50,530 nucleotides of DNA from Lachnospiraceae bacterium (GTDB lineage: Bacteria; Bacillota; Clostridia; Lachnospirales; Lachnospiraceae). The notes below the pieces were generated by a model, which was not told the DNA's origin, searched no databases, and worked only from the letters and a program-made list of their open reading frames with translations. The translations under genes and the position numbers were made by a program. Shown here one piece after another: positions 1-50,530 of the stretch; position 1 is the first letter of the stretch, and every line of letters begins with the position of its first letter. Location of the stretch: contig JAIKXM010000011.1 in assembly GCA_024684085.1 (NCBI GenBank), forward strand, positions 1-50,530. The letters run 5' to 3'.

Positions 1-55
1 TATAGCAAAACGAAATGCCCTGCTTGACAGTTCAAAAAAGAAGAAATAATAGATT

Positions 56-77
56 TTGTACTCAAATTGTACTCAAA
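56..77. repeat. 11-bp tandem direct repeat
   Basis: TTGTACTCAAA occurs twice head to tail just beyond the guaA terminator. No gene is recognisable in positions 1-85. The repeat could be a regulator site or part of an attachment-type sequence of something lying outside the window; neither can be shown here. Confidence 0.4.
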
Positions 78-85
78 AGGCAAAA

Positions 86-130
86 AAACATCCCGCAAAC
101 CCAATATTTTCAAGGCTTGCGGGATGTTTT
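86..130 (-). terminator. Rho-independent terminator after guaA
   Basis: On the minus strand the arms AACATCCCGCAA and TTGCGGGATGTT enclose an 18-base loop, and the 3' arm runs into a T tract (TTTTTTTG). It begins only a few bases past the guaA stop, so it should end the minus-strand series that starts near 5.6 kb. Confidence 0.9.
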
Positions 131-134
131 CAAT

Positions 135-1736
135 TTATTCAAACTCAATCGTTCCCGGAGGCTTACTTGTAAGATCATAGAATACCCTGTTAACACCCTT
201 AACTTCATTTATGATCCTGTTCATTACGATCTGAAGTACGTCAAAAGGAATATTGGCAGCCTCTGCGGTCATAAAATCGATAGTTCTTACCGCTCTGAGT
301 GCTACTGCGTAATCGTAGGTACGCTCATCACCCATGACACCAACGGAACGCATATTGGTAAGTGCCGCAAAATACTGATCCGGCATCCACGGAGCAACCG
401 AACCGTTCTCTTTCTTATACTCCTCGGCAGCCTTCTCAACTTCCTCACGATATATATAATCGGCATCCTGAACGATCTTAACCTTCTCGCCGGTGATCTC
501 ACCGATGATACGGATTCCAAGTCCCGGTCCCGGGAATGGCTGACGGAATACCAGCTTCTCAGGAATACCAAGTTCAAGTCCTGCCTTCCTTACTTCATCC
601 TTAAACAGATTACGCAGCGGCTCGATTATCTCCTTGAAATCAACATACTCAGGAAGTCCGCCTACATTATGATGAGACTTGATCACAGCAGATTCTCCGC
701 CGAGACCGGACTCAACAACATCGGGATATATCGTTCCCTGTGCAAGGAAATCAACCGTACCGATCTTCTTGGCCTCTTCCTCGAACACCCTTATAAACTC
801 CTCGCCGATTATCTTACGCTTTCTCTCAGGCTCTGTTTCGCCTGCAAGCTTACCATAATATCTATCCTGAGCATTCACTCTTATAAAGTTCAGATCGAAG
901 TTACCCTTAGGTCCGAAAATAGCCTCGACTTCATCTCCCTCGTTCTTACGCAGAAGACCATGATCCACGAACACACATGTAAGCTGCTTACCGATAGCCC
1001 TCGCAAGAAGACCTGCCGCAACCGAAGAATCCACACCGCCGGAAAGCGCCAGCAACACCTTACCGTCGCCAACCTTCTCACGGATCTCCTTGATGGAAGT
1101 CTCCACGAACGAATCCATCCTCCAGCCGCCCGAACATCCGCAGATATTTCTCACGAAGTTGAACAGCATCTTGGTTCCCTCAACCGTATGCAGAACCTCG
1201 GGATGGAACTGAATCGCATATAAGCCTGCTTCCCTGTTCTCATCCGCAGCCACTGGACAATCAGCGGTATACGCCACCACTTCGAAGCCCGGAGCCGGCT
1301 CACTTATATAATCAAAATGACTCATCCAACAAGTAGTTGACCTGAATCCCTTATCGTCAGCTGTGCCTTCACCGACATTGGAAAACAGCCCCGACTCGGT
1401 ATTCACAAACACCTCAGTTTTTCCATATTCGCGCACGGGCGCCTTCTCTACGCGTCCGCCGAGCACATGATTCATAAGCTGTGCACCGTAACACAGACCA
1501 AGTACCGGAATGCCAAGCTCGAATAATTCTCTGGTGCAGGTAGGAGCGCCTTCCTCGTAACAGCTGTTCGGTCCGCCCGTCAGGATGATACCCTTCGGAT
1601 CCATCTCTTTGATCTTCTCGATGGGTGTCTTGTAAGAATAGATCTCACAATATACGTTACACTCTCTTACTCTTCTTGCAACCAGCTGATTATACTGACC
1701 GCCAAAATCGATTACAATAACCTTCTCGTTATTCAT
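135..1736 (-). CDS. guaA: GMP synthase (glutamine-hydrolysing)
   Basis: Converts XMP to GMP with glutamine and ATP, the last step of de novo GMP synthesis in the cytoplasm. The 533 residues show a class I glutamine amidotransferase half (nucleophile Cys82 in the GLCYG motif, His178 and Glu180 in FHPEV), then an ATP-pyrophosphatase half with the P-loop SGGVDSS at 232-238, and the conserved GMP synthase dimerisation tail ending in KPPGTIEFE. Length is slightly above the usual 510-525. It is the last gene of a minus-strand series, 31 bp behind the NlpC/P60 gene and directly before a strong terminator. No purine riboswitch is visible in that short gap, so any control by guanine would have to act from further upstream or by another route. 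Confidence 0.98.
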
Positions 1737-1767
1737 TTACTCTTCTCCTGCATTCCTTGATGATCCG

Positions 1768-2952
1768 TCAATTGACCACTCTTCTTATATCGATGATCGG
1801 CTTATAATTAACCTCGCCGTACTTAATACCTGTCGCCGGCGTACTCGCATGCACTATTTTGCCACCACCGAGATATATCGCCACGTGTCCTGCATAGCAC
1901 ACTATATCCCCTGGCTGGGCATTGGCCTGACTGACACTCGTACCCACGCCACGCTGAGATGTCGACGTTCTGGGGATCGTATATCCAAAAGCCTTATACA
2001 CCGCATAAGTGAATCCCGAGCAGTCACATCCATCCGTAAGACTCGTGCCACCGGCCACATACGGATTGCCCACGAACTTACATGCATAATTGGCTATATC
2101 CTTACCTGTTCCGCTTCCGGTCGCAGTCTCAATTATGACACTTGTGTCAGTTTCTTTGACAGGTGCAGTCTCCTCGTTTTTATCCTTAAGCTTGGCTTCG
2201 GCTGCTTTTCTGTCAGCCTCTTCCTTCTCTTTCTTCTTTATCTCAAGATTCTGCTGCTTGATCTTAGCCTTGAAGGCCGCCGCCTCCTGCTTGGCCTTAG
2301 CCAGCTGATTGTCGAAATCCTCCGCAATCTCTTTCTTATTGGCCATCAGCTCGTCGAGTCCTTTTTTCTCCTCATCGAGCTCATACTTACTGATAGCAAG
2401 TTCTTCTTCCTTCTCTTCAAGAGCCGCCTTCCTGTCTGCGACATCCTGCTTGGCCTGCTGATATCGAACGAGCATGTTGCGATCATACTCATATATCTTC
2501 TCGACATACTCGGTCTTATTGATCATCTCTGAAAAATTACGCGACTCGCTTATGAACTCCAGATAACCCCTATCGCCCTTCTCGTACATATATTTAATGC
2601 GGACTTTCATGGCCTCATACTGGGCGTCACAATCAGCCTTGGCCTGCTCATACTCAACACGGGCCTCTTCAATGAACTTCTCGTTCTCTTCGATCTCATC
2701 TTCGATCATGCTGATAGCCGCAAGGACTTCCACCAGCTGGCTGTCCAGTTCCTCTATCTGGTCCTGAAGTTCATCCTGCTTACGTGTGATATCATCTATC
2801 TTGGAATTAGCCTTGTCCAGCTGTTTCTCCGTCTCTTTCTTCTCCCTGCGTATATCGGAGACAGTCGTCGCATACGCAGTATCTGTCAGCATTGCAACCG
2901 ACAGCGCCACGCACAATATGAACTTAAAAGCTTTTACGATAGATGATCTCAT
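1768..2952 (-). CDS. Secreted NlpC/P60 peptidoglycan hydrolase with N-terminal coiled coil (CwlO/PcsB-like)
   Basis: Probable D,L-endopeptidase that cuts stem peptides of peptidoglycan outside the cell. Residues 1-29 form a signal peptide ending near AYA. Residues 32-255 are a long Glu/Lys-rich coiled coil, as in CwlO and PcsB, where it gates the enzyme through FtsEX; no ftsEX is in this window. A short Thr/Ser linker leads to an NlpC/P60 domain at about 282-394 with catalytic Cys311 (DCSGF), His356 (GHVAIY) and a further conserved-looking His368. The start follows a GGAGCGGAGA ribosome site. It lies between asnS and guaA on the same strand, so the series mixes housekeeping and wall-growth functions. 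The exact bond cut cannot be told from sequence. Confidence 0.92.
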   Translation of the reverse strand: MRSSIVKAFKFILCVALSVAMLTDTAYATTVSDIRREKKETEKQLDKANSKIDDITRKQDELQDQIEELDSQLVEVLAAISMIEDEIEENEKFIEEARVEYEQAKADCDAQYEAMKVRIKYMYEKGDRGYLEFISESRNFSEMINKTEYVEKIYEYDRNMLVRYQQAKQDVADRKAALEEKEEELAISKYELDEEKKGLDELMANKKEIAEDFDNQLAKAKQEAAAFKAKIKQQNLEIKKKEKEEADRKAAEAKLKDKNEETAPVKETDTSVIIETATGSGTGKDIANYACKFVGNPYVAGGTSLTDGCDCSGFTYAVYKAFGYTIPRTSTSQRGVGTSVSQANAQPGDIVCYAGHVAIYLGGGKIVHASTPATGIKYGEVNYKPIIDIRRVVN

Positions 2953-3010
2953 TCTCCGCTCCTAAGCCGCTCCATGATCACACTTAAAGGTTCTACCCTA
3001 TGCGATCGCT

Positions 3011-4402
3011 TTATAATTCACAGTTGTTAACTGTTCTGGGGAAGGGTATAACGTCTCTGATATTGCCCATTCCCGTAAGATACATTATGCATCTCTCAAA
3101 ACCAAGGCCGAATCCGGCATGTCTTGCAGAACCGTACTTACGAAGATCAAGATAGAACTGGTAATCTTCTTTCTTAAGTCCCAACTCTTCCATTCTCTTC
3201 TCAAGCAGTTCAAGGTTATCCTCTCTCTGACTTCCGCCAATGATCTCACCGATTCCCGGAACAAGACAGTCACATGCAGCAACAGTCTTACCGTCCTCAT
3301 TGAGCTTCATATAGAAAGCCTTGATCTCCTTGGGATAATCCGTTACAAAAACAGGTCTCTTGAATTCCTGCTCAGTCAGATATCTCTCATGCTCCGTCTG
3401 AAGATCACAACCCCAGAACACCTTATAATCGAACTCATCGTTATGCTGCTCAAGGATCTTGATAGCCTCTGTATAAGTAATATGTCCGAACTCGGAATTA
3501 ACTACATGCTCAAGTCTCTCGATAAGTCCCTTATCGATAAAATTATTGAAGAAGTTCATCTCCTCGGGACACTTCTCAAGCACATATCTTATTACATATT
3601 TTAACATACTCTCGGCAAGAATCATGTCATCTTTCAGATCTGCGAAATAAATCTCGGGCTCGATCATCCAGAACTCTGCCGCATGCCTTGTCGTGTTGGA
3701 GTTCTCAGCTCTGAATGTGGGTCCAAAGGTATATACATTCTTGAATGCCGCCGCATATGTCTCAACATTGAGCTGACCGCTTACTGTAAGATTAACAGGC
3801 TTATTGAAGAAGTCGGTTGAGTAATCAACCTTGCCATCCTCTGCAAGCGGAACTTCCTTCATATCCATTGTAGTTACCTGGAACATCTCGCCGGCACCCT
3901 CGCAATCACTTCCCGTGATTATGGGAGTATGTACGTATACGAAATCTCTCTCCTGGAAAAACTTATGGATTGCGTATGCGGCCACCGAACGTACTCTGAA
4001 TACCGCCTCGAATGTGTTCGTACGGGCTCTGAGATGAGTTATTGTACGAAGATACTCTAATGTATGTCTTTTTTTCTGGAGAGGATAATCCGCTGTGGAT
4101 TCACCCTCGATAATGATCTCGGTTGCCTGCATCTCAAAAGGCTGCTTGGCATCGGGTGTGGCTACGATGACACCCTTGGCGATCACTGCTGCTCCGACAT
4201 TGAGCTTGGTGATCTCTGCGAAATTAGCAAGCTTATCGGAATATACTACCTGTAATGTCTCGAAAAAAGTACCGTCATTGACTACAAGGAACCCGAATGT
4301 CTTGGAATCACGGTTGCCTCTTAACCATCCTCCGACGGTTATCTCTTTGTCAATGTACTGCTCTTTTTCCCTGTATATATCTCTAATGTTAATCATATCC
4401 AT
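3011..4402 (-). CDS. asnS: Asparaginyl-tRNA synthetase
   Basis: Charges tRNA-Asn with asparagine. The 463 residues begin with an OB-fold anticodon-binding domain (about 10-110, with the [16 protein letters not shown] stretch) followed by a class II catalytic core. Motif 2 is seen as FRAENSNT followed by the IEPE segment, and motif 3 as GFGLGFERC near the C terminus. Absence of the GAD-type insertion and presence of these segments favour AsnRS over AspRS. It lies 21 bp downstream of the FKBP lipoprotein gene and is probably co-transcribed. No T-box leader is visible immediately upstream. Confidence 0.97.
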
Positions 4403-4423
4403 CTCTAATCACCTTCTATTCTC

Positions 4424-5590
4424 TTATTCCTCTGCGGCTGCCTCTGTTACATTGGCATTATCAACCACAAAATCGATCACGAGATTCTCGAGTATATAGA
4501 ACTTATACTGATCCACATTGATATTCTTCTCATATTCCTCTGCCGAATATCCTACGGATGAAGCATCTTTCTCAAGATTCTCTCTGTACTGCTCATCGCT
4601 TACCGTAATATTCTCAAGGAGCGCGATCTTATTGCATGTCATTGTCTCATGAACGAACTTAAGAGCACTTTCCTTGATTATCTCATCATATGCCTCTTCG
4701 CTTTCAGCACCATATGCCAGATTGATGTATTCTGAGAATTCAAAGCCATAGTACTGTGCATAATACTGATCATTAGACTTGGTAAGATTGAAATAATAAT
4801 CAAATAAGTCTGTCGGATAATCCTCAGCAAACTCGGTTGAAGCTACAACTGTATCAATGGCATTTGACTTGAGCGCATCGATGTAGCTCTCCTCTGCACT
4901 CTCCTCAAGATTCTTTCTGATATAATCTCTGTATTCATCAACATTGCTTACATTCTCTATACCAAGGCCTGCAACATACTCGTCATTCAATTCGGGAATT
5001 GTCTTGGCGCTGATCGAATTAACCTTTACCGTGAATACTACAGCCTGACCTGCAAGCTCCGGATTACCGTATGTCTCGGGGAAAGTAAGATCGAGATCGA
5101 CTGTCTCGCCTACGTTAACACCGATAAGTCCCTCTTCGAATCCGGGAATGAATGATCCTGAACCGATCTCAAGATCATAACCCTGTGAAGTACCTCCGTC
5201 AAAAGCAACTCCGTCTTTCTTACCTTCAAAATCGATATTGGCTACATCGCCTTCCTGAACATCAGTCCTGTCTGTGATCTCAGTATTAACGGTAGCGTTA
5301 GAAATGATCGAATTGATCTTAGTCTCAACGTCATTATCCGTAACATCTCTCTTTGTTGCGGCAATGGTGATTCCCTTGTAATCTCCGAGCTTGGTGATGT
5401 ACTTATCGGGATCGATATCCGCAGGATCGACTACATCATTGGCGGCGTTTACGTTCTCATCTGCTGCGGCAGTCTCTGTCTCGGCTTCTTCGGCGTTATC
5501 GGCAGAATTGTTATTATTATCACCACATGCAGTAAGGCTAAGAGCCATAAGACAAGCAGCAGTTAATGTCAGTAAATAATTCTTTTTCAT
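4424..5590 (-). CDS. Trigger-factor-like FKBP peptidyl-prolyl isomerase lipoprotein
   Basis: A 388-residue extracytoplasmic foldase candidate. The start at 5590 is chosen because GGAGG lies at the right distance upstream; an in-frame ATG 12 bp earlier overlaps that ribosome site. The signal peptide ends in a lipobox LTAC, so Cys22 should be lipidated. An acidic Asn/Glu/Asp linker follows, then an FKBP domain with GDVANIDFEG, FIPGFEEGLIG and LTFPETYG. The last 190 residues are helical and resemble the trigger factor C-terminal arm. The ribosome-binding N-terminal domain of true trigger factor is absent and replaced by the lipoprotein signal, so this is a surface relative, perhaps with a PrsA-like role. 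It heads the asnS-NlpC-guaA series and has a good promoter. Confidence 0.88.
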   Translation of the reverse strand: MKKNYLLTLTAACLMALSLTACGDNNNNSADNAEEAETETAAADENVNAANDVVDPADIDPDKYITKLGDYKGITIAATKRDVTDNDVETKINSIISNATVNTEITDRTDVQEGDVANIDFEGKKDGVAFDGGTSQGYDLEIGSGSFIPGFEEGLIGVNVGETVDLDLTFPETYGNPELAGQAVVFTVKVNSISAKTIPELNDEYVAGLGIENVSNVDEYRDYIRKNLEESAEESYIDALKSNAIDTVVASTEFAEDYPTDLFDYYFNLTKSNDQYYAQYYGFEFSEYINLAYGAESEEAYDEIIKESALKFVHETMTCNKIALLENITVSDEQYRENLEKDASSVGYSAEEYEKNINVDQYKFYILENLVIDFVVDNANVTEAAAEE

Positions 5591-5624
5591 GTTGTCCTCC
5601 ATTTTTCAAATAAACATTCATATT

Positions 5625-5654
5625 ATTATACATTCAGTAAGCTTACTATTGCAA
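5625..5654 (-). promoter_or_regulatory. Sigma-A-type promoter of the FKBP lipoprotein gene
   Basis: Minus strand reads TTGCAA (5654-5649), 18-base spacer, TATAAT (5630-5625), about 35 bp before the start codon. The spacer contains a perfect 12-bp palindrome AGTAAGCTTACT at 5636-5647, a possible repressor site. The -35 hexamer is self-complementary and is also used by the opposing promoter. Confidence 0.75.
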
Positions 5655-5677
5655 TATTGTACTTATTTTAGTACAAT
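5649..5677 (+). promoter_or_regulatory. Sigma-A-type promoter of ispE
   Basis: Plus strand reads TTGCAA (5649-5654), 17-base spacer, TACAAT (5672-5677). The spacer and -10 box contain an inverted repeat ATTGTAC-N8-GTACAAT (5656-5677). The -35 box is the same six bases that serve the minus-strand promoter. Confidence 0.7.
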
Positions 5678-5687
5678 TTATTTACAC

Positions 5688-5699
5688 ATTGTATACAAT
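5688..5699. promoter_or_regulatory. Palindromic operator-like site resembling a GntR-family box
   Basis: ATTGTATACAAT is a perfect 12-bp palindrome just downstream of the expected ispE transcription start, with a second GTATAC nearby at about 5706. The TTGTATACAA core matches the core of the Bacillus subtilis GntR operator, and a GntR/FCD regulator is encoded two genes into this transcript, so autoregulation is a reasonable inference. Confidence 0.5.
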
Positions 5700-5738
5700 A
5701 TACCGTATACAAACATAACCAACCGAAAGGAACTTAAG

Positions 5739-6641
5739 ATGAAGATTAATGCATATGCCAAGATCAATCTGTTTCTGGACGTGCTTGGGCGACGCCCCAA
5801 CGGCTATCATGACGTGAGCATGATCATGCAGTCGGTCGGCTTGTACGACACTCTTGATATAAGCCTTGCTCCCGACAACAGGATCGATATCACTTCGGAC
5901 AATGCCTCTCTCCCCTGCGACGAGAGTAATATTATATATAAAACAGTGGTGAGACTGAGAGAACACTCAAACCGTGACTTCGGAGCGATCATCCGACTGA
6001 ACAAGAGGATACCGATGGCAGCCGGAATGGCAGGCGGAAGTGCAGATGCAGCAGCCACACTTATCGGTCTGAATAAGTTGCTTTCTCTTGGGCTGACCAC
6101 GGAAGAATTATGTGACATAGGTGTCACAATCGGAGCGGATGTTCCTTTCTGTATTGTTGGCGGAACCTACAGATGCGAAGGCATAGGCGAAGTAATGACT
6201 AAGATAGATACACCTGAGAGTAAGACCGGAGCAGATCTTGCAACCGGAACCTGCCTTGTAATCGCCAAGCCCGATATTGATATATCTACTGCCACAGTTT
6301 ACAGGCAGATCGATTCGGAAGGCGAACACATTCATCCGCCTATTGATCGAATGATAAGTGCGATAACTGACAATGATGTCAGTAATGTAAGTGCCGCTCT
6401 TTTTAACAGACTGGAGGCAGTAACGGTTAAGGACAATCCCATCATACAGCAGATGAAGGACATCCTTATAAGGGAAGGTGCAGAGGGCGCCATGATGAGC
6501 GGAAGCGGTCCCACTGTATTCGGTTTATTCACAGACCGCGATACTGCCGAAGCCGCACTTGCCGTATTACATGAAGAAGTTGCATTCGCAGCCGGATCCG
6601 TCACACAGATGATGGATCACGGCATTGAAATAATTGACTGA
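5739..6641 (+). CDS. ispE: 4-diphosphocytidyl-2-C-methyl-D-erythritol kinase
   Basis: Phosphorylates CDP-methylerythritol in the non-mevalonate isoprenoid pathway. The 300-residue GHMP kinase shows the N-terminal AYAKINLFL signature, the ATP-binding Gly-rich loop PMAAGMAGGSADAA near residues 90-105, and the C-terminal MMSGSGPTVFG motif. The start at 5739 is preceded by GAAAGGAAC; the reading frame is open 150 bp further upstream but that stretch is AT-rich promoter DNA. It is the first gene of a plus-strand group with the GntR regulator (26 bp gap). Confidence 0.97.
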   Translation: MKINAYAKINLFLDVLGRRPNGYHDVSMIMQSVGLYDTLDISLAPDNRIDITSDNASLPCDESNIIYKTVVRLREHSNRDFGAIIRLNKRIPMAAGMAGGSADAAATLIGLNKLLSLGLTTEELCDIGVTIGADVPFCIVGGTYRCEGIGEVMTKIDTPESKTGADLATGTCLVIAKPDIDISTATVYRQIDSEGEHIHPPIDRMISAITDNDVSNVSAALFNRLEAVTVKDNPIIQQMKDILIREGAEGAMMSGSGPTVFGLFTDRDTAEAALAVLHEEVAFAAGSVTQMMDHGIEIID

Positions 6642-6667
6642 CAGTATTCTTATTCAGGAGGCTATAA

Positions 6668-7351
6668 ATGGAAGATTATATGCAGGCCAATCTTGATGCT
6701 TTTTTACCCTTACGTGATCTTGTGTTCAAGACATTAAGACAGGCGATCCTCACCGGAGAACTGAAGCCCGGCGAGAGACTGATGGAGATCCATCTCGCCA
6801 ATAAGCTTGGTGTATCGCGAACACCCATCAGAGAAGCGATCCGTCAGCTGGAGCTTGAGGGACTTGTTATCATGGTTCCCAGAAAGGGCGCTCAGGTCGC
6901 ACACATAACCGAGAAGAATATGTCGGATGTTCTTGAGGTGCGCCTTGCCCTCGATGAATTATCCGTCAAGCTTGCATGTGAGCGCATTAACGATGAGCAG
7001 ATCGAGCGACTGAGACAGGCTTACCTCGATTTTGAAAATGCTGTTAAGACTCAGGATGCGCGTAAGATCGCCACTGCGGATGTGTGTTTCCACGACATCA
7101 TCTTCGAAGCCTGTGGCAATCCCCGTCTTTCGCAGATGGTCAATAACCTTGCCGAGCAGATGTACAGATACAGATTTGAATACATCAAAGATCCTCATAT
7201 TCACGCAACCCTCGTTATGGAGCATCGCAGTATCCTCGACGCGATCGTTGAGAGGAATATCGAGAAGGCTACCCAGTCAATTCATGACCATATCGCACAT
7301 CAGGAACGCGCGATCATCGCCCAGCTAAGAGTTGAAAATCGTGTTGAATAG
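6668..7351 (+). CDS. GntR-family transcriptional regulator, FadR/FCD subfamily
   Basis: 227 residues. The N-terminal winged helix-turn-helix (about 12-80) contains LKPGERLMEIHLANKLGVSR followed by TPIREAIRQLELEGLV. The all-helical FCD effector domain (about 85-220) retains Asp/His positions that bind a metal or a carboxylate ligand in this family (DVCFHDIIFEA, EHRSILDAI, IHDHIAH). Effector unknown. Clostridial genomes often place such a regulator beside ispE. A palindrome in the shared promoter at 5688-5699 is a candidate binding site. A ribosome site AGGAGG lies 7 bp before the ATG. Confidence 0.93.
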   Translation: MEDYMQANLDAFLPLRDLVFKTLRQAILTGELKPGERLMEIHLANKLGVSRTPIREAIRQLELEGLVIMVPRKGAQVAHITEKNMSDVLEVRLALDELSVKLACERINDEQIERLRQAYLDFENAVKTQDARKIATADVCFHDIIFEACGNPRLSQMVNNLAEQMYRYRFEYIKDPHIHATLVMEHRSILDAIVERNIEKATQSIHDHIAHQERAIIAQLRVENRVE

Positions 7352-7433
7352 GCATAAACGGATGTAGTATGACAGCCATATATACCTACAGTATTACTAT
7401 TACTTATTAATCTTATATTTACAGGATCACAAT

Positions 7434-7859
7434 ATGAACAAAGATGTACTTATATCAATAAAAGGAATGTATTTTGAGCAGGATATCTCTGCGGACGATA
7501 TCGAAGTTATACAGGCAGGAAAATATTATAACCGCAACGGTTTTCATTATGTATGCTATGAAGAACCGCTGGAAGGAAGCACCGATGTCATCAGTAACAT
7601 GCTCAAGTTCAATGATACTTCACTTACTGTTTCCAAGAAGGGCCCCATCAATACGAGTCTCAATTTTACATTGGATGAGAAAAGCCTGAACAACTACAAT
7701 ACACCTTTTGGCGTATTAACCTTAGGTGTTGATACTTCTTCCATAACAATAAAAGAGAAGCAGAATAATCTGCTCCTCAATGTTGAATACTCTCTTGATG
7801 TTAATTATCAATTTGTAAGTAAATGCAATATTTCTATCGACATCAAAGATAAGGTTTAG
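7434..7859 (+). CDS. DUF1934 (YwiB-like) small beta-barrel protein
   Basis: 141 residues with no signal peptide. The pattern matches the DUF1934/YwiB family: an N-terminal strand DVLISIKGMYF, a central KFNDTSLTVSKKGPINTSLNF segment split around the usual start of the family core, PFGVLTLGVDTSSI, and a closing NVEYSLDVN strand. Members form a lipocalin-like barrel and their role is unknown. It follows the GntR gene by 82 bp and converges with the next gene, whose stop is 6 bp away, so the two ends share almost no untranslated DNA. Confidence 0.8.
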   Translation: MNKDVLISIKGMYFEQDISADDIEVIQAGKYYNRNGFHYVCYEEPLEGSTDVISNMLKFNDTSLTVSKKGPINTSLNFTLDEKSLNNYNTPFGVLTLGVDTSSITIKEKQNNLLLNVEYSLDVNYQFVSKCNISIDIKDKV

Positions 7860-7865
7860 TAACAT

Positions 7866-8336
7866 TTACAACGGCTTAGCACCTGCTTTTTCCTGCATAC
7901 GCTCAACAAATCTCTTGAATCCGCTCTTCTTCACTTCTGTCTTAACAGTCTTACCGTGAAGTCCCTTAACACCTGTAATATAGATACCGCTTACTACAGC
8001 CTTAACTTCCTTCTTAACGGGAACATCATTGAAGATAGCTTCATCACAGATGAGAGTCATTATCTGAGGACCGACCTTAGCCTTAACAACGGGAAGCTTG
8101 GCTCCTCTCATAAGCTTAGGTGTCGATTCTATAACAGCCTGCGGAAGTCCCGCATCCTTAAGTTTCATCCTCTTCTTATCAATGATAAGCATTGATACTG
8201 TCTGCTTAGCCGCCTCTATCTGAGCCTTCTGCTCTTCCTGTCTCTTCTGAGCTCTCTTACCGAAGATATACAGAAGAACCATTGCCACTATGATAACTGC
8301 AAGAACTATCAGAAAAATAATTAAACCTTTGCTCAA
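7866..8336 (-). CDS. Unrecognised single-pass membrane protein
   Basis: 156 residues. A membrane helix (4-27) is followed by a basic segment KRAQKRQEEQ, a short coiled coil, and a soluble mixed domain with many Lys and Val residues and no Cys except one (LICDEA). The positive charges after the helix suggest that the bulk lies in the cytoplasm. The start is TTG, chosen because a perfect AGGAGG lies 7 bp upstream. It lies 97 bp downstream of the next membrane protein gene and may be transcribed with it. The overall shape recalls small Clostridia-specific conserved proteins, but I cannot assign a function. Confidence 0.75.
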   Translation of the reverse strand: MSKGLIIFLIVLAVIIVAMVLLYIFGKRAQKRQEEQKAQIEAAKQTVSMLIIDKKRMKLKDAGLPQAVIESTPKLMRGAKLPVVKAKVGPQIMTLICDEAIFNDVPVKKEVKAVVSGIYITGVKGLHGKTVKTEVKKSGFKRFVERMQEKAGAKPL

Positions 8337-8433
8337 AGTACTACCTCCTATACTACGTGAATACTCCTATACCCACCCGTCAACGTTAGTATTATATCAA
8401 CTGATCGGACTTGGGTCAATTCACCGTATCGGA

Positions 8434-9609
8434 TCAGTTCTCATCGTTTGATGCATTGTCATATGAGAGATCATCCACGTCACTGTAAGATGACTCATTT
8501 GTTTCATCAGGCATCTCCATATAATTGTCAGCAGGATTAACTCGTGCTGCTCTTCTCTTGGCAACTTCGTTCTTAATACGTGAAATATCTTTCGTGAATA
8601 TACTTGAGATCTCATCTGAATAACCACAGATAACATCCGGAAGCTTACCTGCGAAGTATTCCAGATCAGCATCTGACTTCTTCTTAGTTGTCCTTAACAG
8701 ATATTTCTTCTTATCCGCCATACCGAAGCATATAGAATACGACTTACCTGTGGGAATAAAATTCACTCTTGTTGTTGTCACCTGCTTGAACAGCCACAAC
8801 ACATCCTCGACATCATATACCTTCACTTGCAGCCCGGAAGTATATACAAAATATTTGTCATTAATCCATACACCATTGTATCCATCCTGATTATCGCACA
8901 GATCCTCTATCTCTTCCTGAACCTTATCGGGATTAGACTTCGTTGAAGTATACTTCTTAATAATATCGCGAGGATTTTTGAATAATCCATTATATAACAG
9001 CCAGAAACCAAATCCAATAAATAAAAGGATAAATAGCGATATTACTATTCCCCAGAAAGACAGTATATCTTCATCCGGTTTCAGAATGTAAGGAAGATAA
9101 TATTCCTCCACCTCTTCCTCAGTAATACCATAATACTCTGCCGTACTGCTGACATAATCTTCATAGAATCCCAATTCTTCACCGCTCAGCCTCTTAAGTG
9201 AACCGTGTACTGTAAAGCAGTCAAAAGATGAATAATCCGGCTCTGCACCATTTGTATCCATCTCATCCATAGCATCATAGATGTCATTCATCAGCTTATA
9301 TGCACGTCTGTTCTTACTTCCTGTAAGATCAACTGCTATACAGCAATCCGCCTGATCCAAAAGAACAAAATATGCTCTTTCCGTTGCGCTCTCCGGTGTG
9401 GAACCACTATACATAAAGAAGTCGTCTACATAGTAAACGGTCATCTCTGAAGCGCCTTCACGTATATCTTCAACTGCAACAGTATCCAGATTCTGCATAT
9501 CCCTAAAAAGCCATCCAAAAAAGGTAATGAAGATTATAAATGCGAGCAGTAAAGATGCGATGCCTAATAATAAGTTACAAGTTTTAAATTTGGTAATGAT
9601 CTTTTTCAA
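8434..9609 (-). CDS. Unrecognised two-helix membrane protein
   Basis: 391 residues with membrane helices at about 14-36 and 181-208. The loop between them (about 140 residues, acidic) is probably outside; it contains DQADCCIAVDLTG and is rich in Tyr/Asp/Glu. The C-terminal 180 residues should be cytoplasmic and contain a beta-rich stretch with NGVWINDKYFVYT and YDVEDVLWLFKQVTTTRVNF, which looks like a PH-like small domain, then a Lys/Arg-rich helix and an acidic Ser/Asn tail. The start codon is TTG with GGGAG 9 bp upstream. A good promoter lies at 9668-9696. I do not recognise a characterised family. Confidence 0.75.
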   Translation of the reverse strand: MKKIITKFKTCNLLLGIASLLLAFIIFITFFGWLFRDMQNLDTVAVEDIREGASEMTVYYVDDFFMYSGSTPESATERAYFVLLDQADCCIAVDLTGSKNRRAYKLMNDIYDAMDEMDTNGAEPDYSSFDCFTVHGSLKRLSGEELGFYEDYVSSTAEYYGITEEEVEEYYLPYILKPDEDILSFWGIVISLFILLFIGFGFWLLYNGLFKNPRDIIKKYTSTKSNPDKVQEEIEDLCDNQDGYNGVWINDKYFVYTSGLQVKVYDVEDVLWLFKQVTTTRVNFIPTGKSYSICFGMADKKKYLLRTTKKKSDADLEYFAGKLPDVICGYSDEISSIFTKDISRIKNEVAKRRAARVNPADNYMEMPDETNESSYSDVDDLSYDNASNDEN

Positions 9610-9667
9610 TTTAGTTTTCTCCCTCGCTCATGATCTCAATTGTATCGTTTTAAACAATCTATCTGAT

Positions 9668-9696
9668 ATACTAACTTAAAGAAATTCTCAATGCAA
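9668..9696 (-). promoter_or_regulatory. Promoter of the 391-residue membrane protein gene
   Basis: Minus strand TTGCAT (9696-9691), 17-base spacer, TAGTAT (9673-9668), about 60 bp upstream of the TTG start. Confidence 0.6.
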
Positions 9697-9725
9697 GTAT
9701 ATTTTATCCGGCAAACAGCAAAACA

Positions 9726-9762
9726 GGGAGGATACGGTATTCATTCACACCGATATCCTCCC
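9726..9762 (-). terminator. Terminator after the beta-helix protein gene
   Basis: Minus strand arms GGGAGGATATCGGT and ACCGTATCCTCCC pair with one bulge around an 8-10 base loop and are followed by TGTTTTGCTGTTTG. It lies 33 bp past the stop at 9795. Confidence 0.75.
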
Positions 9763-9794
9763 ATGATCACCTCATGATCTGACTATGATGATCC

Positions 9795-12700
9795 TTAATA
9801 TCTGATCAGTTTTCCTCCACTCAGATCACAATCAATCAGCTCCGCATAATGATAATTCATTATCAAGTCGCTCTTGAACGTACACTTAATGAACTTCATA
9901 TTCTCACCGTCATACAGATGAACCTGTCCGTCAAAGGTACAATTCTCGAATCTGAGATTCTTAGCCGGTCTGATAACACCCATAGCGCCCTTGACATTAC
10001 CTGTAAAAGAGCAGCCACTCACATACACATTCTCCACGGGATTGCTGTTATCATTCGTCTCAAACAACAGACCGAACTGTGGATCTATACCGGACGCCCT
10101 GTCGAGGTGACAATTAAAGATGTAGACATTTTTACCATCTACCAGGCCCAGATTATTACGCCTGTTATCATGTATATTACAATTACTTATAAAAATGTTG
10201 CGATTCGATTTAGTCTTATCAGCCGCATGGTACGAAGACAGATACAGACCGTCTCCCCAGCTGTTCGACATCTCCACTCCGGTTATCGATATATTGTTAC
10301 ATTCATATACCGAAATACAGCAACCATTCTCACCTGCCGTACCCTTATGATTATTCTTGTCTCCTACGATATGTCCGCCACTGAGAGAAGCATTCTCTGC
10401 TTCCATGAACCAGATTCCCTTATAGTCATCCTTAGCTGTCGGCATGATACGTATATAAGCTCCGCTCGACATCTTGATATTGACATTGGATCTGACCTGA
10501 ATCCTGTCGTAAGCATCATCATTAGGATCTATATAATAGTTACCGTCCGGTACATAAAGAATGGTTCCGTCCACAGGAGCAAGTGACTGAACTGCATTAA
10601 TGGCCATCTGGAACGCCTTAGCGTCAGCCTTATCATCCGTTCCGTCTGCGCCGTAATCCTGAGGAGTTACTATCCTGTCATTCTCGATTATCCTTCGATT
10701 GATCTCTTCCTCATCCTCAAGAACCTGAACCAGACATTCCGCCGATACAGTCTTGCCATTATATCCGGTAGCCATAACGGTGATGATAGTCATTCCCGGA
10801 TTAACGCCTGTCACCATACAACGATTCTGATCATCAACCGCGATCGTCGCCACTCCGGTGTTACCCGTCTTCCACTTTATGACAGGACTGTCAGCATTGG
10901 AAGGGGTGACCGTAGCGACAAGCGGTACCAGAGTACCTGTACTGTCCGCAGGATCATTCGTTGTCTGCCCCTGAGTGATGGTAATTCTCGTCTTATTCAG
11001 CTTAACCGAATTAACCGTTATGAAGGTAATACTCTTCTTAACGATATTGAAGTTCACGGTCTTCTGATTGCCGTATTCTCCCACACCTGCCAAAGTGACA
11101 GAAGCCTTTCCGACCTTGAGATTATTCTTATAAGATCCGGGCACTATGGATACATAATCCGACGCATCCAGTTCGATCCCTTTTTTCTTATCCGCTGAAT
11201 TCCTATATACATGAATATCACCGTTCCCCGATGAATCCGAAAGAGTCAGATCCTCGATCGCCTCACCTCTGTATGTCTGATCCTCGATCACATACACGAA
11301 CTTCGATATATCTTTCTTGGGATCATATACTTCATAAGAACCTGCTACCAGTCCTTTATAATTGCCGCGTCCTTCTATTAAGACAGTGACTTCTTTCACG
11401 GGACCGGTGATAACATCAGGCATCTCTACCCATTCATCGCCGTTCTTCAATAAATATGCTACGATCTCATAGTCTTTTTTTGCTTTCAGTTTATTATTCT
11501 TATTATCTGCGACCTCAGGAACCGATAAGCACTTCTTTGGCTTGTCAGTATATGCTTTATCGGGCAATTTGACGCTGCACATACTTATTTCGGCAGCAAC
11601 TATTGTGAATTCACCTTCTTTTTTGACCTTATTGGAATAATTGCCCTTGCCGGTGATCGTATAAGAAGCAGTTCCGACTTTATTGTTATTCTTATACTTT
11701 ACGGTATAGTCCTTATTAAGCGTTAAGACGGTTCCTTCGTCATCACTCAACAGGAAATCATATGTTGTGCCCGGTGCGGTATAAGTCACCGATACGGGAG
11801 GATTATTAATCGTGAAATCACCCTTCGGAAGGATCTTGTAAGTCTTAGTTATACTGCCACCATACTGATGCAATCCTGTAAAGACAGCTTTGGCATTACC
11901 GCACTTGGTATTAGCCGAATACTTAACTGTATAGTCAACACCTTCCGTAAGTACCGTACCGTCGTAGCTTACAAGACCCAGTGTATCCTGTGTGATACCG
12001 CCATTAGCTGCATCAATACTGCTGAACGGGATCGAAGCCTTCCACTTATCCTTATCTATAACGGCATTCTTCTTGAAATTGTATCCCGCTGCTATCTTCA
12101 CCGTCTTGGCCAGATTCCCGGCATATGGAGCTGTGGCAGCACTGATCTTAAGAGTAGCATTGCCTACATCATCCCCACCTTCGAGAACCGCTGTATAATA
12201 CGAAGGGTCTACCACCTTTCCCTTTATCTTGATACTTAATCCCAGATCATCAACCGTGATAGGCGTCCCGTAAAACTTCGGACTCTTATTGGTCATTACG
12301 ACCGTCGCTTTGGACAGATTATAATCAGCTCCTACAATATAATATGAATAATCAATATTCTGACCGGTGTAATTCTTAATACCCGTCAATTGGAAAAAGA
12401 TCTCCTCTATTCCGTTAGGATCACCTTTAAGACCGTTTTCAAAATACGACTGATACTCCAGCTTGTAGTCTCTTCCTTCAGTCAGCTTCTTATTATTGTA
12501 GTACACAACAGGCTTAGCTTTAACTGCCTTACCGGTATAATTATATGCCTGTCCGGCATTGGTAACCGTTATATTTGCCGACGTAAATGTTGCAGGCAGG
12601 ATCGTATAAGCAAACGAACGTGTTCCGCTATACTGACCTGTAAGTGCCACCGTCACAGTCGGTGCCTTAGACGAATCACTTGTTGCCACATTGATATTAT

Positions 12701-13466
12701 TCTTATATGTCAGCTTATAATCCGTCTTCTCAGCGAGTAATCTTGTCTTATCATACACTCGGATATCCTGCAGAATAGCCTTACCGGTATACACATAATT
12801 ATCCTTATCAAAGCCTGCTATCCAGATATCACCCTTCATCATTATGATGCTGTCCGGATCCTCATCACATGCTATCGCAAAATTGCGGCAATTCGCTAAC
12901 ATCTCTGCCTCAGTTAATGCCGAAGCCTCTAACGACATCATCTGAGCCTTATCGTCATCTCCTGACACAGGTGTCATAATTAACGATATCTCTTCCGGAT
13001 CGATCACAGTCTCCGTTTCTGTCTCTGTCTCTGTCTCTGTTTCTGTCTCGTCCGCTGTCGATATCTCTTCTACCGTCTCAGCCTCAGTATCAGCTTCAAC
13101 TTCAGTTTCGGCATAAGCTCCGGTTTCAACATCCGCATCATTGCTGTTCGCATTGTCGCTGTCATTATCATTCGCGGTCTCTGATCCGGAGTATGGCTCA
13201 GTTGTTTCTTCGGTTGCCTCAGATTCAGTGGCGGTATCTTTTTCATTAATATCTTCTTCCGATGAGCCTATGGATGGTTCTTCTGCATTCGCACTTCCTG
13301 TATTGCTCTCTTCCTCAGACTCTGTGTACGCAGCCTGTTCTGCTGCCTCGCCCACACTAATTGCAGGGATAGTATTCTGAGCTGCCATTACTGGCATCAC
13401 GGCATCACCCATACCGGTGAATACCATTACCGCTGATAATAATAATACTGCTACTCTTTTCTTCAT
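9795..13466 (-). CDS. Large secreted surface protein: MBG-like repeats, Big_2 domain and pectate-lyase-type beta-helix
   Basis: 1223 residues from the ATG at 13466; GGAGGT lies 10 bp upstream, while an earlier in-frame GTG overlaps that ribosome site. Signal peptide 1-29 (ends VMAA). Residues 30-170 are an acidic Ser/Thr/Glu stalk with a run of Thr-Glu pairs. Residues 200-820 hold repeated about 80-residue modules with YTGKA/LTEGVDYTVKY/NKVGTASYTITGKGNY motifs, typical of MBG or Ig-like surface repeats. A Big_2-type domain (about 825-925) follows. The last 280 residues are a right-handed beta-helix beginning with the VTPQDYGADGTDD motif seen in pectate lyase/GH28-type and tailspike folds. Function could be polysaccharide cleavage or adhesion. 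No sortase or membrane anchor is visible. It lies 37 bp behind a hybrid histidine kinase and is probably co-transcribed with it. Confidence 0.88.
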   Translation of the reverse strand: MKKRVAVLLLSAVMVFTGMGDAVMPVMAAQNTIPAISVGEAAEQAAYTESEEESNTGSANAEEPSIGSSEEDINEKDTATESEATEETTEPYSGSETANDNDSDNANSNDADVETGAYAETEVEADTEAETVEEISTADETETETETETETETVIDPEEISLIMTPVSGDDDKAQMMSLEASALTEAEMLANCRNFAIACDEDPDSIIMMKGDIWIAGFDKDNYVYTGKAILQDIRVYDKTRLLAEKTDYKLTYKNNINVATSDSSKAPTVTVALTGQYSGTRSFAYTILPATFTSANITVTNAGQAYNYTGKAVKAKPVVYYNNKKLTEGRDYKLEYQSYFENGLKGDPNGIEEIFFQLTGIKNYTGQNIDYSYYIVGADYNLSKATVVMTNKSPKFYGTPITVDDLGLSIKIKGKVVDPSYYTAVLEGGDDVGNATLKISAATAPYAGNLAKTVKIAAGYNFKKNAVIDKDKWKASIPFSSIDAANGGITQDTLGLVSYDGTVLTEGVDYTVKYSANTKCGNAKAVFTGLHQYGGSITKTYKILPKGDFTINNPPVSVTYTAPGTTYDFLLSDDEGTVLTLNKDYTVKYKNNNKVGTASYTITGKGNYSNKVKKEGEFTIVAAEISMCSVKLPDKAYTDKPKKCLSVPEVADNKNNKLKAKKDYEIVAYLLKNGDEWVEMPDVITGPVKEVTVLIEGRGNYKGLVAGSYEVYDPKKDISKFVYVIEDQTYRGEAIEDLTLSDSSGNGDIHVYRNSADKKKGIELDASDYVSIVPGSYKNNLKVGKASVTLAGVGEYGNQKTVNFNIVKKSITFITVNSVKLNKTRITITQGQTTNDPADSTGTLVPLVATVTPSNADSPVIKWKTGNTGVATIAVDDQNRCMVTGVNPGMTIITVMATGYNGKTVSAECLVQVLEDEEEINRRIIENDRIVTPQDYGADGTDDKADAKAFQMAINAVQSLAPVDGTILYVPDGNYYIDPNDDAYDRIQVRSNVNIKMSSGAYIRIMPTAKDDYKGIWFMEAENASLSGGHIVGDKNNHKGTAGENGCCISVYECNNISITGVEMSNSWGDGLYLSSYHAADKTKSNRNIFISNCNIHDNRRNNLGLVDGKNVYIFNCHLDRASGIDPQFGLLFETNDNSNPVENVYVSGCSFTGNVKGAMGVIRPAKNLRFENCTFDGQVHLYDGENMKFIKCTFKSDLIMNYHYAELIDCDLSGGKLIRY

Positions 13467-13515
13467 AGGTCGACACACCTCCGATTATTTAGTCATCCTT
13501 ACTGCCTTAAGTTGA

Positions 13516-16500
13516 CTATTCGTTTTGCAAATGCTGAGGACCCTCCCCGACAGGAGTCTCCGGTTCCGCTTCTTCTCCGTAGGTATCCTTCAGATAATCT
13601 TTAAGAAGATTGTACAGTTCTTCATTCATCATATTATCGCTCATCTCACAGATCGACAGATATATCTCCGTCTTCATTATGTCGAGCTTTTCGTATCTGA
13701 TCTTGTCAATATACTTGTTGATAGTCGGGAAATCAAAGTCTTTACACGCCGCCATGATCTTCCTGATGATATCCTGCTCAGATGCATACTTCTCGATCTC
13801 GGGCAAGTCTTCAACTTTCTCATCGCTATCGATTGTATTCTCAGCCTCTTCGTCTGCTTTCTCTTTTGATCCCTGTGCTTCTTCTGTTATTACCGGCTCT
13901 GTTACCTCAACAGATGACACTTCGCTCTTTACATTTTCAACCTGTTCGTCTGATTCCACTTCGCTCTTTACGGGTTCAGTCACCACGTCAGATATCGCTT
14001 CTGCCTTTACAGACTCAGTCTTCTCAACCGGCACTTCTTCCGCTTTAGAAGTCTCTGCTGCATCCTCGGGAAGTTCTGCTTCAGCTGATTCGGTTGTTGC
14101 TACGGACGCTTCATTTGGTGTACTTACGGTTATAGGATTATTCAATGCATCACTCGATATAGCGTCATGAATCTCCTTTACCAGATTCCTGTATGCCTGG
14201 AGGAAAATAGTATGATTAAGTTTCACATACTCTTCATCATCGCTCTTTCCTGCAAGTTCCAGGGCCTTAGCAAATTCGCCAAGCTGATTGGCTCCGATAT
14301 TAAGCAAAGTTCCTTTTATGGCATGCACTCTTACAGCATAATCATGCATGCTGTTATCGACATAAGCGCGGATCAAATTATTGGCAGACTGTCTTGCCTC
14401 TGTATAAGCCGTCCCCAAAATCTCAATATAATCATCCAGATATCCGCCACAATTTCTGATACCGCTTCGCACATTAATAGAAGGTAGCATCGATGCCAGA
14501 ATATCCTGTTTACTGCTCTGATTATATACAGGAGGTACAGCAACCGATGCTTCCTGCGATGTTGCTACAGGAACCGAATCAACATTTTCTTCAATACCGC
14601 TTGAAGCCGATCCCTCTGCCACAGGAGCCTCTACCGTGATCGGTGCGGATTCTTCATCTCTCTGCGCTTCCGACTTAAGTGACTCAGCTTCTGCCATTAC
14701 AGGTTCAGTATCTGCTTTTTCTACCACGACAGGTTCCGCCTTTGCAGCTTCTGCCATTACAGATTCAGTATCTGCTTTTTCTACCACGACAGATTCTGCC
14801 ATTGCAGATTCAGTATCTGTTTTTTCTACTACAGAAGGTTCAGCGTTTGCTACTTCTTCTACTACAGGGTCAACAGCTACTGCTTCTACTACAGCAGGTT
14901 CAACATCTACTGCTTCTTCTACAACAGGTTCAACATCAACAGATTCCTCTGCCTCTTGTATAGCGACATTACCCTCTTGGGCCATCAGATCTTCTGATGC
15001 CACTACGGCTTCTTCATTAACATCCCCGGCAAAAGCATGTGAACTTCTGAACTCAGTGAGAATACTCTCAAGTACTGAATCCTTCGGCTTATTATCCTCT
15101 ACAACCGAAGGCTCTATAAAGGCATCTGCCCCAAGCAAAGTAGCTTCCAACGGCTCAACGGTCTCCTCTACCGCTGCAAAACCGGCCTTCTCAGAGCCAT
15201 CCTCACCGTTCTCGCCTTCTTCACTATCCTCGATCATATAAGCGGGAAGGAATCTCTTGAAGATATTCTCCATCCTCTTGTAATTGATAGGCTTTCCTAT
15301 ATACTCATCAAAGCCTTCATCGATAAGTTCTTTCTTGGCTCCGCTTACGGCGTTGGCTGTAAGGACTACTATCTTACCTTCACCTGAAGGCGAATAATAA
15401 TCATCCATCTCACGGATCTTCTTCATCGCCTCAGTACCGTCCATCTCAGGCATCATATGATCCATAAAGATGATATTGTATTTATTGGTCTTACACTTCT
15501 CAATAGCTTCCGGTCCGCTTTCAGCTGTATCCACAGTAAGACCGTAGTGCGCAAGACTCTTAACGATAACTTTAAGATTGACCACGTTATCATCTACAAC
15601 GAGTATCTTCGCATCATGTATCTTGATCTGACCGAGAGTATATGCCTTCTCAAGCGTATCCTCGGCGCCCTGTCCGTAATCTCTCTCATGAGGATCGACA
15701 ACTTTCTGTCTGATAACGGCAACAAATTCAGAACCTTCTCCAAGCTTACTTCTGACACTGATGTCACCACCCATAAGCCTTGCAAAACCTCTTGTAATAG
15801 GAAGTCCGAGTCCGGTTCCTTCTATATAAGCATGATTCCTGTAATCAGACTGGGTAAAGCTCTCGAAGATCTTCTCCTTATCTTCATCCCTTATTCCTAT
15901 ACCTGTATCAGAGACAGTGAAGATAAGCTTGATCTCCTCTCCTGCCTTAATAGGACCGACTGCCGCATTCTCGGAATCTCTGAGCACTACCGCATCCAAT
16001 CTTACGCTTCCTTCATTGGTATACTTGATCGCGTTATTCAGCAGATTGATAAGCATCTGACGTATACGAACCTTATCACCGTACAACTTACCGGGACATG
16101 ATTCGTCGATCTGCATTGTGAAGTCCAGTCCCTTATTCTTGGCCTGTCCGCCTATGATAAGAGCTACATCACGCATTAGTGAGTTAACATAATATTCCTG
16201 ACATGCCAGCTCGATCTTACCTGACTCGATCTTGGAGATATCCAGAATATCATTGATAATAGCCAGCATATTGTTGGAAGACTGCCTGATATCTTTGATA
16301 TATTCCTCTGCCGCAGGCGATACCTGTTCCTTCATCAGCAGCTCCGAGAAGCCAACTATGGCATTCATCGGAGTCCTTATCTCATGCGACATATTGGCCA
16401 GGAACTTACTCTTCTCACGATTGGCTTCATCAGCTGCCGCCTTAGCCTCTCTCAGAGTCTTCAGTGTTTTTTCACGTTCCGACAGATCCGTGATAACAAC

Positions 16501-17481
16501 AATGAATCCGATGTCATCGCCGTAAGGATCTGTGATCCTGCTGACAGTCAGATTACAGGTAATGTTATTCTTAAGACACCTTGTATCGATACTGGTAGAC
16601 TCGCCTTCAAACGCGAATACAGAACCTTCACTCAGGTCAAAAAGAGAGGTGACTGAGTGCTCCATATCCTGCAGATCTTCTCTCTTCAGTCCCATGAATC
16701 TGTTGGTGGCATCGTTAAATACACGCAGTTTATGACTCTTATCGTATACCAGCACGGGCACATTCAAAGAGAAATAGATAAACTCTGACAGGTTTGTCAT
16801 ATTAAGATGGGTCTTCTGATATGCATTGTTGGCGATATACAGGACAACCATCCCCCAAAACTGCATGATAGAACTGCCATATCGATCCGGCAGACCGGCG
16901 ACAGGCAATCTCATATCAAGCACCATGCCGGAGATTATCAGCAGTTCCACTATAAGGAACATTGACGCGAATTTCCTGACACGCTTATAGGGTGATTTCA
17001 CCAACATATATACCGTAACAATGAAGATACTGATCGCAACCAGTGTAGAATATGCCACAAAGAAATCATCGATCATCTCAGTGTCATAACTGAATCTGCG
17101 CCAGTCCATAGACAGAATATTGCCGCCTTTATTACGCTGCAATATCTGGAAATATATTCCGGTTCCTCCAAGTGTGAATGCAAAGAGCAGCCATTTCATA
17201 ACAGCGGGAATCTGCGACAGGTAACTTACCAGCAGCTGAGCCGAGATCAGGAAAAGGAAGGCTCCCGTCACTCCCAGCACACGTAGGTATAAGCCCGATT
17301 GATAATCACTGTCTATATACAACAGTCCGTAGGCTACACTCCAGAGCGCACTGGAAAAAGCAGTAAACAGGCACATTCTGTTTTCCGCGTATTTTAGCAA
17401 GCCTCTGAATAGGAGCTGTATTCCCATTGCAAGCGCCAGAATACAATTAACTATCAGCAGTATTCCCAATATCTGATTCAT
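13516..17481 (-). CDS. Hybrid sensor histidine kinase with seven-helix sensor, PAS, receiver and Hpt domains
   Basis: 1321 residues. Seven membrane helices fill 1-222 without a large external loop, so the signal is probably membrane-associated. A PAS domain (about 230-335) precedes HisKA with phospho-acceptor His366 in MSHEIRTPMNA, an ATPase domain (N box near 488, GTGLGLPI near 555) and a receiver domain with phospho-acceptor Asp674 in FMDHMMPEMDG. A 250-residue Ala/Glu/Val linker of imperfect repeats leads to an Hpt domain (about 995-1105) with His1053 in HAIKG. A second acidic linker and a 90-residue helical tail end the protein. This is a complete His-Asp-His relay without a DNA-binding output in the same gene or beside it. 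It sits between a clostripain-like peptidase and a surface beta-helix protein on one strand. Confidence 0.95.
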   Translation of the reverse strand: MNQILGILLIVNCILALAMGIQLLFRGLLKYAENRMCLFTAFSSALWSVAYGLLYIDSDYQSGLYLRVLGVTGAFLFLISAQLLVSYLSQIPAVMKWLLFAFTLGGTGIYFQILQRNKGGNILSMDWRRFSYDTEMIDDFFVAYSTLVAISIFIVTVYMLVKSPYKRVRKFASMFLIVELLIISGMVLDMRLPVAGLPDRYGSSIMQFWGMVVLYIANNAYQKTHLNMTNLSEFIYFSLNVPVLVYDKSHKLRVFNDATNRFMGLKREDLQDMEHSVTSLFDLSEGSVFAFEGESTSIDTRCLKNNITCNLTVSRITDPYGDDIGFIVVITDLSEREKTLKTLREAKAAADEANREKSKFLANMSHEIRTPMNAIVGFSELLMKEQVSPAAEEYIKDIRQSSNNMLAIINDILDISKIESGKIELACQEYYVNSLMRDVALIIGGQAKNKGLDFTMQIDESCPGKLYGDKVRIRQMLINLLNNAIKYTNEGSVRLDAVVLRDSENAAVGPIKAGEEIKLIFTVSDTGIGIRDEDKEKIFESFTQSDYRNHAYIEGTGLGLPITRGFARLMGGDISVRSKLGEGSEFVAVIRQKVVDPHERDYGQGAEDTLEKAYTLGQIKIHDAKILVVDDNVVNLKVIVKSLAHYGLTVDTAESGPEAIEKCKTNKYNIIFMDHMMPEMDGTEAMKKIREMDDYYSPSGEGKIVVLTANAVSGAKKELIDEGFDEYIGKPINYKRMENIFKRFLPAYMIEDSEEGENGEDGSEKAGFAAVEETVEPLEATLLGADAFIEPSVVEDNKPKDSVLESILTEFRSSHAFAGDVNEEAVVASEDLMAQEGNVAIQEAEESVDVEPVVEEAVDVEPAVVEAVAVDPVVEEVANAEPSVVEKTDTESAMAESVVVEKADTESVMAEAAKAEPVVVEKADTEPVMAEAESLKSEAQRDEESAPITVEAPVAEGSASSGIEENVDSVPVATSQEASVAVPPVYNQSSKQDILASMLPSINVRSGIRNCGGYLDDYIEILGTAYTEARQSANNLIRAYVDNSMHDYAVRVHAIKGTLLNIGANQLGEFAKALELAGKSDDEEYVKLNHTIFLQAYRNLVKEIHDAISSDALNNPITVSTPNEASVATTESAEAELPEDAAETSKAEEVPVEKTESVKAEAISDVVTEPVKSEVESDEQVENVKSEVSSVEVTEPVITEEAQGSKEKADEEAENTIDSDEKVEDLPEIEKYASEQDIIRKIMAACKDFDFPTINKYIDKIRYEKLDIMKTEIYLSICEMSDNMMNEELYNLLKDYLKDTYGEEAEPETPVGEGPQHLQNE

Positions 17482-17623
17482 ATTTGTCCCCCTGTAATAC
17501 AGTCATAGCCAATCTATGCCCCGGCCGAATCCATCGCATCCGATAATACCAATGCCATACGATCTCGACCGACAAGAATCTTCATATCTTAGTAACCGAT
17601 ACATTCCGATCATTTCCACCCCA

Positions 17624-19984
17624 TTAAGGAATGACCGGTGTCCAGTAACTCTGATTATATATATCTGTAAGTCTGAATGTTGCCCTCACAGACGAAGCTT
17701 CGATAGCAACGTTTGATATCTTGTCATTGCCATTAAGCGTGATGACCTCATCCATCATGTAGCTGTCCTGATATTCACCGCTATATGAATAGTAGTCACA
17801 CAACGGCTCCATCACATCACCGCTATTGATCTCAGTCACATTCTTGGCCACCGCATCCGTCTCACCGGAAGCATATACACTTCTTGCACCCACGATATAT
17901 CCTTCGGGATTATCCGAATCAAATCTAAGAAGCAGTTCGGATCTCTCACCGTTAAGAAGGCAGGGCACATAACCATTGATAGAATATTCGCTTCCGTTAT
18001 CAACCGTATCCATATGATAATAAGGAACTATCTGTCCGTTGATCGCAAGCCATGTACCGTCATACTCACCGATAAGCGCCCCGTTATCATCGAAATCGAA
18101 TACATTATCCATTCCAAGATCTATATAGCCTTCGCCATCATCCACGAAGACATTAAGTTCCAACTCCTGTACCAGATCCCACTGAGAATCATCCATGCTC
18201 AGAAGAGGTGTTCCGGTACTGTCATCCCATACAAGATTGTTGGCATCAAGATAATTGGCCGATACATACTCAGCTGTATCCTCATCACTTATCTCTCTTC
18301 CTGTAAAAAGACCAAGCACTGAGGAATCGAGTCCCATAGAATTGGAACCGCCGCCTGACTGCGATCCGGTCAGCATGCCTGAGAGCATTGACATGATCAG
18401 ATCACTGCTGCCACCCGAACTCTCACTCATGCTTCCGCCACCGATAAGCGATCCGGCAAGTGAAGAATAAGGACTTGAGGATCCGCCTGCTGCCACCTGA
18501 CCCGTAGTCTCGGTTGCGGCGAACTCTCGGATACATTTTGAATACTCAGAATCCATTCCTATCTTATTAAAGAGATTGATAGCAGTCGATGTCTTTCCCG
18601 TCTTCTGATAAGGGAAGTAGATGGCAAGTCCGTGTGCATCCGTCATGCTCGACGCTGTTCTGTTATACTTAACCGCCCCCTCGATGGCTTTAGCGAGATC
18701 CCGCGCTTCCGCTGTATTGATATTCTCGCAAAAATGCACCATGTCTATCTGATCTATCTTCGAAGATCTTGCGAATTCGCGAGTGTTGCGTCTTGCCTTG
18801 GCAACGGTCTTATATCCGTTATTATTGATCATCTCCTTGGTAGACAGTGCAAAGTCTGTAAGTTCTTCGGGAACCGTTGCCTTGAGTTCTGCCAGATCGA
18901 CGATCGAAAGAGTAGTCTGCTGACCTCTGCACTTCCTGTCACATTCCTCTACGAAACTGTCTACAATATTCTTACCTATCTCTACCGTAGGCATTGAAGT
19001 ATCTGAGGCAAGAGAAGTAAGCCAGTTGGTATAATACCAGCCCACGCCGGGTTCAGTCTCTTCGGAAGCGATCATGTAGTCGCCGTATTTTTCCAACATA
19101 AGACCGTTCTCTACGGTTGCCATAAGGCAGGCATCAAAGCCGATGAAGTCGAACTGCACGCCTGCTGAAGACAATGCTGAATCGATCCCTGCAAGTGTCA
19201 TTGAACCTGAGCCGGCGTTCTTCTCGTCATATCCGTATCCGGTGATCGACCCGCCGCCATGATCCCACAGGATCAGTTCATTACGGTTGGCAGGATAATT
19301 GTTGTTACAATATCTTATGAATCCTGCAAGATTAGACGGATCTGTCATTGTGTTGTTGCCTGCGTTCTCCTCAAGGCATATCAGCTGTCCGTTACTGATC
19401 TTATATATCTGATTATATGTAGAACTGATCACATTATTCTTCCAGTTCTTACAGCCGCCTGTATATATGATGATATTGACCTTATCATTAAGTCTGGCGT
19501 CGAGCATCTCGTTGATATCATTAGTACCCATTCCGTACTTTGACTCGAGATCGGTTCCGCACATATATACCATTATGGTAACAGTATCGGTTCCATCACC
19601 TCTTATAACAGTTTGCTTTGCACGTGCGGACGGATCTACTGTCATATCTGCTGATGTATCTGAATAGCTGTTCTGATAGGTAGTCTGATAACCCGTGTCA
19701 GAACTGCCTCCAAGATCTATACTTCCTACATTGGTCGAACCACCGGAACCACCCTGAAGCAGATAGAATACAACCGCGATAACGATCGCCAGAAGGCTTA
19801 TACCGCCACCTCTCTTTATTCCGCTTCCGGTACCACCTCCGCTAAGGTGCATACCCCCTCCGGTGTTACTGTGAGAACTTACATTTCCCACTTGTCCTGT
19901 TCCAAGTCCGCTCCCCTTTTTAGCAACTCTTCCGGAACCGGCAGAGGTATGTTTCTCCCTGCCTCTTAATCCATGATCGTTCAT
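17624..19984 (-). CDS. Membrane-anchored clostripain-family (C11) cysteine peptidase
   Basis: 786 residues. The first 58 are Gly/Ser-rich and probably cytoplasmic, followed by one membrane helix (61-77), which places the rest outside. The C11 peptidase core (about 130-490) has the TIMVYMCGTDLES opening, catalytic His242 in WDHGGGS and catalytic Cys286 in GFDACLMAT. Clostripain relatives cut after Arg or Lys and self-process; the sequence alone does not fix specificity here. A Gly/Ser-rich segment (about 495-565) links to a beta-rich C-terminal region (about 580-786) without a recognised family. The start follows GGAGACAGG. The gene heads the group with the hybrid kinase (142 bp gap) and the beta-helix protein, and diverges from the DUF975 gene. 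Confidence 0.92.
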   Translation of the reverse strand: MNDHGLRGREKHTSAGSGRVAKKGSGLGTGQVGNVSSHSNTGGGMHLSGGGTGSGIKRGGGISLLAIVIAVVFYLLQGGSGGSTNVGSIDLGGSSDTGYQTTYQNSYSDTSADMTVDPSARAKQTVIRGDGTDTVTIMVYMCGTDLESKYGMGTNDINEMLDARLNDKVNIIIYTGGCKNWKNNVISSTYNQIYKISNGQLICLEENAGNNTMTDPSNLAGFIRYCNNNYPANRNELILWDHGGGSITGYGYDEKNAGSGSMTLAGIDSALSSAGVQFDFIGFDACLMATVENGLMLEKYGDYMIASEETEPGVGWYYTNWLTSLASDTSMPTVEIGKNIVDSFVEECDRKCRGQQTTLSIVDLAELKATVPEELTDFALSTKEMINNNGYKTVAKARRNTREFARSSKIDQIDMVHFCENINTAEARDLAKAIEGAVKYNRTASSMTDAHGLAIYFPYQKTGKTSTAINLFNKIGMDSEYSKCIREFAATETTGQVAAGGSSSPYSSLAGSLIGGGSMSESSGGSSDLIMSMLSGMLTGSQSGGGSNSMGLDSSVLGLFTGREISDEDTAEYVSANYLDANNLVWDDSTGTPLLSMDDSQWDLVQELELNVFVDDGEGYIDLGMDNVFDFDDNGALIGEYDGTWLAINGQIVPYYHMDTVDNGSEYSINGYVPCLLNGERSELLLRFDSDNPEGYIVGARSVYASGETDAVAKNVTEINSGDVMEPLCDYYSYSGEYQDSYMMDEVITLNGNDKISNVAIEASSVRATFRLTDIYNQSYWTPVIP

Positions 19985-20135
19985 TTAACCTGTCTCCATT
20001 TAAATATAATAATGTTGTCTTTGATCATTAAGATCCGGTGTTATACAGAACACGATCAGGCGCTACTATTCAGTTCCCGCCGACCGGTCACTGAATGGTA
20101 ACAATAAGACAACCTTACTGACATTATATAACAAA

Positions 20136-20190
20136 GTTAAGGTTACGTTAAGGTTTATCCATTTTTACGTTAAGAAATAATGAATATAAT
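20136..20190 (+). promoter_or_regulatory. DUF975 promoter with GTTAAG repeats on an 11-bp grid
   Basis: GTTAAG occurs at 20136, 20147 and 20169, that is at steps of 11 and 22 bp, followed by TATAAT at 20185-20190. There is no good -35 hexamer 17 bp upstream of that box (TTTTTA). Direct repeats at one helical turn next to a poor -35 box are typical of promoters switched on by OmpR/PhoB-family regulators, and such a regulator is encoded 1.1 kb downstream. The rest of 19985-20237 also holds a 7-bp inverted repeat ATTCAGT/ACTGAAT at 20068-20096 around GACCGGTC. Confidence 0.55.
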
Positions 20191-20237
20191 AAGCTCATAA
20201 CATTTATTAATCTGTTCGCAGTGAGGAGGAGACAATT

Positions 20238-21119
20238 ATGTGGACTAATTTTGATCTTAAGAAAAGAGGCATGGCAGCCTTTAAAGCCAATTATTGGAAG
20301 GCCGTGCTTGTAGGTGTTGTTATGATGCTGGTAACCGGGGGCTTTCGCGTTAATTACAAAACCTATGGTTCAAGCGATGACAGCAATATCTTCAACAACA
20401 AAACGGAATATTCTTATGACTCCGGTTATGACGATACCTATGATAAAGAAGGCCTTGAATCTATCGAAGATGCTCTCGGCGAAGCATTCTCCGACAGCTC
20501 TATAGAAAATGACATACTATCCGATTCAGATGACATTTATGCCTTTCTCGGTATCGGCATGGTCATATTTATGATCATATTCCTGATCGTATTTATATTC
20601 AGCATGTGCTTAAAAGCCTTCCTGTTTAACCCTCTTGAGACAGGTGCACGTACTTTCTTCAGGAAGAATCTCGACGAACCCGCTTCTGCCGGCAATCTGG
20701 GTTTTGCCTTTGATGCGAATTACATGAATATAGTTAAGGTGAATTTCTTCCGTGACCTTTACATTGCATTATGGTCTCTCCTGTTGATCATCCCCGGCAT
20801 CATCAAGAAGTATGAATATGCCCTGGTTCCTTATATACTCTCAGAGAACCCTGATATCAGCAAGGACGAAGCTCTTGCAGAGAGTAAGGAACTTATGTAT
20901 GGCAATAAGTGGAACCTCTTCGTACTTCAGCTTTCTTTCTTAGGATGGCATATTCTCTCTCTCTTCACATTAGGACTGCTGGAGATCTTCTTCACAATAC
21001 CTTATCAGGCTTCAACCGAAGCTGCCTTCTATGAAGCTGTAAGATACGGGATCACGGGCAATGAGACTGATAGCTACACAGACGAAGTAGCGGATGCCAC
21101 ATACTATACAGGCGAATAG
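20238..21119 (+). CDS. DUF975 family integral membrane protein
   Basis: 293 residues with four to six membrane segments. An N-terminal segment (AVLVGVVMMLVTGGF) is followed by an external acidic loop rich in Asp, Ser and Tyr, then GMVIFMIIFLIVFIFSMC, a central LWSLLLIIPGIIKKYEYALVPY stretch, and a C-terminal pair of helices. The signature ETGARTFFRKN and LIIPGIIKKYEY segments with SKELMYGNKW are characteristic of DUF975. Function is unknown; members often sit near envelope-stress regulators. The start is set by AGGAGGAGA 5 bp upstream. It precedes a two-component system on the same strand but with a 190-bp gap and a separate promoter. Confidence 0.88.
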   Translation: MWTNFDLKKRGMAAFKANYWKAVLVGVVMMLVTGGFRVNYKTYGSSDDSNIFNNKTEYSYDSGYDDTYDKEGLESIEDALGEAFSDSSIENDILSDSDDIYAFLGIGMVIFMIIFLIVFIFSMCLKAFLFNPLETGARTFFRKNLDEPASAGNLGFAFDANYMNIVKVNFFRDLYIALWSLLLIIPGIIKKYEYALVPYILSENPDISKDEALAESKELMYGNKWNLFVLQLSFLGWHILSLFTLGLLEIFFTIPYQASTEAAFYEAVRYGITGNETDSYTDEVADATYYTGE

Positions 21120-21142
21120 GCAGACTGCCTCACAAGTTACTG

Positions 21143-21203
21143 CTCACACCCGTATTTTTGTGAATAACTACAGGAAATATATTCACAGGAAACGCCTATG
21201 TAC
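21143..21203 (+). repeat. Short copy of a dispersed intergenic repeat
   Basis: Contains CTCACACCCGTATTTTTGTG, then GGAAATATATTC (21173-21184) and GAAACGCCTATG (21189-21200). The same blocks occur in the same order near 44.3-44.5 kb, but there the last two are separated by about 145 bp of extra structured DNA. This copy is therefore a short form of the element. Confidence 0.55.
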
Positions 21204-21220
21204 AGTTAACATATGCAGTA

Positions 21221-21249
21221 TTGCCAAACCCGGTATTGCATTATAGAAT
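21221..21249 (+). promoter_or_regulatory. Promoter of the response regulator gene
   Basis: TTGCCA (21221-21226), 17-base spacer, TAGAAT (21244-21249). A GTTAAC lies 12 bp upstream of the -35 box at about 21204, a possible single regulator half-site like those before the DUF975 gene. Confidence 0.6.
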
Positions 21250-21250
21250 A

Positions 21251-21287
21251 ATAAGAGCTTCTGCCCTTTTGCGACGGAAGCTCTTAT
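21251..21287 (+). other. 11-bp perfect stem-loop in the response regulator leader
   Basis: ATAAGAGCTTC and GAAGCTCTTAT pair around a 15-base loop and end 13 bp before the ATAT of the start region. No T tract follows, so it is a poor terminator for the DUF975 transcript. If transcription begins near 21256 only the inner 7 bp would form in the regulator mRNA. Confidence 0.55.
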
Positions 21288-21309
21288 CAATTAACGGAGG
21301 AACACTCAT

Positions 21310-21993
21310 ATGCAGTATAAGATTCTTATTGCAGATGATGAGAAAGAGATACGAAGTCTCCTGAGACTGTATCTGGAGAATGAAGGCTATGAGATCATAG
21401 AAGCCTCTGACGGTCAGGAGGCTCTCAGCCTATTTCGCACCCATGCTCCCGATCTCTGCCTGCTGGATGTCATGATGCCCGGATTGGACGGGCTAAAGCT
21501 AACTCAGGAGATCAGAAAAGAGAGCAACATTCCCATACTGATAATATCCGCCAAGACAGCCGATGCCGAGAAGATCATCGGGCTCACCATCGGTGCCGAC
21601 GATTATATTCCCAAGCCTTTTAACCCGCTCGAAGCAGTTGCAAGAGTCAAGTCTGCCTTGCGCAGGTTCTATAAGCTCGGAAGCGGTACAGCCGGCGAAG
21701 ATATCCTGATCGTAGGGGATCTTAAGCTTGATACCGGATCCATGAGACTTACCAGGGGCGGTCAGCCGATAGACATTACATCCGTTGAATTCCGAATCCT
21801 CAGCCTGTTCATGAGCAATCCCGGCAAGGTATTCACCAAGCAGCAGATATATGAATACGCATGGGGTGATGATTATATAGTGGCAGATAACAATATCATG
21901 GTAGCAATCAGCAAATTAAGAACCAAGCTCGATAAAGACCCGGCCAGATATATTACTACCTTAAGAGGTCTGGGATACAGAATGGAAAAATAG
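21310..21993 (+). CDS. OmpR/PhoB-family response regulator (VanR-like)
   Basis: 227 residues. Receiver domain 1-120 with acidic pair Asp9/Asp10, phospho-acceptor Asp53 in LLDVMMPG, and the conserved Lys of YIPKPFNP. Winged-helix DNA-binding domain about 130-225 with VEFRILSLFMSNPGKVFTKQ and the closing TLRGLGYRMEK, the usual OmpR-family C terminus. A GGAGG precedes the ATG by 9 bp. Its kinase follows after 121 bp that contain two degenerate copies of this gene's own last 30 bp. Direct-repeat sites in front of the DUF975 gene and of the surface-protein gene at 27.3 kb are plausible targets. Confidence 0.95.
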   Translation: MQYKILIADDEKEIRSLLRLYLENEGYEIIEASDGQEALSLFRTHAPDLCLLDVMMPGLDGLKLTQEIRKESNIPILIISAKTADAEKIIGLTIGADDYIPKPFNPLEAVARVKSALRRFYKLGSGTAGEDILIVGDLKLDTGSMRLTRGGQPIDITSVEFRILSLFMSNPGKVFTKQQIYEYAWGDDYIVADNNIMVAISKLRTKLDKDPARYITTLRGLGYRMEK

Positions 21994-22118
21994 AACGGGA
22001 ATAATTTGCTGATTTACGACGTCCGGGACACAAAATCGAAATAGAACCGGATATATACTGCATTAAGCAATCCGGGATACAGCATGAAGAAATATGACAG
22101 GAAAGACTGATGTTATGA
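21969..22118 (+). repeat. Three degenerate tandem copies of a gene 3' end (about 50 bp each)
   Basis: Copies begin at 21969, 22022 and 22071. Each starts T-C/T-C-GGGA-Y-ACA and continues with GAAA-ATAGAAC-GGA-like sequence. The first copy contains the end and stop codon of the response regulator; the third runs into the start of the kinase gene, whose upstream ribosome site AGGAAAG is formed by the repeat. Confidence 0.55.
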
Positions 22119-23332
22119 GTGAAGAAAAGATAATAAAACAATTTGTTATAAAGCGTTTTATCATAGCCTTTTTATGTGCCTTCGTAGTGATGTATCTTCT
22201 GACCACGCTCAACACGAAGATCTTCTCTTATATAATAATGCCCGCTTTTTTTCCGGAACTGATCTCAGTTAATCTCCTCAGTCTCTCTAACATCGTATCT
22301 TTATTCTCTGTCCTGGGGATACTCTTACTGAGCCATCTCATCAGGCAGATATTTCCCTTAGTAAGCGATAACATCTTCACATTCGGCGCGAATGCCATGA
22401 ACAGGCTCTCGATCTTCAACGATCACAACCATCAGTTAAACGGAGCCATGGATATCTACTCGCTTATCTCCCCCACGAGATGGGCAATACTTGCGTTGAT
22501 CTTCCTGGTGTTTCTGATCCTGTCGCTTATCCCGCTTATAGTGGCTATGCTCTTTTTCATCAAAGCGATCACCGGAGAGCTGAACGCACTTGAGAATGCC
22601 CGCCTTGAAAAAGAGCGGAGTCTTGAACGTTCTAAATACCTCATGATCTCCGACATCGCGCACGATCTAAAGACGCCTATGACAACCGTGTCAGGTTATG
22701 CGCAGGCACTGTCTCAGGGAATAGTACCGGAGGACAAGATCCCCGAATATCTTGATTCAATCGTTACCAAGTCAGGCAGGATGAATGAAGTTATCCAGAT
22801 ACTCTTTGAATATGTTAAGTTAGAGAGTGAGGGGTATTCGCTCACCACGACCGATTTGGATATTTGCGAATTGTTGAGAGACCTTATTGCCTCTCTCTAC
22901 GTTGATATGGAGGAAGCCGGAGATATTCCGGAAATAGATATTCCCGAGGAGAAGATCATGATACAGGCCGATCGTCTCCAGCTTCAGCGTGTGTTCTTCA
23001 ATATATTAGGTAATGCGATCAAGCATAACGACAAAGGCACTCAGATAGGTATCTTCCTTAAGCGCGATCATGAGAAGATAAGGGTATACATATCCGACAG
23101 CGGTAATGCCATACCTAACGATCTTGTTAAGCGCCTGTTCGATCCCTTTGTAACCGGAGATGAGTCAAGACTTACTAAGAACGGCACGGGACTCGGACTT
23201 GCAATATCATATAAGATCGCCGGACTTCACGGCTATTCGCTCCGCCTTGTCCAGAAGCCCGAGATCGGCAGATATCACCTTGGAGATGATTACACCAAGG
23301 CTTTTATCCTTAATATTCCTGTGAAGCGATGA
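22115..23332 (+). CDS. VanS-like sensor histidine kinase
   Basis: 405 residues from the ATG at 22115, which has AGGAAAG 9 bp upstream; an in-frame ATG at 22094 is less well placed. Membrane helices at about 10-32 and 120-155 flank a roughly 75-residue outer or membrane-near segment. HisKA carries the phospho-acceptor in ISDIAHDLKTPMT, and the ATPase domain has the N box (FFNILGNAIKHN), DSGNAI in the G1 position and GTGLGLAIS. The DLKTP form of the H box is typical of VanS and relatives that sense envelope signals. It is the partner of the upstream regulator and converges with the sortase gene 21 bp away. Confidence 0.93.
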   Translation: MSEEKIIKQFVIKRFIIAFLCAFVVMYLLTTLNTKIFSYIIMPAFFPELISVNLLSLSNIVSLFSVLGILLLSHLIRQIFPLVSDNIFTFGANAMNRLSIFNDHNHQLNGAMDIYSLISPTRWAILALIFLVFLILSLIPLIVAMLFFIKAITGELNALENARLEKERSLERSKYLMISDIAHDLKTPMTTVSGYAQALSQGIVPEDKIPEYLDSIVTKSGRMNEVIQILFEYVKLESEGYSLTTTDLDICELLRDLIASLYVDMEEAGDIPEIDIPEEKIMIQADRLQLQRVFFNILGNAIKHNDKGTQIGIFLKRDHEKIRVYISDSGNAIPNDLVKRLFDPFVTGDESRLTKNGTGLGLAISYKIAGLHGYSLRLVQKPEIGRYHLGDDYTKAFILNIPVKR

Positions 23333-23353
23333 AAGCTTTTCACACACTCATGA

Positions 23354-24214
23354 TTACAATCCATCGGTAATGCTACTCTGAGGATCCGGGGTATCATGTA
23401 CTATAATATCGATCTGTTTTCCCAGCACTACGAACCTGACCGATTCATCCACAGAACATGTCGACAGGGTGACATACCTTTGCTCCTCGCTCAGTGTCTC
23501 ACCGCTATTAATATACGAACCTTTCATGATCTCATTCTGCATCAGCCTAATCTCATCACTGTCACTCAGATCAAAACTGACATATATGTCACTATTCGCC
23601 GAGATATCACGACACCCGATCACCTCATATCGGTAGATACATTCTCCCGTATATATCTGGAAAAACTTATGCGACTCGGTATATTCCTCCCCCGTCTTAT
23701 AATATCTTAATCTTCCGAACATCGAGAGATCCTTCATATTGTGGCCATAGATCACACTATTGCAATCAGTCAGATCCACACTGTTCCTGTAATCAAGAAA
23801 AATAGAACCGGCTGAAGATCTCGTTCCGTCAAAGGCTTCCTTAAGATAGCGCTCATTGTCAACAGTCTGCATTAGGGGATAGCTTATATCTTCATTCTCG
23901 AAATATAACCATCCCGCAACCTCGGGATTGATCTTTCTTAAGCCTTCAATATCCGCCTCAATGATATTCAGAGAAGACTTTCCATAGTCAGAATCCTCGG
24001 AAGAACTATTAGTATTCTCTTCACCAACAGCTGAGGATTCCGATATATGAACCGGCTCGATCCTTGTATAATCGCCGGCCGCTTCAGTATAGATTCCCTC
24101 AGATCGCTTATAATCCGCTGATATTCTGATCACATTGATCGCAGCGATCAGTGTGATCAGCAGGGCTATCCCCATTAATCCTATTAATATTTTCCCAAGG
24201 TTATCTTTCTTCAT
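23354..24214 (-). CDS. Class B-like sortase
   Basis: Transpeptidase that cuts a C-terminal sorting signal and joins the protein to the wall or to another subunit. 286 residues: N-terminal membrane helix 9-29, a variable Ser/Glu linker (50-80), and a sortase fold with His158 in VIYGHNM, catalytic Cys253 in TLSTCS and Arg260 in VRFVVLG. The segments YPLMQ, DNERYLKEAF and SAGSIFLDYRN match class B (SrtB) enzymes rather than class A. The only clear substrate in the window is the next gene upstream, at 24274-27090, which carries a sorting-type tail. A strong terminator between them suggests separate or reduced expression. Confidence 0.93.
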   Translation of the reverse strand: MKKDNLGKILIGLMGIALLITLIAAINVIRISADYKRSEGIYTEAAGDYTRIEPVHISESSAVGEENTNSSSEDSDYGKSSLNIIEADIEGLRKINPEVAGWLYFENEDISYPLMQTVDNERYLKEAFDGTRSSAGSIFLDYRNSVDLTDCNSVIYGHNMKDLSMFGRLRYYKTGEEYTESHKFFQIYTGECIYRYEVIGCRDISANSDIYVSFDLSDSDEIRLMQNEIMKGSYINSGETLSEEQRYVTLSTCSVDESVRFVVLGKQIDIIVHDTPDPQSSITDGL

Positions 24215-24233
24215 GCATTCCTCGTTTTTTAAA

Positions 24234-24263
24234 AACGGAACAGAGATCGTACCCTGTTCCGTT
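24234..24263 (-). terminator. Terminator between surface protein gene and sortase
   Basis: Minus strand AACGGAACAG and CTGTTCCGTT form a perfect 10-bp stem with a 10-base loop, followed by a T tract. It begins 11 bp beyond the surface protein stop. Confidence 0.9.
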
Positions 24264-24273
24264 CAGTTGTTTA

Positions 24274-27090
24274 TCACATTCGTCTTCTGTTTCTGACTTC
24301 CCTTAGATAATAGATCGCCGCCCCTATAAATACTACCATAGAAGCAAGTAGCAGCATAATCCAGCCTTCCAGATTATTGGTATCTTCCGTAGCCGGAGCC
24401 GCATACCTTACTATCCTCATGTTGGTAGCAGTGTACTGAGCCGTATTACCGGTAGTCAGTGTCTGTACTCCCGTCTTATCACCCGGATCAGCCTGAGGCT
24501 GTGCACCCGGTGTCGTGCCCGTTCCCGGAACCTTCGGCGAAGGCGTTGCTGTCGGATTCGCAGTCGGTGTCGGCGTGGGCGTAGGAGTTGTATTAATCGG
24601 TGTATCTGTCGCCCCCATTGTCGGATTAACAACCTTAGCCGTAGGTGTAGGCGTTACCTCTACCGTGGGCGAAGGCGTTATCCCAACCGTGGGTGTAGGC
24701 GTTATTCCAGCCGTAGGTGTAGGCGTTATTCCAGCCGTAGGTGTAGGTGTTATCCCAACCGTGGGTGTAGGTGTTATTCCAACCGTGGGTGTAGGTGTTA
24801 TTCCAACCGTGGGTGTAGGCGTTATCCCAACCGTGGGTGTAGGTGTTATTCCAACCGTAGGTGTAGGCGTTATCCCTACAGTAGGTGTAGGTGTTGGTGT
24901 GATCACAACATTCTCAAAACCGTAGGCTCCTCCTCCTGACATAAGTGTCAGAAGATCTTCATGCTCCTCGGCCGTCACATGTGTATATGTATATTCCGTT
25001 CCATTCGTAAGCAAAGTCCAAACCGGTTCATCGACTCCATTATATACGCCCTTCCATACCTGAACAGTTGCGATCGCATAACGATCCACAGTCTCAACAT
25101 TGTTCATTGTTGAATCGAAAATGGGTGCTGTATAAACAGGATTGGTTGTCTTCTCCGCAGTCACCGCAATTTTGTAAATAGTATTATCTTTGATGTAGCT
25201 GTCAGCACTGTTGACCGACTTCTCGAAGAGATAGAAATCTCTCGTCCCCACATAATCCACAGGTATCAGAAGATCCGCGGTTCCAAGATACTCATAGCCT
25301 GCCTCCGCTCTGGTATGGCTGGTTATGTATGAGAGGATATCAGTTCCCTGATAGTCCGTACTGATTGCAAAAGTGAACTCACCGTTAACGTGAGCGACAT
25401 TATTGTCAGCCTCATCTTTTACCCTCTTATCGATCAGCACTTCCATTCTGTCATAGACTGAATTTAGCGCCGTCGCAGCAGGCTGAGGTGTACCGATAAC
25501 AAGATATCCGTTACACAGGACACCACCACCGTGAGTGGTAGACGAGTTATGCATTATGATTACCGTATTGGGGCCGATCGCCGCTGTTGCTGCAGCCTTC
25601 GCAGCCGCATCTGCATTATTGTTAGCACCGCACAGATAGGTTGCCGTTACTCTGGAATCATCCGTTACAGGACCAAAAGCATGACCGTCGCTACTGCCCG
25701 ACCATACTTCATAACCACCGCCCAACATAACGTTGGACATCGACGTATTGAGACAGCAGAAGTAATCATCGTAGCCGTTGTTCATGAAGACCTCATCCTG
25801 AGAAGCCAGATGATCCCTGTTCTTGGATGACTCCGAACCTGAGAGATGAGTTCCGTCTGCAGTATTGTCAAAAATAGCAGCGCCATTGTCGTACGTGAAC
25901 ACTCTACCTGTAGAACAGCCCGCAAGACCGCCTCCAAAGCCATCTGCTGAGTTATCGGCAATATAAGCTTCAGGCATCTGACAATATCCGGTCGACTGAA
26001 TGAAGATTCCGCCACCGCCCCAGTCCTGAACGTTAAGAGTCTTATTGTAAGTAAATACACCCGCGTTGATAACAGCGTTGGCCTGATGACCGATAGTAAT
26101 GCCACCGCCCTCACTTCTGTTGGCAGTGTTGCCTACGAAATAGCCACCGTTCATCACGAACTTATTGGAAGCATATGAGGGATAATAGCTTCCCAGCTGG
26201 AATCCGCCACCACCGGCACCTGCATTATTATTGGTAAAATAGCCGTCATTCATGGTCACGGTCACGCCGCCGTCGGCATAAAGACCGCCACCGTTACACC
26301 CCCATTCGTGACTTATAGTTCTGTTATTAGTGATGTAACCTGAATTGATCTCAATATCACATCTGTCACAATAGATACCGCCACCCATTTGCTGAGATGT
26401 ATTATTGGAGATAACTGCGCCATTGATGATCAGAGTCGAATGACCGCTGTCCTCACCCATGATGCATATAGCTCCACCATGACCGGCACTGGTCGTATTG
26501 TTATCGATCACTGCACCTGATCCGAGAGTGACCGTCTTATTCGCACCTCTTGCAGAGATTACAGCGCCTTCCTGCGCTGAATTAAATCCACCGATATATC
26601 CTCTGTTGATCGTAAGGGATTCCGCAGACGCCGATTCAAGACTGAATATAGGATAAGCACCGTTGATTATGGCGCCTCCCGTATATGATTCGTTACTGCT
26701 ATATGATTCATATTGAGCATTAACTTTGTAGATCTGATAATTATATGTATTACCGCTTCCGGTAGAAGTATCGTCGACTACAATACCGGTTCCGTTCTTA
26801 ATGGCGAAGAATCCCGTTGCACCATTGAGGTCGATCTCATGTCCGTTAAGATCTATGGTAAGTTCGGTCCCTGATAAGAGTTCTACATAACCGTCGAACT
26901 GTCCGGCACTCACTGTAATATCCTGGATGAGTCTTACGTTATTACCGGACCGGAGTTCATCGATCAGCTGTGGCATCGCAGAGACATCAATAGTCTCTCC
27001 TGCTGCTCTTACAGTACCGCCCTCACAGGGTAAACCGGCTATGATCAGAATCAACGCCAGAACCAAAACACGTAATCTTCTCTTGAACAT
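24274..27090 (-). CDS. Sortase-anchored beta-helix surface protein with Pro/Thr stalk
   Basis: 938 residues from the ATG at 27090 (GGAG 6 bp upstream); the frame is open 222 bp further but without a ribosome site or protein-like sequence. Signal peptide 1-28. Residues about 40-480 show many short Gly/Asn-rich turns such as NGGGIYCD and NNTSAGHGGAI, typical of a right-handed parallel beta-helix of adhesin or polymorphic outer-membrane type. A Cna/SpaA-like isopeptide-type domain seems to follow (about 560-720, FTFAISTDYQGTD and FYLFEKSV). Then come ten copies of GITPTPTV, a low-complexity stretch, and a tail of PATEDTNN, a hydrophobic helix and RNRRRM. That tail looks like a sorting signal with Glu where Gly is usual. 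The neighbouring sortase is the likely anchoring enzyme. Confidence 0.88.
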   Translation of the reverse strand: MFKRRLRVLVLALILIIAGLPCEGGTVRAAGETIDVSAMPQLIDELRSGNNVRLIQDITVSAGQFDGYVELLSGTELTIDLNGHEIDLNGATGFFAIKNGTGIVVDDTSTGSGNTYNYQIYKVNAQYESYSSNESYTGGAIINGAYPIFSLESASAESLTINRGYIGGFNSAQEGAVISARGANKTVTLGSGAVIDNNTTSAGHGGAICIMGEDSGHSTLIINGAVISNNTSQQMGGGIYCDRCDIEINSGYITNNRTISHEWGCNGGGLYADGGVTVTMNDGYFTNNNAGAGGGGFQLGSYYPSYASNKFVMNGGYFVGNTANRSEGGGITIGHQANAVINAGVFTYNKTLNVQDWGGGGIFIQSTGYCQMPEAYIADNSADGFGGGLAGCSTGRVFTYDNGAAIFDNTADGTHLSGSESSKNRDHLASQDEVFMNNGYDDYFCCLNTSMSNVMLGGGYEVWSGSSDGHAFGPVTDDSRVTATYLCGANNNADAAAKAAATAAIGPNTVIIMHNSSTTHGGGVLCNGYLVIGTPQPAATALNSVYDRMEVLIDKRVKDEADNNVAHVNGEFTFAISTDYQGTDILSYITSHTRAEAGYEYLGTADLLIPVDYVGTRDFYLFEKSVNSADSYIKDNTIYKIAVTAEKTTNPVYTAPIFDSTMNNVETVDRYAIATVQVWKGVYNGVDEPVWTLLTNGTEYTYTHVTAEEHEDLLTLMSGGGAYGFENVVITPTPTPTVGITPTPTVGITPTPTVGITPTPTVGITPTPTVGITPTPTVGITPTPTAGITPTPTAGITPTPTVGITPSPTVEVTPTPTAKVVNPTMGATDTPINTTPTPTPTPTANPTATPSPKVPGTGTTPGAQPQADPGDKTGVQTLTTGNTAQYTATNMRIVRYAAPATEDTNNLEGWIMLLLASMVVFIGAAIYYLREVRNRRRM
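24660..24890. repeat. 24-bp tandem repeat coding GITPTPTV units
   Basis: About ten nearly identical 24-bp units differ mostly at third positions (GTA/GTG, GTT/GTC), so the protein unit is conserved. Copy number is likely to vary between strains and sets the length of the stalk that lifts the beta-helix from the wall. Confidence 0.85.
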
Positions 27091-27118
27091 CATCTTCTCC
27101 ATTTTCATAAAAACGTTT

Positions 27119-27260
27119 TTACAGTTACTAAATAAATAGAATGTCGCTTGCGACATTCTTGCGCCGAGCGCGTATGCTTCAGCATTATCTACCTTTCGCG
27201 CGAGTGCGTATGCTTCACATCTGCCTTTCGCGCCCTCACACTTCTCAATAGTATTATTAA
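27119..27260. other. Structured leader DNA of the surface protein gene
   Basis: The expected 5' leader of the surface protein mRNA. It holds a 9-bp perfect hairpin GAATGTCGC-TT-GCGACATTC at 27139-27158 and two imperfect direct repeats with GCGTATGCTTCA (near 27170 and 27205), each followed by CCTTTCGCGC-like sequence. It is more GC-rich than the DNA on either side. No coding sequence is evident. Confidence 0.45.
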
Positions 27261-27290
27261 ATATACTTACTTTCAAGTGGATAATTGTCC

Positions 27291-27308
27291 CAAATAGTGG
27301 ACTATTTG
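27291..27308. promoter_or_regulatory. Operator-like palindrome at the surface gene transcription start
   Basis: CAAATAGT-GG-ACTATTTG: 8-bp arms with a 2-bp centre, lying just downstream of the candidate -10 box (27318-27323) on the minus strand. A protein bound here would block transcription of the surface protein gene. Confidence 0.5.
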
Positions 27309-27317
27309 CCAATCTAT

Positions 27318-27380
27318 AGTATAATATATTATGCTATGTAACAGATGTGTAATAGATGCGTAACAGATGTGTAATGATTC
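27318..27380 (-). promoter_or_regulatory. Surface gene promoter with four 11-bp direct repeats
   Basis: Plus-strand units TGTAACAGATG, TGTAATAGATG, CGTAACAGATG and TGTAATGATTC fill 27337-27380 exactly head to tail. On the minus strand this gives TTAC every 11 bp just upstream of the -10 candidate TATACT (27323-27318). No normal -35 hexamer is present, so an OmpR-family activator binding the repeats is likely. Confidence 0.55.
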
Positions 27381-27401
27381 CCATTTTTCTAATTATACAA
27401 A

Positions 27402-27418
27402 AATCCTTTCCCGGGATT
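27402..27418 (-). terminator. Weak terminator candidate after thiN
   Basis: Minus strand AATCC-N7-GGATT followed by TTTGTATAATT, 14 bp past the thiN stop. The 5-bp stem is short, so the call is tentative. Confidence 0.35.
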
Positions 27419-27431
27419 CAGGCTCCATTTA

Positions 27432-28127
27432 TTAATTCTCTCTAACGATCAAAAGAGCCCCCCGGTTAACGCTGACTCTCGACGGCCTTCCGCAGAACTC
27501 ATTGCTGACACCGAGTGCTACATCATTGACCATATCGCCTTCATACTCATAACGAAGCCCCTTAATCTTAACCCCGGAAGCTACGTCCGAAAGAGCCATT
27601 ACAGATATCATTCCTCTTTGATCTTCATCATATTCCAAGCCGCCATTGTACAGCACCTGCATCACGGTATTCTCCGAATACATTCTGAGAGTCACTCCTC
27701 TTTTTGCATGGAATAGCATCAACTGGATATTGGCAAAAGTGTGGTCTTCACGCCTGCCACCGATTCCACCGAATATATCTGCAGATTCACAACCGGCTTC
27801 GATCGCACATCTAACCGCAAGAGCCATATCGGTATCATCCTTAACGGTACTGACTCTTACTACCCTTGTGTCACCGACATATTCCTCTTTGTATTCACCC
27901 GGCTTAAGATCATCCATATCCCCCTCTCTTAGCTGACCCTGCATTTCATGAGTCGAATCCATATCACCCACGAAGCAGTCGGGTGTTATGCCATTGCGGA
28001 TAAAAAAGCCTATTCCGGCGTCAACTGCGATAGTATAATTCTCTTTATTCCTGAGGGATCCAAGTAACTTCTCGGATTCACTTCCCACAGGAGCAGCTCC
28101 TACAAGCACTGCAATCTTCTGTCCCAT
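27432..28127 (-). CDS. thiN: Thiamine pyrophosphokinase
   Basis: Transfers pyrophosphate from ATP to thiamine to make thiamine diphosphate. 231 residues with the family landmarks: VDAGIGFFIRNGITPDCFVGDMDS in the N-terminal catalytic half (given here only as the start and end of the block, about residues 36-58), KDDTDMALAVRCAIE and IFGGIGGRREDHTFANI, and a beta-rich C-terminal thiamine-binding half. GGGAGG precedes the ATG. It is 21 bp downstream of the last glycosyltransferase gene and is likely carried on the polysaccharide transcript, although its function is unrelated. Confidence 0.94.
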   Translation of the reverse strand: MGQKIAVLVGAAPVGSESEKLLGSLRNKENYTIAVDAGIGFFIRNGITPDCFVGDMDSTHEMQGQLREGDMDDLKPGEYKEEYVGDTRVVRVSTVKDDTDMALAVRCAIEAGCESADIFGGIGGRREDHTFANIQLMLFHAKRGVTLRMYSENTVMQVLYNGGLEYDEDQRGMISVMALSDVASGVKIKGLRYEYEGDMVNDVALGVSNEFCGRPSRVSVNRGALLIVREN

Positions 28128-28148
28128 TTTTTCCTCCCTGTCACCTTG

Positions 28149-30107
28149 CTACCTCAGAGAATAGTCGCTCCTGTCCAAAGAGAAATTGATATTGTAATAA
28201 GGATCGCCGGCCTCAAGTTCTTTCTTCCACTTGTCTCTGAAGTGCTCACTCTCCCGGTTGTAACGCTCGGCCTTCTCGCCATTATCATCAAGGCCTCTGC
28301 TTATCGATTCATAATGATACAATTCCGCAAAAGGAGTGAACACATTTAGATATCCTGCTGCCCTCAGCTTAAGACAGAGATCCACATCATTAAGACTTAT
28401 CTCGAAGCTCTCGTCCAGTCCGCCGACTTCATCAAACTTCGCCCTGCTTACCATGAGGCACGCACCTGTCACGGCTGTCACATTCTGGGCATAACAGAGT
28501 CTTCCCATATAACCAAGGTTGTCATATGACTTACCGTAATGCGTATGCCCTGCCGTTCTGTGAGCACCGAGTCCGATCACAACTCCCGCATGCTGTATCG
28601 TCTTATCGGGATAGAGAAGCTTGGCACCGACAGCCGCAACATCCGGTCTCTGCGCATACATAAGCAATTCTTCTATCCAGTTAACGCTTATCACCTGCGT
28701 ATCGTTATTAAGGAGGATCAGATACTCACCTTTTGCATATCCGATACCGTAATTATTGACGGCCGAATAATTGAAGTTTCCTTCATATCTGACAACTCTG
28801 ATCTTATCATTCTGTATCTCATCATAATAATCGAAGATCTCCTTATCCTCGGAATTATTCTCGACTATTATGATCTCATAATTATCGTAAGTGGTCTTAT
28901 CTCTTATGGATTCGATACATCGCTTCAGATCATCCTTATGATCCTTATTGGGGATGATGATCGACACCATCGGATTGCCTTTGATCTCATAACTGATCCT
29001 GAATATAGTCTCAAAAGCTCTCGTGCTTGTGATCTTAAAATTCTCAAAACCGTGGGCCTTAAGATGGTCGGCAACCGCACCTCTCGCCGCCTCGATCGCG
29101 TAACTCTTGGCACTAATATCACTTGCCACACTTCCTGCATGACTGCGCCAATAATATAAGAGCCTCGGTACATGCACGATACACTTAGCCCTGTCCGTAA
29201 GCCTTAAGATCATATCATGATCCTGACTTCCGTCAAATCTTGTCCTGAACAGCTCAGTTCCCTCAAGAAGTTCTCTTGAGAAACAGCTGAAGTGACAGAT
29301 ATAATTATTTGCTCTGAGATTATCTATCGCATAGTCCGGTTTGAAATGCATTGTGATCATCTTATCGATGCTTCCGTTATGGAAAGTAGTCTCATCACAA
29401 TAGATATAATCCGCATTTTTCTCATTGATGACCTTCACATATTCATAGAGAACGGAAGGATGAAGAATATCATCATGATCAAAAAGAGCGATGTACTCGC
29501 CTGTTGACATGGCGTAGCATCTGTTGGTATTGCCCGATATTCCTTCATTGGATTCAAGCTTCATATACTTGATCCGCTCATCAGCCTTAGCTTTCTCCAT
29601 GCAGTACTCACCGACAAAAGAATGCTCTTCGTCCGAGCCGTCAGCGAGACACAACTCCCAGTTATGATAAGTCTGATATTCAACCGACTCTATCATCTCT
29701 TTTAAGAATATCATCGGAGTATTGTACAGCGGAACAAGGATACTTATCAAAGGCATCCTCTCAAATACCGCTTCCTCTTCTTCTTTTCTTCTTACCGCAT
29801 CGGGAAAGCTCTTTGTTCCGTATGACTTGCCGGCCTTCTTCTCATGGATCTTATGAGCAAGCTTCGCCTTGAAGCCTCTGAATCCGCCCAGTCCCTTGAT
29901 CCTCTTCATCAGTCGTGCCGACCTAAGCATCATATCCCTGACAGGCTTGGTATGCTTCCAGAGAGGATTATTATGTATTCGCTCAAGCCGGAAATTAAGC
30001 ATGGCATTAGCTTCCTCAAGTTCGGCCACTTTTGCAATATATTCATTACATTTCTTATGTTCCGCTTCGTACAATTCCTTGTAGTCGCGTACTTCCGTTT
30101 CGCTCAT
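28149..30107 (-). CDS. Tandem-domain GT2 glycosyltransferase
   Basis: 652 residues. A coiled coil (1-45) is followed by a basic segment, then two GT-A type GT2 domains. Domain 1 (about 118-345) has ISILVPLYNT and the DXD-type DHDD at 210-213. Domain 2 (about 378-625) has VSIIIPNKDH, the LLNNDTQ metal-binding motif near 475-480, a TGACLMVSRAKFDEVGGLDE acceptor-side segment and LYHYES. No membrane helix, so it acts at the inner face of the membrane. Two domains suggest two successive sugar transfers or a repeating extension. It is the most distal sugar enzyme of the locus; the next upstream gene is a related GT2. Confidence 0.92.
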   Translation of the reverse strand: MSETEVRDYKELYEAEHKKCNEYIAKVAELEEANAMLNFRLERIHNNPLWKHTKPVRDMMLRSARLMKRIKGLGGFRGFKAKLAHKIHEKKAGKSYGTKSFPDAVRRKEEEEAVFERMPLISILVPLYNTPMIFLKEMIESVEYQTYHNWELCLADGSDEEHSFVGEYCMEKAKADERIKYMKLESNEGISGNTNRCYAMSTGEYIALFDHDDILHPSVLYEYVKVINEKNADYIYCDETTFHNGSIDKMITMHFKPDYAIDNLRANNYICHFSCFSRELLEGTELFRTRFDGSQDHDMILRLTDRAKCIVHVPRLLYYWRSHAGSVASDISAKSYAIEAARGAVADHLKAHGFENFKITSTRAFETIFRISYEIKGNPMVSIIIPNKDHKDDLKRCIESIRDKTTYDNYEIIIVENNSEDKEIFDYYDEIQNDKIRVVRYEGNFNYSAVNNYGIGYAKGEYLILLNNDTQVISVNWIEELLMYAQRPDVAAVGAKLLYPDKTIQHAGVVIGLGAHRTAGHTHYGKSYDNLGYMGRLCYAQNVTAVTGACLMVSRAKFDEVGGLDESFEISLNDVDLCLKLRAAGYLNVFTPFAELYHYESISRGLDDNGEKAERYNRESEHFRDKWKKELEAGDPYYNINFSLDRSDYSLR

Positions 30108-30160
30108 CTACGATCCTGCCTTCACTTTATATCTTTCCTTACATATCTGTAAGACCATTT

Positions 30161-30296
30161 TCGGATTTCGATCCATCGTCTGATATCCGTTTATACGCCA
30201 TCCGGATTCCGATCCATCGCCCGATATCCGTTTATCCGCCATCCGGATTCGATCCATCACCCGATATCCGTTTATCCGTCATCCGGATTCCGATCT
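30161..30296. repeat. 40-41-bp tandem repeat between glycosyltransferase genes
   Basis: Three and a bit copies of a unit containing GATATCCG, TTTATCCGCC and ATCCGGATT then CGATCCATC. GATATCCG starts at 30182, 30223 and 30263. It fills most of the 202-bp gap between the two GT2 genes, which otherwise shows nothing but a ribosome site for the downstream gene. Confidence 0.8.
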
Positions 30297-30309
30297 GTCC
30301 TTCACCCCG

Positions 30310-32226
30310 TCATTTAACTTCAATATATCGATTGGTATATCTCTTTAATACCATCCCTGAGACAAGCCCCTCAGCCATCATGCCGACCCTGTACTTACCC
30401 TTCGGCATATCGTCCACCTGAGGATATATCCTGAAGCCGTTAAGTGCCGCCTTCTCCTCAGGATCGAGATTGATCTCAAGATCGGGTCTGTAGATCTTAT
30501 TACAAGGCATCGAATACTCTCCGCTCTCACCTTCCAGCATAAGGCTGAACTTAAGGCACGAATTATCCGATCCGGCAACAAAGGTATAGCCTCCGATATA
30601 TATATCATCTCTGTCTTCACGCTCATCCGCTTCAGGCCCGCAGAAATATCCGTAAGTCCCGCACTGCTCCAGACTGATTATCAGACAGTCATTATCCCAC
30701 TTAAGTTCCGGAGTCTTACCCAAAGGCTTCGGAACGGGTCTGTATGCATTACTGACATTCGTGTCATCTTTGTATTCGTATTCATATGTATAATTGCTGT
30801 CCAGAATATCAGCGGTAAAGTAGTCATGATAGAACGGGTCCTTGTCGTACAGATGAGGATGCTTCTTATACAAGAGGTTCCTCTCTGACTGAAGGCGTTC
30901 TATTTTCTCCTTGGACTCGTCATCACCACGGCTGAAAGACTCATAATGCCACAGGTGAGTATTGTTGACTACAACATTGAAACGCCCTTCATCAAATAGT
31001 TTAAAACATAGGTCAACATCGTTGAAGGCCACCTTCAATTCCTCATCGAATCCACCAACCAGATCGAAGTCACTGCGCTTAACAAGTAAACAGGCACCCG
31101 TAACGGCGATAACATCACGATCCATGTCATTGACATGATCGTAATACACATGATCATCCTCCTTGAACTGGAGCTTGTGAACCGGTCCCAAACGGAGGTT
31201 GGTTATACCGCAGTGCTGTATCATCTTGCTGTCGGGATAGAGTAGCTTGGCGCCGACCGCTCCCACGTGCGGAAGCGCTCCGTATGCAAGCATCTTCCTG
31301 AGCCACTTGGTATCCCTTATCTCCATATCGTCGTTTAGGAAGAGGAGATAGTCTCCGGTTGAGTGATGTGCACCTTCATTGCATATCGCTGAGAAATTGA
31401 ACTCCCTCGGAGAATAGATATACCTTATCCCCATGAAGCCCGCACCCGAACGATATGAGCCCACGATCTGCTCTATGGTCTTCTTATTATCCTCGCTGCT
31501 TCCGTTATCTATCAGAACGATCTCATATCGCACGCCGATCGTACGCTTTATAATGGATGCCAGCAGATTCTTAAGAATATCCGGATTGTCCTTTGACGGA
31601 ATGATGATGGATACAGCCTCGTCTCCTTCATACTCCGGTCTGTAACGTCTGTCATCAAACAGCGGCTTGCTGAAGTGCGTATGATACAGACAATAATCAA
31701 TATGTGACACCTGTGTCATATTCATTCCTATCGCAGTACGTACGATAAGATCATATATATCCTTACCGGGCTTTATGACCGATCCGCGGATCGCCACAAC
31801 ACTTCCCATATACAGGTAGTTAAGCAAAGTATCCGGAGACCAGTCGGGTCTGAATACGGGATTCATCCTTACAGTCTCATTGGAGTTGAACTCGTCTTCA
31901 TCTCCGTATACCACGCATACCGCAGGATCATTCGCAAAGGCTGCCTCGATCACACTGAGAGCATGTTCATCCAGCCCGTCCGTATCAGCGACGAATACAC
32001 ATATAGCCGATGTATCAAAAGAAGTATGCTCATTCACCTGCGAATAGTAGATAAGCTGAACCGGCATGTCCGATTCAACTCCCGAATTCGCGCTTCGATA
32101 TTTCTCTTCCTTGGCTCTTATCCATGTATCGTAAGAGATATATCTGCGATCCATTTCCGCATAATATTTTCTGTTCAGCCGTTCGATCATCGGCTGTCTG
32201 ATCATACTCTTTAACCCATCAAGCAT
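30310..32226 (-). CDS. GT2 glycosyltransferase with degenerate first domain and C-terminal beta domain
   Basis: 638 residues from the ATG at 32226; an in-frame TTG lies 6 bp earlier. Residues 55-195 look like a partial GT2 domain (VFVADTDG, VVYGDEDEF, FRPDWSPDTL) lacking the normal N-terminal nucleotide fold. The full GT2 domain covers about 205-440: AVSIIIPSKDN, IDNGSSEDN, the LFLNDDME metal site near 298-304, VTGACLLVKRSDFD and LWHYESFSRG. The last 130 residues are beta-rich (FCGPEADE, GKYRVGMMAEG) and resemble a small carbohydrate-recognition module, although no family is recognised. Closely similar in its GT core to the downstream enzyme, so the two probably arose by duplication. The gene end is separated from the next gene by tandem repeats. 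Confidence 0.88.
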   Translation of the reverse strand: MLDGLKSMIRQPMIERLNRKYYAEMDRRYISYDTWIRAKEEKYRSANSGVESDMPVQLIYYSQVNEHTSFDTSAICVFVADTDGLDEHALSVIEAAFANDPAVCVVYGDEDEFNSNETVRMNPVFRPDWSPDTLLNYLYMGSVVAIRGSVIKPGKDIYDLIVRTAIGMNMTQVSHIDYCLYHTHFSKPLFDDRRYRPEYEGDEAVSIIIPSKDNPDILKNLLASIIKRTIGVRYEIVLIDNGSSEDNKKTIEQIVGSYRSGAGFMGIRYIYSPREFNFSAICNEGAHHSTGDYLLFLNDDMEIRDTKWLRKMLAYGALPHVGAVGAKLLYPDSKMIQHCGITNLRLGPVHKLQFKEDDHVYYDHVNDMDRDVIAVTGACLLVKRSDFDLVGGFDEELKVAFNDVDLCFKLFDEGRFNVVVNNTHLWHYESFSRGDDESKEKIERLQSERNLLYKKHPHLYDKDPFYHDYFTADILDSNYTYEYEYKDDTNVSNAYRPVPKPLGKTPELKWDNDCLIISLEQCGTYGYFCGPEADEREDRDDIYIGGYTFVAGSDNSCLKFSLMLEGESGEYSMPCNKIYRPDLEINLDPEEKAALNGFRIYPQVDDMPKGKYRVGMMAEGLVSGMVLKRYTNRYIEVK

Positions 32227-32239
32227 CTTCAATACCCAC

Positions 32240-32384
32240 TCTTTATCTTACAGACGTATCAGCTTACCGGGTTCGTACTGAAGTAACCCTATCATCGCCT
32301 CAGTACAATACCCTCTCTTTGTCTTACAGACGTATCAGCTTACCAAGTTCATTCTGAAGCGATCTTATCATCGACTCCGTACAG
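32240..32384. repeat. 76-bp-period duplication of the methyltransferase gene 3' end
   Basis: Two copies, 32240-32308 and about 32316-32384, share CTTACAGACGTATCAGCTTACC and the following pattern. The upstream copy (in transcription) is the true end of the methyltransferase-kinase gene. The second copy lies after the stop but still reads, in one frame, as a near match to the last 19 residues including LIRL and a stop codon. Confidence 0.8.
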
Positions 32385-34372
32385 TTCCTTGTGATCATCC
32401 TGACCCTTAATCTGTTCCCGGTACTCCTTATTATATCCTTGGTCTTCACTACGATATTGGGATCGTCGTAGTAGAATACCGCCGTAACGCTATTGCCGTT
32501 TGTCACCTTCTTACCGTTGACATATACGCGCTTATTATCCTTAAGATCCAACAATTCCCCATTCAGTGATATTTCAAGTATCTCCGTCATACAGTATTCC
32601 ATACAGGGATCTATTCTCACATTAACCGTGCCACTCTCAAGCGAAGTATGGAAATCGATATAACCGTTACTGTCATAGAGGGCATCCACGAAGTAAGAAT
32701 CATCTTCATTGAAGCCTCTGCCCGTATCGGTATAGATCTGAACCTTTTTCCTGATACTGTCCTTCTCCTGCCCTGTAAGCAGTTGATCCATGGTGATCAT
32801 AGCACCGCCGATACTGTCTCTTAACTCTCCCATTGACATTCGTTTGCCGGTAACCTTCTTCTGGAAGATCGCCTCATCTTCTCTGAAGCCTTCCAGCTCA
32901 TCATTGGTAAGTGCTAACAGGCTGATCACTTCACTGTAATCGAAGCTGTTCCTGTATTCACTCTCAAGGGTATAGCAGTACAAAGCCCTGTAAGCCGTCT
33001 CCTTAACAGGTACACTCCGTTCCCTGACCCACTCATAGTCAATGGCTGTCCATTCATCCCCATCAACAAGGATATTGGAAAAAACGAGGTCCATGTCGGT
33101 TATATCACTCCCTGATCCGTAACCCGTTCTATCGATATATTCGGAAAAGAGCTTCTTAAAGCCTTCTATATCCCCTGCCAGCAGATACTCGTCAAAGAGT
33201 TCCGAAAGAGGCCTTCCTTTGACTATAGGAAATCTGACAACTCCGTCACTTATTTTTTCGCAAGGCGCAATCTTAAGTCTTCCGCCCCGGTATCGCTCCT
33301 CAAGAGCCTTATAATGTCTTACCATATCCTCCACGTGAGCATTGCACTCCTCACACAGAGCGACCTTATCCACATGATCACTGGAGATCAGGGTGCCGAT
33401 GGCATATTCATCAGAACGATCATTGGAATATCGTACATAATCAATATCCGCATCGCTTCCTATAAGGATCATATATGAATTGGAGAAAAACGGGAATTCT
33501 CCGCTCTCGACTATTCCGTCCCATGCCGTAGTCTCATCGAACAGCAACAGTCTGTCCCTGTCAAAATTGCGATAGTTATTGCACAGCTCGCCCTTTCCCG
33601 GAAGTCTGTCATCCGAGAAAAGTGTAGTCATAAACTTATAATCGGGATAAGGATAATAGAAATGATAATCTTCTATACCTGCCTTCCCGAACATCTTCTC
33701 AAATCCTGCTTTGGAGAAAGTTCTTACTCCGCCGCCATCCTTATACATCTCTATGGAACTGAAAAATGTCCCCAGATGATCTTCCCTGCAACCGGCAAAA
33801 TACTTAAGTCCGTAACGATTCTCTATAGCGATGGCAAGTCTTCCGTTCTCACCCACATGACTTCTCACTATATCAAGAAAGTCTTCAAAAGGGGTATCGC
33901 CACCTATATAGCTCTGGGCATATTCAAATACACCTATCAGAAGAACCAGATCATAGCCTCTGTCAAGATCCGGCTCAATATCCTTGAAGTTCCCTACATG
34001 TATCGTTATATTGTCGTCCTCTTCATGTCTGTAAGCATTGATAAGACTTCTCTTTCTTGAGAGATCCACACAGTCTACACGACCTGCGCGCTTAGAGAGC
34101 GCCCCTGTAACAGCTCCGCATCCGGAACCGATCTCAAGTACTTTCATATCACGGTTTATGGGAAGCCAGCGCACGATATTCTCGCGCTGTGTCGACAGAT
34201 GGTAAAAAATCGGCCAACTCTTGTTGGCCTCTATTATCTTCGGATATTCAACCTTCGAATAATTCTTGACTATATTAAGGATCTGATCTTCAACAGCGCC
34301 ATCACAATACAGATCTTCACCGCTGTAATGGTCGTAATTCAATCTTACTTTTCCAATCAATTCGTTTTCCAT
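32324..34372 (-). CDS. Methyltransferase fused to a kinase-like domain (candidate polysaccharide chain terminator)
   Basis: 682 residues. A class I SAM methyltransferase fills about 55-300: motif I is VLEIGSGCGAVTG at 78-90, with CVDLS as the acidic loop and LVLLIGVFEYA as motif IV. A second domain (about 310-520) has features of aminoglycoside-kinase-like folds: RYSNDRSDEYAIGTLI as a possible N-lobe, then D428-x4-N433 (catalytic loop) and IDYEW with Asp445 (metal-binding position). A beta-rich tail (about 555-660) ends the protein. Placed directly behind Wzt/Wzm, this order recalls WbdD, which caps O9a polymannan by phosphorylation and methylation. That role is inferred, and the kinase call rests on short motifs. 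Confidence 0.8.
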   Translation of the reverse strand: MENELIGKVRLNYDHYSGEDLYCDGAVEDQILNIVKNYSKVEYPKIIEANKSWPIFYHLSTQRENIVRWLPINRDMKVLEIGSGCGAVTGALSKRAGRVDCVDLSRKRSLINAYRHEEDDNITIHVGNFKDIEPDLDRGYDLVLLIGVFEYAQSYIGGDTPFEDFLDIVRSHVGENGRLAIAIENRYGLKYFAGCREDHLGTFFSSIEMYKDGGGVRTFSKAGFEKMFGKAGIEDYHFYYPYPDYKFMTTLFSDDRLPGKGELCNNYRNFDRDRLLLFDETTAWDGIVESGEFPFFSNSYMILIGSDADIDYVRYSNDRSDEYAIGTLISSDHVDKVALCEECNAHVEDMVRHYKALEERYRGGRLKIAPCEKISDGVVRFPIVKGRPLSELFDEYLLAGDIEGFKKLFSEYIDRTGYGSGSDITDMDLVFSNILVDGDEWTAIDYEWVRERSVPVKETAYRALYCYTLESEYRNSFDYSEVISLLALTNDELEGFREDEAIFQKKVTGKRMSMGELRDSIGGAMITMDQLLTGQEKDSIRKKVQIYTDTGRGFNEDDSYFVDALYDSNGYIDFHTSLESGTVNVRIDPCMEYCMTEILEISLNGELLDLKDNKRVYVNGKKVTNGNSVTAVFYYDDPNIVVKTKDIIRSTGNRLRVRMITRNCTESMIRSLQNELGKLIRL

Positions 34373-34546
34373 ATCTGCTGTTCCTTTCGGAAAAACTAAA
34401 GGATTATCATTCCCTGTCTTTCTTCATTATTCCTATCCCTCTGTGATGATCACTCATACACCGCAGGATACTTTTCACCCTCACTGAAAGGGATATCTTC
34501 CATACTCACCGCAGGATGTTATCATGCAGCACTTGCCTTCTTTGAT

Positions 34547-35830
34547 TCACTGTACAGTGATCCTGGAATTCATATCAAAATAACCGACGGTGTCTTTATC
34601 TGACACTACTGTCAGATTAATAACATCATATAACCTGTGATAGACCTGAAAATTATCCCTCTCATATCCGGTCACGCCGAAAGAGAGAAGATACTCTCCG
34701 CCCTGAAGGTTCATATCCTGACTGAACGTAACCTTCTTGACGTCCCCCTTCTTAACAGGTTGTAAGAAGGCCTTCTCATACATGGTATTGGTTCCTGTTA
34801 TCTCAGTACCCTTCACATTTTTAATAGTAAATGCAAAAATGGGGGCAGCTATATCCTCGGTAAAATCGACCGTGAAATTGATCGAGAACGACTCACCCTT
34901 GATGATCGCCGTAGTCTTAACTCCATTCCTGTCGGTCAGATAATAATCATGTATATTTGCAGCTCCCGTGCCGTATTCAAGCGTATTGGGATTGACTCCG
35001 TCCACACTTCCGTTATCCGTTGAAGCACGTTCCGCAAGTGCTTTGATATCTTCATCATCAAGCAGACTCTCACTGCTGTCCGGTATCCTGTACTGACCTA
35101 CCAGAACCTGCTTATATGCATCGATTATCTCTTTGGGCTCACCCTCGTTGAGCTTAACACCCTTATTGAGCAATACGACCCTGTCGCAATATTTTGCGAT
35201 GCTTCCAAGATCGTGGCTTACGAAGAGAATCGTCTTGCCCTGCTTCTTGAACTCCTCGAACTTATGATAACACTTAGCCTGGAAGAAGACATCACCTACG
35301 GAAAGAGCCTCATCCACGATCAGTATCTCGGGATCGATATTGATGGCCACCGCAAAAGCCAGTCTCACAAACATACCACTGGAATAAGTCTTACAGGGCT
35401 GATAGACATAATCACCTATATCGGCAAATTCAAGTATCGAATCAAGCCTCTCATCTATCTCCTTACGTGAGAATCCCATCATCGTGCCGTTAAGATAGAT
35501 GTTCTCTATTCCGTTGTATTCCATATTGAATCCGGCACCGAGTTCGAGAAGAGCGGATATCCTTCCGTTAACGGTAAGATCACCTGACGTGGGTGTCAGA
35601 ACTCCTGTAATGATCTTAAGTATGGTCGACTTACCGGAACCGTTCGTACCTATGATGCCGACAGACTCGCCCTTATATACCGTAAGATCCACATTCGTTA
35701 ATGCGTAATGATCCTTGCTCCTCCGCTTATTGCCCGGAAGAAGTGCCTCCCTGAAACGGTCGGAAGGCTTATTATATAATCTGTATATTTTTGTAATATT
35801 ATCAGCCTTAATGGCTATCTCTTTATTCAT
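34547..35830 (-). CDS. wzt: Polysaccharide ABC exporter ATPase with C-terminal Wzt-type domain
   Basis: 427 residues. The ATPase (1-245) has Walker A GTNGSGKST at 61-69, the shortened signature YSSGM at 149-153, Walker B LIVDEA near 169-175 and the switch His206. Residues about 285-427 form a beta-sandwich like the Wzt C-terminal domain that binds the end of the polymer in O8/O9a exporters; TagH-type teichoic acid ATPases lack this domain. It works with the adjacent permease to flip a lipid-linked polymer across the membrane. A 14-bp palindrome TCACTGTACAGTGA overlaps its stop codon. The gap to the methyltransferase gene (174 bp) holds a short repeated CCGCAGGAT motif. Confidence 0.94.
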   Translation of the reverse strand: MNKEIAIKADNITKIYRLYNKPSDRFREALLPGNKRRSKDHYALTNVDLTVYKGESVGIIGTNGSGKSTILKIITGVLTPTSGDLTVNGRISALLELGAGFNMEYNGIENIYLNGTMMGFSRKEIDERLDSILEFADIGDYVYQPCKTYSSGMFVRLAFAVAINIDPEILIVDEALSVGDVFFQAKCYHKFEEFKKQGKTILFVSHDLGSIAKYCDRVVLLNKGVKLNEGEPKEIIDAYKQVLVGQYRIPDSSESLLDDEDIKALAERASTDNGSVDGVNPNTLEYGTGAANIHDYYLTDRNGVKTTAIIKGESFSINFTVDFTEDIAAPIFAFTIKNVKGTEITGTNTMYEKAFLQPVKKGDVKKVTFSQDMNLQGGEYLLSFGVTGYERDNFQVYHRLYDVINLTVVSDKDTVGYFDMNSRITVQ

Positions 35831-35865
35831 TCAGTAACAATGCTCCCTGATAAAGTCAAGACCCT

Positions 35866-36660
35866 CTACAGTACGTCTGCAAAATGAGGTTTCAGCTTCT
35901 CGAATATCCTTACTCCAAGGATCATAATGATCAATGTCACGATCCAGAAGTACAGGGTCTGTCCCATATCTTCCCAGAAGAATGCAGCCGATGTTACGGC
36001 ATTTCTGTAACCGCTTACCACATAGACCAACGGATTAAGGCTTATTATCTTAGCGGCTGTGGTACCTATGGACTCGATATTCCACAGAATGGGTGTAGCC
36101 CACATCCCAAGCTGAAGACATATTCCGATGATCTGTGCTATATCTCTGAAGAAGACCATTACGGCCGATGTAATATATGCCATTCCCAGCACCAGTATAA
36201 AAGTGCACAGACTGTAGTATGGCAGCTGAAGCCAGTAGAGGCTCGGCGTATAACCGTAGATAACAGACATTATGAGCATGACCACCATGAAGAACAAATG
36301 AATATAGATGGCGGCCACTACCTTGATAAGCGGAAGTATACTTACATTGAACACGACTTTCTTAACAAGATACGTATATCTTACCAGTGCGCTCGTTCCC
36401 TGAGTCAGCGCCTCGCTGAAGAAGAACCACGGCACAAGACCCGCTGTAAGGAACATTACGTAAGGCATTGAAGTCGCCCTCGGTCCGCTCTGGGCTCCCG
36501 CGCCCATGATCACATCAAAGACGATGTAATACATCGCGATGGTCACGACCGGCTGGATCATTGCCCAGACAGCGCCAAGATACGATCCCGCATATCGCTC
36601 TTTGAAATCATTCGCAGCCAGAGTCCATATTAAATTCCTGTTTTTCCATATATCCTTCAT
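35866..36660 (-). CDS. wzm: Polysaccharide ABC exporter permease
   Basis: 264 residues, ABC-2 type, with six predicted membrane helices (for example TIAMYYIVFDVIMGAG, FLTAGLVPWFFFSEAL, FFMVVMLIMSVIYG, ILWNIESIGTTAAKI). It begins with the family opening NLIWTLAANDFKERYAGSYLG. It forms the membrane channel for the Wzt ATPase encoded 35 bp downstream. The start overlaps the end region of rfbC (7-bp gap), so translation is probably coupled. Confidence 0.95.
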   Translation of the reverse strand: MKDIWKNRNLIWTLAANDFKERYAGSYLGAVWAMIQPVVTIAMYYIVFDVIMGAGAQSGPRATSMPYVMFLTAGLVPWFFFSEALTQGTSALVRYTYLVKKVVFNVSILPLIKVVAAIYIHLFFMVVMLIMSVIYGYTPSLYWLQLPYYSLCTFILVLGMAYITSAVMVFFRDIAQIIGICLQLGMWATPILWNIESIGTTAAKIISLNPLVYVVSGYRNAVTSAAFFWEDMGQTLYFWIVTLIIMILGVRIFEKLKPHFADVL

Positions 36661-36667
36661 ATAGAGA

Positions 36668-37228
36668 TCAAAGTCCTCTTTCTGCCTTATATTCTCTGAA
36701 GCTCATCCTGTCTCTGTCCTTGTCGGACAATATAACTTCAATTCCCTCAAGAGGCCATTCAACTCCTATATCGGGATCATTGTATGCGATACCGCCCTCA
36801 TCATTGGGATACCAGAAATCATCTATCTTATAGCAAAATTCAGCATAATCACTGAGTACTGTATATCCATGTGCAAAACCGGCCGGAATGAAGAACTGCT
36901 TCTTATTCTCCGCACTGAGAACTTCCGCATGCCAGCAACCGAATGTCGGACTGCCTTCTCTTAAGTCAACAGCCACATCATATACCTCACCTACGATAGC
37001 TCTTACGAGCTTGCACTGAGGATGCTCGATCTGGAAGTGAAGTCCCCTTACCACTCCCTTTTTGGATGCCGACTGATTGTCCTGCACGAATTTGACATCT
37101 ATTCCAGCCTCACTGAATTCTCTGTAATTGTAGGTCTCCATGAAATAACCTCTGCTGTCTCCGTATACAGCGGGCGTTATTATCTTAAGTCCTTCTATTT
37201 CACATGTCTCAACCTTGATCCTGCCCAT
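36668..37228 (-). CDS. rfbC: dTDP-4-dehydrorhamnose 3,5-epimerase
   Basis: 186 residues, cupin fold. Conserved parts include DSRGYFMETYN, FVQDNQSAS, RGLHFQ with catalytic His64, and GFAHGYTVLSD. It makes dTDP-4-keto-L-rhamnose, third step towards dTDP-L-rhamnose. The final reductase gene rfbD is not in the window. The ATG is preceded by AGGAG that is itself the last unit of a pentanucleotide repeat. It sits between the small GH25 gene and the exporter permease. Confidence 0.95.
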   Translation of the reverse strand: MGRIKVETCEIEGLKIITPAVYGDSRGYFMETYNYREFSEAGIDVKFVQDNQSASKKGVVRGLHFQIEHPQCKLVRAIVGEVYDVAVDLREGSPTFGCWHAEVLSAENKKQFFIPAGFAHGYTVLSDYAEFCYKIDDFWYPNDEGGIAYNDPDIGVEWPLEGIEVILSDKDRDRMSFREYKAERGL

Positions 37229-37235
37229 TATATCT

Positions 37236-37265
37236 CTCCTCTTCTCTTCTCTTCTATTCTATTCT
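37236..37265. repeat. Six-unit pentanucleotide repeat at the rfbC ribosome site
   Basis: Minus strand AGAAT x2, AGAAG x3, AGGAG x1, ending 7 bp before the ATG. The last unit acts as Shine-Dalgarno. Such short tandem repeats can change length by slippage, but here a change would extend the leader and leave the site-to-start distance fixed. Confidence 0.7.
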
Positions 37266-37338
37266 TATCCTTTATCAATGATCCATAATCAGTTCACTAA
37301 CGATCCGATCTACAGCCCATCTATTCTGCCTAAATATA

Positions 37339-38592
37339 CTAATCATCGCCGTCAACGGATATATAGCTCAGGTTCATATCCACACGGCCTTCGATACCGT
37401 TGATCCTTCCGGCCGATGAATACTGCCACATCTGATACTTACCTGTAAACTCCGGCTTGTCCGCGTATTCCGCAAGCCAGATATAATTATCTAATGACAG
37501 TCCTGTCATATCCAGTCGCTTATTGAACCAGTTCCTTGCCGCATATATACCGGCATCATAACCTCCGCTTCTGATAGTCTCACAGAAGGCCTGACATATC
37601 TTGGTTCTCATCCTTACCTCTACTCCGTCGGCACGACCACCGCCCGAGCCTTCGGTGTCGATGAACACCGGATAGGTAAGCTTATATTGTCTTATCAGAC
37701 TTAAGACTGCACTGGCCTCTTCAACAGCCTCAACTTCATTAACTGCCTGTGTGAAGAAGTACACGCCGACCGGTATGCCTGCATCCGCAGCCCCTCTCAT
37801 ATTCTCTGCAAAATACGGGTCCACTACGATAGCACCGCTCTTGGAACCTCTGTAACCGCAACGGATTATCGCATACTCAACACCGGCATTTTTGACCTTT
37901 TCCCAGTCGATCTCTTTGTTCCACTTGGATACATCGATTCCGAATCTGGCATTCTCATCGGTTCTTACAGAAGAACTGCCCGTTGTATCAACTGCCGCCT
38001 CATATACCTCTGTATCTTCAAGCTCTGCATCTATATCAGCTTCCGTCTTGATAAGATATGAGATATCCTTAATGGCTTTATACTCAATATCCGCCTTGAC
38101 CTGACATACGAGTTCCGAACCGGGTCCCGTATAGGCTCCGCTGTCGGTAAGTCGTATACCGTATTCTCCGGGTGTCAGTCCGTCTACATAGATGATGCCG
38201 TCCTTATCGGTATCACGATACTTGCCGGCACCGTTGATCTCTATCATAAAGGCTTCGCCCGTCACCGGTCGGCCTTTGGCATTCATGATTATGACACGAA
38301 TGTCATTCTGTATCGAAGATGCATTGAGCACCACCGCGTTATCAACTTCGGATGCGGTATAACTGCTCTCTTCCGCGTCGAAAAAAGTATTATCCGACAT
38401 CCAGGCGGTGAGATCACTGTCTTTCACACGTCCGTCTTCCTCGATTATTACGCCCACGTCCTCTTTTGGACTTTGCACACGGTTCTTTGATGAGTCTGTG
38501 AGATATCCATTATAAAACAAGACAACAAGGAATACTCCCAGCACAAAAAGCGTTACCAGAAGTAACGCTCCCTTTAACAGCTTAGAGTCCAT
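37339..38592 (-). CDS. Membrane-anchored GH25 muramidase (small form)
   Basis: 417 residues. Start at the ATG 38592 (GAGG upstream), overlapping the rfbA stop by 11 bp; a TTG 6 bp earlier is in frame. One membrane helix (6-28) anchors it, with the rest outside. A Cna-B/SpaA-like domain (about 95-165, [20 protein letters not shown] to [10 protein letters not shown]) precedes a GH25 lysozyme domain (about 215-412) with [28 protein letters not shown], the acidic [11 protein letters not shown] catalytic strand and WQYSSAG. It should cut MurNAc-GlcNAc bonds of peptidoglycan. The position inside rhamnose genes, and translational coupling to rfbA, tie it to polysaccharide assembly. It is a paralog of the C-terminal part of the 1191-residue protein at 40604. 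Confidence 0.92.
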
Positions 38593-39451
38593 TTGCAACC
38601 TCTACAAGATATTTACCGTAATCAGTCTTCATAAGGGGCTCTGCAAGTGCAAGTAACTGATCCCTTGTTATGAAGCCTCTCTTATAAGCGATCTCCTCGA
38701 TGCAAGAGATATATAAACCCTGTCTCTTCTGGAATGCGCATACGAAATCAGAAGCATCAAGCAGTGCATCATGATTACCTGTATCAAGCCATGCGAACCC
38801 TCGTCCCATAGTCTCAACACGAAGATCACCACGCTCAAGATAAGCATTGTTAACAGCGGTTATCTCGATCTCGCCTCTTGCCGAAGGCTTAACATTCTTG
38901 GCTATCTCCACTACATCGTTATCATAGAAGTACAGTCCCGGTACAGCATAATTGCTCTTGGGATGTTCGGGCTTCTCCTCGATTGAGATAGCTCTGCCTT
39001 CCTCATCGAACTCAACCACACCGTATTCTCTGGGATCTCTTACATAGTAACCGAAGATAGTCGCTCCCTTTTCTCTGGAAGCCACCTCACGCAACAGTTT
39101 GGAAAAGCTCTGTCCATAGAATATATTGTCCCCGAGAACCAAGGCGACGGGATCTTTTCCGATAAAATCCTCACCTATGATGAAGGCATCCGCAAGTCCT
39201 CTGGGTGTCTCCTGCACCGCATATTCGATCCTCAGTCCCAGCTGACTTCCGTCGCCGAGAAGCTCTCTGAATACGGGTAGGTCTCTCGGTGTCGAGATGA
39301 TAAGTATCTCTCTGATACCCGCCAGCATAAGAGTCGACAGCGGATAATATATCATCGGTTTATCATATACCGGCATGATCTGCTTGGATATGGCCTTAGT
39401 AAGGGGATAGAGTCTTGTACCTGACCCTCCCGCGAGAATAATACCTTTCAT
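38582..39451 (-). CDS. rfbA: Glucose-1-phosphate thymidylyltransferase
   Basis: 289 residues. Makes dTDP-glucose, the first step to dTDP-rhamnose. Nucleotide-binding [11 protein letters not shown] at 8-18, [20 protein letters not shown] and [11 protein letters not shown] with the metal Asp, and [22 protein letters not shown]-type region are standard for RmlA. GGAG lies 5 bp before the ATG. It overlaps the following GH25 gene. Confidence 0.97.
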
Positions 39452-39465
39452 ATAATCTCCGTCCT

Positions 39466-40551
39466 TTATCTGTTGCTATACATATCTTCGTAGTATTTCT
39501 GATAATCGCCGCTTGTGACATTCTTCATCCAGTCTTCGTGCATGAAGAACCACTTAATGGTACGGCGGATACCGTCCTTGAACATTGTCTCAGGCTCCCA
39601 GCCTATCTCGCTCTTGATCTTATCGGGAGCGATGGCATATCTTCTGTCATGTCCCTTACGGTCTTCAACATAGGTAATTAGATCCTTATTGATATATGCC
39701 TTACGCTCGTCACCGTCGGGAAGCTCCTCCTGAAGTGTCTCAAGGATGATATTGATGATCTCAATATTCTGCTTCTCATTATGTCCGCCGATATTATAAG
39801 TCTCGAAGAGACGTCCCTTCTCCTGTACCATATCGATGGCCTTGGCATGATCTTCCACAAAGAGCCAGTCCCTGACATTCTTGCCATCGCCGTATACGGG
39901 AAGCTTCTTACCCTGAAGCGCATTGTTGATGATAAGAGGAATAAGCTTCTCAGGGAACTGATAAGGGCCGTAATTATTGGAACAGTTGGTAATGTTCGCC
40001 GGGAACTTATAAGTATCCATATATGACTTAACCAGCATGTCCGAAGAAGCCTTGCTTGCCGAATAAGGGCTGTGAGGATCGTAGGGGCTTGTCTCATAGA
40101 AGAACGCCGAATCATCCTCGGGTAGAGAACCGTACACCTCATCCGTTGATACATGAAGGAACTTCTTATCAGGCTTAAATGTTCCGTCCGGAAGCTCCCA
40201 GCTTGCCTTTGCCGAGTTGAGCATTACGGCAGTTCCGAGCACATTGGTACGAACGAAGACCTCAGGATCTTTGATACTTCTGTCAACATGGCTCTCGGCC
40301 GCGAAGTGAACGACCCTGTCAATATCATACTGTTCAAAAACAGCCGCGATTGCATCCTTGTCAGTTATATCAGCTTTGATAAATACGTAATTATCTCTGT
40401 CCTCAATATCCTTGAGATTCTCAAGATTGCCCGCGTATGTCAATGCGTCCACATTGATAATACGAATAGAATCCCCGTATTTTCCGAACATATAATGAAT
40501 ATAATTGCTACCGATAAAACCGGCTCCGCCTGTTACAAGATAAGTTCTCAT
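39466..40551 (-). CDS. rfbB: dTDP-glucose 4,6-dehydratase
   Basis: 361 residues, extended short-chain dehydrogenase. NAD-binding GGAGFIGSN at 8-16, active-site Thr136-Asp137-Glu138 in HVSTDEVYG, and Tyr163/Lys167 in SPYSASK. Converts dTDP-glucose to dTDP-4-keto-6-deoxyglucose. It lies 14 bp upstream of rfbA on the same strand, and 52 bp downstream of the large GH25 gene. Confidence 0.97.
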
Positions 40552-40603
40552 AATATAATCTGTTCCGCCTTTCTAAGCTTAGTATTAGATCAATATGCAA
40601 CGA

Positions 40604-43600
40604 TCAGTATCCGAGATATGAGAGGTTCATATCCACGTTACCGCTTATACCCGATACAGAACCCTTGGAAGAGTACTGCCACATATCGAATCTGCCGTTG
40701 TATGTAGGTTCGGTATTATACTGTGCAAGCCAGATCTTGCAGCCAGATAATTTGCCGGGGCTGAACTTACTTGTAAGCCAGCTCTTATTCGCATATACGC
40801 CGGGAGTATATCCGCTGTTACGGATGGTCTGGCAGTATGCGTTGATGACCTTGGTTCTGGTCGCTGCGTCTATTCCGTCGCCTCGTCCGCCACTGTCTTC
40901 CACATCAAGGAATACGGGATAAGAAATCCTGTAACCGTTGATAAGACTTATGGTCATGGAAGCTTCCTCAACAGCCTCAACTTCGTTAACGGCCTGTGAG
41001 AAGAAGTAAATACCCACCTTAAGGCCTGCTGCCGTAGCTCCCTTGATATTCTTCTTGAATGTAGGATCTTCAACGAGTGCACCTGTCTTGGAACCTCTGT
41101 AACCGCATCTTATTATTACATATGATACGCCGGAATTCTTGACAGCCTTCCAGTCAATGTTACCGTTCCACTTCGATACATCTATGCCCAATGTACCCGA
41201 ACCCTTCTGTAACACACCGTTACTGTCGAATACATATCTCGCACCCTGAATAACCTGTTCACCCGTGACCTTATTACCGTTCTTATCAAAGAAATAGGTA
41301 TTACCGTCTATCTCCTGCCATCCGGTATATATGAAGTCAACTTCTATGGTCTGCTCAATATAGAACTCAGGTCTCTTATCGGCGTAATAATCAGCCGCCG
41401 TAGCCTGCACATACTTGCCATCAACCTTCTTGAATACAGGTTCACCGTTCTTGGTCTTAAGCGTTGACTTACTGTCATACTTAGGCGTTGGTGACGGTGA
41501 TACCGAAGGTGTCGGAATCATGGTAGGCGTCGGTGTAGGACTTGGTGATACTTCCGGTGTGACAACCGGAGTAACGACCTCAGCTGTCGGAGTAGGTGTC
41601 ACAACAGGCTCGGGTGCAGCTGTCGGAGTAGGTTCACTTGGCTCCGGTGTAGGTGTCGGAACCGGTTCCGGAGTCGGTTCTTCTGACGGCGGCTCAGTTG
41701 TCTGATTCTCACCATCCTCAGTCTGAACCTCAGCTGTCGCATTCACGTTACCCACATAAGCAGTACCGACAAAATCCGACAGTCTGTAATATGCCACGTT
41801 GATATAATCCAGCTTACTCACCTTGCCGGGTTCGACGATATCCTCTAACCTGATAAGCTTATAATCCGTCTTGGTGCCGTTGGCTCTCTTGGTAGATTCA
41901 ACCCACTCAACGGTATCGGTAAGCGTTCCCTCGGTCACATTGGCCTGAGCCGTATCCTCTGCCGCCGCATTGATCTGATTCTCATTCTTGATCTCATCAG
42001 CGACATCGATCTTCTCATAATCGAGATTGGCCTTAACCTTGGCTGTCTCTATAGCGGAACTCAACATATACTTCTTACCGAGATCCGCATCGGCGAGCTC
42101 GATCATCTTGACCTTAACATCACCTGGAGCCATATTCTCAAGATATATTATTCCGTCCTTATCGCTGTCAGTTCTCGAATATGTCTTCTTATTGGCATCG
42201 GTGATCTCAACCGCAAAAGGTACTCCGCCGATAAGCTTATTGGTCTTCGCATTGGTGAACTTGATCTTAAGATCCTTCACCACGGAATTCATCACAAGCT
42301 TAACCGTAACCGTTCCGGTAACATCCGATTCGATCTCATCATATCCCGCGATCGTATATGCCTCTTCTATCTCCATCGGATCGAAGCTTAACCTTGACAT
42401 CTCCTCGATCGCTTCCGAACCTATCATTCCGAGACTCGCCATCTCAGAACCGAGTCCGTTGAAGACTTCCATATTACTCTTATTGATCTTAGCACTTGCC
42501 ACTACAAAAACAGTGGCGATAGCAACTACAGCTACAACGAAAGCCATTCCGGCAACCGCAGCATCCATCGGAGACATCTCTCTGATGATCTTGGCGAGCT
42601 TCTTGTTGAATCTGATAAGAGACTTCTGTGTTGATCTGCTCTTCTTCTTATATTCTGCGGAAGCAGTTGTAGCGGCACTCTTGGTCGCCGCTGCCATCTT
42701 CTTGCCGCCTCCGGCTACTTTCTCTTTGATGCCCTTTATCTTCTTGGATGCGACAGCATTCACGGCAACGGATGCATCGGCACCTTTCGCCTTCATGGCT
42801 GCCACTTTTTTATTCTTACCGGACTTTGGAGTCTTCTCTGACTTTCGAGATTTCTTCTTGGCCGAACGAGCCTCTGTACTTCCGGCCTTCTTGCTTGAGT
42901 GCCCCTCAGGGTAATTGCCTTCCTCAGCCTTCACGGCATGGCCTTCGGGATAGTTGCCCTCTTTTGCCTTCACGGCATGGCCTTCGGGGTAGTTGCCCTC
43001 TTTTGCCTTCACTGCATGACTTTCGGGATAGTTGCCTTCCTCTGCCTTCACGGCATGCCCTTCGGGATAGTCGCCTTCCTCTGCCTTCACTGCCTGATCT
43101 TCGTAGTAGTCAGCCGAATCAGCCTTCTTAACACGTTTTCTCTTCTTCTTAACCCTGTCACCTACCGAATATACTGCTTCTTCGGCTTCTTCGACATCTT
43201 CTTCCGCAACAGACTCTGCTGTCTCAGCCTTACTGTCTAAGGCTGCGCCGGATACAATTGCTCCGACGCCTCCCGCAATCGCAGCCGCTCCGGTAGCTGC
43301 CTTAGCCACCGTCTCAGTCTCCGCATCGCCGACCGCGTCCGGAATATTGATGAACATATCATCCTCACCGGCCTTAAGCAATTCATCGATAGTAAGAATA
43401 TGCTCTTCATTCTTCCTGCCTCGTCTGCCCGAACCCGATCTGCGTCTGCCATACTCCTCTTCTCCGGAATCTATGGCATCATATGCACTGATCTTACCTG
43501 CTACGTCCTTATCGTAAGATCTTCTGCCGGAAGACTTCTTAGCAGATGTATCTGCTGCCTTCGCATCGTCGGATGCATCCAGATCAATAAAACCATCCGG

Positions 43601-44179
43601 AAACAGCATCATCGTATCGAATTCCGTTACTTCTTCAGAATTGGCAGTATCTGTCTGTTCATCTTCTGTCGCCTTATCCGATGTCTCCGAATGAACTTCC
43701 CTGCTCTTCTTCCTCTCGGGAACAGCCGTAACGCCATCATCGAATAAGTCATCATCGAAGAAATAATCAGCCGCGTCGCTGTTAACCGAATCGCTTATAT
43801 ACAGTCCGTCATCCTCTTCGAATCTGTCATCGTACTTGCTGTCGAATTCAGTGTCGGCCATTTTTCTCCTAAGGACACTTCTTACGCCTTCACTAACAAA
43901 TTCATCATCATCATCCGAATCGTCATCATTCTTCTTGGCCATCTTAAGAAGCTTAGCCGCAGGATTCTCTTTTTTATCTTCTTTGTCGTAAAAATGCTTG
44001 CTCCTCTTTGCGTCTTCCACGTAGACGCTTCCAAAATCAGAGAGATCAAAAGCTGATGCATCAAAGGCAAAGGTGTCCAGATCCGAAGCTTCACGGCTCG
44101 CTTTCTCTATCCTCTCCTCACGCTTCCTTGCATCATATGAATCTCTCAAAACAGTGATCGACTTTTTCTCTTCGCTCAT
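40604..44179 (-). CDS. Giant GH25 muramidase with 540-residue cytoplasmic tail
   Basis: 1191 residues and no signal peptide. Residues 1-535 are low-complexity, first acidic then very basic (Lys/Ala-rich 430-530), with five 13-residue repeats of the HAVKAEEGNYPEG type (361-427). One membrane helix lies at 540-564, so this large N-terminal region should be cytoplasmic. Outside are a Cna-B/SpaA-like domain (about 620-715), a 60-residue Pro/Thr linker with TPTP runs (828-900), one choline/glucan-binding type repeat (WQEIDGNTYFFDKNGNKV, about 954-992) and a GH25 lysozyme domain (997-1191: [28 protein letters not shown]). It has its own good promoter and is the first gene of the polysaccharide locus. 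Confidence 0.9.
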   Translation of the reverse strand: MSEEKKSITVLRDSYDARKREERIEKASREASDLDTFAFDASAFDLSDFGSVYVEDAKRSKHFYDKEDKKENPAAKLLKMAKKNDDDSDDDDEFVSEGVRSVLRRKMADTEFDSKYDDRFEEDDGLYISDSVNSDAADYFFDDDLFDDGVTAVPERKKSREVHSETSDKATEDEQTDTANSEEVTEFDTMMLFPDGFIDLDASDDAKAADTSAKKSSGRRSYDKDVAGKISAYDAIDSGEEEYGRRRSGSGRRGRKNEEHILTIDELLKAGEDDMFINIPDAVGDAETETVAKAATGAAAIAGGVGAIVSGAALDSKAETAESVAEEDVEEAEEAVYSVGDRVKKKRKRVKKADSADYYEDQAVKAEEGDYPEGHAVKAEEGNYPESHAVKAKEGNYPEGHAVKAKEGNYPEGHAVKAEEGNYPEGHSSKKAGSTEARSAKKKSRKSEKTPKSGKNKKVAAMKAKGADASVAVNAVASKKIKGIKEKVAGGGKKMAAATKSAATTASAEYKKKSRSTQKSLIRFNKKLAKIIREMSPMDAAVAGMAFVVAVVAIATVFVVASAKINKSNMEVFNGLGSEMASLGMIGSEAIEEMSRLSFDPMEIEEAYTIAGYDEIESDVTGTVTVKLVMNSVVKDLKIKFTNAKTNKLIGGVPFAVEITDANKKTYSRTDSDKDGIIYLENMAPGDVKVKMIELADADLGKKYMLSSAIETAKVKANLDYEKIDVADEIKNENQINAAAEDTAQANVTEGTLTDTVEWVESTKRANGTKTDYKLIRLEDIVEPGKVSKLDYINVAYYRLSDFVGTAYVGNVNATAEVQTEDGENQTTEPPSEEPTPEPVPTPTPEPSEPTPTAAPEPVVTPTPTAEVVTPVVTPEVSPSPTPTPTMIPTPSVSPSPTPKYDSKSTLKTKNGEPVFKKVDGKYVQATAADYYADKRPEFYIEQTIEVDFIYTGWQEIDGNTYFFDKNGNKVTGEQVIQGARYVFDSNGVLQKGSGTLGIDVSKWNGNIDWKAVKNSGVSYVIIRCGYRGSKTGALVEDPTFKKNIKGATAAGLKVGIYFFSQAVNEVEAVEEASMTISLINGYRISYPVFLDVEDSGGRGDGIDAATRTKVINAYCQTIRNSGYTPGVYANKSWLTSKFSPGKLSGCKIWLAQYNTEPTYNGRFDMWQYSSKGSVSGISGNVDMNLSYLGY
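42898..43099. repeat. 39-bp coding tandem repeat
   Basis: About five copies of a 39-bp unit (13 codons) within the cytoplasmic tail of the GH25 protein. Copies are nearly identical at the DNA level, which points to recent expansion or ongoing homogenisation. In frame, so copy changes would not disrupt the protein. Confidence 0.85.
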
Positions 44180-44212
44180 AATACTCCCTTATGTCTGTAC
44201 ATAATTCATAAC

Positions 44213-44241
44213 ATTATACCATTTTCAACAATATGATACAA
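44213..44241 (-). promoter_or_regulatory. Promoter of the polysaccharide locus
   Basis: Minus strand TTGTAT (44241-44236), 17-base spacer, TATAAT (44218-44213), 34 bp before the GH25 start codon. No other equally good promoter was noticed down to thiN, so one long transcript is possible. Confidence 0.75.
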
Positions 44242-44329
44242 GATTAGCCCTTAAAGCCTAACTGTAACCGTTCACAGGTAGCTACTATTCACACCCGTTT
44301 TTTGTGTATGGCTAAAGGAAATATATTCT

Positions 44330-44361
44330 ATCGAGTAGGGGCTTACCTCCCCCTACTCGAT
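44330..44361 (-). other. 12-bp perfect hairpin similar to a group II intron 3' end
   Basis: ATCGAGTAGGGG and CCCCTACTCGAT pair around CTTACCTC. On the minus strand it reads as a G-rich stem closing into CCCCTACTCGAT, like domain VI and the 3' end of the intron at 48365-48391, with which 11 bases (ATCGAGTAGGG, plus strand) are identical. No domain V lies upstream of it. Confidence 0.5.
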
Positions 44362-44418
44362 GACAACGCTGTTGTCCACCTCAAAGCTTTCGCTTTTCGG
44401 TGTCCTACAGTCGCCAAA

Positions 44419-44452
44419 TATGCAACATTCAGTGCAAGCACGATGTTGCATA
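44419..44452. other. 10-bp perfect stem-loop inside the dispersed repeat
   Basis: TATGCAACAT and ATGTTGCATA flank a 14-base loop TCAGTGCAAGCACG. No T tract follows on either strand, so a terminator role is unlikely. Confidence 0.6.
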
Positions 44453-44621
44453 CTTGGCTCGTTGTCTAACCAAGAAACGCCTATGTGGGCGTCGGCACTT
44501 AGCGAGGCAAAGCTGAGCTTAGTGTCCGCTACGCTCACATCGGAGCTAGAGCGCCGTTTCGGTGAATATATTTCCCGCAGCGATCGCAGTCCCCAATCGC
44601 AAAACATTCCGAGACAACAAA

Positions 44622-44654
44622 GAGGGCGAGGCCAATATTAATGCCTCAACCCTC
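44622..44654 (-). terminator. Terminator after the InlB-repeat surface protein gene
   Basis: Minus strand GAGGGTTGAGGC and GCCTCGCCCTC pair with one mismatch around a 10-base loop and run into TTTGTTGT. It lies 35 bp beyond the stop at 44689. Confidence 0.65.
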
Positions 44655-44688
44655 ATTATCATCATAATATCTTCATTCGCCATTTCAT

Positions 44689-47600
44689 CTAATTCTTCGC
44701 CCAAATAGCATACAAGGTAACTTCCTTGCTACCATTAAGCACAAGCGTATGTGTCTTATAGATTGGCTTTCCGTCAGGTCCAAGAATAATACCTGTATCT
44801 CCCTTGGCATCACGCGAAAAACCTACAAGCTTATAGCCCTTTCTTGTCACGGTCTTACTGTTATAACAGGTCAAAAGTTCACTAACATCTTCACTATAAT
44901 CAAGACCTTTTGCAACCGTCACCTTCTTCCGCTTATTATATGTACCGCCATTAGTATTTATTAAAAGATTATACTTACTTCGTTCAAATACGGGGTATAC
45001 TTTAAAATCTTCCCAATTTCCAGGTTTTACAGCTGTTACATAACCATTCTTCTTAGTTACTTTATAAGAACCATCAAGATAATCATCATCTATCTGCCAT
45101 CCAAGAAAATCATAACCTTCAAAGCTTGCTTTCGGCAGAGTGACCCCTTGTCCATAGGTAAGTGTAATAGGGAACATAGATGTTTTGTAATCAGCGCACT
45201 CTTCCCAATACTCCTCTCCTTCCTCGTAATACATAATCCTAGGAACATTGTCTATTGTATAATCGCACTTCTCCCAAATACAGTAAATAGTACCGGATCC
45301 GGATGTAACGACATTACTATATTTATCAACATCAGAATACAGAGACCAGAATATCTCATCATCAGACTTGGGGGTTGGATTCTTTGAATAGCCCGCAAAA
45401 ACATAACCAGGTCTGTACCATTCGTCTACCGAACAATCAATCCAATCTTCATCAATAGAGCTACCACCATATTCTACCAGTCCTAAAAATCTCTTTCCAG
45501 CAACTCTCTTGGGTATACAATAATAATCATCCCATATTTCGATATATGTATCTTCGTATACACCAGGCCCATTTGGAGAAAGATATACCTTAATAGTATT
45601 TGGCACAAAGTAAGGCCACACTTCAATATCCTGATTTACATTTTCTTTAACCGCTAAATCTTTGATTGTCACAGCGTATTCCGAATTAGGAATAATCCCT
45701 CCATTGCTCAAGCAGAAATTACCAATAGCACTTTTTTTAGATATATTACACTTCCAACCGCAGAACTTATATCCCGGACAGGTGGGCGTAGGAAGCTTAA
45801 ATTTCTTATTCATACCCTTAAATGTATAAATCGGCTTGGAAAGAGTAGCTCCTTTGTAATCTTCAAGATGATAATCTATATAATATGTATCATTCTCAAG
45901 AACTGCATAGAGATGGATTTCTTCCTCGTTCTCAGATAACTTAGAATATTTCTTAGTACGGTCATATTCAACTGTACCGCCCTCTGTAGTCGAAAAGCCG
46001 ACTACCTTAAGATCTCTATTCGGAACATCCTGATCAACTTCTGTTTCATGCCAGCCAAGCTTACCTTCTATCTCCACTGCTGCATCATTGAAAACGATGG
46101 TATCAGTATATTTAAGAAGACCATCTCCGCCGTATTTACTAAGGATCAATGGCGTTTCCTGACCTTCCACATGAAAAAGTATCTTATATTCAAAAGGGAC
46201 CATTTTGGCAGAAAGCGTCAGATTCCCACAAGTGCCTACAGGAATCTTATTATTCTCTGCATCGTATACTTTAGCAAGCTCTTCGGGATCTGTTACAGCC
46301 TTACCGTCCACCTTAACCTCCCAACCCTTGAACACGTAACCTTTTTTAGCTGGTGTAGGAAGCTGAACTTCTGTCTCCACATTATAATTTGTAGGCGCCG
46401 TTTTAGATTGCTTGGCACCATTCAAAGTATATTTAATCTTATAGGTGTTTATCATCCAGTTTGCTGTAAGAATAAATTCCTCGCCATCATTCTTAAACAA
46501 ATTGTTTAATTTGGCATTCTTGCCATAAGTCTTGGTCTTACCATTTACCGTAGCGGTCCAGTTCTTGAATTTATATCCCTCCCTTGTGAAAAGATAGTTC
46601 TCAAGATCAAGAGTTTTACCCACCTCAAGCTTAACTCCCTCTTCAGCACCATCAACATTCTTAAAATATACCGTACCATAAGAACTCGTAACTTCGGATG
46701 ATGTATTCGTCCACTTCCCGTAGACCTTAAGTCTGTCATCTATGTTCTTACAATCATCAAGCATAGTTGAAAAGTCGGCCGGTATTGTACAATCCTCATT
46801 AAGAAACCACGAAAGGTTATAACCTTCCTTCGTGATTTTATCTTCAGATCCCTTAACAGCAAGATTAAATAGATTCTGAAGGCTCTCCTTATGATCAGGA
46901 TTCGGCATTTCAGTCCAGTAATCTCCCACATAAGAATTACCGCCCAATATAAATTCCGCACCATAATACTCGGGGAAAATTGCGTAGAGTGTTACAGGCT
47001 TACTCAAACGTGTCCGCTTATATTCCTGGTATTCTTTCTTCAAAAGGATTTGCTCGCCAGTATAGAACTCTCCGCTTGCATCGCTCTTGGTATTCCATCC
47101 AAGTAAAGGAAGCCGCTCTCCATCATATGGTCTCCCAGCAATATCCATCGAAACTCCGCCGTTATCCTGAGGAATTGGAAGAAATCCATTCTCCATAACA
47201 GGAACATATGCTTCGGTCTTGTCTTCATTATATGTCACCGCAACTGTCACATTATCATCATTGCCTTCTAACGGCTTAAGATTCTTGGAATCTCCGTCAG
47301 TATAGGTTATTATGCTTCCATCAAAAAGCTGATTATCATCAAATACGCCTCCGTTGGCACAAAGAGTATATCCCTCTAAAGTATTATGCGTCCAATACGC
47401 ATAAAAGCTAAGCTTTTCACCACTTGTAAGATAGTTTACCGGAAACATTTTTATAGTAATCGTAAAGCTATTATCTTTAGCCGGTGAATATCGGAAATAG
47501 CGATCATATCGTTTATTATTAATACACGTATCACGGTTATTGCTATCACTGTAAGTCAAATAATCAAGCACACAATTAGTGACATATGGTTGTGTTTTCA

Positions 47601-48177
47601 ATATCACTTGCAATGTACAATCCCGAAAGTTAGAATCGCTGATTTTAATTTCATAAGCATCCTGACCGTGCTCCCTAATAAAGGCATCCACCTCTTCTCC
47701 AAATCCAATAAACTCTACATCAAGATTCACCTCTGATTCTGCAACATACGCTACATTCTCTGTACTCTCAATTTCTGTTATTACTTCGGTATCTGCTTCT
47801 ATGGCCGCCTCTACAGTCTCAGACTCAACGTCTACTGCTTCATACACAGCTTCTGTCTCTGCTTCTGAAGCATCCTGTACTTCTTCCGTCTCTTCAACAG
47901 TAGCTTCTTCCTGATCATCAGAGATATCATCTGACTCTGTTAGCTCTTCTGCCCGTGAATCCTCCTGAGCCTTGTCGTCAACTCCTATAATCTCCCCGTT
48001 GGCTGCATCTTCCGATTCAAATACTTCCGCAACATTATCTTCTGCTACCTCAGTCTCTTCTGCAGCAGCAAGAAATCCACCCATTTCTTCCTGTGCAAAG
48101 GCCGGAACAATCGTCGAAAGGCATATTACTACCGAAAGGATAAGTCCCATCAGTCTTCTCAAAATTGTTCTCTTCAT
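44689..48177 (-). CDS. Large secreted surface protein with InlB/Flg_new-type repeats
   Basis: 1162 residues from the ATG at 48177, which has GAGGAG 9 bp upstream; an earlier in-frame ATG at 48222 gives no better signal. Signal peptide 1-29 (ends AFA). Residues 30-145 are an acidic Glu/Ala/Val stalk. The rest is beta-rich and contains many Listeria-Bacteroides repeat modules, recognisable by PTPAKKGYVFKGWEV, PTPTCPGYKFCGWKC, EGYDFLGW and the closing VTLYAIWAKN. Modules of this type build internalin-like fibres and are common in gut Clostridia. No sortase signal, membrane helix or wall-binding repeat is visible at the C terminus, so it may be released or held non-covalently. Base composition is more AT-rich than the neighbouring genes. 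Confidence 0.88.
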   Translation of the reverse strand: MKRTILRRLMGLILSVVICLSTIVPAFAQEEMGGFLAAAEETEVAEDNVAEVFESEDAANGEIIGVDDKAQEDSRAEELTESDDISDDQEEATVEETEEVQDASEAETEAVYEAVDVESETVEAAIEADTEVITEIESTENVAYVAESEVNLDVEFIGFGEEVDAFIREHGQDAYEIKISDSNFRDCTLQVILKTQPYVTNCVLDYLTYSDSNNRDTCINNKRYDRYFRYSPAKDNSFTITIKMFPVNYLTSGEKLSFYAYWTHNTLEGYTLCANGGVFDDNQLFDGSIITYTDGDSKNLKPLEGNDDNVTVAVTYNEDKTEAYVPVMENGFLPIPQDNGGVSMDIAGRPYDGERLPLLGWNTKSDASGEFYTGEQILLKKEYQEYKRTRLSKPVTLYAIFPEYYGAEFILGGNSYVGDYWTEMPNPDHKESLQNLFNLAVKGSEDKITKEGYNLSWFLNEDCTIPADFSTMLDDCKNIDDRLKVYGKWTNTSSEVTSSYGTVYFKNVDGAEEGVKLEVGKTLDLENYLFTREGYKFKNWTATVNGKTKTYGKNAKLNNLFKNDGEEFILTANWMINTYKIKYTLNGAKQSKTAPTNYNVETEVQLPTPAKKGYVFKGWEVKVDGKAVTDPEELAKVYDAENNKIPVGTCGNLTLSAKMVPFEYKILFHVEGQETPLILSKYGGDGLLKYTDTIVFNDAAVEIEGKLGWHETEVDQDVPNRDLKVVGFSTTEGGTVEYDRTKKYSKLSENEEEIHLYAVLENDTYYIDYHLEDYKGATLSKPIYTFKGMNKKFKLPTPTCPGYKFCGWKCNISKKSAIGNFCLSNGGIIPNSEYAVTIKDLAVKENVNQDIEVWPYFVPNTIKVYLSPNGPGVYEDTYIEIWDDYYCIPKRVAGKRFLGLVEYGGSSIDEDWIDCSVDEWYRPGYVFAGYSKNPTPKSDDEIFWSLYSDVDKYSNVVTSGSGTIYCIWEKCDYTIDNVPRIMYYEEGEEYWEECADYKTSMFPITLTYGQGVTLPKASFEGYDFLGWQIDDDYLDGSYKVTKKNGYVTAVKPGNWEDFKVYPVFERSKYNLLINTNGGTYNKRKKVTVAKGLDYSEDVSELLTCYNSKTVTRKGYKLVGFSRDAKGDTGIILGPDGKPIYKTHTLVLNGSKEVTLYAIWAKN

Positions 48178-48234
48178 CTCGTACCACTCCTCATACTTAA
48201 TTCTTTTGCGCAGACAACGCACGATGCTTCATAT

Positions 48235-48261
48235 ATTATACTCAATATAATTTCCTGTCTA
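48235..48261 (-). promoter_or_regulatory. Promoter candidate of the InlB-repeat protein gene
   Basis: Minus strand TAGACA (48261-48256), 15-base spacer, TATAAT (48240-48235), 58 bp upstream of the ATG. The spacer is short. Weakly related GACA-containing decamers lie upstream. Confidence 0.4.
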
Positions 48262-48395
48262 TGTTTGTTCTTGTGCTTTTATGTCCATATTTGTCCTCTT
48301 ACAGGATTCAACCACATAATGCATGTATATTATAACTAATTAATTATTGCTGTTATAATAGCAAATCGAGTAGGGCGGATTTAACCGCCCTCTCA

Positions 48396-48429
48396 CACCA
48401 CCGTACGTGCCGTCGGCATACGGCGGTTC
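48396..48429 (-). ncRNA. Group II intron domain V
   Basis: 34-nt catalytic hairpin of the intron RNA: GAACCGCCGTA pairs with TACGGTGGTG with a bulge, capped by TGCC-GAC-GGCA. The maturase stop codon (TGA at 48430-48428) overlaps its first bases, as is usual in class C introns. Confidence 0.88.
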
Positions 48430-49710
48430 AACATAACTTCAAAGCATGACGCTCATTATAGTAATCAAGGCAGCTGATGAGACCTGCCTTGGAAAGCACC
48501 TCTTTGGAAATTGCTCTGACTACACACGTTTTCGTGACGACCCATTGATAGCGATCGCCACAATACGATGTAAGCCGTGCAATGTTTTTATTCACACCTA
48601 ACTTCTGCAATCCCCATTGGCGTTTCTTCGGTACTTTCCATTGCTTCCATATAATTACCCGAAGCCTCGTCCTTAAATGTGCGTCAACCTCAGCCATTGC
48701 TGTCGTCATAGAGCCGAGAGCGTAATAGTTTATCCACCCTCTTGTTACCTGGTTGATTTTCGTAATCTTACCTGTAACAGTTCCAGGCATCTTCCTACAA
48801 GTCAGTTCTTTAAGCTTTCGTTTGAACTTAGTAACCGAGTCTTGATGCGGTCTGCATTTCCACTCTAATACATTTTTGTCCTTGTAAAATCCAAAGCCAA
48901 GATATTTAAGTTTCTGCGGTCTTGTGATGTGGGTTTTGGTCATGTTAACCTTTAACCCAAGTTTCCTTTGTATCCAGTCCGTCACCGTCCGCATGACTCG
49001 CTTTGCACTCGCTTCGCTTCTGACAGCGATAACGCAGTCATCAGCGTATCTTGTAAAGTGGAGTTCTCTCGTTTCAAGTTCCTTGTCCAGTTCATTCAAC
49101 ATGATATTCGACAGTAGTGGTGACAGATTTCCGCCCTGCGGGGTTCCGAGTTTTGTTTCCTCGTAACCCTGTGGTGTCATAACTCCTGCTTTGAGGTATT
49201 TGCGAATAAGTGACTCCGTGTCGCCATCATTGATGATGTTGTGGACAAGGCTCATGAGCTTGTCCTGCGGTACGTTGTCAAAGAATTTTTCCAAGTCGAT
49301 ATCAACTATCCACTCGTAGCCCTCATTCAGATAAACAAGCAGTTGTCTGATTGCCATTTCACAGCTTCTGTTTGGTCTGAAGCCATAACTCCATTCCGAA
49401 AACAAAGGCTCGCACATGGGCTTATCACCTGCACAATGCCTTGCTGAATTACCCTGTCCATTACGGTCGGAATACCGAGTTTTCTCACTCCACCGTTTGG
49501 CTTGGGTATTTCTACCCGCCTGACCGGTTGGGGGGTGTACTCCCTCTGCCTGATTTGCTCTCTGATACTGTTCCAATTCTCTTTGATATAATCACCGAGT
49601 TCGTCTACAGTCACGTCATCTACACCACCTGCTCCTTTATTGGCGCAGACTCTCTTGTATGCGGCGTTCATGTTGTCGTTGGACAGTATCTTTTCCAACA
49701 GTTCTGACAT
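48428..49710 (-). pseudogene. ltrA: Group II intron reverse transcriptase/maturase, frameshifted
   Basis: The intron-encoded protein is split over two frames. The first 98 residues (from ATG 49710) run to VIQQGIVQVISP; the rest continues in another frame from about 49418 as CEPLFSEWSYGFRPNRS to the stop at 48428. One base appears to be missing at 49416-49420. Joined, it would be about 427 residues, the normal length of class C proteins. The reverse transcriptase core is intact in the second part (GFRPNRSCEMAI, TPQGGNLSPLLSNI, RYADDC with the catalytic Asp pair), followed by thumb/maturase residues (GWINYYALGSM). No endonuclease domain is present, as expected for class C. Unless the shift is a sequencing error or is rescued by ribosomal slippage, no full protein is made. 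Confidence 0.88.
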
Positions 49711-50243
49711 TGCCTTGTGTGTTCTCTCCTTTCCGTTCCCATGGATTTGCCTTAGGTTGTGCGGTACCTGCTCATTTACGTTTCACCTTTTCCGCTGTCA
49801 GGTATTCCATGGAGCATACATTTGATTACACGGTTACATTGTTCAGCCCTTTGGCAACGCCCATTTCAGAACATTACCTACTACGGCTTCTGCTGACTTC
49901 TCACAGTTCGTTGTTACTACGGCAAATGAGACCGCCTGTGAGACCTCGCGGGATAAGCCTACCATTCTTTCCTCGTCTACCTGCCTGATCTACGCCTACG
50001 GGTTACGGTTGCCTTTTGGATTTCACTGCTCTAAGCCAGCTAGTCCGCCGCAGACGCCTTAATATCAGGTTTCTGTTCGTCAGGCTACGATTTCGCTATC
50101 CCTTCTTCTCGCCTACATCTCACGATGCAAACCTTGGGAGTCGCTTTGGGGTTCGTCGGCAACTACGCCCCACGTGGACTTTCACCACAGACCGGCGGCA
50201 TGCCCGCCATACTTAGAAACGTGCGCCGCCAGGCGCACCGCAA

Positions 50244-50275
50244 AAAGCACAGCGCAAATTACCACGCTGTGCTTT
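50244..50275 (-). terminator. Terminator of the BspA-like gene and intron target
   Basis: Minus strand AAAGCACAGCG and CGCTGTGCTTT form a perfect 11-bp stem with a 10-base loop, followed by TT and GCG, then the intron. It ends the gene whose stop is at 50279. Confidence 0.92.
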
Positions 50276-50278
50276 GAC

Positions 50279-50530
50279 TCAGTACGATTTAATTTTTACG
50301 GTCACCGCCTGTCCCTTTTTCCGAAACAGTTTTTGATAAAATTTCTTCCGGCTCTTCGGCACCTTTATGACCGCTTTTTTATGAATCCCCTTTAGCGCGT
50401 TCTTGCCGACATGCTCCAGTTCTGTAGATTTAATGGTGACGGTTCGTAATTTTTTCGCATTGTAAAACGCTTTTGTTCCGATCGTTTCCACATTTTCCGG
50501 TATCTTCACTTTCGTGAGCGACTCACATCC
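50279..50530 (-). CDS. BspA-type leucine-rich-repeat protein, C-terminal fragment
   Basis: Only the last 83 residues are inside the window; the frame is open to the right edge. It reads CESLTKVKIPENVETIGTKA at the start, followed by KKLRTVTIKS, ALKGIHKKAVIKVP and ending in VTVKIKSY. This is the LRR_5 (BspA/Treponema) repeat with its usual closing segment, found in large secreted surface proteins. The 5' part, signal peptide and any anchor lie outside the window. Confidence 0.85.
   Translation of the reverse strand, partial: GCESLTKVKIPENVETIGTKAFYNAKKLRTVTIKSTELEHVGKNALKGIHKKAVIKVPKSRKKFYQKLFRKKGQAVTVKIKSY

Follow-up and report, generated by a model that had tools for sequence, protein, structure and literature searches.

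A capping checkpoint for polysaccharide export is known from Gram-negative bacteria. In Klebsiella pneumoniae O7, the terminator, the N-terminal part of ORF6, puts methyl-phosphate on the terminal Rhap in vitro, and its D441A variant is without product and fails to bring back polysaccharide export; the enzyme combines a methyltransferase, a cryptic, unannotated kinase domain of 223 aa and an Ig-like module, and the orthologues named for it belong to alpha- and gammaproteobacteria and cyanobacteria (PMC11231755). WbdD, from E. coli O9/O9a, also carries a methyltransferase followed by a kinase in one chain, and is a polymannose-associated trimer with a coiled-coil ruler (PMC3482155).

Among Gram-positive bacteria, WsaE of Geobacillus stearothermophilus is the terminator of an S-layer rhamnan in a system with Wzm/Wzt, adding a 2-O-methyl cap that has been proposed to terminate the chain and to be bound by Wzt; its methyltransferase is fused to two glycosyltransferases, and no kinase is named (PMC2943079). 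Kinase-free capping thus has a precedent in Gram-positive bacteria. In Aquifex aeolicus, the C-terminal domain of the polysaccharide exporter Wzt reads a 3-O-methyl sugar, with Trp362 stacking on the O-methyl cap (PMC9445017). For Clostridia, we found no such capping checkpoint described among open-licence PMC papers.

Here we describe, in a Lachnospiraceae-like bacterium, a rhamnose-type polysaccharide locus whose 682-aa protein is, with a probability of roughly 0.73, an O7-type, WbdD-like terminator that would add phosphate and then methyl to the chain, whereupon elongation would stop. Judged from sequence, through homologues and published residue numbers rather than the ORF6 sequence itself, its closest characterised enzyme is the O7 terminator ORF6 (PMC11231755), while WbdD is a functional analogue of the predicted terminator.

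Locus organization and domain architecture

In the window, the whole stretch of 50,530 nucleotides that was analysed, the 682-aa gene lies on the minus strand at 32324..34372, its ATG preceded by AAAGGA at a spacing of 9 bases, within a locus of rml and GT2 genes that all share this strand. Directly upstream, as the first-pass annotation had described, are the genes for Wzt, an ABC transporter ATPase of 427 aa (34547..35830; ABC_tran 6.1e-22, Wzt_C 1e-40), and then for Wzm, the ABC-2 polysaccharide export permease (35866..36660; ABC2_membrane 8.2e-14). These are followed by rmlC (36668..37228; dTDP_sugar_isom 1.6e-69), rmlA (38582..39451; NTP_transferase 5.3e-79) and an rmlB-like dehydratase gene (39466..40551; GDP_Man_Dehyd 1.3e-90), whereas a Pfam scan of 28 proteins of the window showed no rmlD. 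Directly downstream of the 682-aa gene is a GT2 glycosyltransferase gene (30310..32232; Glycos_transf_2 8.1e-18), and beyond it another encoding two GT2 stretches (28149..30107; Glycos_transf_2 9.8e-45). A GT2-type gene also follows the terminator-type gene in many relatives, and the order wzm-wzt-terminator-GT is that of E. coli O9. Read from the rml genes, the acceptor sugar would be rhamnose.

The 682-aa protein consists of a class I methyltransferase (residues 1-305), a kinase-like domain (306-535) and a beta-rich domain (545-663), and its full-length predicted structure has a mean pLDDT of 87.6. The methyltransferase (33458..34372, minus strand) matches Pfam Methyltransf_12/23/25 (Methyltransf_12, 2.3e-07) and forms a separate ORF of ~305 aa in split relatives (L021, L058-L060 and L064, among others). 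Its SAM motif I, VLEIGSGCGAVTG, occupies residues 78-90, exactly where it had first been placed. No Pfam match was obtained past residue 234. Matches of dihydrolipoyl dehydrogenases to residues 576-655 were taken as chance (best E 0.00066 for the sequence and 0.045 for the stretch).

The C-terminal beta-rich domain (residues 540-665, 32378..32755, minus strand; model strands 545-663) may be a carbohydrate-binding module, and the Ig-like carbohydrate-binding module of O7 ORF6 stands in the same place after the kinase (PMC11231755). Between the kinase and the beta-rich domain, the linker spans 7-42 residues across 32 members and 17 in the window protein. The model contains no coiled coil, and past residue 489 none of its helices exceeds 18 residues, so a ruler of the O9a or O7 kind is absent. 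Thus, the length control that the first-pass annotation attached to this locus is left unsupported, and chain length would be set otherwise.

The kinase-like domain: fold, conservation and relation to O7 and WbdD

The kinase-like domain (32768..33457, minus strand) holds a D-x4-N (428-433) and IDYEW (Asp445) pair, first read as the catalytic loop and metal site (D428 to D445, 33038..33091, minus strand) of a kinase. This reading stands, as K336, D428, N433 and WTAID445YEW are invariant in 32/32 aligned fusions (alignment A1), and among 109 distinct kinase-domain strings N433 is kept in all 109, D445 in 108 and D428 in 104, with K336 present in 101/101 and gaps in the other eight. Given this conservation in both sets, the motif is more than a chance occurrence in the sequence. 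The alpha-C glutamate customary in kinases is not evident, and His346 is conserved in 92/101.

No Pfam kinase family matched any of the 32 aligned members at E 0.1; searched against the PDB sequence set, a profile built from 35 kinase domains ranks protein kinases first (best E 1.6e-4). In the model, the elements follow one another in a kinase-like order (mean pLDDT 88.4 for the kinase-only model), and among the 50 Foldseek matches listed for it, 37 are titled kinase or phosphotransferase (Rio, APH, Mph, FGFR2, EGFR and others). The remaining 13 (Cph001, KAE1-BUD32, pre-40S chains and MSMEG_1954) we take to be of the kinase fold as well. Profile, model and fold search therefore agree on the kinase fold predicted for residues 305-520.

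The relation to O7 ORF6 emerges through homologues. Related proteins are present in Citrobacter and Pseudomonas, so the family is not confined to Gram-positive bacteria, and the notion of a fusion peculiar to Gram-positive bacteria was rejected. Searched against that one sequence, the A1 profile matches the Citrobacter protein with an E of 1.4e-64, the match spanning positions 23-345, which are mostly methyltransferase. The clostridial kinase profile matches the proteins of both Pseudomonas (1.2e-10) and Citrobacter (2.5e-5), while in the same search it did not match the O9 and O99 WbdD. In the Pseudomonas homologue, Tyr28, Tyr66, Gly91, Gly93, Glu112 and Tyr158 carry the exact numbers published for O7 ORF6, and its Asp is at 443 compared with a published 441 (PMC11231755). 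Through this homologue, the window residues in those columns are Y22, Y57, G82, G84, D103, Y151 and D428, such that the methyltransferase shows the O7-type E/DxGxGxG (E80-G82-G84) and Tyr positions, with Asp for Glu at 103. A cryptic kinase domain with the catalytic Asp of the O7 type is likewise present, as judged through homologues and not ORF6. The O7-like homologues carry Glu in the D445 column (Citrobacter) and His or Arg in the K336 column (Pseudomonas and L187), so neither position is constant in the family at large.

The window protein and O7 ORF6 share an N-terminal methyltransferase followed by a kinase, and both loci contain wzm, wzt and rml genes. The O7 protein, however, has a coiled coil, which the window model lacks, and carries two C-terminal GT2 modules in the same polypeptide, whereas the window encodes separate glycosyltransferases; moreover, O7 is a Gram-negative O-antigen locus and the window belongs to a Gram-positive host (PMC11231755).

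The first-pass annotation had called the protein WbdD-like, and the resemblance holds for gene order and for the full-length fold search, in which WbdD entries take the top four places. Together with the shared domain order, these matches would suit a true WbdD orthologue, with the WbdD kinase and its trimeric coiled-coil chain-length ruler. We consider such orthology very improbable: with hhalign, the kinase alignment paired only with the coiled-coil region of WbdD (probability 0.4), giving no homology to WbdD 211-459; WbdD is missing among the 50 kinase-only fold matches listed; and the model has no coiled coil. The methyltransferase part aligns with WbdD at a probability of 63. Orthology to WbdD was rejected; by profile, the kinase does not align with that of WbdD, and O7 ORF6 is the closer enzyme.

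The Wzt C-terminal domain and its pocket residue

The window Wzt ends in an O9a-type beta domain (residues 285-427, 34550..34978, minus strand; Wzt_C match over residues 283-420, E 1e-40). Its early comparison with O9a Wzt is borne out, since among solved domains the closest in sequence is 2R5O (E 1.2e-11), and the part of 2R5O that aligns corresponds to the Wzt of E. coli HS O9. The domain is alignable with the Aquifex Wzt carbohydrate-binding domain, and Arg399 (codon read at 34634..34636, minus strand) occupies the column of Trp362, the cap-pocket residue of that Wzt (PMC9445017).

Arg occupies this column in 39/39 linked domains of the order sample and 35/35 of another set, as well as in the Wzt of E. 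coli O9, O99, Citrobacter and Pseudomonas; one linked Wzt (L183) has His. Trp is found in O8, O60, Shinella, Aquifex and 11/20 unlinked domains of the order sample. E. coli O9, with a methyl-phosphate cap, has Arg; O8, without the kinase, has Trp. On the tree, Arg was gained only once or twice, so the association of Arg with the kinase is confounded by descent, and the tree-corrected test, with too few independent pairs (two on supported branches), was not significant. A one-clade test was run with nine kinase-free rows of 71, most long-branched, removed (L162, L154, L161, L157, L155, L170, L148, L158 and L159). The domain of the window Wzt probably reads an end tag of the chain.

These residues bear on whether the kinase might instead be a regulatory protein kinase or an inactive pseudokinase, the cap being only terminal-sugar methylation, as in WsaE and E. 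coli O8. The weak profile similarity to protein kinases is compatible with such a role, and a kinase-free O-methyl cap has been proposed for a Gram-positive rhamnan (PMC2943079). Retention of the catalytic residues in nearly all 109 domain strings argues otherwise, as do the Wzt Arg, shared with O9 in place of the Trp of O8, and six relatives (L135-L140) in genomes of one genus, in which the methyltransferase is without its SAM motif I but both the kinase and the Arg of Wzt were retained. We regard a methyl-only cap as quite unlikely.

Linkage of the terminator family to Wzt

Across 246 genomes of the order, we found 61 Wzt_C places, 39 of which have a methyltransferase-kinase pair within 6 kb; these account for 39 of the 41 highest-scoring places and none of the other 20. 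In the genome_contigs scan, a C-terminally extended Wzt was present in 35/37 loci, the two misses (L053 and L067) lying on short contigs whose ends are close to the gene. Four loci (L106, L107, L124 and L185) combine the pair with a Wzt without the C-terminal domain, and high-scoring Wzt_C was absent from 10/45 hit genomes. The locus analysis drew on all of these 45 genomes but G069 and G190, and the domain scan on all loci but L173-L180.

The observations of the first-pass annotation are confirmed and its interpretation is partly supported. It had named the lack of a kinase fold, or occurrence of the fusion mainly in loci without an extended Wzt, as grounds against it; with a kinase fold predicted and the Wzt mostly extended, neither came true.

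In the loci of family members L108, L111, L114, L115, L117, L119-L123, L127, L132-L134, L182 and L186-L188, some of them on short contigs, we saw no Wzt of this kind. Of these, L111, a distant relative, adjoins PEP-mutase and cytidylyltransferase domains, and L127, another, adjoins a LicD protein. Such relatives imply that the module can serve other phosphate decorations, and they lend weight to the alternative that the window protein decorates internal or side residues with methyl-phosphate or phosphate, with no chain stop, Wzt reading something else. Against this stand the tie between the pair and one Wzt C-terminal subtype and the O7 enzyme, which caps the chain end and is needed for export (PMC11231755); we judge internal decoration unlikely.

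Discussion

In the capping route that we favour, a rhamnose-type polysaccharide would be assembled in the cytoplasm, attached to a lipid carrier; the kinase domain would phosphorylate the non-reducing terminal sugar (by analogy, at O3 of rhamnose), and the methyltransferase would then methylate the terminal phosphate, ending elongation. Without a ruler, chain length might be set if, for instance, the terminator competes kinetically with the glycosyltransferases, or the beta domain might set it.

More tentatively, and less likely than not when the whole is taken jointly, the ruler-less O7 terminator may be a general export checkpoint in Bacillota, above all in Lachnospiraceae-type Clostridia; the Wzt Arg or Trp may report a phosphate or a plain methyl cap across Gram-positive and Gram-negative bacteria; and in the one genus with a decayed methyltransferase, a bare phosphate, or another phosphate ester, placed on the rhamnan end by a kinase that is joined to a rhamnan synthesis domain of the RgpF type may be the export tag.

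If capping holds, many Clostridia would tag the ends of their surface polysaccharides with methyl-phosphate that is checked before export, an end group easily missed in composition analysis. An unannotated kinase domain with no Pfam match would gain a function, the Arg or Trp of Wzt would become a sequence rule that predicts cap chemistry from genomes, and the setting of chain length without the known coiled-coil ruler would become testable.

Locus organization and occurrence of the predicted terminator family

A minus-strand gene run (28149-40551) comprises rmlB, rmlA, a GH25 lysozyme, rmlC, wzm, wzt, the gene for the 682-aa protein and two GT2 genes, with thiamine pyrophosphokinase (27432-28127) immediately past it. 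We consider it likely, at a probability of roughly three in four, that the 682-aa protein (32324-34372) caps the end of the exported chain. Pfam finds its methyltransferase, as well as the C-terminal domain of Wzt (34547-35830), returning zero matches for residues 235-682 of the 682-aa protein, and no kinase family was gained by a Pfam scan of 32 relatives at E 0.1. Since the methyltransferase (about 305 aa) and the C-terminal half are split into adjacent ORFs in relatives (loci L017-L019, L021-L023, L025-L027, L058-L060 and L064), the domain boundary lies near 305-310.

The family was found by search in 45 of 246 genomes of the order, and scanning named genome contigs turned up 37 loci, almost all titled Lachnospiraceae. 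At E 1e-10 it occurs in 18/291 genomes of the class and 13/348 of the phylum, both samples taking in genomes from the window's own order.

Of two GH25 lysozyme-like genes (37339-38598 and 40604-44179), one sits between rmlA and rmlC, within the rml-wzm-wzt run, an insertion also seen in 12/37 loci (L031-L040, L049 and L062). Elsewhere in the window, a group II intron reverse transcriptase/maturase gene (RVT_1, GIIM; 48428-49576) adjoins that of a 1177-aa Listeria-Bacteroides repeat protein (44689-48222), and a 1012-aa protein (24274-27312), for which neither Pfam nor NCBIfam gave a match at E 0.01, adjoins a sortase (23354-24214) scoring slightly below the class B sortase cut-off.

The C-terminal half carries a kinase fold

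Every residue position given in the first-pass annotation proved correct. K336, H346, D428, N433 and the WTAID445YEW motif are invariant in 32/32 aligned fusions; across 109 distinct kinase-domain strings, conservation reaches 101/101 for K336 (8 gaps), 92/101 for H346, 104/109 for D428, 109/109 for N433 and 108/109 for D445, while the usual kinase alpha-C glutamate was not seen in these strings. AlphaFold modelled the full-length protein at a mean pLDDT of 87.6 and the isolated kinase domain at 88.4. Searching Foldseek with the full model placed four WbdD entries on top (E 1.4e-12 to 7.1e-12, 483-524 columns), with a TM-score of 0.19 on the query, and the domain arrangement of the two proteins may differ. 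With the kinase-only model, Rio2 and APH(2'') lead the 50 matches listed, 37 of which have kinase or phosphotransferase titles, bearing out the kinase fold proposed earlier; the remaining 13 presumably share that fold, and the list of 50 does not include WbdD. The best matches in a kinase profile search were a tyrosine-protein kinase (1.6e-4) and JAK1 (1.7e-4).

Comparison with known terminators

In E. coli O9a, WbdD adds phosphate to the mannan end and methyl second (PMC3482155). The Klebsiella O7 terminator, ORF6-O7, joins a methyltransferase to a 223-aa kinase lacking annotation, followed by an Ig-like CBM, a coiled coil and two GT2 modules; it places 3-methyl-phosphate on terminal Rhap, and its D441A substitution blocks both the reaction and polysaccharide export (PMC11231755). 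The orthologues named there, all with the coiled coil, come from alpha- and gammaproteobacteria and cyanobacteria, and the terms Clostridia, Firmicutes, Bacillota and Gram-positive are absent from its main text (PMC11231755). A Gram-positive rhamnan terminator, Geobacillus WsaE, combines a methyltransferase with two glycosyltransferase domains (PMC2943079).

Compared with WbdD, the O7 terminator is the closer match. This comparison was made through the alignment of homologues and the published residue numbers of ORF6-O7: a Pseudomonas homologue has the six published O7 methyltransferase residues at identical numbers, with the Asp (D441 in O7) two positions off, and the window protein lines up with it column for column, Asp103 standing in place of Glu. 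The same alignment has Glu at the D445 column in Citrobacter and His at the K336 column in Pseudomonas, which argues against simple identity with the O7 type. The WbdD-like character first proposed thus stands for the methyltransferase-kinase make-up and the linked Wzt with a C-terminal domain, but not for the closest relationship, given the O7 match and the missing WbdD among the listed kinase-only matches.

Length control, also suggested in that annotation, finds no support: the O7 protein has a coiled coil, whereas the window protein, as modelled, has none, with only a 17-residue linker between kinase and beta domain. Over 32 relatives this linker spans 7-42 residues; one group of aligned fusions (L042, L044-L048, L050-L052, L054, L056, L057, L065 and L066) has 24-42 residues, often charged, versus 7-20, possibly forming a short helical spacer of variable length.

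Linkage to Wzt with a C-terminal domain

A C-terminal-domain Wzt accompanies the terminator in 35/37 named-contig loci, the two counted as misses (L053 and L067) being short contigs that start at or just before the terminator gene. It is the next upstream listed ORF in 34/35, with one ORF between in L048. Because these loci were fetched via the terminator, all Wzt_C places were taken as the unbiased test. The order sample holds 61 such places in 56/246 genomes. Among those scoring at least 130 bits, 39/41 have methyltransferase and kinase matches within 6 kb, in keeping with the proposal that the fusion lies mostly beside a C-terminally extended Wzt, and both unpaired genomes (G041 and G242) carry the pair elsewhere; lower-scoring places have it in 0/20 (Fisher p 4e-14, shared descent ignored). 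At eight low-scoring places the neighbouring gene was Pfam-scanned: another methyltransferase adjoins five (L143, L145, L151, L155 and L161) and none adjoins L142, L153 and L158.

Counter-cases exist, the pair occurring with a Wzt that lacks the C-terminal domain in L106, L107, L124 and L185. High-scoring Wzt_C is lacking in 10/45 family-bearing genomes of the order sample; of the eight fetched, two correspond to L106 and L107, and six hold distant relatives with no Wzt seen. In L106 and L107, a 277-280-aa protein that by sequence looks like an NAD-dependent epimerase lies between the pair and Wzt, and a similar protein (Pfam Epimerase) is immediately upstream of the pair in L108. Two fusion copies in L111 adjoin a protein that carries both a PEP-mutase and a cytidylyltransferase domain, with no Wzt seen, and perhaps serve another phosphate or phosphonate decoration.

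The Wzt pocket residue and its proposed link to the kinase

Aquifex Wzt stacks its Trp362 against the 3-O-methyl cap, and replacing this residue with Leu essentially abolishes binding (PMC9445017). The corresponding column is Arg in 39/39 pair-linked Wzt domains and both high-scoring exceptions (R399 in the window), and also in 35/35 named-contig loci, in 2R5O, in L125, L126 and L128-L131 of the class sample and in L181 and L184 of the phylum sample, where L183 has His. The 20 low-scoring domains have Trp in 11, other residues in 9 and Arg in none. Among controls, Arg is found in E. coli HS O9 (kinase) and Trp in E. coli IAI1 O8 (methyltransferase only). Arg also occurs in E. coli O99 (WbdD-like, kinase 41% identical) and in Citrobacter and Pseudomonas, whose proteins match the clostridial kinase profile. 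O60, Shinella and E. coli plasmid L172 have Trp and L170 has Gln, with no kinase match in the following genes tested.

In the tree, clostridial Arg domains form a single group (41 rows, SH-aLRT 100) and Gram-negative kinase-linked Arg domains a group of 4 rows (support 91). Because Arg changes twice on this tree and a one-clade topology is not rejected (AU p 0.53, nine rows omitted), the agreement of pocket residue and enzyme, striking as it is, amounts to one or two events instead of dozens.

Within a single genus, six genomes (L135-L140) have a methyltransferase-like ORF of 162-199 aa that has lost motif I, with the kinase retained in a 1176-1178-aa protein; the one scanned, from L136 (9493-13023), also has RgpF and HAD hydrolase domains. 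A glycerophosphodiester phosphodiesterase gene (L136:6673-7494) lies between wzm and wzt in this locus. Since Arg is kept in their Wzt (6/6) along with the kinase where motif I is lost, we infer that it tracks phosphate, not methyl. For the window's organism, the acceptor would be rhamnose and the cap a methyl-phosphate that Wzt would read, all three being predicted.
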